Notes under the pieces: generated by a model | Told to the model about the DNA's origin: nothing | Database searches by the model: none | The model's input: only the letters and a program-made list of their open reading frames with translations | Part shown: positions 1 through 64,000 of the stretch, one piece after another | How positions within the stretch are numbered: the stretch's first letter is position 1 | Layout of the letters: every line of letters starts with the position of its first letter | From: Asterochloris sp. CNOR1 | Taxonomy: Eukaryota; Chlorophyta; Trebouxiophyceae; Trebouxiales; Trebouxiaceae | Assembly (NCBI GenBank): GCA_963969365.1 | Contig: OZ017755.1 | Location: forward strand, 2,728,001-2,792,000 | DNA length: 64,000 bases | Direction of reading: 5' to 3' | Program-made: the position numbers and the translations under genes

Positions 1-660
1 CCACCACGATGTCAAGGTGGCAGGAGCAGTGCAGCCGTTGTCCTGCTGCTGTGGAGGGGTGTCACACTGCAACAACCCTCACCCGGGGCCATGCCTGGAG
101 CCAGGCTGCTGTCCCTTGTTTCAACCACCACGTCAAGGTTGCAGGATCAGTGCAGCCATTGTCCTCCTGCTGTGGAGGAGGGGTGTCACACTGCAACAAC
201 CTCACCTGGGGCCATGCCTGGAGCCAGGCTGCTATTCCTTGTTTCAACCACCACTTCAAGGTTGCAGAACCAGTGCAGCCATTGTCCTCCTGCTGTGGAG
301 GAGGGGTGTCACACTGCAACAACCTCACCTGGGGCCATACTGCTATTCTTTGTTTCGATCATCACGTCAAGGTTGCAGGAGCAGTACAGCCATTGTCCTG
401 CTGCTGTGGAGGAGTGTCACGACACTGCAACAACCTCACCTGGGGCCATACTGCTATTCTTTGTTTTGACCATCACGTCAAGGTTGCAGGAGCAGTACAG
501 CCATTGTCCTGCTGCTGTGGAGGAGTGTCACGACACTGCAACAGCCTCACCTGGAGCCATGCCTGGAGCCAGGCTGCTGTTCCTGGTTTCAACTACCACG
601 TCAAGGTTGCAGGATAAGTGCAGCCATTGTCCTGCTGCTGTCGAGGGGTGTCATGACACT
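1..660. repeat. Tandem array, about 110-124 bp unit, 5-6 copies
   Basis: The phrase TCAAGGTTGCAG (or a one-base variant) recurs near 12, 133, 257, 369, 479 and 601, so the unit is about 110-124 bp, with internal losses in the third and fourth spacings. Each unit also carries CACTGCAACAACCTCACC, which on the minus strand reads as a good donor (CAGGTGAGG) followed shortly by a CAG acceptor. The array lies at the 3' end of the long minus-strand glycoprotein gene, and its last unit overlaps that gene's stop codon. The frames open across it are repeat artefacts. It may continue beyond the left edge. Confidence 0.9.
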
Positions 661-3600
661 GCACCACGCTCACCTGGAGCCAGGCTGCGGGCACTCAAAG
701 CTGCTGCAGCCAGCGCTGCAGCAAGCCCACCACCGCTCAGGAGGCCCTCAAGCTGACCGAGCGACAAGGTGCTGTTGCTGTTCAAGGTCTGCAGCCACAC
801 AAGCACATCAGCAGACACATGACGACAGGCTTCGCCTCTATGCAGCACTTGCACCACATCTGGAGGGCAGACCTTCATGCCAGCCTTCTGATGTGGACAG
901 CAGCAGCACGTTCCACACATGTCAGCAGTCAGCAGAGGCAACATCCACGGCAGTGAGCGCGCACCTGCAGGCCAGCAGCCAGCTGGGGACCCACGGAAGT
1001 GTTGCTGAGCAGCATGTTCAGCTGAGCAGCAGACAGCGTTGCGTTGGTCATCCCAGCGGCAGCCGTGGCGTTGTTCAGCTGCTCGGCGAGGCTGGTGTTG
1101 GCCAGCGCAGACCGGAGCTGGATCACGCTGAGGGTCTGGTTGGTCACAGCGGCCACAGCTGTGGCGTTGGCCAGCTCCCCACCAATGCTGGTGTTGGCCA
1201 GCGCAGCCTGCAGCTGAGTGGCTGACAGGGTGGTGTTGCTGGCGCCTGAGGCATTCAGGCTGCGAGCTAACTCGGGGCCCAGGGTGGTGTTCTGAAGCGC
1301 AGCGTTCAGCTGGGCTGCCGAGAGGGTCTGGTTGCTGTCCCCAGCAGCAGCCGTCGCATTGGCCAGCTGGCCGCCGATGGAGGTGTTGCGCAGCAGAGTG
1401 TTGAGCTGTGCAGCCGTCAGGTTCTGGCTCTGGCTCTGGCTGAGGGCGGCGGCCGTGGCGTTGGACAGCTGGGCCCCAATTGTGGTGTTGTAGAGGACAG
1501 CGGCAAGCTGGTTGGCTGTGAGAGTGCCGTTGCTGGCGTTCAAGCCCACAGCAGCCAGCTGTGCACCCACTGTGGTGTTCAGCAGGGCTGCATTGACCTG
1601 CACAGGTAGGGGGGATGGTGTGGAGCAGCCTGCCAGACTGAGATGTTCAGCAGAGCTTCATGCGTGAGCAGTGTGGTGAGGCAAGAAATACTGAACAGGG
1701 TTCCGTTGAGCTGTACAGGCACTGCCGGGGGAGAGAGAGACATGAGCGGCCAAGCACTGCTGTGTCAAACAGGCTGCTTTGATGAGAGGGAGGGAGGGGT
1801 GAGCAGTCTGCTGACACAGAGGGGTGTCATCTGGCTATGCCACCTTACTGCATGCAGTACTAGAAGGGACGGTCTGCCGAATGGCACCCCTTAAAGCAGA
1901 AGCGCGCGAGCATGGGCAGCTGGCCGCATGCCAGGCGGTCGTGATTAGATGCAGAAGCAAATTCCTGTGGCAGCGGGCAGCAACAAGCATGCACAGGCGC
2001 CTAGTCGTGGGTTGCAGGGCCGACCCCACACATGTGTGAGACAGCAGCCTTGCCAGCAAAAGGGCACCCACCATAGCCAGGGCAAGGGTGCTGTTGCTGA
2101 GGCTCTCTGCTGTGGCAGGCTGCCCCGAAGCCGACCCATTGGACAGTGCCTGGTTGAACTGTGCCAGAGTCAGGGTGCGGTTGGTGCCGGTGGTCACAGG
2201 AGCCACTGCCTGGGATCCATTGGCAGACTGCAGGCGACAGTGCCAGCGTCAGTCTCAGCACACAAGGCCACCACGCGCACAAGTCATTACCGGGAGCAGC
2301 ATGCAGGACAGCGCTGCCTTGGCCAGTGACATGCAGCAGACATGGCCAATGATTACCACAAGCAGTGCAGTGAGACCAGCTTTCTGGGGCCATGGCAGCA
2401 TCATGGCATGCAGGCAGGTCTGCTGAAAGTGCTGAAGAGGCGACAAGTAATTTTGTGGAGCCCAAACAGATGGGCAGGTCTGTAAGCACTGACTATCGGC
2501 GTCTTGGTGAAGCTGTGCATCCACGGCAGCAGCGCTGACGTGCAGCAGACAGGGGTGGTGTTCAAGGAGTGGTAGGTTGAACACCACATTGAGATGGGCT
2601 CTGGGGCTGACCTGGGCGCTGACAAACACTGACCCATTGCGCAGGGCATCAGTCAACTGAGTCATGGAGAGCCCAGTCATGTTGACTGCAGCCCCGGTCT
2701 GTCCCGACGTGTTGGCCATCTGCAGAAGGCAGCAGCGGTCAGCGGGATCCTTCCAGGACAGCACGTGTCTGCACTAAACACAGATGGCTGTATCCTGGCT
2801 CATATGGGTGACTGAGCCATGACGCCCCTCAAAGTGATTCCACCGCAGATGTCATGCATAAGAAGGTCTGATCGCTTAGGCCTCACTTCTGTCGCTTGTG
2901 GCCCAGCAACAGTCTCTATGTAAGCCTGGAGAGGGTCACTGGGGTCTGATAGGTTTCTGAGCTTCCTGCAGCTTTGCTCAAAGGCAGAAGTATGATGCCA
3001 CATGCTACCCCTTGCTGTGACCACTATCTGCAGCACACTGTGCAGGCATGGGGAGCTTGAAACCCAAGACCCTAAACCAGACGCACCTGCCCCAGCTGTG
3101 CCAACGACAGTGTCACATTGGTCCCGGCGGGGGCTGCAATCAGGCCGGTGGCATTGCTGCCTGCGCCAGTGCTGATACCTCCGTTGCCTGTGCCATTGAT
3201 GGTGCCTCCGCTGCCTGCCAGCACTGCATTCAGGTCTTCCACTGGCACCGTGACATTGCCTGCAGCAGGACAGGAGAGCCTGAGACATGCAAACCAAAGC
3301 CCCCAAGGCACTCTGCAGGACTAGAGCTGTGCAGGTGTCAGGTAGGATAGTCCCAGGCACTTAGTGCCTGTGTGCATTCAGTGGCTCCAAAGTCAGGCAG
3401 GATGGGTCTGGGCAGCTGGGGGCTGTGTGTGCAGGGTTCACCGCCAGAGCTGAGCGCTGTCAGCGCAGCCGCTGCGCCAGAGCTGGCAGCCAGCAGTAGG
3501 GAGGTGTTCTGGGCGCTGCTACTCAAAGTGGAATTTAGTTGATCCAGTGGCAGGGTTGAGTTGGTGGTTTCATTGCGGATACTGAGGCTGGTCACGGTGG

Positions 3601-6600
3601 AAGTGCTGTTGGCAGTGCTGGCGGGGGCCGCAGTTGTGTTGCTGGTGCTGTTGGCCAGGGCCTGGGAGGCGTTCTGCCTCTGCAGGACGCCTGTCAGCTG
3701 CTGGGGGCTCAGCGTGGCATTGTTGGCAGTGGCGTTTGCGCCAGCTGGCGCCTGAGCGGCTGTGCCGTTGGCCAGGGCCTGGGAGGCATTCTGGCCCTGC
3801 AGCACGCCTGTCAGCTGCTGGCGGCTCAGCGTGGCATTGTTGGCGGTGGCATTGACGCCAGCTGGTGCCTGAGTGGCTGTGCTGTTGGCCAGGGCCTGGG
3901 AGGCATTCTGGCCCTGCAGCGCGCCTGCCAGCTGGTTGAGGCTCAGCGTAGTGTTGCCAGTTGTGGCATTGGCGCCAGCTGGCGGCCGCGCCACAGCTGT
4001 GGCATTAGCCAGCGCCAACGATGCACCGCTGCCCAGCAGGGCCCCAGCCAGCAGGGTGCTGTTGAGGGTGGAGTTGCGTGCAGTGGGCGCTGGCGTGGTG
4101 GCAGCTGGAGACACTGTGACTGCCCGGCTGGTGCTTGTGGACGGCGGCGCTGTGGTCGCTGCCGTGGTGGGCGCGCGTGTGGTGGCTGCGGGGGAGCCCG
4201 TGGTTGCTGGGCTGGCGCTCGTGGACGGCGGTGCTGTACTCCTTGGCGGTGGGCTTGGGCTGCTGCTGGCGGTGGGCGAAGGTGTGGGCGGTGCTGGGCT
4301 GGCCGTGGGGCTGCTGGTCGTGTTCTGTGACGTTGTGGGAAGGAGGGCACCTGTAATTGTGGTGTTGCTGGCGCTGCTGTTTGTGTTTGCAGGCGAGGAG
4401 CTGACAATTCTGGGAGATAATGTGGTGCCTGTAGACAGATTTCCGTTCAGGGCTGTTAGGTTCTGGTTGAGGGCCCCTGTCGCATTCTGGGCAGCACTTT
4501 GCAGCGTGGATGCCAGCTGGCCATGGGACAGCTGGGTATCATTGCCAGCAGTCAAACCTGCTGGTGTCAGCGTGGGAGCGCCTTGAGCAGGTGCTGCAGT
4601 TGTGTTGCTGCTTGACAGCGCAGTGTCTGGGGTGGCCGTGTGCAAGGGGGATAGGGGTGACACGGTGCCTTGCAAGCTGCTGGTCACGTTGCTGAGGCGC
4701 TGCGAATTGTTTTGTGCGTTGACTGCCACGGCATTGACCACTTGTTCAGGGGGGAGTAGTCCAGTTGCATTGGGGCTGTTCGTGGCCGCTGCTGGCGAGC
4801 TGGGGGGGCCAGTCAGCACGTTCTGGGCGTTGGTGCCTGGTGTCAAAACCTGTGGTGGTGCTGAGGCGCTGGAGACAGGTGCTCTGCTGGCTGGGATGGT
4901 TGTGGGTGGTGCCAGCTGTTGTGGCCTCTGTGGGGATGTGCCTGGGCGCAGCCAGCACAGCTTGAGGCAGGCAGTGCTGAGGGCCGTCGCCATGCTCAAC
5001 GCATGCACAGCACTAGGCAGGGCCAAAGCTGTAGGGCTGGGCCAGCCAGCAGCAGAATCAGCATCCTCACAGGGAAGAGTGCTGTTTACGAGAGGTTCAG
5101 GCAGGCAGTGTTGGGAGGCGCTTGAGCGCCGAGCCCCAGGCTTGCCCCAGTCCAGACACAAGGTGCTCACCTGAGAACACTGAGGCAGAGACTGCAGGAG
5201 TGGAGCCTGGAGCAGGTGTGGCGCCTACAATCAGAGCAGGCACAGTCGTGATGCTGGGTGATGGCGATGAGCTGGGGACTGGAGAGGCTGGTGGCGGCGT
5301 TGGACTTGCAGGTGGGGGCCTGGCTGTTGAAGGTGATGTGGCAGGACTGGTACTGGCACCTGCAGAGTCAGAAACAGGGGTTAAGAATGGCTGAGTTTGG
5401 CAGCAAAGTTTGATGGCCACTTACACCAGCACATAGATATAAACTCAGGGAGCACCCTTCATAACCTCAGAGGCATCCAGTTTCCTGTCATCAAATCAGC
5501 CGCTGTGGTGAAGGGGTGGTGCTTAATGGGGTGTGGTGGCCACTGGTGCAGCGCCAGTTGGCGGACTGAGAGAACCCGCCTTAGGCCAAAGCAGGGAGCT
5601 GGGAGACTAGCACAGACATTAGCCTGTTGTCCCAACAAAGCTGGAGAATGTCCCGGCCCCAGAGCCTGGTGTGAGTTGCCTGACAGCAGGTTTGCCAGGG
5701 CAACTGACAGCAGGATGCCAACATTGCCTTATGAAGGAGACACGGGTGCTGAGATCAGGAGCTCTGGCATTTGCCGCAGCACTGGGCAGCAGCTGCATGA
5801 GTCATGTGATTGACGTCATGATGGGTGAGGTCCACTGGCCAATGATATGCATGTTGCCAGCCAGCATGGGCTGCATGTTGTCCAGGACATCAACAGAGGA
5901 TGTGGTCCTTGAGAGGCGCAGGAGAGACCCCAGAAATCTGTTGCAGCGCCTGCCACCTCCGATTGTGTGTAGCTGGCAGTGGCCAAGAGTTTGCCATATC
6001 CAACCAAAATGTGAGCAGGGCACCCAGTCATCGTCAGAAAGTCCGTGCCAGCATGCCTGGTTGAGACTGCTGGCCGACAGCCTGGGAAGGCACTCAGACT
6101 GGCAGCCCACCCACCTGGCGATGGAGGTGGAGAGGGGGATGCTGGTGGCGAGCGTGAGGTGCTGAGTGAGGGTGAAGCTCCAGGCGCCGCAGTGGCTGCA
6201 GGACTAGGGCTGCCCCCTGGAGCAGGCGTGCCAGCTGGCGATGGGACAGTTGTCGCGGCCGGAGGGGTGATGCCGCCAGCGCCAACGACAGGTGGGCTGG
6301 AGCCTGCAGCAGGGGAGTAGGCGGGCGGTCAGCAGCAGATACGCAGGCGCGGCCAAGGGGCAGGCCTCACGCCCCTGACTGGGATCAAGGTTGCAGCAGG
6401 CACAGCTGTGGCAGCCAGCACACTCACCTGGCGATGAAGGTGGTGAGGGTGACGCTCCAGGTGCCGCATTGGCTGTAAGACTGGAGCTGCTCCCAGGTGG
6501 CGATGAAACAGTCGTCGCGGCAGGAGAGGTGATGCGGCCGGCGGCAATGACAGGTGGGCTGGAGCCTGCAGAAAGGGATCAGGCAGGCGGTCAGCAGCAT

Positions 6601-9600
6601 GCAGACAGGTGCGGGGCGTGGCGGGTGGCTTGAGGCTGGTGTTGGCAGTATCTGGAAGGCAGGTGTAACAAGACCAGGTGCAGCATGTGCCAGCGTGCGA
6701 CATAGGGGGGACATGCAAACGGTACAGGCATGTCGCAGAACCCTCTGTGAAGGGTGCATGCCTGGTGAGATGGTGGCGGCGGGTATTGCAGCTGGTGGTG
6801 TTCCAGGGGTGATTCCAGGAGAGGCAGTGGGAGGGGAAGGGGTGTTCGCAAAGTCGCGGGGTGTTGATGGCGTGGCCGGGGCTCCAGCTGTGGCCGCCTG
6901 CTGGGGGGGTACTGGTGCAGGCGTGGCAGCAGTGACTGCCCCTACAGCTGCCGCCAAGCTGGGGCTGGAGCCTGGCACCCCTGTTGCTGGCGCTGCTGGT
7001 GTTGGGCTGGAATCTGGCATGCTTGCGTCTGTGCTTGGACTGGGCACCTGTGGGGCACCAACAGTGGCTGGCGCTGGGCTCAATCCTGGGCTCAGGCCTG
7101 GGCTCAGCCCTGGGCTGGCCGCGGGTGGGCTCAGTCCTGGGCTTGCCACCGCTGGGCTCAGCCCCTGGCGTGCCACCGCTGGGCTCAGCCCCGGGCTGGC
7201 CGCGGCTGGGCTCAGCCCCGGGCTTGCCACCGCTGGGCTCAGCCCCGGGCTTGCCACCGCTGGGCTCAGCCCCGGGCTTGCCACCGCTGGGCTGAGGGCT
7301 GGGGTTGCCCCAGCCGCAGTGATGCCGTTGACAGGCGCGGTGGTGCCGCTGACAGGCGCGGCGCCTCCAGTCGCTGGCACCGCACTCCCTGCCTGCACCG
7401 GACTGGCAGGCTGCTGCTGAGGCAGTCCTGGGCTTGCCCCTGTTGCTGGCGTCGCGCTGCCTGCCTCTGCCGCTGGCTTCCCGCCGCCTGCCCCTGCCGC
7501 TGGCGTCCCGCTCCCTGCCCCTGTCGCCGGCGTCCCGCTGCTGACCCCAGTTGCTGGGGTCGCCAGCTCTGGAGTGGGAGGCAGCTGAGGGGAAGTGGGC
7601 ATCACTGCGGTGGGGCTCATGCTGCCCCCCAAGGGAGGGCCAGGGACTGGGCTGCTGGGGGTGATGGATGGCGTAGGAGGCTGTTGCAGAGTTGGGGCTC
7701 CAGGAGCGGCTGGGGGTGTTGGCGACTGCGGTGATGAGGGTGGTGGGTTGTCGGGTGACGTACCAGGCGATGTGTTGCTGCTGGTCACTGGAGATGGTGG
7801 CGCCCCGCTTGCAGCAGGGGAGGTGCCCCCAGTTGCAGCAAGGGGGATGCTCCCGGTGGTCACTGGCGATGCTGGTGCTGCGCCGGCAGCAGGGGAGGTG
7901 CCTCCGCTGGCTGCTGGGGATGCTGGTGCTCCGCCGGCAGCAGGAGAGGTGCCTCCGCTGGTCACTGGCGATGCTGGTGCTGCGCCGGCAGCAGGGGAGG
8001 TGCCTCCGCTGGCTGCTGGGGATGCTGGTGCTCCGCCGGCAGCAGGAGAGGTGCCTCCGCTGGTCACTGGCGATGCTGGTGCTGCGCCGGCAGCAGGGGA
8101 GGTGCCTCCGCTGGCTGCTGGGGATGCTGGTGCTCCGCCGGCAGCAGGAGAGGCGCCTCCGCTGGTCACTGGCGATGCTGGTGCTCCGCCGGCAGCAGGA
8201 AAAGCGCCTCCGCTGGTCACTGGCGATGCTGGTGTCCCAGCAGCAGCAGGGGAGGTGCCTCCGCTGGCTGCTGGTGATGCTGGTGCCCCAGCAGCAGCAG
8301 CTGAAGTGCCGGCCAGGCTGGGGGTGCTGGGAGTTGCACTGTAGATGAGTCCAAGATTTCTGGGCTGGTGTTGGGCAGCGCATTGATGACGGCAGCAGTC
8401 GTGCTGTCTGAGGGGCCAGGCGGCTGTGGACTGAAGGGCAAGAACTGAGGGTTCCCTGTCTGACTGAAGGTTGGCGTGCTGGACTGCGCCGCCGCTTCTG
8501 GGGATGTGTTGGCCCCAGGGGGAGATGGGGAGGCTACTGGGCTGGCGCCGCCCTGAGGCGGCCCCAAGACAGAAGACACTGCACAGACACCAATATGGGG
8601 GCTAGCAAGCATCCAAAACAGGTGGTTTCACATGCAGTGGCAGGCACAATGACAGAGCTGGCTCCCACGCACGGGGCCAGGTGGTGCAAGGGATACCCCC
8701 TAAACCCTAAACCCTCGGGGGTGAGAGGGGAGCCGCCACAGACAGGGGACGTGGTGGGCTGCGCTGAGTTGCGCTGTTGCTATGTGCTGAGATTGGCCAA
8801 GACGGGGCCATGCAGGCTCAACAGTGGGCTGTGGGGGCAGAGGTGGGCAGTGGTGTCCGTGGTGGGCGCTTGGTTTGGTGGGCGTTGCCACAGGGGGCGG
8901 TGTACAGCTTGAATGGGCATGGTTGGCATTGCTGCACTGGCACCCAGCTCACCTCCAGCAGGTGAGGTCCCAGCTCCAGGCGATGCCGGCGGTGTTCCAG
9001 GGGAGGACCTGCGAAAGGCACAGGTCACCAGATCACAAAAGGCCTTGGACGCATCCAGAGCCGGATGCCCTGACAGCAGAGAAGGTAGGCAGTGCAGAGG
9101 TGCAGGCAGAGGCTGACAAGCATTGCAGACTCTGGCATGTTGTCATTTTAGGGGAAAAACATTGCGCAGATTGGTCCAGCCAGATGTCAGGTGGCTGCAA
9201 GCCCTTGAGGGGAGGCAGCCCTTGACAACACAGCCCAAACGCCCTTGGGTGAGGGGAAGAGGTGACAACGCTGGAGGCCTTGACATGAGGCAGGTCCTGC
9301 ACAACCTACAATCCCAACAATCAAAACCCTAAACCCTGACGCTCACGGTGAGGGGGATGAAGGGGTCCCAATGTTGCCTGGGGCTGACTGCCAGTCGTGA
9401 CCGTGAGCCCGTTGCCACTGGTTGCAGGGCTGGAAGGGGGTGTTGATGCGGGAGACAGCTGCTCGGCAGCAGCCTGCGTGCCTGTGCTGGGGGTGGACCA
9501 GCTGGCAGGCACAGATCCTGCAATCATCATCACGCTCGTCAGAAGATGAGCAAGCTCATGTCAGGATGAGCAAGCTGTTAAGCTGCTGTGGCATTGGTAT

Positions 9601-12052
9601 TGGGAGATGTATTGCGTGTTCAAGGTCCCACCAGGGGCAGGTTGGCTGCTGGGCTCCAGTACCAGCTGGGGAGGCAGCCTGTCATGCACCCTCTGCAGCA
9701 AGCCTTCAGCAGCAGGCACTGCACGGTGGTGTGTGCTTGCACGCCTGGGGACAGTGCAACGCCAGCATTCCGTGCATGACATGCCAGATCGGACAACAGA
9801 GGCTGCATAGTATGCCCGAAATGCCATCTGGCATTGCATGTCATGCTTTCATGTTTAGCAAGGCACGGCAGGCTTACCAGAGACGAGCTGCGCAGTAACA
9901 GGCCTGCTGCCGCAACAGCATTGTCAGTCTGTAAAGCCAGTTCTGGTGTCATGAGCAAGCATTCCGCACAAGGCCAAGCTCAGAAAGGGTTTTCTACCAC
10001 AGCAGAACAGCAAGCCCTTCTCTCTTCAACCTGTGAGCTCATGGCCCGCTATGCTGACGCTCTGCAGGCTGCTGACCATCTCCTGACGCACAACCAGCAG
10101 TGCATTCCCTCGGCCCACCTCTGAGCTTTTGGCAGCCACACAGGCACTCTGCAGGCTGCCAGTCACAATGTCCTGCTGCACCCAACAATGCACTCCCTCA
10201 GCCTGCCTGTGAGCTGGCTGCCAGGTACGCTGCACAAGCTGCTGCATGTCGCACATGGTGTCCTGCAAGCCAATCATGCCCCCCTCTACGCACCTGTCAG
10301 CCTGTGATACGCAATCACTCTGCGAGCTGCTGGTCAGACAGGGCGTCGTGAGCCAGAGCCAGCACTCCGGTTGCCTGTGAACTGGTTGCCGGCTGTGTTG
10401 ATGCTCTGGAGGGTGCTGTGCTGCCAATCACATATATTCATATCGTGCTGCTGCAGATCAATTTTCTTGGAGAGAGTCCTGCTTCGGCCCAACAAGCCCT
10501 CACCTGTGAGCTGGTTGCCGGCGACATTGGCGCTCTGGAGGCTGGTGCTGGTGCTCAGGTTTGGAAGGGGACCCTGCAACTGGTTGTTCTGCAGCTGGAC
10601 GCTCTGGAGGTTGGTCAGGTCTGCAAATTGGGGAGGGACATAGCCGCCAATGCTGTTGTCTGCCAGATTCAGGCTCTGCAGTGAGGCCAGGGGCTCCCAC
10701 ACAGAATTGTCCAAGGGCAGGCTCCCAGTCAGCCCTGCGCTGGCGAGGTTGCTGCAGCAGGCCAATACAAACAGCGTCAGCTGCACTTCATGGCAATCGG
10801 TATGCTGAGCTGTCAAGGGGCACGCCCCCATAGCAGCCTGGCGCTAGGCAGATTGCGGCAGGCAGCAGTGATGGTGGCACAGCACGGTCAACAAGCACCG
10901 TCAAATTGAAGATTTCAGAGGCGAGGATGCGGCAGTGGGCAAGCACAAGGAGTGTCACCAACAGTGCAAGGCTCACTAAGCTGTCCAGGGCCAGGCACCC
11001 CAGACAGCCCAGCAACTGTCTGCCACAGGCAGAGATAAGGAGCAGTGGCAATATCAGGCAATGGCAAACAGAGCTGTGCAGCAGCAGGATGCTGGACAGC
11101 CCACCCGCAGCGCAGGTTGCTGCAGCCTTTGCACACAAAGAGCAGCAAGACCAGGCTGGGCACGCGCCAGCAGCAATCACAGCCATTGCAGTGGGAGAGT
11201 CCCGGTGCAGCCATGCTACGCAGATGCATTGCTGGCTAGCACTCTGTACCCTGCCAAAACATCATCCTGGGGCAGTGCTTCAGCAATCAAGCATGCTGCT
11301 CAGAGCCCATAGCAATCCCAACAAGAGGGGCCCCATGCTGGGTCCCAGAAGCTTGCTGCCCTCTTGCAACGCAACACACTGTGCCTGCAGCAGCGGCCCA
11401 CTGCAGCCTCCTCAGCCCAGCCAGCGCTCAGCAGCTGACTCTGCGCCAGCTGGCCCCTGCTGCAGTGGCCAGCAGCATGGCAGTGCTGGTTGCAGGCTGT
11501 CCATACTGCAGGGAAGGAATGGAATGACAGATGTTGCCTGCCAGCTGTTTACAAGTGAAGCCTAGCCTCCATGGCACTGCACGGTGCCCATTCCCCTGTC
11601 TACATGCTGAGACATGCAGTGGACCACTCCCCCCTCCCCTCCCCTCCCACACCCCACCCATCCCTGAGACATGCAGTGGACCACTCCCCCCTCCCTCCCC
11701 TCCCAAACCCCCCCCCCCCCCCCCCCCCCCTCCCATACCTCAGCCTGGCAGCAGCGGGCAGCACTCACATGCCGGTCACCAGGCCCTGGGAGTTGCACGA
11801 TACCCCTGAGAAGGAGCAGGGGCTGGTGCTGCTCTGCCAGTCCGCCAGCGCTCCCGTGCCCGCGCTGTCCAGGGAGCTCTTCAGCAGCAGCAGCGCTTGC
11901 TGCTGGGACTGCTGCTGCTGGCTGAGGTCTGCAGCTCCAATGACGACCTGCTGCAGGCTCCTGCCCAGGCCTCCTGCTCCTTCCAGCGATGCTGCTGCTG
12001 CTGCGGCGCTGCCTGCTAGAAGTGCCAGCAGAGCCACAGCTGTGACGACCAT
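651..12052 (-). CDS. Secreted LRR / Ser-Pro-rich / N-glycosylation-repeat glycoprotein (multi-exon, joined model)
   Basis: Exon 1 (12052-11769) encodes a signal peptide (MVVTAVALLALLAGS...) and a plant-type LRR N-terminal cap with the pattern LADWQ...CSFSGVSC. Exon 2 (10751-10504) joins in phase and encodes about three leucine-rich repeats ending VAGNQLTG. From about 9.5 to 5.1 kb the frame becomes Ser/Pro/Ala/Gly/Thr-rich and resembles hydroxyproline-rich cell-wall protein. From 5.1 kb to the end it is built of units of about 30-35 residues with NATA, NTSIG and TLSxxQLxxAL, full of N-x-S/T sequons. The exon 1597-965 and the last exon (788-651, TGA at 653-651) join in phase 0. No membrane segment or kinase was seen, so it is probably a wall or extracellular-matrix protein. 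It could be two genes; the middle exons are not individually resolved. Confidence 0.55.
7080..7292 (-). repeat. 30-bp coding minisatellite in the Pro-rich domain
   Basis: The run CCGGGCTTGCCACCGCTGGG and close variants repeat every 30 bp about seven times. On the minus strand this encodes a 10-residue unit close to ASPGLSPAVA. It keeps frame with the flanking Ser/Pro-rich coding sequence. Confidence 0.85.
7858..8290 (-). repeat. 51-bp unit minisatellite in a 102-bp higher-order pattern, coding
   Basis: Two alternating 51-bp variants, one carrying GTCACTGGCGATGCTGG and one carrying GCTGCTGGGGATGCTGG, repeat with a 102-bp period. On the minus strand each gives 17 residues of the form APASPVTSGGTSPAAGG. 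The alternation points to amplification of a dimer. The last units diverge, the usual pattern at array edges. The opposite strand is open throughout only because of the repeat composition. Confidence 0.9.
8698..8715. repeat. Short interstitial telomere-type motif
   Basis: CCCTAAACCCTAAACCCT, two and a half units of the plant/algal telomere repeat, lies in an intron of the glycoprotein gene. A second run (CCCTAAACCCT) is at 9327-9337, and single degenerate matches occur near 3070 and 12885. These are too short to be a telomere. Confidence 0.8.
9630..10504 (-). repeat. Decayed downstream copies of an LRR exon end
   Basis: Exon 2 of the glycoprotein gene ends SLQSANVAGNQLTG at 10504. Downstream, in the gene's direction, related pieces appear: TLQSINTAGNQFTG near 10380, SLQSACVAAKSSEVG near 10125 and SLQSVSIAGHELTG near 10028, with a weaker match near 10205. 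Most keep a GT after the last codon. Phases do not fit exon 2's phase-1 end, so they look like dead copies within an intron rather than used LRR exons. Confidence 0.65.
11708..11730. repeat. Poly-C tract (23 C) with flanking CCCCTCCC-rich sequence
   Basis: A run of 23 C lies in intron 1 of the glycoprotein gene, just after two copies of a segment reading GACATGCAGTGGACCACTCC. Its length is probably variable or uncertain in the assembly. Confidence 0.9.
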
Positions 12053-12944
12053 CCTGCTCCCACCTCGCCAAGGGGTGCCCACCTGCAGCAGGTAGCACAG
12101 GTGGCTTGCCACGGCGCAGCAGGGGTTTCCCAGATTCAAAAATGACTACAGGTCTGAGTCAGGGCTAACACTGCTTCTGCGTGCTGGCACCTACCCCAAA
12201 ACGTCCCATGCTAGCTGCCCTCAACAGTCGTCCTTGGTTTTTGCAGGGTCCTCACATGCAGCACGCCAATGCTGATCCTCAGATGCTGGGGACTGCCTGC
12301 ATGGCAGTCAAACATGCAAGTCTACGCAGCTGCAAGCTACAGGAGACTGCTCTAGCCGCTGCATGCGGCTTCTGGGGGCATTGCCGCGGTCCGTCAGGGA
12401 TTTGACTGGGATTTTGGATGCTCCGCGGGGGCATGTGCAGGCTTGCATGCTGCTGAGCTTCATTATGGTATACTGTGATGCTTGCACATTGCCTGCCCCG
12501 GTGGCCTTGAACTCTTTTGAAGGGGCAGAGGCTTTTGTGGTCGAACCTCTCCCTCCATATGCTGCTAAGCGCTGCAGGAGCCTAGTTGTGGTGTATGCCT
12601 GCTTCGAAGGGTGGTGTGGCAGTGCACCAACTGTCGCCGGGCCGGCAGACCAGCCTCAGCAGCACACTGGGCGTCAACACCTCACCTGCAGTTTCCCTGG
12701 TTGAACCTGCTGCGATCTGGCCGCAGTCAGTTGAGCGAGGTCCCCTGACCAGAGCAGGGAGTCAGTGAAGCCCTTTGTGAACTCCTTGGTGGCCGGTCTG
12801 ATTAGGCCGCCTGCCGATCTGGTGCTTTGACGCAGGCTTCCAGGCCAAGAGGGGTGAGAGAAAGAAAGGAAGAAACCCTAACCCCAGACCCCCAACTGCC
12901 TTCAGAAAGTCAACTCGGATGTTACAGAGCTTCACCACAAGCCA
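12053..12944. other. Intergenic: 5' flank of the glycoprotein gene, 3' flank of SEC61B
   Basis: Both neighbours are on the minus strand. Frames in this stretch are short, have no recognisable domain and show no consistent splice signals. No convincing TATA box or RNA gene was seen. Confidence 0.5.
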
Positions 12945-13316
12945 TCACCTTCCCAGGACCTTGCCTGCACAGGGGCCATTATGAGAGGTTCAGGCACCGA
13001 TGTTGAGAACAGCATCCAGAGCAGACAAGGAGGCCCACCAATGATATGAAGGACTGTGACGAAGGCAATGAATCCAAGGCTCATGACAATTACCACAGCC
13101 TGCATATCCACACGGGACAGCGTCAGTCTGGGGCAACAATTTCTGCTGCAGGCACAATTGGTTCCTGGAGTTGGCTGTTGAAGCAATAAAGGCAAGGTGC
13201 ACACTCACTGGCTGGAACTTAATGCCAGGAGATTCATCTGTGTAGAAGTTTGCTACTGAGCTCCTGACGCCCCCTCGCCCTGCGCTGCCACCCTTTGCTG
13301 CACCTACACAGGGCAT
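12945..13316 (-). CDS. SEC61B: SEC61 beta subunit of the ER protein translocon
   Basis: A small tail-anchored protein of the Sec61 channel in the ER membrane. Exon A (13316-13209) holds a Gly/Ser/Arg-rich cytosolic part and the family signature FYTDESPGIKFQP. Exon B (13099-13039) is the membrane anchor, AVVIVMSLGFIAFVTVLHII. Exon C (12964-12945) gives the lumenal tail KVLGR and TGA. All three join in phase, with GT donors at 13208 and 13038. The model is 62 residues, a little short for the plant family, so the start is provisional. An AG (GTGTAG) just inside the first codons could mean that the true first exon lies further upstream. The fit of anchor and tail to the family is close. Confidence 0.88.
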
Positions 13317-15858
13317 TGGTATTGTCAGGGGCAGCAGTGGTACACCAGCAGCGAGCTTCTGCATAGGCAGCAAGCAGCCAGCGGCACAGGCCTAGATGTC
13401 ATGTGGGGCTTTGCCAAGCACACATGCCGATTGAAACATTCAAGCTTTGCCTCAACCAGGCATCTTGAAGTGACCGCCAGGCTCGGCACAGCCGGCCAGC
13501 TGCAGACATGCTGCCCTGCACATGCAAGACTCAGCAGTGAGCCCTAACAATGCTGCCAAACATACTGCTGATACTGCTTCCTTAGGCTCTCGTCTGTAGC
13601 AGAGCTGAGCCTGATGCTGGCACCACGCATATGCAGGTCCCACGTGTCACAGGAACTAGCTGTTCATCTGCTGCGAGCAGGCTACCTCTACCTGCAGGCC
13701 TCTCGGCATGGCCTCGCTGACTGTGCAGCTGACATGCAAAACACAGAGGGCGCCGGGGGGCCGGCCCAGGAGTCAGCTCTGCTTGAGCTGGCTAATGCAT
13801 CTGCTGCTATTGCAGCTGTGCAGCACGGCATGGTCGCTGACGCACAGCAATGCAGCTGTATGCAGTTGGCAGGTCCTAGCCTTTACCTTTCGCTGTGGCA
13901 CAGGTTGTTCCACGTGCTGGGATTCATTGATCTTGCAGCAGAGGCATGCGGCAGGGGCCAGCCATGCAGCCTGATCTTGAGCAGCATCGGTGGCCTCTCA
14001 ATCCAGCAGGAACTCACTAGGTCTCCGCCTGAGAGCTCCCTGGGATCCACTGGGGGGACCGCCTGCCACTGCACGGTTGCCAGCACCCTGAGGGACCATT
14101 TGCCCTTGAGCCATGGTGTCTCCTCTGGCAGCTAGCTGCCCTCAGCTCTTTCTGAGGACTCTGTCCAAGGCAGCGCGCCAGATATACCTCAACTTGCTGT
14201 GGCGGCAGATGAGAACGTTTCACTGCTAAGACTGGCAGTGGTCAGAGTCCGTCACACTGTGCTTGCAGCGATCCTGAGGGAGAGAAGGAAAGATATCTAC
14301 AGAATCAATATCCGAGGCTGGACACTGGATCACTGACAACACATTCTCAAGTCCACCTGAGGTGGAAGAAGTGCGGATAGATGCTGATGCAGTGCTGCAT
14401 GCACATGCTTAGCAAGCCAAATTGAGACATGACCTGGTCTGCAAAAGGGGTCTGTCGTGCTGCTGAACCAAGTGGCAAGGGGTCTTACGCAGGTCATCAA
14501 ACTGGGGGGCAGCGCAGCAAGATATGCTGTTTGTCCTCCACAGCTGTTGCTGGACTGCAGAGGCGGCATGTCCTTTCATGGGCCTGGCTCCTGATGTTCA
14601 GCGGCCCATCCTAACTCTTGGCTAGTGGCTGCAGCAGGAGGAGAGCTCTCGCCGGCAAGCTGGCCATTCTGTCAGGACTGTCAGCCATTGGTGGTGACAT
14701 CCTGCCATCTGCCTCATCAAGTGTGTCTTTCAGTGCTGGCAGGCAAATGGTTGCACAATCTGCTCTACTGAACTCAGTATTGACCTTGGCCTTCGCCCTG
14801 CTGCAGTGGATGGGCTGGCAAGGGCTGCTCCCTCCATTCTGCCAAGCTGACGGCAAACTACCCAGCTGCAGATGGGAAGTACGGGAGGCATGAGAGGCCC
14901 CTGCTGCTTCATGGCAGGCACTGAGCTCTGACAAGTCGGCTGTGGCCACCCTGCCTTCCAGCATGTGGTAGCTGCAGTCTGCAGTGGCAGGCGCGACCAG
15001 GGCCTGTGCAGCTCTGATTCCTGAGCCCGCAATTGAGACATGCAGGTGCTTTGGTCGCTTGTGGGATTGCCTGAAATGGCAGATCTTGGGGGCAGCACCT
15101 GAGGTGAGGCAGGGCTGCAACAGCAAACAGCATGTGTGGCGAGAGGGGCGTCCAGGCTCCTCCCACCACAACTCGTACACGCTCTGAGGCCTGAGCACAG
15201 AGGTGATGTCTGCACTTGCTCTGGTGCGAAGGCTCACATGCCGCCTTTGATGAAGTGAATCTCTGGGCAGCACTGCAGGCTGCTCACTGGTCAGCCTTGC
15301 CTCAGGCGGCGTGTGGCCTTCCTGTCTGTGGCCTGGCTGTGCAGCTCTCCGCAACGAGGGTGCGCCGCCGCAGCTGGAGCCATCAGGATGCCGAGCAGCC
15401 CTTAACGGGGGCGCAGGCCGGACGCGAGCACCTACCCCGGCCACAACAAGGCGGCTCTCGCCTGTGGCACGCCGCCACAAGACAATAGCACAATGCATGA
15501 GAGCGCCCTGGTGATGTGCAAGCGGCTGCCGGGCGAGACCCAGCTCCCCTGGCGGAGGTGTCTGACGGAGGAGGACCAGATGATGACGCACTGTCTGGAG
15601 GGCTGAGCGCAAGTGGCTTGCTTTGGGCAAGGAGTTGCATGCGAGGGTTCAAGATTCAGGCGGCAGAGGCCCAAAGTGTCAAGGGGATCCAACAGCATGT
15701 GGCGCTTTGCAACCAGGCGGCGGGAGACAGACACCGCTATGGTGGTGTGGAGTGGGCCCTGGTGGGGTGGCAGCAAGAGCATGACATATTTGACAACCAA
15801 CCTTTTGCACTGTTCACCATGCGTATGCGGCATTCCAAGCTTTGAGGGTGACAAGGAA
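13317..15858. other. No gene recognised; one long unassigned minus-strand frame
   Basis: The longest open frame here is on the minus strand (15630-14611, 339 codons). It has no motif I recognise and an Arg/His/Pro-rich first half typical of an antisense shadow. A phrase VYELWWEEPG around 15180 looks protein-like but could not be tied to flanking exons. A separate frame at 15640-15430 starts MQLLAQSKPLALSPPD and is Ser/Pro/Ala-rich like a transit peptide. A poorly conserved gene may be hidden here, but none can be defended. Confidence 0.3.
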
Positions 15859-16866
15859 TTACAATAGTGACTGGTGCGTCCATGTGACAATATGCTGCCC
15901 ATAGTCCATGCTCTTGACAGTGTGGCCACCAGCAGGAAAAGTGAGCACCTGATCTGCATCAAGAAAAGGTTCATGATCTTTATAAATTATGGTGACACAG
16001 CAAAGATTGGGGGGCAGCACCTCGGGTGTGAAGTTGCGGATTGTACGAGCTGCCAAAGACAGGGTGTGCAAGCGTGTGAAAAGAGCCAGGGTGACAGGCT
16101 GCCTGAAGTTGATGTCACGTGCATACAGATTGAGCTCCTGCAGTGTTGATGCAACAGAGGACACAGTCTGCAAATTCTCTGTCCACACCTGCAAATACTG
16201 GAGAGCAGGCAGCTGGGGAAGTGGCTGGGTGAGCGGCCTCAGAGATTCTTGCAGCTTGAGTTGCTTGAGCTGTGTCAGTCTGCTCAGCTGAGCTAGATCT
16301 GGGCATGCTTTCTCAGGTGTGTCACAGCTGAGGTGCTTCAGGTTGACTGGCAACAGGGACACTCTGAGGTTGACATCCACGTCAATGTAATGGTCAACCC
16401 TGCATAGAGGATGTGCGCTTGTGTGAGGCTGTGGAACAGAGCATGCAACATGCGGCTTCAGTATCAGGCTCACATGAAGACCGCCTTGAGCGCTGTAGCC
16501 TCGGTGCATATACGAGCAAAGAGGGTGCCTATCATCGACTGTGCCTGTGGCTCTCGGAAAGGATGGCAAATTACTTGCATGACCTCCACAGTGCTCAGGA
16601 CGCAATGGCTTTCTGAGCAGCAGGGAGGACATCTCCTCCTTGATGAAGCCGTGTGATATTACATCCCGGGGCACTGCCTGCGCTGCAGCCTTCCTCCACT
16701 GCCTTGAGACACACGCACAGACTGCTATAGCCCGGACATCATGCAGGAAGCTCAGGACAGTGATGAGCAGCTCCAGGGGCAGCTCGTCTGCAGAGGGCAC
16801 CTCTGCTGTCAGAGTTGCCCCACAAAGAGAGGAGGAGTCATGGTACAGCATGCCCATGGTGGGCAA
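15859..16866 (-). CDS. F-box / leucine-rich-repeat protein
   Basis: Residues about 28-70 are an F-box (ELPLELLITVLSFL followed by CACVSRQWRKAAAQAVP), the part that would bind SKP1 in an SCF ubiquitin ligase. A linker follows. From about residue 185, degenerate LRRs run to the stop, for example LSRLTQLKQLKLQ, LPALQYLQVW and LQELNLYARDI. The 335-codon frame is open throughout, but a TATGCAG acceptor before VDHYIDVDVNL suggests that the weaker middle part (roughly residues 80-155) may be an intron. The substrate is unknown. A truncated copy lies directly upstream (17458-18051). Confidence 0.75.
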   Translation of the reverse strand: MPTMGMLYHDSSSLCGATLTAEVPSADELPLELLITVLSFLHDVRAIAVCACVSRQWRKAAAQAVPRDVISHGFIKEEMSSLLLRKPLRPEHCGGHASNLPSFPRATGTVDDRHPLCSYMHRGYSAQGGLHVSLILKPHVACSVPQPHTSAHPLCRVDHYIDVDVNLRVSLLPVNLKHLSCDTPEKACPDLAQLSRLTQLKQLKLQESLRPLTQPLPQLPALQYLQVWTENLQTVSSVASTLQELNLYARDINFRQPVTLALFTRLHTLSLAARTIRNFTPEVLPPNLCCVTIIYKDHEPFLDADQVLTFPAGGHTVKSMDYGQHIVTWTHQSLL

Positions 16867-17457
16867 TTCTTATTGCACAGAGACATCTGCACAGAGTTGC
16901 AAGCTCAGATTCTGCAGGGTCGCGCTGCCCTACAGGAATGCCACAAACACCCCACCTGCAACTGGATTGCTCAGTGTATCATGCGGGGCTGCAGTGGCCG
17001 GGGTGTTCCCCGCTTGGCTGCTCTCCTGTAGGCAGTGTGTGGTTGTCAGTGGTACAATATCTGCACAGTGGAGGGAATTGCAGAAACTCACCATGGCTTC
17101 AACTTGCCTGGGCAGGGCCACGGCGGAGTCCTATGTGATGCCTTTGCCCAATCAAGCCAAGATCGCTTGGTACTCGACTGCCCTGTTGCTGTGACCATGC
17201 CAGCAGCAAGCAAGAGCTGGCGCCCTGGAGCCTGTTTCCAAACGGGTATGCTGTGCAATGGCGGCCTTACAAGGGCCGGGTCTGCAGTTGATTGCTGGTG
17301 ATCGCATATGTCTCAGGGATGCCAAGGTCTGTGGAGGAACCTGCTCTGTGACATCAGGCAGCCTTGCGGGAGGACCTTCCAGGTCCTGGCACAATAATGG
17401 AAGTCTGAGGCAGGCAAAGCCAGGGAATGGCGTGTATTTCCCTCTGGAAGGCGATGC

Positions 17458-18051
17458 TCAGGGCGTTGCTGCCCCCATAGCTTGTGTGTATGCTCTAGAG
17501 CCAGCGCCCTCAAGTAAGACTGGTGGGTGCTGAGGGCCATCTGCAGGCAATGCGTGGCCTGCTGGGGAATGCGTGATGGGGAGGTTGTCTGTGGACATTG
17601 CAGGCCTGGTTTGGCATGGTGTGAGGCAGCTGGAAACATGCCGTGTGTGGGACGATGTCCCTGTAGCATCAGCGCATATACGAGCGAAAAGGGCGCCCAT
17701 GATATACTGTGCATGCAGCTCTTCGGTGTTGATGACTGTCACCACTTCAATAGTGCTCAGTCTGCATGGGTTTCTGAGCAGCCGAGAGCCCTCTTTCTCA
17801 TTGCCATACAAGAAAACAACCCTGGGCACGGCCTGTGCTGCAGCCTTTCTCCACTGCCTCGAGACGAATGCGCAGACTGCTGTAGCCTGGAGGCTACGAA
17901 GGAAGCTCAGGACTGAGATGAGAAGCTCCAGGGGCAGCACGCCTGCAGGGAACGCCTTTGTTGTCAGAGGAGCCCCAGGTAGAGAGCAGTGAAGGCATGC
18001 AGGATGCCAATTTGAAGGCGGCAGGTCTGGCTGCACAAGGAACATCTGCAA
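17458..18051 (-). pseudogene. Truncated tandem copy of the F-box gene (F-box only)
   Basis: The F-box (LPLELLISVLSFL, then CAFVSRQWRKAAAQAVP) is nearly identical to that of the gene at 15859-16866, and the next 50 residues are recognisably related. The similarity then stops. No LRR exon follows before the 5' flank of the first gene begins. The 5' flanks also match: both contain frames reading SLHCAD...TTxCLQExSQA (about 17080-16960 and 18240-18120). The duplicated unit was therefore promoter plus F-box, with loss or non-inclusion of the LRR part. Expression of an F-box-only protein cannot be excluded. Confidence 0.6.
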
Positions 18052-19205
18052 AGCATGGTCGACGCAGATGCTGCAGCAGGCTTGGTCATGCTGCTCTACA
18101 ACTACTCAACCTGTAACTGGTTTGCCCTGCGCATCATGCGGGGCTGCAGTGGCACAAATGCCTTCAGCTTGGCTGCGCTCCTGTAGGCAGTTTGTGGTTC
18201 TCGGCGCATTGTCTGCACAGTGGAGGGATCTGGGCATGCAGAAGGTCAGCATAGCTCCAGCCCTTTCAGGCACAGCTATGCCGATGTCCTCCATTTCGTG
18301 CTTGGTGCTGATTTGTTGGGCTTGGACTAGTCGACGACAGTTGTCAGCAAGTACTCGACTGCCATGTTGACCTTTGACCATGCTGATAGCAAAGAAAAGT
18401 GGACGCCCTGGAAACCCACAGGTGAGGTGTGGACATGATGTGGTCCTTGCTTGTAGTGGCAGAGTGACTAGGGAGCAACCGCAACCAGTGGGGTGGTCAG
18501 AGCTGCTGGATTTGAGCTGCATTTGTGCTTGCAGGTCTTCTCAGCCGTGCCAAAGCCTGTAAATGGCTGAGGCATCAGGCAACTTTGCAGGACCTCCATG
18601 TCCCTGCGCGGCCTCAGGTAGTGAAACAGGCAATGGTATCTGAGCGGCATGGGGGCCATGGGACATCTGCTGACTGGGCTACTTGCAAGGTTGCAGGCCT
18701 TGACCGGCATAGTGCACGGCAGCTGGCAGCTTGCGTTGTGTGGGCTGCACTCCAGGGAGGTCACGTGCGAACCCTGACTATTGACTCCAAGGTGAAGTCT
18801 GTGCTCCACCTGCTGGACTTGTCTGAGGGGAATGGGTCGTCTGGTGCTTAGTCTTGGGCAGCCTTTTAGTGGGCATGTGCGCCAGGGCTGCCGCTCTGCA
18901 TGGTGTACGGCTGCAGGTGGTGCACCTCATGGGAGGCGCTGTTCATCACCGTGCCACCAGAGCAGGTGGAGGCCCTGAAGCTTGGGCACTAAAATGGGTT
19001 TGCGCATGCTCTGCCCACCCACCATTATGCCTGCACATGGTGTTGCCGGAATGGACAGTCTGCGAAAGGCGTCCTGCTGCCAGGGCAAGCGAGTGCTCTC
19101 CAGGGATGTGCCCACAGATGCAGCTCAGACAGCAGGGTCGTCATTCCAGTACCTGGAACCCTCCAGCATCATGCGCCATACTCATATCTGCTGGGCTGCC
19201 TGCTG

Positions 19206-21590
19206 CAGCGGAGCTACCAGAGCGGGATGGACCAGCTGGGGCTACAGCGAGATTACTTCCCACTGCGGGCAGGGGAGCTGGTGCAACAGCCACTTCAGGG
19301 CTTGCGCAGGTAGGAAGAGCTGTCAGCAGATCTGTTCCAGCCTCCAGTCGCCAAGCTGCCAGTGTTCCCAGACGTGCTGGCTGGCCTCCATGCACCCTGA
19401 TCTGGCTAGCATGTGTGAGCTGAATGACGGCCGCAACACCATCCTGGCTCAGCGAATCTCAGCCGCCATGACAGCCAGGCTCCACTGGCGGTGAGCACAT
19501 GACTGGACACTTGGTCAACAAGTTCCTCATGGACCTGTTGGTTGACGGACTGGACCACGTGGTGCCATGCGAGCAGCAGCTGGGGCTGACAGTGCAGAGG
19601 GATGAGGGCGACCATGACAGCTCCATGACAGGGGCCTCAGATAAAGGCAGAAGCCTGCGCCCAGATGGCCAGCTGCGCACCAGTGACGGCGCGCTTCTGC
19701 TGTTTGAGTGGGAAGAGAAGGCTGCCAGCGTGCCTCTCAGTGAGGCGGAGGACGACTTGAGGAGTAAGTACCTGCAGCCCTGGTGCACCACCTCACCTGT
19801 GGTGCCTATCCCTCCACTGTGCCGCTAGCAGTAGCTTGCATATTCCTCAGCAGCCTGTGAGCAGAAGAGAACAAGCCGCTGAGGAATGTGCAAGCTGCCA
19901 CCAGCAGCACTGCTGAAGGGATAGCAAATTCCAGAGGGTATGTGGTAGAATCGTGAGCTTCCTTACAGATTCAGGCGCAGGGCTCTTCACCCTGCAGACA
20001 AGCTTCTGGGACTCTGCTGAAGCATCCTGCCTGCCATTTCTGATCTAAAATGCGTCAAGCAGGGTTTCTTTGTCACTCACGGCCTTGGCTGCAGACAAGA
20101 CGGCAGCCTGGTCTCCACTGTACTATGGGGAGCTGCCCTACCTCCTGGCAGCTGTTGCTTCCGGTGCTAGATTCCAGCTCTTTTCCATCGAGCGCGACAG
20201 CCCCTCTGAACCCCGCGCAGTCAATCCCCGCCTGCGGCTGACCCTTCCAGCAGCCCGGGCAGTGGCCACTGTGGCAGTCATCAGCTTGTACCGCCTGCTG
20301 CGCGCATCACAGCGCTCCTGCCAGATCACGTACTCCCTGTGGATCTGGTGCAGAAGCGCACACACCACGAGGGCTACACACGCACCAATGTGGGTGTCCT
20401 GCTTTGCTCTGTGCTTTACCGAGGGAGTCAAATCATGGGAAAGGCGTCGCTAGTGAGGCCTTCGCTCATGTCGGCTCTGCATGGCATGGTACTGCAGGGC
20501 AGGGCGAACTGCATGCATCGTCCACGTGCACAGCAGCCATGTGATCATTTCATCCTGACATCACCCTGTCAAGGGTCGAGGCCTGTTCACCCAGTATGCT
20601 CTCTGCTAACAAGCTGCCTGTGCCATACTATGTGTTGCTGAATGGGCTGCAGGTGCTTCAAGAGTGACCTGACTGTGCACAAAACCGGCTGCCTGTGGAA
20701 ACAGAGGTTCAGTGCCGCCTGGGACATTAACTTCGCGGAGCTGGAGCAGGTCCACAGTCGCACTGCAGGCTGTGCCGGCCTTGTGCACGCTGTGAGGGGC
20801 CCAAGATTGGACAATTGCTATGACACCTATGCTGTCTCCATGGCATCCGTCGGTCTGCAGCGCTGGGATGCAAAGCCCCACAACGAGCAGGAGGCAGCGA
20901 GAGCAGCTCATGGCCTCTTGCATGGCCTGTTGGCAATTCACAAGGTGGGCTGTGCATGCGTGAGCACTGAACAAGTTCATCTGCGCTGCAAATGAGGTGT
21001 GACCTGTCTATGTATACCCAGGTTCAATGCGCCACACTGCAACAAGCCTGTTTGCATGCATTGCCGCAAGCATGCAGCCAGTGCATTGGCTCAGGCAGGG
21101 GGCAGGACAGCAATATCTCACCAATCATGCAGGGCGGCTATGTCCACAGAGACCTGCGCTGGGACAATACAGCTTGCAGCTTGGAACATTGCTACTTTCT
21201 GCTGGACTTGGAGCTGTGCGCTGAGCCTGGCACAGCTCCATTCATGACATCATTGTGGCCCAATGACTTCTTGCAGGACAGCGGTGCCTACACCCAGTGA
21301 TCTGACATCCTTGTCGCACATGCTCAGCGCATTGGATCTTGTGACAAGCCCAGGGGGATGTGCATTCTTGCAGCAAATGTGGCCTGCAGCAATTTTAGGT
21401 TGTGTTCCTGATGGAGCTGTGCCCACAGCAGAGGTTTTGCTGTGCGACGCTTGGATCAATTGCATTGGGACTCATGCAAGACTGCTGGGGCTCAGCCAAA
21501 CACCTTGCAGCCTATCGTCTAAACTCTGCATGGAGCAAAGCACCCAGCCACTTCTATGTTGATATCTGCATCATTTGAAGGTCCTTGATA
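19206..21590 (+). pseudogene. Crinkler-type nuclease-like + protein kinase-like gene, probably decayed
   Basis: Exon pieces in order: 19206-19310 (YQSGMDQLGLQRDYFPLRAG); 19420-19490 (ELNDGRNTILAQRISAAM); about 19499-19768, with the PD-(D/E)XK-like pattern RPDGQ...LLFEWEEKA; 20090-20310 (LYYGELPYLLAAVASGARF); and 20650-20945 with 21130-21240, a kinase-like part. The last contains GYVHRDLRWDN (catalytic HRD...N) and LLDLE in place of DFG. The layout, RPD/EEK domain followed by an HRD kinase, matches the Crinkler-RHS group described in fungi, oomycetes, plants and algae. Frame breaks occur between DVLAG and MHPDLAS near 19400, and one base appears to be lost near 20312 where the frame should continue ITALLPDHVLP. 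These suggest a dead copy unless assembly errors are responsible. Function is inferred only from the family. Confidence 0.55.
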
Positions 21591-22910
21591 CAAGATTGTT
21601 GTAAGCCTCTGCCAAAAGGCATAGAAGAAGTTTGCGTACCTCAAAATAAGCTCTGAGAGGTGCATTGCATGACGAGCCACCTCCATGTGCCACCCTAACA
21701 ATGGCAAGACCAGGGCATATGCAAATCAATCTGGCCTGGTGAAGATTTCTGCATCGCCCAGATACAAGAGCATGTGGCAGAGCAGAGCAGCAGGCCAGGC
21801 AGATACCAATGCTGGCAAGATCTTGAGGGCCACCTGCATTTATCGCTCTGGCTTGCAGTCATGATTCTGTGCGAAATAGCTGTTTGTGCAACACCAGACG
21901 CTGTATAGCAAAGATAACATCCTGCACAGTCTCATCTCATTGACCCCCTGCTGGGCTGCAGGTGGCCAAGCTACCGGACCATGACCAGATAGCCCCTCCA
22001 GCTGGAACCCAGGATCACTTCCATGACGACCACCCGCCCTTCCCTGTGGGATCAGGCAGTCTGTGGAGAGTTCGGTCAGCCAGCTCACTCTAAGCTGTTG
22101 TGGCCACTCAGCTTTACACAGGCGCATGTGTTATCATTAGCTCACATAACAGCATGGCACAGCTATGCAACAGGCGTGGCAAGCAGCAGGCCTCATCCCT
22201 GCTCTGGTGGCAGAGCCGCAGCCCGTGGGTGGCAGTGGGCTCATGAATCAGATGCTGCTAGTGCCCACATAACACCCTGACAGGCAGCAGCTGGTATACT
22301 GTGAAGTGGCTGCTGCAGCCCGCAAATAGCCAGCGCGATGTGTCACGCCATCATGTCCTGCCTGACAACAGGTATCAGGACAGCCTATCATGTGGGTCCT
22401 TCAAGCACTGGCGCACGCCCATGCTGTCACTTAGCTGGCCTGCCAGTTGCACATGGTGGTGCCCAGCCAGGAAGCTGGTTCACAAGAACGACGTGACTAG
22501 GCTGGCTTCCAACTCAGACTCATGAACGCCACAGCTGTTCAGCCTGCTGATGCTGAGATTGACCAGCTGCTGCTGCAGGCAGCAGCAGCGTAAACTTGAG
22601 GTAGAAACCTCACCAGCCAGCATGATGTTAAATGTGAATCAGTTGCCTGAAGCCAGCCAGACACCGATTGAGGCTTCAAAGCATGGCAGGCCTTCCATTA
22701 TAGCATCAAACCTGTATCTGTATCTACATTCTTCTTCCTTTGCTAGAGTAACCTCGCGAGTTCTTGTGCCTTGCACGACATTGACCTCAAGGGGCTTGCC
22801 CATTTGTGCCTCAGCTTTGGTCCTAGATCTGGCTTGCCTGGGTGCGACACCTGGGTAGCTCCCCCTTCTTAGCTGCTGTGGCCTTTGAAGGGGGGCAACA
22901 CCTCTTCAAC
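21591..22910. other. No gene recognised
   Basis: Frames on both strands are short and without motifs. The last few hundred bases before 22911 are presumably the promoter and 5' UTR of the cytidylyltransferase gene. Confidence 0.5.
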
Positions 22911-25900
22911 ATGACAGAGCAGGCCGGCATCTCTGACCTGACACACTCTCCAGATGCCCACAGAAAGCTGCTCATGTGGACGGCAGCAGCCATCGCCATT
23001 CCCTCAGCAGGCGCGCTGCTGTGGTGGCTCTCAGAGAAGGGCTACAACAGCCTGACACCATACAAGGCGAGCACCGTCACAATTTGCAGCTGCGGCAGGC
23101 GCTGCTCACCGCTAGTCAAGCCTTCAGGGCATTCATGGGACTCTTGAGAGAGACCTGATGGTCACAGTCTTGCTTGTGTTGCTGCAGTACCACTACAGAC
23201 CCGGCTCTTTCAGCGCCTGGGTTGCCGACATCCTAGAGGGCCACTCAAAGCGGCGGAGAAGTGAGCTGCTATCGCCCCCGCATACCCTGTTGTCTAGCAA
23301 GCCCCACAATGTTTCTACCTTGGAGTGCAGTCCCCTGCACCTTTGAACTGTGCATCCTGTGCTGGTGCCCTCGCTGCAGAGGCAGTCTGACGCAGCCAGC
23401 TTTTGTACAGTCAGGTGAAGCTGCTGCCACCTGCCTGCAGAGAGGGCACCTGTGCGAGTGTACATGGACGGGTGCTTTGACATGATGCACTACGGCCACG
23501 CAAATGCCCTCCGTCAGGTAGGGCATCACCCCGGCGCCTGCTGGCAGCAGGGGTGCCACTTTACAAGACTGATGCGCAGCAGCCCTCAGCGAGACAGGCA
23601 GGCTCTGCCTGAAGCCAGACAGGCTTTTGCAGAAAGGTGCTACGTGGGAAGGGCTGGCTCAGCAGGCCACTGAGGCTGCTGAGGCTGCGCAGGCCACCAG
23701 TCACCAGTCCATCGGGAGGCACATTGATGGTGGTGCTGCAGGGCTGACAGCGCCCAGCAGCCTGCCCTATGATGCTGAGCAGCATGCTTTGTGGTGCACC
23801 ACAAGCGCTATGTTGAGCAGTGAAGGCATTGGCGTGAGCCCACGCTGTGGGCTTGCCTGTGCTGCACAGGGTGCCTAGATGCCAAATGCCAGCGCTACTA
23901 CCAAGCTTGGTGCTGGTGTGATGCAGCAGTTGCCAGGATGCTCTATATTTCATGCCCAATAATTTCAGCCTCTATCCCCGCAGCAGATGAAAGCACAGTC
24001 TAGCCTCATCCCAGCCCTCTCACTGGGGATGCTGCTCAGCAATCGTCAGGAAGCGGTGCTGGGGCACACTGACAAGCCTATGCAGGCAGCGAGTGCCTGG
24101 CGGTTGTTGTGAACATGTACAAGCTTGCCACTGGGGCCTTGGCAACAGCAGCATGCCCCAGCACAGGCGGCCTGCAGCGGCACCCAGTCTGCGCTGGCAG
24201 GCCGCTGTGAGGCCTGAACTGTGCTGATTAGCATGCCGGCGCACACGCAGCCTGCAACAGCAGGCCTAGGGCGGGGGCGCAGCGCCTGCGTACTTTTGCA
24301 GCTTGGAGTTTACTGACCAGCACGGCTGAGTGCAGGCTGGGGGACAAACTGGTGGGCGGTTCTCGTGCTAGCTATGCTGTTTGAGGCCAGGAGGCAGCAG
24401 CCAAGGTGCAGAGAATGCGCCATGCACTGTAGCCGTGCAACCCCTGTTCATGTCCAATGTAGCGACAGCCGCCCCTGCTGTACAGACGATGGACACAGAG
24501 GCGGCTGCCAGAAATTGCAGAGGCAGTGGCAGCGCAGAAACGGGGGCCATGCAGAAGTGCAAGTGGGTTCTGCCGGAGCTGACCCGCATGCAGCTGTGTG
24601 CAGGCAGCCAGTCTGGGGGACGAGCTGGTGGTGGGCCTGGTGCCGGATAGCGAGATCCTGCGCTGCAAGGGGCCGCCCGTCCAGAGCGAGGCTGAGCGCA
24701 AGTGCATGGTGGATGCAGTGAAGTGGGTGGGGGAGGTGATGACAGGTGAGAGCAGCCTGCCAGGGGGGCGCATTCCTTGCACGTCGCTCTGAACTGATGC
24801 CCTGTTGAACGATGAAAGGGGGCACAGTCAGGTGGCAGGTGGCAAAGGTGCTGTGGCTGCCAGCCATGTGACAGGCAGGCAACACTGACGTCACAGTACA
24901 AGGGCTGTCAAATGAGAGGACATAGGCAAAAGCAGAGGGCCTCTGCCTGTCATGGCGGATGCCCTGCATCAGCAATGCTGGCTCAGCACGGCTGACCTAC
25001 AGCTGGCATAGATTACGCTGTACTGTAGCTGAGATGGTGCTGCTGGGCTAATGTGGGAGTATCTACAACTTGATCTGAGCCTTTTCAGATGGGATTATGT
25101 CCTGTTGGCTGCTGAGCTGAGGTGGGAGCGGCTCACACTGGCTGCTGGGCTGCAGCATGAGCACTGCTGTCATAGATGATGATTCGCCCCACATCTGCTG
25201 CCAGCTTGCAGCCTAAGAGGTGTTGCTGGTGTTCTGTTCTACATTGCGGGCATAGCAAAAGCACTCAAAGCACTCATGTGCCAGCCCCTGTCCGCAGGCA
25301 TCTGCCTCCCATGCGCTGCCAGCCGCAGTGGCCTGCGGTATTGAGCAGTGCAGTGCTGTTGCACATTGTTGCCTTTGACTTCCCACCTGCTGCCTTCACA
25401 TGGCTCAAGTACTGCTTGTGCATGCCAGTGAGGAGCAGAGTCCAGAGAGCATGTTCGTGCAGCAGACCATCCCATGCGGCACTTTTCAGGGGCTTCTCAG
25501 TGTTGCAGTGCCGGCCTGATGTTGATGGCCTGCCCGCATTGGGTGGGGGCATCAGCTTTCCCCCTGCTGCCTGCTGCCAGCCTGCAGCTTGAGATGATTG
25601 GTGCTGACCATTGACTCCAGCCTCCCCCCTACTGTCAGCTGTCTGCTGTGCTGAGAGCGACAAAGTCTGGCCCTGCAGGCGTACCATATGACCTCACCCC
25701 TGAGTTCCTGAACGAGCTCTTCACGAAGCACAGAATAGACTACGTCATCCACGGCGACGACCCTTGCCTGCTGCCAGATGGCACAGATGCATACGAACAC
25801 GCCAAGAAGATGGGGCGTTTCCGCATGGTGGGTTGCAGCAAGCCATCACAGGCCCTTGGCAGCTCCCAGAAAAGCCCATTGAGAGCACTCACCTGGGGCA

Positions 25901-28900
25901 TCAGGATGTTGTGCTGCAGCTTTGAGGTACACAGTGTGGTCGGCAAATGGCACGGACTGGTCTGCCATGCTTTCTGGGCTGCCTCTCTGCACAGGGCTCT
26001 CTTGAGGGGTGAGGCACAGCCTGGCAGGCCTGCTGTGGTGACTTGCAGTTCTCAGCGGTAACCCCTGGCTGCCTCTGCAGATCAAGAGGACGGAGGGCGT
26101 CAGCAGCACAGACATTGTTGGCAGGATGCTGACATGCACCAGAGTAAATGAGCTCTTCAAGGTTCTCCCTGGCTGTCTCTGCAGATCAAGAGGACGGAGG
26201 GCGTCAGCAGCACAGACATTGTTGGCAGGATGCTGACCTGCACCAGAGTGAATGCCCTCTTTAAAGAGGTGAGGGGCTGAGCTCAAACAACTGCTGTCCT
26301 GCTTGCTGCAGTTGGTGCTGGCTCAAACGGGGACCTGCACGCAGCAGACCCCCGCATGGCAGCGCCCAGCTTGGGCACCGTGCTGAGGCACCTTGCCCAC
26401 ACCACCCCTGCAGCCTCGCACACCCCCGTGGCCTGTAGGGAGACAAGCAGGGCAGCAGCACTGCTCTCTGCATGTAGCACGCAGCGCAGTGAGTGCCCTG
26501 CCTGCAGCAGTTGCTGCAGCACAATGGTGCCAGCAGAGCTCTGTGTGGTCTGCCTGCAGGACAACAGGAGGCTGGCCAAGCAGTTCAGCTCGGGGCACAA
26601 TGAGTATGGGTATGGAAACCAGGAGGAGACCCTCGCTTCGCGGAGGGATTCTGCCACCCGCTCCGCCCACCGGGATCAGGTAGGCAGTGTCAGGGTGCAC
26701 AGCTCTGTAACACGTTCAGGACTGACTCCGTGGGTGTGCACAGCATGCTTTCTCTGAACACCGCCCCACCATCTGCGCAGCAGGTGATGTGCACCTCGGC
26801 TCTGTACACTGCCCTGGTGACATGTTGGGAGGAGCCTCTGTTACCTACTCAGTCCAGCGTGGTCAGATGGGCCCTGCAACATCATCGGGGCTGCGCTTTT
26901 CCCACAACACTGCCTACAGGCACACTCTGTCCTGGACACCCCTTGCAGGCCTGTGCAAACAGCGGCCCCACTTGGAAGCCCTTCCCTGGGGTAACATGGT
27001 GACCATGCTGAGCTTAGTGTGACACAGATAAACTTTCATGTTGCTGCAGGTGCAGGGGAGCCTGCCGCTGGCACATGCTGCAGTCCTCTTAGATGCCAAG
27101 ACAGCACGCGGTGGTGGTGCCGCTGCAGGTGCCAAGCAAACTCATGCCCATCAGCGTGCCACTGCTCCTCCTCTTACACTAAGACAGCTCACCATGATTG
27201 TGCTGCGGTGGCGGCACTGCTCTCAAGTCCGTGCCTACTGAGCGCAGTCTGGTACAATCCTGACGACAAGGCAACTCAAGCCCTTGTGCAATTGCAGGTG
27301 CTAAGCAAATTCATGCCCACCAGCCGGCGGCTGGTCCAATTTTCTGATGGCAAGACGGCGCCCGCAAATGCCAAGATTGTCTACATAGACGGCGCCTTTG
27401 ACCTGTTTCATGTGGGGCACATCAAGGTTCTCCAGGTGAGGGCAGCTCGTGTCACCTGCCACTGCCTGTCTACAAGTCAGGCACCCATGACCTTCTTGAG
27501 GGGCAAACTTGTGTCCTGAAGGTAAGGCCGGCCTGCATTATGTTTTGCAGTCCCTGGCCTCTTGCTGCTTTCCTAACCTCTCTTATGGTGTCATTGTGGC
27601 TCTAGTTCTACAACAAGCAGCAGATTGCGACAAGCAGTGTGGTGGCTTTGGAAGCCGGTGAGTGTGAGCTCAGCCTGCGCAGCATTGGCAACAGCATTGG
27701 ATACTGCTGGGCATGTCAGGCCACACCTCATGCTGCATGTGCTGCATGGAGCTGAGGAGGCCCAGCTGTTGTGGCTGAAAGTCACGCACCCTGAGGTGCC
27801 CATGCTTGATTGCTGAAGGCACAGCAGCTGGCGCATCTGCTGGTGCACGACAGGCACGTCTGGCAAAAGCATGGCAGCGCAGGGGACTTTGAGTGGCACT
27901 TTATGCGAGCATGATGGCCACAACAGCAGCCTCTAGCACAGAGCTTAATTGTGTGCAGCACACTGATGGACATTCCGGGGGGGGGGGGGGGGGGGGGGGG
28001 CAGCAAACAAGATGCCGCCGCCCGGTGCCGGGCAGACTGGGTTGCAGCTCCTGCACTTTATGCGGGCAGCTTGGTGCCTGGCGAGGCGTGCTGCTGCATC
28101 TTGCTGCTTGGCACGCTGTGCAGTTGCATCACGGTGCCTTGCAAGGCGTGCAGCTGCAGCATGATGCAGGAAGCATGCAGCCTTGAGGGCCTACTGGTGG
28201 GGGCAGGAATGAGTGCTTTGCTGCAGGAAGCAAAAGATCCGCTGCCAGGCACAGTTTGGCCATGAAGACTGCATACAGCAGCCATCACGTGGGCTGCTGT
28301 CAAGAAGCTTGCCGATGTAAATCTGGTGTTGCAGGACGCGCAGCAGCTTAGGGAGTCCTGCTGAGGTGGCAGGAAGCAGTGCTCTGCTAATAGGAGAGTA
28401 TGGCACCTGCTGGCAGGCATGTCATGGCCTCCAATACTCTCTCCTGCGGGGCCCCGCAGCCACAAAGCACCTGACACCAGTTCTGTGCTCCCCTGCTGCA
28501 GGAAGCGCGGAAACTGGGTGACTTCCTGCTGGTGGGGCTGCACACAAATGAGGATGTGGAGGAGCGGCGGGGATCCCACCTGCCCATCATGGACGTGCAC
28601 GAGCGCTGCCTCTCCCTGCTGGCTTGCAAATACGTGGATGAGGTCATCATTGGTGAGCTCCAGGTCTACCTGCTAGGAAGACCAGGATAGAACCGTTCCC
28701 CTTGCCGTCGTCAGCTGCTTCTAGAGCCTTGGTGTGCTACTGGGAGCTGCAGAACCATACCTGCACCTGCTGGCCTGCAAGGACGTGGGCGAGCCCGTCA
28801 TCAGTGAGTTGAGGCAGCACGTAAAGACAAGGCTGCCCTGCAGAATGCGTGCGAGGCTTTCATTGGTGAGTTGGGTGAACACAAACACACAAGGCTGGCA

Positions 28901-30191
28901 TCTGGTTGGCATGCATGCTGCTTGTCCCTGCTGGCCTGCATTCACATAGGCGAAGTTATTCACGGTGCATTGGGCCCAGCGCTGGTTTTTCAGCAGCTCT
29001 GGTGGAGCGATTGCTGGTGAGCTGAGACACCTTGCAGGTGCAAGTGCTGCTGTCCCTGCTGCCCTGCAAAGCATCAGTTGTGAGCAGGGGCAGGCAGGCG
29101 AGCTGAGGCTGGTGACTGGGCGCACTGGAAGGTGTCCATGGCCAGCATGGTTGCAAGTCCTGGCTTTCAAGACATTTTGCAGACTTGAGCAGCAATGAAA
29201 CCCAAAGACCTGCTGGAGGCAGCCCAGATGAGTCATACTGTCAGCCTCACATATGCAGGCATGTATTGCACGGCGCGGGTTGAAGTTGTGGTCGAGCAGG
29301 CGCTCCCTTGCAGGCCGGCTGGTACCTACTTCACCTCTGGTTCGTCAGCCTGACCGCACAGCAATCCAAGATCTCTGTCACTGCAGGCGCCCCCATGGAG
29401 GTCAGCCAGGATCTGATCACCACATTCAACATTGGGCTGGTCACACACGGCACCATCAGCGAGACCAGCAAGGAGAGCCCAACTGACCCACAGCGCTATG
29501 CTGTGCCCAAAGAGCTGGGCATCTTCAGGTGACTGTGCGCGTTGATGGTGCCTGTTGCCATGGCAAGTGTTGCATATAGTGGACCCTGGAGCCCTGGCAA
29601 AGTGTTTGACATGTGCTAGTGTAGAGTCCATTGCTAAAAAAGTATGGGGTTTTGCAAACTTGATGGAGATTGTCAACAAGCTTGAGGGGTATGTGAGTCT
29701 ATGGCTGGAGGTAGGCTTTTCAAGATGAATTTGCCATTTGATAGAGCTTGTGGCATGACAGAGTGCTTGAGAGGTGTACGGAGGGTTCCCATGTGACACG
29801 CAGCGCTATGCTTTATCTGAGAACATGGTGAATGATATGAGATGGGCATCTTCAGGTGCCTGTTGCACTCTTCATGTTGGGTACTGCTAGCTGCATCATG
29901 TGTGGCTGTGGAAGTTGGCCTGTTTTGCTCCCCACTCTTGGCATGAAAGTATGCCAAAGGTTTGCACAAAATTTTCCTGGCTTATTAAAGCGTTGCAATC
30001 ATCCTGTTCCAGAGCCCTGGTGATCAGAATGCTGTGTCTGCAGACCTGTCGAGAGCCCTTCAGAAATGACCACTGCCACTATTATTCGCCGCATTCTCGA
30101 AAATCGGAAAGCTTATGAGGAACGCAATGCCAAAAAGCAGGTGAGTGAGCAGAAATATTATCAAGGCAAGACTCACATGGAGGAAAAATGA
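22911..30191 (+). CDS. PECT1: CTP:phosphoethanolamine cytidylyltransferase
   Basis: Makes CDP-ethanolamine from CTP and phosphoethanolamine in the Kennedy pathway; plant enzymes sit on the outer mitochondrial membrane. Exons: 22911-23066, 23188-23260, 23441-23517, 24605-24754, 25679-25827, 26185-26268 (or its copy 26081-26161), 26560-26679, 27298-27435, 28502-28652, 29387-29528 and 30044-30191; all join in phase. Exon 1 encodes a hydrophobic anchor (IAIPSAGALLWWL). Two cytidylyltransferase domains follow: YMDGCFDMMHYGHANALRQ and DYVIHGDDPCLLPDGTDAY in the first, YIDGAFDLFHVGHIKVL and GDFLLVGLHTN in the second. STDIVGRML and TTATIIRRI close the domains. The C-terminus KKQVSEQKYYQ reads straight through an apparent GTGAGT donor to TGA at 30189. 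Intron 1 appears to use a GC donor. Confidence 0.93.
26058..26265 (+). repeat. 104-bp tandem duplication of acceptor plus whole exon in PECT1
   Basis: Two abutting 104-bp units (26058-26161 and 26162-26265) each hold a 23-base polypyrimidine/CAG acceptor tract and the exon that starts IKRTEGVSSTDIVGRML. They differ at only a few sites. Both copies are open and in phase 0. The 23-base spacer is too short to be removed as an intron, so inclusion of both copies would shift the frame; use should be one or the other. The downstream copy has the better donor (GAG|GTGAGG); the upstream one has AAG|GTTCTC. Confidence 0.9.
27060..27170 (+). repeat. Upstream decayed copy of a PECT1 exon start
   Basis: CAGGTGCCAAGCAAACTCAT at about 27136 matches the start of the real exon (CAGGTGCTAAGCAAATTCAT at 27295), including the AG acceptor. 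A second weak match to the later part of that exon (GATGCCAAGACAGC) lies near 27092. The copy is out of frame and is not needed for the protein. Confidence 0.7.
27977..28000. repeat. Poly-G tract (24 G)
   Basis: An uninterrupted run of G lies in a PECT1 intron between the second-domain exons. Length in the assembly may be unreliable. Confidence 0.9.
28735..29085 (+). repeat. Downstream decayed copies of a PECT1 exon end with donor
   Basis: The real exon ends with LLACKYVDEVIIG and GGTGAGC at 28652. Downstream, similar pieces recur near 28766 (CTGCTGGCCTGCAAGGACGT, then CGTCATCAGTGAG), 28840 (TTTCATTGGTGAGTTG), 28928 (CTGCTGGCCTGCATTCAC), 29010 (ATTGCTGGTGAGCTG) and 29055 (CTGCTGCCCTGCAAAG). 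All lie inside the following intron, and several keep a usable GTGAG donor. Confidence 0.8.
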
Positions 30192-30438
30192 GCCCATCCC
30201 TGTCTGAGACCTGCAAATTTCAGCTTCTGTTGCTCAGTTGTCAAACTGAACCCACTCAGTCGTATTGTCACCTTTCGACCTCTAGTAATCTGATTTCTGT
30301 GTCCATTTTCTGCAAACGCTATGAAAACATGCCGACATGCCCAGGGTCATCAGGCCCGCACATTGGCTGTTGTACATGTTGTGACAGGGGTCAGAACTGT
30401 GCGGCTGGCAACTTGGTCAACATAGCACACATCAGCAG

Positions 30439-31383
30439 TCACCAGGGCGAGACTGGCCGGTGCAATGGGATATCAAGGCGCTCATTGGCCCTTCGGGCAC
30501 GACGCAGCATGTCATCCAGGGACCAGGCTGTTGCCTCAAAATCAAAGCGCTCCTCCATGGAGGCCAGCACCTGCTGCACTGCCGCCAGCTGAGCAGGACT
30601 AAGCCAGTTGACTGCTGAGGCTGGTGCTGCAAGGCCAGCTGCTAGAAGGTGGTCCTCCAGTAGGACATTTCTGGCCATCCCATCCCGTGCATAGTCCTGC
30701 AGATGAGAGTCAACTGTGGACACAGCAATGCAAGCGCTGTGCTTGGCATTGGTGAGGGCCAGCCCTTGAGGCTCCACTCTACAAGTGACCGCTATCAAGC
30801 TTCTCAGTGCAGCACTGGGACAGAAGTCTGACCTGCAGCTCCTGCCACTGCAGTGGGTCCACAGAGCAGGCAAAGGGGTTCACAAAGAGGCAGTCTGGCT
30901 CAGCCTCAGGCTGGTCAAACACGTCTTTGAATGCTCCACTGCCAGCTGTCCTGCTGCGCTTGTTGATGATCATGTCCTGCAGCCATAGCAGCCCTGCTTG
31001 AGTGCAGAGGAAACGCCAGATTCAGGTGTGACAGCCGCCCTCAACAGAGAAGTGCTGGACCAAACCTGCATTGCAGCCCAGGCTGCTTACATACACACTT
31101 TGCACATGAATGGTGAACAGACCTCAAGGAGATGTGAGTAGGCAGCATTCAGGTCCGCTGCCGGGCCAGTGGTGTCCTGCACAGGGTTCACATCTGGATG
31201 CAGCTCCTTTATCTGCTCAATGTAGGCTGCCCTGATCTCTGCCTTGGTGCTCCCCGGAGGTATGCCCAGCAGGGCATGTGCAGCCTCTGTGCTGACGCTG
31301 GTCCGCTGCGCCTGGGCTCTGCAGCAGCACCGCCGCACAGTGGCGGCTGCGTGCAGGGGCCGCTGCAGGCACGTAGAGGGCAC
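30439..31383 (-). CDS. J-domain (DnaJ-type) co-chaperone, probably chloroplast
   Basis: Exon 1 (31383-31123) has an Arg/Ala/Cys-rich start like a transit peptide. A J domain follows: AHALLGIPPGSTKAEIRAAY, HPD in KELHPDVNP, and ADLNAAYSHLLE. Exon 2 (30976-30833) encodes DVFDQPEAEPDCLFVNPFAC and VDPLQWQELQ, a segment I associate with plant chloroplast J-proteins of the DJC76/77 kind. The last part ends with WLSPAQLAAVQQVLASMEE, LRRARRANERL and a stop at 30439. The junction between exon 2 and the last part is not in phase with any AG I can find, so an intron boundary there is unresolved. It would stimulate an Hsp70 ATPase. Confidence 0.7.
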
Positions 31384-31607
31384 AGGTCAGACGGCTGCTG
31401 TCCTGGAGCACACACTGTTGCTTTCCTGCAGCACACGCTGTGCATGTGCCAGGCATGAGAAGCAAGAGCTTTTGCACAGCTCACTGCGGTCTTACCGTGG
31501 CTTGCTATGTGACAGTGCCCGGAAGGTCTCACCTGCACATGGGACGGGGCCTGTGTGTGGCACTGTGCCTGGTGCGACAGTTGGGGTCCCCGCATGGCCA
31601 GCCCTGC

Positions 31608-31910
31608 TCAGCCCCGCTTGAGCTGCTGCAGGGTCTGCTGCACGTGGCTGTCCTCTGCTGCCTGCACTCGTTCTGTGAGAACTCTCTGCTGCTCAGGTGT
31701 CATGGGCTGCTCATTGAGGCGCGTGGTTCTGTGAACATCCAGGACAGTCCAGCCAATGACCTGCAGCACAGGTCTCGAGGCCATGAGCACTTTCACAACA
31801 GGAAGTGCAGTATGCCTACATAATACAGCGCCCCAGCACCTCGCCAGACTCACCACGATACCAGCCAGGAAGATGCTAGCTGCCTGCCACTTGTTCTGAG
31901 GATCAAACAT
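31608..31910 (-). CDS. Small single-pass membrane protein, 69 aa, unknown family
   Basis: Two exons join in phase 0: 31910-31854 (MFDPQNKWQAASIFLAGIV, donor GTGAGT) and 31760-31608 (VIGWTVLDVHRTTRL... to TGA). The join completes one hydrophobic segment, about residues 9-26. A basic stretch (DVHRTTR) follows, then a charged helical tail with EQQRVLTERVQAAE and a C-terminal LKRG. Length and shape are like those of small mitochondrial or ER complex subunits, but I cannot name it. It is divergent from the VTE6-like gene. Confidence 0.55.
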   Translation of the reverse strand: MFDPQNKWQAASIFLAGIVVSLARCWGAVLCRHTALPVVKVLMASRPVLQVIGWTVLDVHRTTRLNEQPMTPEQQRVLTERVQAAEDSHVQQTLQQLKRG

Positions 31911-32173
31911 GCAGCAGCGAAAGCAGTCTGGAGGAATCTGAATGCTGTAAGACTCCAGATCACAGCACACGATGTCGGCATCCTGCAATCTCAGGCCTGC
32001 TGCAGATACCAGTCTAGTGCCTCTGCAGCAAACTTCAGCAAAGCACAGTTCCCACTGGCCCTGTGGAGGGAGAAGATCTGTCCACCCCAGCAAAAGGCAG
32101 AGGAGGGCTGTTTGCCACGCAGGAGTGCTGGAGGCTTTACAGGCAAGACTCCAGCTTCATGACACGCTACTTC

Positions 32174-34576
32174 ATGTCATTAACTTTCGACCCGCCACTG
32201 CAGGAGACTCTGTCAAATGCCGGCAATCCCATGCCTGGAATCCCAGCAGGCGTCCTTGTGAACAGCACTGTCTATGCACTCGGCCTTCAGATCCTGCTTA
32301 AAGGTGCGGCCTGCAGGTGCTACGTCCCCCCGGCCTCACCTGCTGCTCCAACAGCATGTGCTGGCAGCACACATTTTGACATGCAATTGAGACCAAGACT
32401 CTCTACAGGTCTCACACCAGCTGGAGTTGCCCACAGTTGGGTGCTGGGGTGCACAATCTACTCCGCCTTTGGCCCAGGAGGGTACCTGCTCGTCTGTTTG
32501 TATTTCATTCTGGGCTCTGCGGTGCGTGCTTACATGACCATCGTGGGCTCTGCAATGTGCTGCTTGTGAGACTAATCTGGGCTGTGTGGTGCACTGCTCA
32601 TGTGACATACAGCACCACCAGCTTGCGCATCACTTATGCCCTGGCCCCTTCGCGCAATCACATCCTGGTGCCTACCCGCCTGCTGTCTGAATGCACATCA
32701 TCAGCTTGGCCTTATTGAAGTCCTCTACCTAGGGACGGTGCAGCACACGCTGAAGCACTTGGTGCCACAGTCAGCTGAACTGCTGTGTCTAAAGCTGGCT
32801 GTGCAACAGCACTGGTCTTGTGCCTGCCGTGCTCCACACGCTGCTGTGATTGCTTCTTCACAGAGGCTGCAGCGCTCTCTGACAGGAAGTTCCCCTCTTG
32901 AAACCTACTGACAGCCATGTCATGCCTGCAGGGAACCAGAGTCAAGCTTGTGCGGAACTGAGGCAAGGGCACTCCAGCTGCGATGTGCTTAGAGGCTGCT
33001 GAGATTCGAGAGGTGCCTGCAGGTGACAAAGGTCAAGCTGGCACAGAAGCAGAAGGAGGGCATCGCAGAAGCTCGCTCAGGCAAGCGCTCCCCCGTGAGT
33101 ACTGCCTGACGGTGCTTGGCCATGCAGGGCAGAGGCCTCCACGTGCAAGCAATGAGAGCTGCCTCCTTGTGCAAGCTCTGTAGAGGGCTGCTCGGCAACC
33201 GCTTGCCTGAGAGTGCTGCCTTGCAGATCTGCCATGCTCGGCAGAGGCCTGGCAAGCGCTGGCCGGCAAGTGCTGCCTCTGTGCATGTGCCATGCTCTGC
33301 ATGCCCTGCGCCATGCTTAGTCAGAATGCTTGATGCACGTGTGCATGCCCAATGCTGAGCCATGCAATCTGAGGGCAGCTGCTGGACCAGTGGAGGGGCA
33401 GCACACAGCCTGAGCCGATACCTGCTGGCAAGTCATGCTGCTTATTGACGAAAGCCAGCTGCTCCGTGCAGGGCAGTGTCTGGGGCTCAGGCTTTGCAGG
33501 AGTGGTGTGTGGGGCAGCTGCGCTGCTTACCGGCGACAACATCTGGAGGGTACGCCTGTTTGTGTTTTGGGTGCCCAATGGTATGCAGTGCCCATGCACA
33601 ACTAGATGAGCTCAGGGGACGACAAGTCCCGATGAAACGCGCCTGCCCGCGAAAGCTTGTGCTGCATGTGCAGGTGGGCTTTGTGGCATCACTTGTCAGC
33701 AAGCTGTCGGACACGGTGTCCTCAGAGATTGGTAAGGTGAGTCACATCTGTGAAGGCATTCTCTGCACCTATGGCACTGCAAAGTTAGCTGGAGGTGCCT
33801 GGACAGTGAGGATCCAGCTCCTGACAACTCCCGCTGGGCTGCAGACGGCCCAGGGTCTCAGGGCTGCCTGCCTAATGCGTGCATGCTTGTCGGCCTGCAG
33901 CCGCATGGCTGCTCAGCAGCCTCACTGCGCAGCCAGCTTTGAGCTGTCTGCAGCTGTCAGGGCTGCACAGGCTGGTGGCACTGGCTACTGGCTCCCAGCT
34001 GTGTGACATGTCCACCTGGAAGACGGGTGTGCCGAGCAGCAAATAACAGGAATTGCTTGATTTGAGATGCTGCATCCGCATCGAGGGATGCACAAGGAGT
34101 GACATGCTTGGCGCAACAAAGGGCAGCCCCAGGCAGGTTTCAGGGAGGCTTGCCCTGCGTGCAGGCTTATGGAAAAACCACCTACCTTATCACCACCCTG
34201 CGTCGAGTCCCCAGGGGTACAGAGGGCGCTGTGAGCTTGGAGGGGACTGCTGGCGGGGTGGCCGCCGCGCTGGGCTTTGCCACAGTTGCCACGGCGGCGG
34301 GGCAGGTGGATGCACAGCAGGTGTGATATAAAATGTTTGTTATTTTGCTGTATGTGCCTCAAAAGTGCTCTATGATGCAGCACCCTCTGATGCGAGACAT
34401 CTGGTACGCAGGCCGCCATTGTGACGCTGGCAGCCGTGATTGCCAACCTATTTGAGAGCTACCTAGGGGCCAGCATCCAGGGAGGGCAGGCATGGCTAAC
34501 AAATGATGTGATCAATGCATTACAGATCTCTGTGGCAGCTGGAATCGCCATGCTGATTGCTGCAAGGACTTTTTGA
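32174..34576 (+). CDS. VTE6: Phytyl-phosphate kinase, VTE6-like (DUF92)
   Basis: Phosphorylates phytyl-phosphate to phytyl-diphosphate, the salvage step that returns chlorophyll's phytol to tocopherol synthesis; VTE6 acts in the plastid envelope. Exons: to 32303 (VLVNSTVYALGLQILLKG), 32409-32521 (LTPAGVAHSWVLG...FGPGGYLLVCLYF), 33023-33094 (VKLAQKQKEGIAEARSGKR), 33472-33549 (GSVWGSGFAGVVCG), 33674-33736 (SKLSDTVSSEIGK), 34165-34320 (AYGKTTY...RGTEGAVSLEGT) and 34412-34576 (NLFESYLGA, WLTNDVINALQ; TGA 34574). Every junction is in phase and follows the family order. The protein is polytopic. The start is provisional: the frame is open back to 32063, and no clear transit peptide was found. Confidence 0.9.
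32920..33300 (+). repeat. Decayed copies of a VTE6 exon on both sides of it
   Basis: The true exon is 33023-33094. Upstream, GCCTGCAGGGAACCAGAGTC near 32926 imitates its acceptor and start. Downstream, its end plus donor and early intron (GCAAGCGCTCCCCCGTGAGT, then CTTGGCCATGCAGGGCAGAG) recur as GGCAACCGCTTGCCTGAGAG near 33194 and GGCAAGCGCTGGCCGGCAAG near 33250. Each is followed by a GCCATGC phrase, giving a period of about 60-75 bp. Confidence 0.75.
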
Positions 34577-35870
34577 GCGACTTTCCCTGAAGCTTCAGCC
34601 TGGTCATCGCAGATGATGCTAGACAGCACTAAGTTACGATTGTCATGCATGGAAGTATGAGTCAGTAAGAGAGCGAACTGCTGTGAGTCTCTCTGTGGAC
34701 GTCTCATGTGGATGTCAGTTTGCCTGGACACAGCCTTGACGCGCACACCGTCAGTGCCAGCCCCGCCGAGCAGTGCTGGGCAGAGTGGTCATCCCCTTTG
34801 CTGCGGCAGGTGTTTGATAGGGAGGAGCTCAGGCCCCTGCCGCCCGGAAGGCACTAAGCTTCCACATGTGCAAAACCTGCCCCTGGTCAGAGCCTTGCAA
34901 CACGGCTGCCATGGCAGGCGGCCATGTGCCCGTGATGCAACAGGCCTGAAAGCAGGGCTGTCCATGGCCAACATGTGCTCAGTGGCAGCAGCTGCGGTGC
35001 AGGGCAGCCTGGCCAGGCAGCACTGGGCCTAGCAGCAGAAGCTGCCAGCTGGAATGCGGAGAGGACTGCCCTGGCAGTCCTGACAAGGGTGATCTGAGAA
35101 TAGATGCGCCACCATGAGTGCCCTTAAGCTGAGAGGGTGTGCAGCAGTGTGGTTGCTGCTGTCAGCTTGGCGGGGCATGACAGCATGGCTGTTCCTGGCA
35201 CAGCAGCGCTTGCTTTTGGGCCCTTGAGAACAGCCACGTCTCATGTATGTGGCACCGGGCGCACCATACATGTCCTTTGCCCAGCCTGCAACCAATATGA
35301 GGCGCCCACCTATCACATTTGCCTGCTTGTGCCATGCCTGAGCAGATGCCAACAGACACTATTGCATCCATTGTTGCCCTTGAATTCAGGAAACTGTGTG
35401 GAATGAAGCACAAACTGAACAGCTACAGGAGGATGTATGTTGTAGATTGTGAAACCTGTCTGCCATGAAGTTCAGGGGGTTGCAGGTTTGGAACTGCATG
35501 TCTCGCAGCAGCCCGTCATGTCATGCCATGGCGTGCAGATGTATGGCATGCAGATCATGCCGCCCTTCGAGGCTTCAAAATTCTTTGAACTTCCGGACTA
35601 AGACCTGCCGTCATCACTTCGAAGTGATGAACGTGGCGCCTCTGGGTGGCCGGCATCATGCTAGGACCCAAGTGGTCAAGCGCAAAGGACGCTACCCTCT
35701 AGACACTGGTTAGCGAGGGACAATTGGATCGCTGCTGATCATGGAGCCTGACCAGGTGGGCCTGCTGTTTGCTTGTGAGGGGACATGCAACATGCCTGAG
35801 ACAAACATTCAAAGCACAGGCCCTGCGGGGGGCTCAAATCCGCAAGGTGACAATATTCATGCACCTGCAG
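34577..35870. other. Unassigned; may hold 5' exons of the b561 gene
   Basis: A frame starting at 35114 after ACC gives a signal-like run (VWLLLSAW, then MTAWLFLAQQ) but stops after 37 codons without a clear donor. No DOMON-type exon could be recognised between 34.6 and 35.87 kb. Other frames look random. Confidence 0.3.
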
Positions 35871-37032
35871 CTGTATCAGCATGGGCGCCAGCTCTTACAA
35901 GCCGGTGACTCAAGCGATCACCTCATTCACATACATGGTGAGCCCAGTATGCAGCACTGCTCCGCTGTTGATGTGCTTCAGTTGCTGACTGCTTCCATGT
36001 CGTGGCATGGGCGGCTCCAAGAGGCCAGCTGGCGCAGTAACTCTCTGCCTCGACCGCCTGCAGGCTGGCTCATGGCAGCCAGCTGGGGCTTCCTCATTCC
36101 CATTGGGGTCACCTTGGCCATCTTCAGATCGGTTCGTGGGATGCGCCCCTGGTGGTTCTACCTGCACAGCGTGATTCAGACACTGGGCTTCCTGCTGTCC
36201 CTGGCAGGCATCGGGGTCGGTGCCCAGCTCAACATTGACCAGCAGCTTCAAAGGCGGCACAGGCAAGCGCCTGGCCCCCTGAGGTTGCACCTCGACCCAG
36301 CAGTGAGGCACAAGAGTGTATCCAGATTGGAGACCCAGGGACATCCAATGGGTGGCGGCAAGGGTGCAGCAGCCAAGAGGGGTTGCAGCAAGGTTGCAGC
36401 CCTTGCAAGTGCTTGATGTTGGCTAATTTCTGCTGCAGGGCTGTGGGCATCACTGTGACTGTGCTGGCCGGCGTGCAGTGGCTGACAGCCGTCTTTTGGC
36501 GGCCAGACCGTGGGGTACAGCTGCGCCGCTGGTGGAACGTCTGGCATCATTCATGGGGTCGCATAGCCTTCGCCTTGGCAATTGCGAATATCTACGTCGG
36601 GCTGTGCATCACCCAGCCTGGAACACGCTACTTCGTCGGGCAGACTGTGGTGTTCGGCGTCTTGTTCGCGCTGGTGAGTTGTACTCACACTTTTGTGACA
36701 TTTGTCTACAAATGCCAGCAGCTTGTGGATGCAGTCAATGCGCCTGGCTGTGCCTTGCAGGTGGTACTGAAGAATGACATCGAGTATCTCATGAAGCCCT
36801 GGACACCTGCCACCGAGGAGGACGCCGACATGAAGCGCCTACTCACAGGTAAGGCAGAGCAAACATCGGCAATCTGCCCTGCCTGCCACCTCTTGCACCA
36901 CTTCACTGCTTTCCATGGCCTACAGGTGGGCAGCCAACAGGGACTACGTACAACGCTGGCTCATCAAAGCCAGCAAACAACTACTCAGCCCCTGCAGCGC
37001 CAACCAATGGCAACTCGCAGACCATGGTGTAA
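35871..37032 (+). CDS. Cytochrome b561-domain membrane protein (5' end not found)
   Basis: Cytochrome b561 proteins carry electrons across membranes through two haems held by His pairs. Exons: 35871-35937 (ends HLIHIHG), about 36064-36262, 36440-36673, 36761-36848, and about 36927 to TAA at 37030. Seen in order: HGWLMAASWGFLIPIGV, WWFYLHSVIQTLGFLLSLAG, HRAVGITVTVLAGVQWL, VWHHSWGRIAFALAIANIYV, then NDIEYLMKPW and a Gly/Asn/Ser-rich tail. The His residues in HG, YLH, HRA and HHSWGR fit the haem ligands. Plant relatives of this type often have an N-terminal DOMON domain; the exon before HGW may be its end, but the rest is unseen. The donor at 36263 is AG|GCAAGC. Confidence 0.8.
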
Positions 37033-37417
37033 ATCCAATTCTTTGCTGCCCCAGGTTCCCACCTGACCTTTTTCACCTTGCATTTCTGCTCTGCCGGGTT
37101 TGGCATGTGGGCAGCTGCAATTTGTCATTCCAGCAGTTGCTTAAGCACAACCCTTGAGCAGGAGGCATGCCTAGGGGTGTGACATTATCGTATTGAATTA
37201 GATAGTAGTATCTTTCAAGGATGACGCATATATGTTGCATCTCCCCTTGTGGCAGACCATGTCTGTGGTCACTTGAAGGTCATGCAGAACACTTGCTTGA
37301 TTGCTTGCACAACGCGTGTTTTGAATTGTGAATTTGGAGGAACATCTGGTCAAGATTCCTCTAGCCCATTGGTGGGCCAAGTCCAGCAACCTAAGAGCAT
37401 CACCTTGGGTGCCTCTG

Positions 37418-39407
37418 TTACAGGTTTTTGTAAACGCTGTCAGTATCTAAAGTGGCCATGCAATTAATTGCCTGCTGAAAGGCTGGAATCTGTTGGTCCT
37501 TGCTAATTTCCTTGCGTGCCATGAGTTCGCCCCAGATAACCATCACTGCCTGCAGTCCAGCTGCAAGAAGTAAGGCAGACTGCAGCAGGGAATAATGGAA
37601 AGTGCTGCGATGCCACAGCTTGCAGCTTTCACCATAAACGGCCAGCCATATGATGCTTGCCTGCGCAGTTGCTCGGACATCTGAGTCAGAGGCTTTGCCT
37701 GTCGCACAAACAGCCCTTTGCATGGTGCTCTGGCTATCCAGGAATTGAAAGTGCCCCGAATCAGAAACAGCAACCTGCCACGCTGGGGCAGAGCACGCCT
37801 CATAAAAGAGCCTGCATTGACAAATTATCAAACTTGGCCTGTAAAAGGAACATGTGCACTACTAATTGCTTTTGGGCAGCCTAAATAGGATTGGCACAGT
37901 CAATGGGCAGCCCTGCTTGCAATGTTCCACGCTGTGGAGTGGTCACCGGTAATTGGCGTTTTTGGGAGCACAGTCGCCTCCAAGAGAACTGCCAACCACA
38001 GCCAAGGGGACGATCTGAGGATTGGCCACTGCCTGCAGGGTAGAGGGGAGAGATGAACCAGTCCCAAGCAGACTGCATGCATCAACCAGCACTTGCTCTG
38101 CAGAACCTAAGATGCTTACCTTCTTGCTGCCAAACTCCCTCAGCGCTTGGACAGCTGAAGGGAAGCCAGGCCCCAGGGGTGCCCACGCTGTGTTGTCCAC
38201 AGGGTCGATGAGGCACAGCGCGGACACCCTGGGATCCAGGCCTGCTGCCAGCACACTCACTTTGGCACCCTGCACGCAGGCAAACAGCTTCCGTGGTGTG
38301 CTGGTCTGCGATTCATCGCACCCTGGCGCATGTCATTGACAGCTCCATCCGCGGCCAGAACTGCTGCCTGGCAAGCAGCCCCTGGTGCCAAAGGGCTCTT
38401 TTGTCGAGAGTGTGGTCCCAGGGCATTGTGGGCATCGCCTGCTGATTGCATGCACCAGCATGTCTCTGTTGAGCCTGTCGGACTCACCCTGCTATGGCCA
38501 CAGAGGTACACATGTGAATTGCATGCCATCTGCCCTATGATGGGATCCTTCCCACACCAATCGATGATTTCTTGGAGCATGCTGACCGAGAGCTCATCAT
38601 CAATGGGCTCCACCAAGCTCTCAGCTGCATCAGGGCACGAGGCAGCTGAGCCCACAACAGCAGAAAAGAGGCTTCTCACTCCAACTGCCCCAACATACAC
38701 TGTGGAAGCGCCCACATACACCAGAACAATCAACAGCAAAGGTCGGCAGTGTAGCTGCCAGGCCGAGGACCCACCTTTGTCCCAGAGTACGGCCACCCAG
38801 CCCCAGCTGGCCAGGCGCTCTGCAAAAGAAGTGTAGCTGCTGCTGGGCACCAGGAAGCCGCTGGTGAAGATAGCAAGGGGGTAGGGGGGATGCCTGCCTG
38901 CACAGCAACACTGTGGTTGCTAGGGTACCAGCCTGGCGACTGAGGGAGTTGTTGCATGCTGCTTGCAGGGTGCATGTGGCCACACTATGGCTGAATACTG
39001 GTATGCGCGCGTACACTACATAGGCGTAAAGGCATGCAGTGCTGACCATCACCTGGAGGGGGACTGCGGGGATAGAAGATGCTGCAGCGCAGCAGGCACT
39101 GCGTCCCCACGCATGCCGGAAAGAGCTTGTGGCAGGTGTGCTCCAGGCGGGGGAGCCTGGCAATCACAAATGGGCCTGGCTGGCTGTAGTTTGTGCTGCT
39201 GGGGTCAGAGGGGTGCTGGTGGGGCGGCAGCAGCTCCTGCTGCTGCAGCTGAGGTATTCTGTGGGCTGCAGAGGAGTCCCGGTGCTCTGCAGCTAACAAG
39301 GCCTGCAGCATGTCGCCTGCCTTAGGCGTCCAGCACTGGGCAGACAGAGCCAGGTGCCTGGGCACTGCAAGGCGGGCACCCATACCTCTGGAAAACTTTG
39401 ACAACAT
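37418..39407 (-). CDS. CLH: Chlorophyllase
   Basis: Alpha/beta hydrolase that cuts the phytol ester of chlorophyll or pheophytin. Exon 1 (39407-39053): about 60 variable residues, probably a transit peptide, then RLPRLEHTCHKLFPACVG and CSIFYPRSPPPG. Exon 2 (38897-38775): YPLAIFTSGFLVPSSSYTSF and WVAVLWDKG. Later exons: ELSVSMLQEIIDWC with the nucleophile motif GHSRG split by an intron; LDPRVSALCLIDPVDNTAW (catalytic Asp); PLAVVGSSLGG and APKNANYR; and AVSDSGHFQFLD (catalytic His). The last exon (37549-37418) ends SVYKNL and TAA. The Ser-Asp-His triad is complete. The last intron has a GC donor (CAG|GCAAGC at 37660). It is head to head with SGR. Confidence 0.92.
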
Positions 39408-39626
39408 GCCAGAGTGGCTCCCACAGCCAGCAAGCTCCTCCTGGTCAACTCTGCAGCCTGATCAGGTCTAGCAATGGCTGGATCACGTGCAGCATTTCTT
39501 GGTGGTGGGTGCTGGCATTGATTTGCACGCTGTTTGTGAGCTGACCTCTGCCTGGAGTAGGAAGCCGGTGGTCCCGTTGCGTGAGTCTCAGATGCCATGT
39601 GAGCCAATGCACTTGGATAGTGTCAG
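39408..39626. promoter_or_regulatory. Candidate bidirectional promoter, CLH / SGR
   Basis: Only 219 bases separate the proposed starts of chlorophyllase (minus, 39407) and SGR (plus, 39627). No TATA box is obvious. Both start codons are provisional, so the true shared interval may be somewhat larger or smaller. Confidence 0.5.
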
Positions 39627-41466
39627 ATGGGCTTAGGTCAACGCCGATCTAAATCTCCACGCAGTGCTTCCTGTAGGCTGGGTACTCAGCGGGGCTGCAT
39701 GGCCCATGCATGGGTACTGGGTCCTTCAGGCTGGGGGTGGCGTTGTTCCACTCTCCGTCAAAGGCCTACGGAAGCTCTGCACAAGCCATGCTGCAGATCC
39801 AGCCATTGTGGCCTTCCTCTGAAAGAGTGTCAGTCTCGTCAGCTGCATAAGAGAGGATCCCTTCATGTGGTGAGCCGAAGTGTTTCTTACTGATGTTCTG
39901 CATGCCTGCCTGGGATCTCCTGAGAACAATCATGCCATCCCAATGTGCAGGCTGCTGCGCTGTTCACTCCACCCACGTTCAGCGCAGCCAAGCTGTCAGT
40001 GTTCTTCCTGCCTGACTCCTCCAGTCAGCAAGTGGCCAACAAGGCCAGATGCTACACTCTTACCCACAATGACCTCACAGGCCAGCTGCATCTTACCATT
40101 GGGGACCGCTACAACGAACAGCAATTGGCTGGCTGGTACAACCGACTGCTGCGGGATGAGGTACTTGCCTACTGGCGGTTTGATGGCAGCCAGGGGCCAG
40201 AGCTGCACGTGGAGTGCCATGTCAGTGGAGAGGAGAGCTGGCTAGCCCCGCCAGCGCTGCGAGACTACATTTTCAGACGAGAGATGCCGCTGGTGAGCAG
40301 CCTGCCGCAAACCTCATCACTGATGTGGCGGGGTGGCAGACTTCCACTGCTGTGCATGCAGCGCTAGCATCATGTGATGCACTCTTCAGGATGTCGCAGT
40401 CACGTGATTGCTGCTTGTGGAAAGACCCTGACCAAGGCCTGGGGCTTGAGCGGGAATGCGGAGCTGTGAGACCTCACCTGCCTTGCAGCAAGTCATCTCT
40501 GCAGCAAACAACACGACTGTCTGCTGTGCAGGTGCTGGACGTGATAAACTCAGCAGAGCATGCCCTGTTTGAGCAGCAGCCGGAGCTGGGAGATGCACAA
40601 GTCTTTGTGCACCTCACGTCGCATGTCGAGGTGAGGCGGCCAGCTGTACCAATGCTAGCACAAAGGCTCTTGGCTCATTTGCTGGCAGCCATGCAGCCGC
40701 TGAAAACACTCAGTCAGACGCTGTGCTGCAATCTCAACTGTGGCTCTCGCCCTGCTGCAGCACACTTTCTTGACATCTGCCGTAAAGTTTGAATCGGACA
40801 GCCCACCCACTTGCTTCTGTCGCACTGAGAAGCGCCCTGTCTGCCCTGCAGCGTCTCCATGCCACAGTCCTCTGGGGCTGCCTGTCAGACCGATCCAGCT
40901 GGCTACAATCGCCGGCCTTCTGGAGGCGTCACGACCCCACTCCAGCGTCAGCATCAGCAGCACCCTCTGCCGCACTGGCCCCCACGCCCCCTGGCCCTGG
41001 CGGCACAGGATTTCTCAGAGCACAGCAGCAGGCACAGCGGCAGCAGAACGGCAATGGCAGCCCTGTGGTGGAGCAGCTGCCAGCGCAAGCCGGACGTGGC
41101 GATGATAGTGGGCCTGGCAGAGCTTCCCCCTCGCTGACAACTGACCCTTCATCAGAAACTTTAGACAGTCGCTCCCTCTGTGATGATGAGGCTTCCTGGC
41201 ATGTATCCATCACCGACCGTCAAACCCAGCACTGGCATGTGGAGGCAGCCTTGATTGCCTGCTGCCGAGACAACAGCGTGCAGTGGCTTGCAAGGCCAGG
41301 CGGACAGGCTGCCATTGCAGTTTGCGGCCTGCAAGCTTACACAGGCCTCATCCACCTCCTGTGGAGAATTTTGCAGCATGATTGGACAACTTACAATGCT
41401 AGCAGTGAGAGGACTGCGCTGCGCCAGCCACCCCCATCTCAATTGTATGAACCCCCCTTCTTCTAA
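39627..41466 (+). CDS. SGR: STAY-GREEN protein (Mg-dechelatase)
   Basis: Removes Mg from chlorophyll a, giving pheophytin a, the committing step of chlorophyll breakdown. Exon 1 (39627-39869) is Arg/Ser/Cys-rich, like a transit peptide; exon 2 is 39951-40292, exon 3 is 40532-40630, and exon 4 is 40852 to TAA at 41464. Family marks in order: ALFTPPTFSAAKLSVFFLP, CYTLTHNDLTGQLHLTIG, GWYNRLLRDEVLAYW, LHVECHVSG, LRDYIFRREMPL, ALFEQQPELGDAQVFVHL and TVLWGCLSD. Junctions are in phase 0. The C-terminal tail after WGCLSD is about 190 residues, Pro/Ser/Gln-rich and much longer than in land-plant SGR; an intron or a different end there is possible. Exon 1 is less certain than the core. Confidence 0.92.
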
Positions 41467-41758
41467 ATCAACACGTATTCAGACCTCATGCATACATGTC
41501 AAACATGCATCACGCCATTGCTCTTAGCCCTTGCCCATTCCACTCCATGTTCAGGCAGAGGGCTCTCCTGTCTGCTGGGTCGATGCTGACATGGTGCACC
41601 CCTGCAAACAGGATTTCTTATCTAGGATAGGTGAGAGGGCCCTTGGGATAAAGCAACTGCAAGTAATACTTGCTTTCTTGCTGAGCACGAACAAGCAGTA
41701 GCGCCCGTCTTCGTTGCTGCACCCTGTGCAAACCGCGCTCCATGCTTCAGAGTAAAAC

Positions 41759-43311
41759 ATGAGTATGGGGGAGCTGCTGGCTGGCCTGCCTTCTGAGGTG
41801 CGGGTACACATCTTCTGCCTGGCACTTGATCTTCCTACCGTGCTGCGGCACTGGCTCGATCTCGCCATGGTGAGTCTGTACAGGCGTCTGGTCTCTTATG
41901 TGACAGAATGAAAACCATCCTGTACCGTTTTCATTGACATGGCTCAACATCGCCATGCTGACGATTGCTGCTGACTTGCTGCACCCCTGCTTGCATGCTC
42001 AGGTCTGCAAGGGCTGGATGCGGGAGCTGGTTCTGCATGTGCCTGTGAATGTGGGGCGCTAAGAACTCCAGGGCTCCCGGCCTTCCACCCGTCACTGGCA
42101 CCTGCGTCCCCCCAGACAATGGCTTCTGCAGCCAGTCCCCCACGGGATCTGCATTCGGAGCCTGGCACTTTCTGGAAGACATTGTGCTGCCTGCCCAGCA
42201 GCAGCGGCGATGCCCCAGGATCTGTTTCTCATGCAAACATCACAGCTACAGAACATTCAGGGCCTTCTTCTACAGGATGCACAGTGCCCAGACTTTCCTA
42301 CCATGCCCAGGCTGACACACCTGCGGATGTCATGTGAGCCAGTCGCAACCCAGGCAGTGCTGCCCCTCCCCAGTTTACCTATGCTTGAGGTGCTCACCCT
42401 CGAAGGCGTCAGCAAATGCCCCAGCTTAAGCTGCTTGAGTAGACTGACCAGTCTTTCATTGACCGGTTATTACCTCTCAGGGCCACCAGTCTATTCAGCC
42501 TCTGCTGACATACTGCAAATCATCAAGGTATGCCATGCTTGCTCATGCTTGTGTCTCTGCACAGGTGCCTTTGCCTGACCACACCTTGTGTTCATATGTC
42601 TCCAGGATCTGCCTCAACTGAGATCTCTGTATCTGAACTGGACCTCCCCTGAGCCCGTGGTGTTCGGGGACACACTCATGGGGCTGACGCAGCTGAGATC
42701 CTTGCATCTGAGCTGGACCTCCCCTGAGCCCGTGATGTTTGGGGACGCACTCATGGGGCTGACACAGCTGGAGACTCTGGACTTTCATCTGTCAGACTTC
42801 AGCGGATTGCAGCAGCTGCCACCCCATAACACATCTCTTACATTGCACACCTTTAAGCTCCTGGATGTGGCAATGGTGCCTTGCTTGCAGAGCTGCTCCG
42901 GCTTGCAACGCCTGAAGCTTCATTCCGCTGCGGGTGTGCACAAACATGCTGTTGCTTTGAGGGCCCAAGCAACATCAATCACAAGTGACTGCATGGCTTG
43001 CAGGTGTTGAAAACTTCCAGCTGAGCCACTGGCCCGCACTCACCAAGCTGACTTTGACCAACGTTGATTCTGGGCACTTCCGGCTACGTCACTGGCCTCC
43101 CCTGGAAGCAGAACCCTTTGGTCTGCCCGGCCTTGCTGAGCTGGACGTGTGGGTGCAGTCTGATGCCACAGGCTTGCTACAGCTGGAGCACACCATTCTT
43201 GGTCTGATGCTCAACACCTCAGCCCTGTGGCACAGCACCCATGACACCTTTTACATGTATTCAATAGGTCCCACTCGGGATTTCCGGCCCAAAAGATGCT
43301 GTGTATCCTGA
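41759..43311 (+). CDS. F-box / leucine-rich-repeat protein
   Basis: Exon 1 (41759-41869) gives MSMGELLAGLPSEVRVHIF and LPTVLRHWLDLAM. Exon 2, from 42003, continues VCKGWMRELVLHVPV; together they form a divergent F-box. LRR exons follow: 42210-42525 (TMPRLTHLRMSCEP, LPMLEVLTLEGV, LSRLTSLSLTGYYLS), 42604 onwards (DLPQLRSLYLNW, LTQLRSLHLSW, LTQLETLDFHL) and about 43015-43311 (LTKLTLTNVDS, LAELDVWVQ). Junctions between the F-box and first LRR exon are not resolved. It is probably an SCF substrate receptor; the target is unknown. It is unrelated in sequence detail to the F-box pair at 16-18 kb. Confidence 0.68.
42622..42771 (+). repeat. 75-bp in-frame duplication of LRR coding sequence
   Basis: Two nearly identical 75-bp units (starting 42622 and 42697) encode 25 residues each, including WTSPEPVVFGD or WTSPEPVMFGD and LMGLTQL. 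A third, diverged LRR follows with the same spacing. Confidence 0.85.
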
Positions 43312-43461
43312 AGATGCAACACTCAAGAAGCCTTCACAGGGTCATCTGCAGACTATGCACTGTTGTCCAAGAGTGCAGCTGTATGACCAAAATGGTGAGG
43401 GCAGAGCGTTTCACTCAGCAAACAGTCATGTAATCATCAAATGACAGGACAAAGCTCAATG

Positions 43462-46400
43462 TTATGGAAGCCCAGCCCATGCACCAGCTTTTTTGGGGGT
43501 GCTTTCAGGGGGTGCTTGCTGCTGCTGTGCACCAGTCTTTGCTTGCTGAGTGCTATCGTCTGCTGCAACGGCAGCTTTTGGTCTTGTGATGCGCTGGAAG
43601 GCCAGTCGCACCTTGCTGCCGGTGTCAATCTGTTCCAGAGGGTCCTTGCGCAATCTGCAATTGGCAGAGTGCCTGATTTGGCAACAGCGCAATACTAGTC
43701 ATGCCTTGCATGAGGCGCCAGGCCTAAATAGCGTAGGCAGGTATCGTGAACATTTGGCCCAGTGGCTTGCCTGTGATTCAGGCAGATGCTGATGATGCGC
43801 CCAACATCGCTCAGCTCCACAGTTGTGCGGCCCTCCAAAGCCACCAGTGCTCGTGCTGCTCTGTTGATCACAATGTCTCCTCGAATGCCATCCACATTGA
43901 GCAGGCTGCATATTTCGCTGATCTTGAGGCGCACCTGCAGTGAGCCATGCACGTGATTCAAAGCAGCACCTGGGCAAACAAAACAAACCTGTCCTTCAAG
44001 CAGGGGAGCCATAGCTGTGCACTCAATCTAGGTGAGCTGCTGACCTCACAGCCACCCATCACTGCACCACCTTTACATCACAGGCGGTGCGGATATACAC
44101 AAGCTATTCCTCACATCTGGGTCCATCTGCACAGACTTGAGACGGCGAGTCGCATCGACAAGCTTTTGCCGCAAAGCGCTCTGTTCCTCCTCACACTTTG
44201 CATAGTAGCCGTCAGGGTCCTGCAGCGCAGCACTGTGCATGTCATGAGAAGTGCAGCCACATCAATGCTGCCAGCCTCTCAACCGCAGGCTGGCATCAGC
44301 TACTGCAGCGCACTGCTGTGCATGAGGCGCTGCACACCATGAGTGTTGCCCTCTCTTACAGCCTGCATCAGCTGCAAGCAGGTTGTGCCACCTCAGCTGC
44401 CATCGTCTAGGAACAGAGCACCTGCATTATGGCAAACACCCAAACAAATGCTGTCAAGGCGTGCACCACCAGTATGTGCCTTGGGTGACTAACAACTTCA
44501 TTCCAATGCATCATGTGTGGGCAATTTCATGCCGCAGGAGGACCCAACATCAGCATGTGGGCCCCCCTCGCTCTCGGGTGGCCGCTCTCAGGTGGCACTT
44601 GCGCTCTCAAGTGTCACCTGCTCATATGCCAGCCTGTCGAGGACCATCTGGGTGCGGACGTCCACATCCATCATGGTCGACACCGACACGCTCATGCCAA
44701 AGCGGTCCAGCAGCTGCGGCCGCATCTCACCCTCCTGCACCACCAGGTGGGACGCTGTCATGACGAGATCAACAGCAAGCCCAGCCTGGACCACAGTCTC
44801 TCAGCAGCGTGGCCACAGCCCATCTTGGCCATGGTGCCACACAACAAAGAGGGACAGGCTTGACGCCAGCAACAACATAGAAGCATGCCTGGCATAATCC
44901 GCTGTTTGGGCTGCAGTGCAAAAGTTCACGTCAATCACGATGGCAGCTTGCCCACATCCAAGCAGTGCAAGCCCACCTGTGGGTTTCCTGAGCCAATCAT
45001 GATGAACTTGGCGGGGTGGACAATGCTGATGCCCTCCCGCTCCACTGTGTTGATGCCGCTGGCTGCACTGTCTAGCACCACATCCACCAGGCCATCCTCC
45101 AGCAAGTTGACCTCATCCACGTACAGGATGCCTCTGTTGGCCTTGGCCTGTGTGAAGACACAGCGAGGCAGTGACCAAGGCCTGTCCTGTTGAGCGACTG
45201 GATGCAGGGAGCCTCTGTGCTGTTCTGGCTCAACAGGCCATGGCACACAAAGAGAACCCCATGCCACCATGTGTACAACTGTCAGGCTGATCTGTTGAGA
45301 TGCCAGGACTCTTGCATTGCATGGAAGCCAGGTCTGGGTTGGCAAGCAAGAGCGTCGTGGTGCTAGCAGCATGAAGCCAGCTGTAGATGTCCCCAAGGTG
45401 TGCCCTGAGATGTCAGTACATGTATCTGACAGGTTTGCAACCGATCCTGGCTGTGCTCACCAGCAACCCAGGCTCATAGGCCTTGATGCCCTCCTGCAGC
45501 GCCTTCTCGATGTCAATCGTGCCACAGATCCTGTCCTCAGTTGCCCCCAGTGGCAGCTCCACCTGCAGGTCGGGGCGGGTGACACCTCTGTGCCGTGCGC
45601 AAGCCACGCAATGCATGACCTCCAGAAACCGTATGCCCTCAGAGTCTGGGCGAAAGCAGCAGCACGGCAAGATGACATGGCACATCAGGATCGTCATTGC
45701 CAGCAGGCGTCGTCACTTTTGCAATGAAAAGCTGCTTCTGTCGAAGGTGGTTTCTCTCTGCTTGCCTTGCTCCACATTGCAACGTATGGCGCCGTGCCAT
45801 GTCATCACTTTGGCAGACCTGCCGGTGCACAGCAGGAGTGGAGTTCAGAGCCCACCAGGGGTGTCCTGGCCTCGCCGGCTGGCAGCTGTTCCCCATTCTG
45901 GTATCGCCGAAGCACATCAGGGCCCATCATCTTGACATCAGTGGGACTGGAGTTGAAGGGGTCGTCCGGTACCACTGGGATCATGGGCAGCAGGTCCACC
46001 ATCGCCCGCACCTGCATGCACGCTAGCCTTCAGGATGGAGAACAGGACCTCTCACCCCTCACGACAGTAAGAAGTTCCAAGCACGCCTGACTGAGCGCAT
46101 GTCACAAAATTGTATCCTCTTAGTATGCTGGCTGGTTTGGCAAGCAAGCTGCTCAAGCAGACGACAACCCTCCAATGACAAAGCTTGGCCAGCAATATGG
46201 CAAGGAGGGCTGTGAAGCGGCAGAACAGTCCTGTAGGCACCTTTTTGGTTGAGCCAGCTGCTCAAACAGCTGATCGGCTCCAGCAGTACCACTATATGAA
46301 GCCACAGAGCGCCTTGAGCATGCTGCACCCTCAGCCCACCCCAGCACAATCATACCCACACAAACGCAGACTCACCGCCACAGACTTCCCGGTCCCCCTG

Positions 46401-46753
46401 TCGCCCATGATCAGCACGCCGCCAATATTGGGGTCCACTACATTCAGCAGAATGGCCAGCTTCATCTCCTCCTGCCCTGCCAGCTTGACAAAGGGCAGGC
46501 TGGGCGTTCTGGCCTGCACCTCCTTCTCGGCGACAACAGCTGCCATGACCAGCATGCCGCCATGGCGCCGGCTGCATTTGCCTCTGCTGCTGCGCTGATT
46601 GTGAAACCAGCCTACTGTAGGGCGTGGGGGGTGAGGGTTCAGAGCTGCAGTGCGAGTCAGGGGAGCGTGCAGCTGGGCATGCAAACGGCCACTGAAGCAG
46701 GCCTCCGACTGGGCATGCAGGGAGCATGCTGTTGGGACCGTCATGTGGGCCAA
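43462..46753 (-). CDS. CHLI: Magnesium chelatase subunit I
   Basis: AAA+ ATPase subunit of plastid Mg-chelatase, which inserts Mg into protoporphyrin IX. In gene order: [18 protein letters not shown] and Walker A GDRGTGKS (exon ends 46376); [20 protein letters not shown] and [36 protein letters not shown]; Walker B region [14 protein letters not shown], then [13 protein letters not shown] and [55 protein letters not shown]; and [20 protein letters not shown] with a Gln/Pro/Lys-rich tail (TAA at 43464-43462). Exons join in phase; the last intron has a GC donor (CACAG|GCAAGC at 43770). The start at 46753 is provisional, and the transit peptide may be in an unseen upstream exon. Confidence 0.92.
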
Positions 46754-47211
46754 GCCGCAGACAGTAGCGAGATCAGGTCAAAAATTTCCTGGATCAGGTC
46801 CTGCTGGAGGTTGCATCACTGAAGCGATTCACAACATGGGGTCCCTGATCAGCACCACAAAGCAGGGCCCTCCTCGAGCAGCAGCACAGCCAGCACTGTC
46901 TGGAACAGGTCTCAGTCAGCCAGCAGTGAGCAGATTGTGCCGCTGTGAGGGCACCGAGGTGAGGGTGGCCAGAGGCACCTCTGGAAGGGCCACTTTGCAG
47001 ACCGCCTGGTGCTGATTGGCTTACGGCCGGGCTGTGCGTTCTGTGACAACCAGGTGAGTGCTTCTGCGTGCCATGTAGCTCTCTGGTGCATTACATGGAG
47101 TACACCAGGTGGAGATGCATTCCTGCTTCTGTTCAAGCTTGAGCGTGTCGGGCAGGAGAAGAAAGTGTCAACGAGGACTACTTTCTGAGGACCCCTTCCC
47201 TAGGGGCCTCA
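46754..47211. other. Intergenic upstream of CHLI
   Basis: This lies between the CHLI 5' end and the stop of the next minus-strand gene. Short frames only. It could hold the CHLI promoter and a first exon. Confidence 0.4.
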
Positions 47212-47516
47212 CTAGCTGACGGTCTGCCCGCTGTCAGCTGCTGGCATGGTGCCGCCAGCCTTCTTGGCCTTCAGCCAGTCTATGCAGAAATCTATGGCAT
47301 CATCAGGGCGCTCGATGAGCACGGCGGTCAGCATGTTGTGCAGCAGCTGCAATGCACATCACCCAGAGTCAGCTCATTGCCTTCTGATTGCTACGCACAG
47401 TCTCCAAGCACAGCAGCTGCATTGCTCCTGACCTGCTGCAGGTCACTGCGGGTGGCATAGCTCTCCACAGCCCTCTCTAGTTCTCGCTGTTCTGAAGCTG
47501 CTGTCTGGCCCGGCAT
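47212..47516 (-). CDS. Small RIIa/DPY-30-like dimerisation-docking protein, 72 aa
   Basis: Two exons join in phase 0: 47516-47433 (MPGQTAASEQRELERAVESY, then ATRSDLQQ) and 47346-47212 (LLHNMLTAVLIERPDD, AIDFCIDWLKAKKA, tail, TAG). The pattern of a short helix, a second helix with LLHNMLTAVL, then RPDDAIDFCIDWL is that of the RIIa/DPY-30 dimerisation-docking fold, seen in PKA regulatory subunits, flagellar spoke proteins and adenylate-kinase-like proteins. No other domain is present. It is head to head with enolase, whose own N-terminus carries a similar segment. Confidence 0.7.
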
Positions 47517-47762
47517 GCTGGTCCGCTGTTTAGGAGGGTAGACCAGTCCAAATGTAGCACCAATGAACTTCTATATATATATATGGCTAGGTCAAGAATC
47601 CGACGGTAAAAATTGCGTGACACTGCTTGCACGATTCTCCTCAGATCGATCAGACCCTCCCTCACAGGCTACAGCCCCGCGCGCCTGCTGATCCCAGCGG
47701 CCCAAGGTCGTCAAGCCCTTGGTTGTCAGCGCAGTTCTGGTGTGTCCAGGCAATCGGCAGTC
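47517..47762. promoter_or_regulatory. Candidate bidirectional promoter with TA repeat
   Basis: 246 bases separate the RIIa-like gene (minus) from enolase (plus). The stretch holds CTATATATATATATGG at about 47571, which could act as a TATA element for either side. Confidence 0.5.
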
Positions 47763-54787
<7,025 letters not shown>

Positions 54788-54990
54788 AAGGATTTATGGT
54801 AGCGTGTCATGCTTTTGAGTGGAAGAGCGTGAATCAGCATCTTTCAAGAGTGAACAGCAGCAGTCATGACCTGATACAGATACCAGCACACTCAGTCATC
54901 TGTAAGCAAAACAACAGCAGGCATAAGCATGGCTCAGCACCATCAGGGGCGGGAGACTCCGGTGCTGGGGGGCAACAACAAGACCGTACT

Positions 54991-57900
54991 TCATTGACTT
55001 TTCAGCTGCCGCTCATACAAAACCTTTGACAACACTGCCCCGGCGATGCTGCAAAGGGTGACCACAACTCCAATGATAAGTGCTATATTGGCCTCAGTTG
55101 GGGATTGCCTCTGCAGTGCAACAACTCAGAGGTAAGAGATCAGTGAAGGCCAGGGGTTGCAGCAACATCATATTGATGAGCAACAGCTGTAACCAGCAGC
55201 CCAGCACCAGGCCAGGATGGCTGACATCGCAGACAGGCGGTCTGACCTGGAAGAGGGCAAAGGCTGGTTGCCCTGCAGGCCAGATGCTTTCTGCCCACAT
55301 GCTGTCTGGTGGCCAGCCATACTCCTGCTCCCAGGAGTCTGCTGAGGTAGTGACATTCCATCTGAAGTCTGTGGGGTCCCCTTTGCAGTCCTGCCCAGCA
55401 CAGAAGCTCGCTTGAGAATAGTGCTGTCAGTAGTTCATGCTGTACAGCAACGCAAAGCTTCCTGACACCGCAAGGCAAGGCCTGTCACAACCCTGCTCAC
55501 CTGGCACTCAAACTTTGTGGAGTAGGAGGGTACATACTTCACAGTGGCTTGATGACACCTGAGCTGGCCCTGAGGGCCCATTGCAACACACGCCTGGCCC
55601 GTGGGGCAAGGGTCCATGGAGAAGTCGCACTTTGGGGCATCTGCAGGAAGGATGGACACATTGTCCAGGCAGTGCAGAGACAGATGTGAACGCACTCTGT
55701 GGGACCTTTCCACTAAACTTCTCATGGAAGCACCACCCTGGTTGCCAATACAGCTGCCCATTGCACCAGTCTGCGAGGCCTGTCTCAGCTTGAAGAGTTT
55801 CTCAAAGCAGCCAAATGGCCACAGATGCCCGAGTTCAGATGTCACAAGAACACCTCAACCTCTGTCAAGACATGGTCTGACTTGATTGTGTCAGCCTGCC
55901 GCGAGTGCCAGCAGGCCCCATAGAAAGCAAGCTTGTGCTGCTCTTGGCCCCAAGCTGCTGCCGAGCACGCCCAGGTTCAGATTACTTAGTCCCTTCCCTC
56001 ATCCGGCTGAAGTGACCCACCTGGACTGGCCAGCCCTGTGAAATTGGCCAGCAGGCCCCAGATGAAGCGTGCTGTGCTGCTCTTGCCCTCCGGCTGCTGC
56101 GAGTGCTCGCTGAGTGTCCTCAGGTCGCCAATGTAGTGGGCCACCGCCTCGCCCTGGGTAGGACTGACCAGCTGCTGTGCCAGTGGGCACTGCAGGCCTG
56201 GCTGTGGCTGCAGCAGGCAGGCAGCCAGCTGTGTCACCTGAGAGCGCACAGCTCCCGTGTCCACCTGCAGTGAGGCACGATGAGGTGTTCAGGGTATGAA
56301 TGCGGCAGGCCTGGCCATTGCTGCCGCGGCAGGCACCACTTGGAGAGCACAAAGCTTCCATGTCCACCTGCAGCGAGGATCTCAGGTTATGCAGACACTG
56401 CAGGCCTGGATATAGCTGCAGAGGGCTGTGCTCATCAAGGGTGCACAGCTCTTGTCTGCGCCTGTGACATGTCAGAGTGAGCTGGTCACAATGTGACAGT
56501 GTTGCCTGGCGCCCCGCTTGGCAGTCACCAGTGGATGAAGGCTGCACTCTCAAGCAGATGGCGTGACCGACCGGCCATGATGGCACTCTGCATGGCTGGC
56601 CTAGAGAGCATGGCTTCAACAGCCTGCAGCCTTCAAGGCATGACCTACAGGCCAGAATCTTGATCAGATCGCAACAGACACAAAAGCACCCACCTGCGGC
56701 AGAGCGCTGCCCTCGCCTGCATGAAATCTGTGCAAATGTGGCAATTCAGCTTCAATGTCTGCCAGGCTCAATCCTGCTGCTGCGCTCGAGCATCACTCAC
56801 AAGCTACCACTTTATCAGCAACAGGGTGCCGCACACTCTGACAGGAGAACTGCCACCTGCTGCAGCCAGCTGGTATTGTGGGCATACCAGAAGCACAGCT
56901 GCGGTCGACTGAGAGCCTTGGCTCGCATGGTAGATGGTTTTCTGGTTGGCTTGAGGAGCGGGTCGCAAGATCGGCCAGGCCTGCTGCCTTCTGCTGCCCT
57001 CAAGCAACGTCCTGAAACCAGCACCTGATCCTCAACAGGCAGCCACACACCTTCAAAGGGGCACTGCCATCTGCTGCAGCAAGCTGGTGGAGCGCTCGTG
57101 CCAGCAGCACTGCGGCAGCCGCCAGGGAGTCCAGGTCCACATTCTCTGCGGTGTCCTGCTCGCTCTCAAAGAAGGCGTTGCAGAAGTGAGCATCGTAGTC
57201 TGCCAGGACTGCGCCCGCCAGGCTGGGCTTCATGCGCAGGAAAGAGGAGAGCGAGGCCGGCGGGATGCCGGGCGTGCTGTTGGACGGGAGCTGCACTGTG
57301 GCCTGCATTCACAGTGCAGCTAAGGGGGTTTCAGTGGGACTGAAGGGAGCTACACCATGGCCGGCAGTGAGCTGAATGCTGGCCTCCAAGCCCTGACCCC
57401 TAGCAGCAGCTGCATCGTGGCCTGCAGTCACAGGTCAGCTAGTGGGTGGCGAGGTGACTGGACCGTGACCTGCTGGCAATGGGCAGCCATTCACTAGCTA
57501 CACTGTGGGCTGCACTCTCACGGCAGCCAGGGGGGTTTCAGGTTGGTTTGGAGAGAGCTGCGTGGTGGACTGCAGGCAGATGGGGGCCAGACCCAGCCGG
57601 TCATGCCTTCAGGGTCATGGTCAACGGTCTGCTGGGCGTCAGGCGGGATTGCTACCCGCAGGTGCCAGGTGTGGAGCATGCGGCATACTTGGCCCCAAGC
57701 CCATGAGTTGCCCTCCTGCAGCTTGCCTGGGCTGGCCACAGCTGCAGGATCTGCGATGTCTGTGAGCTGCGCAGCCACTCCTCATATTTGTGCAGAGCAA
57801 TGCATGATACCCTGGCCGCCAGCTGGAGGTCGAGGATGCAGATGTGTCGCCACCTTCATGCTGCTCACATGAGCAGGCGCGCGTACAAATGCACTTCGAC

Positions 57901-60900
57901 ACAGGCATGCTCGTCATCTGCCCACCTGCAGCTCGCCTGGGCTGGCTCTTGCCGCCTGCTGCAGCGCCTGCACAATCTGCGAGCTGTCTGTGCTGCCACC
58001 CCGCTCTGTGTGCGCAAAGAAGCGCATGATGCCCTGGCTGCCAGCGCGCTGCGCCAGCCCCACCTGCCCCAGCTCGATGACCTGCGAATCACACAGGGGG
58101 AGGTGCATGGTTGGAGTCAGCCGTACATGGTTACAGCAGTTCACAATCTTGCCCTGCCATCATGCTGCTCCTTTTCAATGACCTGCACAGCACAGCAGAA
58201 CAGACATGGGTCGGGGACCATCCTCTTCTGACATCAGATGTATCACATATGTCCCCTGTCATCACGCTGCTCCACCACAAGACCTGCACAATGCAAGTGG
58301 TGTGGTCAGGGACCAGCCCCTTCAGGAGTCCCAGATCTGACCTGCTATCACCTGGCTCCACCTGGATGATCTGCGCAGGTCATAGGGAACAGAGATTGGT
58401 CAGGGATCAGCCTTTATGACCCAAGTGACAGGTCCAGGGGGACCCTCCCATTTCTGTCTGGGCGCCATGCGCCTCTCACAACAGACAACTGCCTCCGGGG
58501 GAGTTTGGGTGTGTACCCAAAAGAGCCTGCACAGGTCCAGCCCCTGAATCCAGGATAGCCGACTCCACTGAAAGATCTGCGCACCATGCAGAAGTAGGCA
58601 AACTTCTGTGAGATGGTAGTCCCATTACAGCCCCTCAGTTGAGTTCTGAGCACCATGCATGTCCCCTCCAGGCAGGATCTTCCCATGCAAACCCATCTTC
58701 ACACCAGAACACAACTACCCCCAATCAGCCTGCCAGACATGCAGCAGGCAGAGATACCCTCTGTCTGCAGGCCCTCAGCCTTGAGTTTTAAGCGCCATGC
58801 ATCCCTTCAGCAGGCAAGGGGACCCGTCCCGTGATTTCAGGTTGATTCTGAAGATTACTGCACCCCAAGAGCCTGCTGACCATGCAGGAACAGCGCTCAC
58901 CTGTGAGATCTGCTCTAGCTGCAGCCCCTCGGTTGAGTTCTGTTCGTTGGTCATCTCCCAGAGCAGGCGCCGTGATCCCATGTAGTCCCATGTCTCGCCC
59001 GCAAGGGCCGCTAGCACCACCTGCCGCCTGTAGCCTGATGTCAGAGCACTGTTGTTTCCCAGCACCTGGGCTGCCACCAGCAGAGCAATCAGGGACCCCA
59101 TGGCTGATTCTGCGCCCTACAGGCAGGCAGCTTAATGCTGAGTCCATGTTGTTGCCCAGCACAGGGCCTCCATAGCCAACTCTGCAGGCACGGCAAAGCT
59201 GAAGTCTCCAGTATTGCTCAGCACCTAGGGCCCCCCCAGCAGAGCATTCAGGGCCTTCACACAGCCAACTCTGTGCCCTGCAGGGCAGGCAGGGGCACCA
59301 CCTGGGCACTCTGGGCAGTGGCTAGCCACGCAAGAGACCTGCAAACTTGGAATATGCAGTTGGCTCCTGAGCCTCTTTTGTCTGCATCCACAAGACAGCA
59401 CATGGGGGAGGACGCGGCCATGCTTGACATCACTGCTGCAGTGATGCAGCACAAAGATGCAGTCAGAAGCCTCACACAGTGCCGCACAGGCCAAAAGGCA
59501 AGCAGGCAGGGCAAGGCTGATTGCTTCAAGGCGCTGACTAAGCAGCAACAGCGGCAGGGCAGCATAGAGTGCACCAGCCTGGCTCTCCAGCAGTTGTCAA
59601 GCTGCGCACAGCCAGCGCTTGCTCAACATGATCATCTCATCCTGTCTGTTTGTTTTGCCCTGCTGAATGTATCCACACCATAACACGTGCATAGCAAACA
59701 CATTGAGCATGACATCCTGCTAAAGCTGTGCACGCCCTGCCAAGCATCACAGCTGTGACAGACCCATGCACTCAAGCACCTGGCACATGGTGGCGCTGGC
59801 CCAAGGACAACCCTACAATGACCCTGGCACATGACCTAGTTTGACTGGTCCCACAAGCTGACCATGGTCCTCATGGGATTGCTGCATGACAAGGCTGCAA
59901 TGTCGACTGGCAAAAGCGTCAGCACAATTGGCCTGCAGGTGCAGTGCCCTCAAGGTCAAAGGCTTAGCAGGAAAGCAAGCGGCAGACAGCCAGCCAGCAA
60001 GGTGCAGAGTGTGCTGCTGGGCACCAGCAGGCTCCATAGCCTTGCTGCGGGCTCTCAGCCCAGCCACGGAGTGCACTGTCCTCACCACAGCCTTAGGAAA
60101 AGGCTGGCCTGTCAATGGACACATCGGCAGGACTGTTGCCGTGACAGGGCAGAGGTGAAGTCTGTGCACCACATGGCGCACTCCAGCCGGTGATGCCGTG
60201 CATTGTACTCACCACAGCCTTGCTACGGAAGAAGGCTGCGCTGTCGATGGGCGCCAACGCCAACACAATCTGCTTGGCAGGGGCTCCAGCCCGCAGCGGG
60301 GGCACTGCCGCCCACACGCTGTGCCCCCCCAGGGGCAGGCAGGTCTGGCTCTGGACGCAGGCAGAGGAGTTGTCGGCGCCCCACATGGCGCTCTCCAGCC
60401 GGGCATGGTGCACTGCGCCTTTGAAGGCCTGCCTTGCGTTCTGCTGAGCACGTGTCTGCGCATCGGCGGCTGCCGCACTGCCCAGCAGCATAACTGGAAC
60501 GTCCAGCTCCAGGCGTGCCACAGCGGAGCCGGCAGGGTTCCACTGGTAGCCCGGCCGGGGTTCTGGTGCATACTGCCACGCTGGGTTGGTGGCTGCTGAT
60601 GACTCCTGGCTTGGCTGATTGCCTGCAATGCAATGCAGCTTGGCTCTACCTGGGCCATAAAAGATGAGCGTCAACTGTGGCAAGCTTATGTGTGAGTAGT
60701 CCGCGTTGCAGCAGCTGTGCATGGCCAAAGTGCCAGTTGGCACTACTAGTATGTCCAGAACAGGCTGGAGAATGTTGCTCTCCGGACTTGGCATTGATGC
60801 TGATGATAGCATGCAGCCCTGGCCCAATACACAGCTTTGCAGTTGTGCTTTATGTCAGGCCAGCACATATTGCCCAGCGTGACTTGCTTGAGCATTGGTG

Positions 60901-61273
60901 CATGTGCCGCAAGCTGACCTGTCGTGGCGTCCACCAGCACACCCTTGACATGCCTCTGCAGCTCTGCACTACCAGCAAGGCGGGTCAGGAATGCGTCCCT
61001 GTCGTCAGCACCAATCAGCACGACGCTGTCTTCTGTCACGTCTGTGCCTGAGCTGTTCAGCCTCCACACAGGAGCCTCGATTGCCCCAGCGCTTGCGCAT
61101 CCAACAGCCCCATTAGAGTGCAGCAGCCTGAAGCAAGCGTCTGCATCTGTGGTCTGCTGCCTCATGCGCGCCATGAGGTCCTTCTTGCTCATAACCATAG
61201 GGGCAGATGCCTGGGCTGTCTGGCTCAATACCAACATGATCAGCAGATGATCCCTCCATGAAAGGCTTGGCAT
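54991..61273 (-). CDS. NCT: Nicastrin (gamma-secretase subunit)
   Basis: Type I glycoprotein that recruits substrate to the presenilin protease. The start at 61273 gives a signal peptide (DHLLIMLVLSQTAQASA). In order: ACFRLLHSNGAVGCASA and SVVLIGADDRDAFLTRL; PAWQYAPEPRPGYQWNP; SQTCLPLGGHSVWAAVPPL and LALAPIDSAAFFRSKAV; ESAMGSLIALLVAAQVL and LAGETWDYMGSRRLLWEM; VIELGQVGLAQ and MRFFAHTE; GIPPASLSSFLRMKPSLAGAV, VLADYDAHF and DTAENVDLDSL; SVRSQVTQL-type segment VRSQVTQLAACLL; CDFSMDPCPTGQACVAM and VKYVPSYSTKFEC. The membrane helix is ALIIGVVVTLCSIAGAVLSK, then LYERQLKSQ and TGA (54993-54991). Many short exons; several junctions are unresolved, but order and content follow the family throughout. 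Confidence 0.88.
56260..56900 (-). repeat. Nicastrin exon-edge copies in two introns
   Basis: Near 56300-56390 and 56440-56460, pieces with GCACAGCTCTTG / GCACAAAGCTTCCATGTCCA and CCACCTGCAGCGAGG imitate the sequence around 56245-56275 (GCACAGCTCCCGTGTCCACC, then TGCAGTGAGGC); they lie upstream in gene direction. At about 56835-56890 the phrase CTGCCACCTGCTGCAGCCAG imitates CTGCCATCTGCTGCAGCAAG (57065), an exon end, and lies downstream in gene direction. Confidence 0.7.
57310..57565 (-). repeat. Upstream copies of a nicastrin exon start
   Basis: The exon start region (57285-57312) reads GGGAGCTGCACTGTGGCCTG, then CATTCACAG. Related phrases follow at about 57346 (GGGAGCTACACCATGGCCGG), 57405 (AGCAGCTGCATCGTGGCCTG), 57455 (GACTGGACCGTGACCTGC), 57495 (AGCTACACTGTGGGCTGCAC) and 57553 (GAGCTGCGTGGTGGACTGC). 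Spacing is about 50-60 bp. GGGGGTTTCAG recurs between them. Confidence 0.8.
58140..58665 (-). repeat. Nicastrin exon-edge copies, head and tail types in one intron
   Basis: Near the exon start at about 58085 (CTCGATGACCTGCGAATCAC), similar phrases recur at 58175 (TTCAATGACCTGCACAGC), 58272 (CCACAAGACCTGCACAATGC), 58362 (CTGGATGATCTGCGCAGGTC) and 58567 (TGAAAGATCTGCGCACC). At the other side of the intron, TGTGAGATGGTAGTCCCATT and CAGCCCCTCAGTTGAGTTCT (58607-58648) copy the previous exon's end at 58903-58942 (TGTGAGATCTGC, then CAGCCCCTCGGTTGAGTTCT). Confidence 0.8.
60065..60130 (-). repeat. Downstream copy of a nicastrin exon end
   Basis: CTCACCACAGCCTTAGGAAA, then AGGCTGGCCTGTCAATGG, at 60075-60112 copies the exon end at 60209-60250 (CTCACCACAGCCTTGCTACG, then AGGCTGCGCTGTCGATGG), including the GTGAG donor on the minus strand. 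Confidence 0.85.
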
Positions 61274-61410
61274 GATATAATAAGCCTTGACCTGTACTCC
61301 AATGCCCACATCCTGACCAGTAGCGCCCAGGCCTCAACAACAACGCTGCTGATCACTCGATGTGCCCAGATGCTTTGCAGAAGGCAAGGGCAGCCCTTTA
61401 GTGCATCAGC
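61274..61410. promoter_or_regulatory. Candidate bidirectional promoter, nicastrin / flavodoxin-reductase
   Basis: 137 bases separate two divergent start codons (61273 minus and 61411 plus). TATAATAAG occurs close to the nicastrin start (61276). Confidence 0.5.
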
Positions 61411-63651
61411 ATGGACCCTATTGCCCGATGCTGCGGCAGGGCAGGCCTCACCCCTGATCAAGGGAAGTGGATGCTGCTGGCGGGCAGCATCATCTTCCCA
61501 CTGGCCTACTTCACATTGAAAGATGGCAACCAAAAGCAGTCCCCATCGCGCAACATCAACAGCTTCTTCAGAGACCCCACTGTGGCTGCAGCAGCCCCAC
61601 AAAACACCGCAAAGCAGCAGCAGCCTAATGGCAAGACCAGTGGATCCAGCTTCAACAGCTTCCTCAGAACAGCGCCTGCCTCTGCAAAGAGGGATGCCAC
61701 AAGTTTTAGCGCCTTTCTCAAAGGAAGTGCAGGGCAGCAGCTGTCCAGCACTGGGCCAGGCCAGGGGGACTCAGCAGTAAAGGTGGGAACCCTGGTGTGC
61801 GCATCTGGGTCTGACAAAGACATTTGGGCAGCAGCAGCCTCTCAATGTTGCATTCTCCCAATCCCCTCGACACCCACATGCATCACTCACTCTGCCTGCC
61901 TGTTAGCCTGTGGCTGCCATACCTAGTCTGTCAACAGGTTGCCCTGCGTTTGCTCCAGCCAATGCAAAGTGCTTGATGCCTGAGCAGGCTGGCTGTGGTG
62001 AGGGGTCAGCCTCTCACGGTGCATCTTCATGCTGTGCAGGCGCCAGAAGGGCCCCGTCCCGACCAGGCAGTTGTATTGGTGCTGTTTGGCACAGAGTACG
62101 GCTTTTCAAAGGAGGTGGCGGAGCGTTTGTGCTCAGAGCTGGGATGCCTGGATGATGGGCTCTACTGGTGGGCACTGCAGCTGTGGTTGTGGCAGCAGCG
62201 CGAGTGCTGTGCTCTGAGCTGCAATATTTGTGCGGGAAGGATGATGCGTGCTGCAACTTGTGTTGGTGCAGCTGCTTGTTGCAGAATGACGCAGCCCATC
62301 ATGATGAGCTGTCCCCCTGCTACGACACTTTGCAGACACAGAGCGCGATTAGCACGTCCACATGTTGTCTGCCACTGCGAAAGTCTCAGATCTGCTCACT
62401 CATCTGACATGCCTGCTTGTATCCAGGACATGGCCCAGCCCACTTTTGCTCTGCTTCCTGCAACGTGCCGTTGCTGATTCAGGTTCAACATGGCGGGTAG
62501 GGCAGTCTGCTCCGAGGAGTTGGGGAACAGCTACCAGATCTCCGGAAGTCAGCCGTACTCCCTGACACTTGTGTGCCTGTGCCTCAGGCCCAAGCTGGTT
62601 GACATGGCAGACTGCCCAGAGGGGTGCGACCTAGCAGGGGAGCAGCTGGTGCTGACAGCCTGCTCCACGCAGGGGGACGGGGTGGCCCCTGCAGAGGCGA
62701 GGGAGTTTTGCGACTGGCTGCAGAGCGTGGCAGCCCCAAAGCTGCAGGGGACGGCCTTCGCAGTGTGTGCCTTGGGCGACAGGTGGGCGTGCAGGCATGA
62801 GTCGCGACCTGCCTGTGATGTTAGCCTTGACCTGGTGAGCCCCACCTGTGTGGGCTTTGGGTGACAGGAGGGTGCACAGGTCTTCAGCCCAGCCTGGCTG
62901 TGATGCCTGCTGCAGGCAGGGGTAGCAATAACAGTGTGAGCTCTTAGCAACGCAACGTGCTGCTGTTCTTGTTTGTTATCTTCAAGGGGACTCGGGCCAG
63001 CTGTTTCCACTGGGATTGCAAGGCCCAAAGGGGCCAAACGCAGTGTGACTGAGCAATTGAAAACTCCACCTGTCAACCTGTTTTGCTCTGCACCACAGCA
63101 CCCAGCAGGGCAGGGCTGCTGAACCACTCCATGAGGCTGCCACAGTTTATAGGAAAGCCTTGTGATGGATTTGAGGCAAGGAGGACCAGGCTGATCCTCA
63201 ACTCTTGGGATGCCATGGCCGCAATTGCTAGATGAATGACGAATGCTAGATAGCTTCTTTCTGTGCAGGTCATATACCCACTTCTGTGCCTGTGGCAAGA
63301 TGTTGGACGCCCGTCTCGAGGAGCTAGGGGGCCGCCGGATAGCAGGTCAGAGAGTGTTCATCCAAGTGGGGCTGGAAATGCTGCATGACCAGGTGCTGCC
63401 AGACTCCCTTGCAACGATGAGTGCACCAAAAATTGGACAGCGCAATTTTGGAGGCCTTCCTGCTGCTTGTCAAGGCCGCTGGTATGCCTTCAATAGTTGG
63501 GTTGCCAGCTCTGTCATACAAGCACCTGCAGTCCTGACAAGCACAGTGCCTGGTCTTCGACCTTGCTGGCCCCTTGCCTGCAGCCCGCATCGACGTGCAC
63601 AGGGAGGATTGGCCGGCTATCGAGGCCTGGCTGGACACAGTGCTGAAGCAG
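61411..63651 (+). CDS. Membrane-anchored diflavin reductase-like protein, flavodoxin part (continues past window)
   Basis: Exons join in phase: 61411-61782, 62040-62167, 62588-62782, 63269-63345, 63584-63651. Exon 1 has an N-terminal hydrophobic anchor (about residues 18-36, WMLLAGSIIFPLAYFTL) and a Ser/Asn/Gln-rich linker with repeated NSFFR, NSFLR and SAFLKG. The flavodoxin (FMN) domain follows: VVLVLFGTEYGFSKEVAERL, LVLTACSTQGDGVAP, FAVCALGDR, SYTHFCACGKMLDARLEELG and VHREDWPAIEAWLDTVL. This is the FMN half of P450-reductase/sulfite-reductase-type enzymes. FAD/NADPH exons would lie beyond 64000, so the substrate class is open. The frame also runs on to a stop at 63768 without splicing. Confidence 0.8.
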
Positions 63652-64000
63652 GTGCCCATCCTGAGCCTGCAGACAGTGGCATGTCGTGGAGGTGGGCGTA
63701 CTCTGTGCGTCCGCCGCAGTCTGCTGCAAAACAGCAAGCAGCCTGGTGGTAATCCTGTGTGCACTTAGGTCATCTGCCATGCAGCAGCAGGCAGTGCAAT
63801 GGTGGGCGCCCTTGGCGGTAGTGTTCTGTCGCCGTCCAACCTTGTAGGCTTAGAAGGCTGCGCAGCACAAACCCACCTGCAAGAGGCTGACAGTGCCGCC
63901 CGGGTACCCCCTGTAGGCTGTTACAGTTGCATTGCTGCAGCCTGCTCTGCAGCGGCAGGCAGTGGGTATAGGTATCCCACTGGGCAATCTTGCAGGCAGC
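63652..64000. other. Probable intron of the diflavin reductase-like gene
   Basis: After 63651 the frame continues for 39 codons without family similarity. No further exon is recognised before the window ends. Confidence 0.4.

Follow-up and report, generated by a model that had tools for sequence, protein, structure and literature searches.

Do four neighbouring genes with predicted functions in chlorophyll metabolism form a functional unit in a green algal nucleus, or have they come together by chance? The question is raised by a locus of Asterochloris sp. CNOR1 within a stretch of 64,000 nucleotides, referred to here as the window. The genome assembly consists of 21 contigs (56.4 Mb), and the contig in question, C10, is 2.8 Mb long and has telomere repeats at one end. 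The four-gene cluster lies 26-40 kb from this telomere-capped end. An initial annotation had reported VTE6-like, chlorophyllase (CLH), STAY-GREEN (SGR) and Mg-chelatase CHLI genes within 14.6 kb. Spliced models and Pfam matches confirmed all four at the level of gene families, at essentially the positions claimed:

32174..34576, plus strand: VTE6-like gene (DUF92) for a putative phytyl-phosphate kinase; spliced model of 253 aa in 7 exons
36039..36676, plus strand: cytochrome b561 gene; PF03188, 33 bits (cut-off 23); span covers the conserved segments alone, with limits judged by eye
37418..39598, minus strand: CLH; 8 exons, spliced model of 413 aa
39599..39626, no strand: interval of 28 bp separating the predicted CLH and SGR start codons; candidate divergent control region for both genes
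39627..41466, plus strand: SGR, Mg-dechelatase family; 4 exons, exon 1 predicted from frame and splice sites only
41759..43308, plus strand: LRR-like gene; LRR matches below the Pfam cut-off, span by eye
43462..46546, minus strand: Mg-chelatase subunit I paralogue of the CHLI2 type; 392 aa in 8 exons, extended at the C terminus (final ten residues not shown)

Identity of the genes

Each of the four genes splices into an open reading frame; acceptors are AG throughout, and donors are GT except for two that are GC. An Rfam scan of the whole window gave no matches. The two intervening genes among the six consecutive ones encode a cytochrome b561 protein, as previously annotated, and an LRR-like protein. 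The F-box label attached earlier to the latter was not borne out, since no Pfam family matched its N-terminal piece (37 residues) and its LRR matches were below the cut-off.

The VTE6-like protein contains a DUF92 membrane domain (PF01940, 165.2 bits, cut-off 27.5), and VTE6 itself is a DUF92 protein. Against TIGR00297 it scored 178.3 bits, under the cut-off of 205.85 for this model. The genome contains a second DUF92-like match, a paralogue at C8:1916891, with 40% identity over one segment.

The predicted CLH has a chlorophyllase domain (PF07224, 74.2 bits, cut-off 26) together with the serine (GHSRG), aspartate (DPV) and histidine (GHF) of the triad, all of which align with the solved chlorophyllase 8fjd chain A. 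The GHSRG lipase motif is taken here as a mark of the chlorophyllase Ser-Asp-His triad. The best relative was a Trebouxia protein (61% identity over 77% of an earlier CLH model), and the sole further CLH-like match in the genome was found on contig C2 (43% over one segment).

SGR gave a single match in the genome, and its Staygreen domain scored 127.6 bits (PF12638, cut-off 27) in a model lacking exon 1. Both catalytic Asp positions are kept, in RCYTLTHND and WYNRLLRDE. The 28 residues between the two match the residue numbers of the catalytic D34 and D62 in a bacterial SGR homologue (PMC8531759). The C-terminal cysteine-rich motif of land-plant SGR (P-x3-C-x3-C-x-C) was not found in the SGR model. 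According to PMC7511501, it is missing also from the SGR of Chlamydomonas, which belongs to the same family as the window protein with its conserved catalytic Asp positions.

The CHLI protein is of a different kind from what its family name suggests. The model equals JGI Astpho2 protein 6155 (P0189) bar one residue and passes the Pfam cut-offs for AAA_lid_2 (51.7, cut-off 22.7) and Mg_chelatase (36.7, cut-off 20.3), but it barely passes TIGR02030 (477.5 versus a cut-off of 466.95). A complete chlI is present on contig C21, which we take to be the plastid genome, and this copy scored 553.5. In a midpoint-rooted tree of 15 sequences, drawn without land-plant or Chlamydomonas CHLI1, 13 CHLI2-type sequences were split from the C21 ChlI and one cyanobacterial ChlI with 100/100 support, and the window protein grouped with CHLI2 of C. 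reinhardtii. In 12 of 12 other CHLI2-type sequences, a KxGxWxGLP-like stretch was found at the end or at most 4 residues from it (with an insertion in Volvox). By its C-terminal extension and tree grouping, the window protein is assigned to the divergent CHLI2 type (group V). A role as core Mg-chelatase subunit was ruled out by the complete chlI on C21.

Mg chelatase works on protoporphyrin IX and does not re-supply the products of SGR with Mg, so the earlier proposal that the window CHLI re-inserts Mg is not supported as regards the substrate. Nor is it supported as regards gene identity, given the complete chlI on C21, the CHLI2-like nature of the window gene and the finding that CHLI2 has no apparent role in Mg chelation in Chlamydomonas (PMC4915523). 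The C. reinhardtii CHLI2 (Cre12.g510800, group V, PMC4915523) is, like the window protein, a divergent CHLI with a C-terminal extension. By gene numbers, it shares a chromosome with SGR (Cre12.g487500, PMC8448359), but the two are not adjacent, whereas SGR and CHLI2 in the window are about 2 kb apart with the LRR-like gene between them.

Is the neighbourhood expected by chance?

For a genome of 10,025 genes, the count given in PMC6652019, the probability that four of K pathway genes fall within six consecutive genes in random order is roughly 1e-4 if K is 60 and 5e-3 if K is 150, where K was set by us and the pathway was picked afterwards. Linkage of four pathway-related genes exceeds random order, before correction for the choice of pathway. 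Twelve other placed chlorophyll/phytol loci (POR, NYC1, PPH, RCCR and others outside the set) were at least 356 kb from one another, and none came closer to the cluster than 1.5 Mb. When 16 loci were placed at random (a number that leaves aside the CLH-like C2 match, the DUF92 C8 match and the C21 copy of chlI), 6% of genomes had some pair no more than 14.6 kb apart, so that a close pair alone is unremarkable.

Linkage of CLH and SGR in other algae

In the window, CLH and SGR are arranged head to head, with 28 bp between their predicted start codons. With a spacing this short, one of the starts may be mispredicted.

In order to compare this arrangement with other assemblies, a common contig was defined as an identical size in bp between listed CLH, SGR and CHLI matches. 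Usable for this purpose were 63 of 68 CLH matches, 115 of the best 120 of 142 SGR matches, and 109 of the best 120 of 2,967 CHLI matches. Equal sizes below 3 kb (1,993 for CLH-SGR; 1,503 and 2,427 for CLH-CHLI) were not counted, because chance equality is expected where contigs crowd the range.

CLH and SGR were on a common contig in three of the four named assemblies with both genes among the matches listed: Myrmecia bisecta (5,582,648 bp), Coccomyxa elongata (4,899,248 bp) and Coccomyxa subellipsoidea (3,015,571 bp). By class, these algae are all trebouxiophytes. One further contig of 771,251 bp also carries both genes; it was found by the contig matching itself and is outside this count. 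Chlamydomonas eustigma has its CLH and SGR on separate contigs, unlike the head-to-head pair in the window. The Coccomyxa elongata genes are tagged g283 and g284, numbers that we take to be positional, as is usual for such gene finders; adjacency rests on the gene numbers of this one species. In Myrmecia, the two tags are more than 5,000 apart on one 5.6 Mb contig, indicating that WJX tags are not in positional order, and contig identity alone was used. As judged from contig identity and one species' tags, CLH and SGR may be adjacent outside Asterochloris as well.

Linkage of CHLI2 was much rarer. Among the matches listed, it was on the contig of CLH or SGR in one of seven comparable assemblies and with neither in six. 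The positive case was Trebouxia C0006, where CHLI2 and SGR share a contig (2,877,217; tag WJX82); the CLH of this alga (tag ACH3X3, contig 1,821,242) was left out because the differing prefixes were taken to indicate different assemblies. The Coccomyxa subellipsoidea CHLI (C-169 assembly, 3,057,696) was likewise left out, as CLH and SGR come from the WJX75 assembly. Of the order VTE6-CLH-SGR-CHLI expected in relatives, the linkage of CLH and SGR recurs in other trebouxiophytes; conservation of the whole block is not supported, as CHLI in Myrmecia is on a contig different from that of CLH and SGR. Against the background of little reported synteny among Asterochloris, Coccomyxa C-169 and Chlorella NC64A (PMC6652019), the CLH-SGR linkage in some related algae hints at shared control. 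Conserved CLH-SGR order may be plain inheritance.

An old pair in a younger neighbourhood?

The explanation to which we give an even chance is a subtelomeric neighbourhood that formed around an old head-to-head CLH-SGR pair, probably co-expressed, with younger surroundings. SGR would convert chlorophyll a into pheophytin a by taking out its Mg, and CLH would detach the phytol of either chlorophyll or pheophytin. The two genes would most likely be under one divergent control region, in which case both steps would be switched on together. PMC8702186 describes a role of AtCLH1 in photosystem II repair, and PMC7511501 ties Chlamydomonas SGR to photosystem II formation. CLH and SGR probably serve the assembly and repair of photosystem II, and not wholesale degreening. 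Counting against this explanation, C. reinhardtii CLH1-GFP was reported to lie outside the chloroplast. The neighbouring VTE6 would recycle the freed phytol into tocopherol or new chlorophyll, and CHLI2, which is not the core Mg chelatase subunit, probably joined more recently as a close neighbour. The shared promoter, the co-expression, the role in photosystem II repair, the functional link to VTE6 and CHLI2, and the age of the arrangement are all what we infer.

It is possible, if rather less likely, that a rearrangement united the genes by chance and that CLH and SGR were merely never separated, without shared control. The placement of CHLI2 on another contig or chromosome in six of the seven comparable assemblies (among the matches listed) fits this, as do the b561 and LRR-like genes, neither of which is obviously connected with chlorophyll. 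The estimated probability of 1e-4 to 5e-3 must also rise for the many pathways that a reader could notice, and the functional relevance of most conserved algal neighbourhoods is unestablished (PMC7826186, section 5). However, chance does not readily explain why CLH-SGR linkage survives between genera with little reported synteny (PMC6652019), nor why the 12 other placed pathway loci are so widely dispersed.

The first interpretation of the locus, a co-regulated four-gene cluster for chlorophyll turnover, appears doubtful to us. Four pathway-related genes among six consecutive ones and the common contig of SGR and CHLI2 in Trebouxia C0006 speak for it. Yet the CHLI is of the CHLI2 type and distinct from the chlI of C21, the block is not conserved in Myrmecia, and the strands alternate (VTE6-like plus, CLH minus, SGR plus, CHLI minus) with two other genes intervening. 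A misassembly uniting the genes has a negligible probability and was rejected, as the 2.8-Mb contig bears telomere repeats and the CLH-SGR linkage recurs in other assemblies.

Starting from the CLH-SGR pair, a bolder and very improbable version can be formulated. Trebouxiophytes would have a dedicated chlorophyll-recycling locus with a single divergent CLH-SGR promoter, and the adjoining orphan CHLI2, not a part of Mg chelatase, would act as an AAA+ partner either in removing Mg or in remodelling pigment-protein complexes. If true, this role would account for the finding that Chlamydomonas can insert Mg without CHLI2.

Relation to known gene clusters

In purple bacteria, photosynthesis gene clusters group the genes for chlorophyll-type pigments on the chromosome. 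Those are prokaryotic biosynthesis operons, whereas the window holds a eukaryotic nuclear locus whose genes, mainly for turnover, contain introns and alternate in strand. A further comparison is offered by the 317 conserved green-algal neighbourhoods of Foflonker and Blaby-Haas (2020, PMC7826186), which, like this locus, are small nuclear gene groups, some pathway-related, kept close across green algae, and were defined with a six-gene window. That survey required at least two classes, whereas every named alga with linked CLH and SGR is a trebouxiophyte; the words chlorophyll, SGR and tetrapyrrole were searched for in its main text and not found. Searches of the open-licence literature showed no chlorophyll-turnover gene cluster or CLH-SGR pair in algae.

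Established functional clusters in green algal nuclear genomes are few, with five earlier ones named, for example for nitrate, urea and photorespiration (PMC7826186). If kept linked across genera with little reported synteny, the CLH-SGR pair would join two enzymes that have no settled role in algae and would offer a way to test their joint action in photosystem II repair. The neighbourhood may also provide a positional clue to the role of CHLI2.

Locus layout

The initial annotation had proposed a co-regulated VTE6-CLH-SGR-CHLI chlorophyll-turnover cluster at 32174..46753. All four genes were found in the claimed neighbourhood, as spliced models with Pfam scores over the cut-offs. Features of the locus are listed in window coordinates; the window itself spans C10:2,728,001-2,792,000.

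32174-34576, + strand: VTE6-like DUF92 gene (putative phytyl-phosphate kinase); spliced model, Pfam domain above cut-off
Between VTE6-like gene and CLH, + strand: cytochrome b561 gene; Pfam score above cut-off
39598-37418, - strand: chlorophyllase gene (CLH); spliced model, Pfam domain above cut-off
39386-39598: CLH N-terminus with twin-arginine-type stretch; protein relatives with it include P0003, P0012, P0020 and P0035
39627-41466, + strand: STAY-GREEN (Mg-dechelatase) gene (SGR); spliced model, Pfam domain above cut-off
Between SGR and CHLI, + strand: LRR-like gene
46546-43462, - strand: Mg-chelatase subunit I gene (CHLI), CHLI2 type; spliced model, Pfam domain above cut-off

An F-box label previously attached to the LRR-like gene was not confirmed. 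GC-AG introns precede the last exon in both CLH (37661/37549) and CHLI2 (43771/43654).

The predicted start codons of CLH and SGR are 28 bp apart, and the genes read outward from this common point. Should both predicted starts be correct, CLH and SGR would necessarily have control DNA in common. A shared promoter and co-expression are proposed for the pair. SGR exon 1 (39627-39869) is itself a prediction from three sequence features only: an ATG in frame, a GTGAGC donor and an intron of 81 bp.

The Asterochloris assembly comprises 56.4 Mb in 21 contigs; for A. glomerata the published figures are 56 Mb, 10,025 genes and a chloroplast genome of 217,546 bp (PMC6652019). Contig C10, which carries the locus, has 62 TTTAGGG repeats within its final 600 bases and none in the first 600 bases of its opposite end. 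Because the right end (C10:2792001-2800539) is thus a TTTAGGG telomere, the chlorophyll locus is subtelomeric, at about 26 to 40 kb from it. Directly upstream of VTE6 lies a DnaJ-domain exon (31090-31386, - strand; PF00226, 34.1 bits), and enolase-like exons, read by eye, stand head to head with CHLI2 (about 48000-52000, + strand). Overlapping very long open frames of 628, 734 and 725 codons occupy 3341-8601 (- strand); their starts look proline-rich by eye.

CLH, SGR and VTE6 proteins

SGR retains RCYTLTHND and WYNRLLRDE; its two aspartates are separated by 28 residues and occupy the positions reported as essential in the bacterial homologue (PMC8531759). In an alignment of CLH with the solved chlorophyllase 8fjd, GHSRG, DPV and the GH histidine all match. 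A genome search gave a single match for SGR; the only CLH-like match elsewhere is a 43% segment on contig C2, and C8 carries a second DUF92-like match. Of 25 N-terminally extended CLH relatives, 23 showed a twin-arginine plus hydrophobic stretch, by a loose pattern with several clearly spurious hits. This feature suggests Tat-dependent import of CLH into the thylakoid lumen.

The CHLI gene is of the CHLI2 type

The CHLI protein of the window differs from Asterochloris JGI Astpho2/6155 at 1 of 392 residues, which places the source in Asterochloris or a nearly identical strain. A complete intronless chlI, 61% identical to it, lies at 144,473-145,429 on C21, near a large AAA-ATPase open frame. 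This contig is 215,390 bp long, with 40% G+C (measured over 10 kb); gene content, G+C and plastid-like size make it a well-supported inference that C21 is the plastid genome. A midpoint-rooted tree of 15 rows, composed without plant and Chlamydomonas CHLI1, separates two groups at 100/100 support: the C21 protein with a single cyanobacterial ChlI on one side, and on the other the protein of the window together with 12 further algal proteins, C. reinhardtii 12g510800 among them. Brzezowski et al. describe this CHLI2 group as group V, with a C-terminal extension, and report that over-expression or silencing of CHLI2 in C. reinhardtii left Mg chelatase and chlorophyll unaffected (PMC4915523). The extension is present in the window protein, which ends [10 protein letters not shown]. 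A C-terminal KxG-A/S-W-x-GLP-like stretch (region 43462-43654 in the window) occurs in 13 of 13 CHLI2-type rows, with an insertion in Volvox, and is absent from the C21 and cyanobacterial ChlI; it is possibly a docking tail. The window protein clears the NCBIfam ChlI cut-off narrowly (477.5 against 466.95), whereas the C21 copy scores 553.5.

With a complete chlI on C21, and CHLI2 reported to have no effect on Mg chelatase in C. reinhardtii, the earlier suggestion that CHLI re-inserts Mg is without support. Mg chelatase, moreover, works on protoporphyrin IX, in synthesis.

Chance proximity

With random gene order, four of K pathway genes would fall within six consecutive genes with a probability of about 1e-4 (K=60) or 5e-3 (K=150), figures uncorrected for the after-the-fact choice of pathway. 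When 16 loci were placed at random 400,000 times, a 14.6 kb span held four in 0 draws, three in 1e-4 and two in 6%. Twelve control loci, labelled by domain only from a search that scored best candidates only, were dispersed, the closest pair 356 kb apart and none less than 1.5 Mb from the cluster (PaO family x3, FrhB/HCAR-like, ChlP, ChlG, CHLH-like x2, GUN4, CHLD-like on C14, CTP-transferase/VTE5-like x2). Even allowing for the hundreds of pathways that a reader might notice, chance alone is unlikely, though it keeps some probability. The two CHLH-like (PF11965) loci lie at C10:315 kb and C8:1.88 Mb.

Conservation in other algae

Linkage was called from protein tables when proteins lay on long contigs of identical bp size; three size matches between contigs shorter than 3 kb were discounted as coincidental. 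In three of the four named assemblies listing both genes, CLH and SGR are on one contig: Myrmecia bisecta, Coccomyxa elongata (tags g283 and g284) and C. subellipsoidea, two of the three being from one genus; in Chlamydomonas eustigma they are on separate contigs. Both also occur on a further 771,251-bp contig, which stands outside this count because the size match was what brought it up. The pair is notable because Armaleo et al. report that, owing to rearrangements, little gene order is shared by Asterochloris, Coccomyxa C-169 and Chlorella NC64A (PMC6652019).

CHLI2 shares a contig with CLH or SGR in one of seven assemblies compared: Trebouxia C0006, with SGR and CHLI2 on a common 2,877,217-bp contig. 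It is on a different contig or chromosome from CLH or SGR in Myrmecia, C. viridis, Bryopsis, C. eustigma, Symbiochloris (short contigs) and Chromochloris (Cz06, Cz10). The Picochlorum renovo tags for SGR (NNA_003959) and CHLI (NNA_006038) are not adjacent, and in C. reinhardtii SGR (Cre12.g487500, PMC8448359) and CHLI2 (Cre12.g510800, PMC4915523) are, by their locus numbers, on the same chromosome but non-adjacent.

Conserved gene neighbourhoods are an established kind of arrangement in green algae, with 317 catalogued (PMC7826186); a word search of that paper's main text returned nothing for chlorophyll, SGR or tetrapyrrole. Literature searches of open-licence papers showed no published chlorophyll-turnover cluster or CLH-SGR pair.

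Possible function

SGR would convert the shared pigment to pheophytin a, and CLH is reported to remove phytol from chlorophyll and, in vitro, pheophytin (PMC8702186). Because Arabidopsis CLH1 has a reported role in PSII repair (PMC8702186) and Chlamydomonas SGR in PSII formation instead of degreening (Chen et al., cited in PMC7511501), the likeliest joint purpose of the pair would be PSII assembly and repair. A contrary observation is that C. reinhardtii CLH1-GFP was located outside the chloroplast. VTE6 may salvage the released phytol (PMC11989935); we infer the functional links of VTE6 and CHLI2 to the pair.

A four-gene co-regulated cluster is possible, though unproved. The initial observation is borne out, and its interpretation holds in part. 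The CLH-SGR pair is the robust core of the locus; the CHLI leg of the cluster differs from the original reading, and CHLI2 is an intriguing neighbour of the pair.
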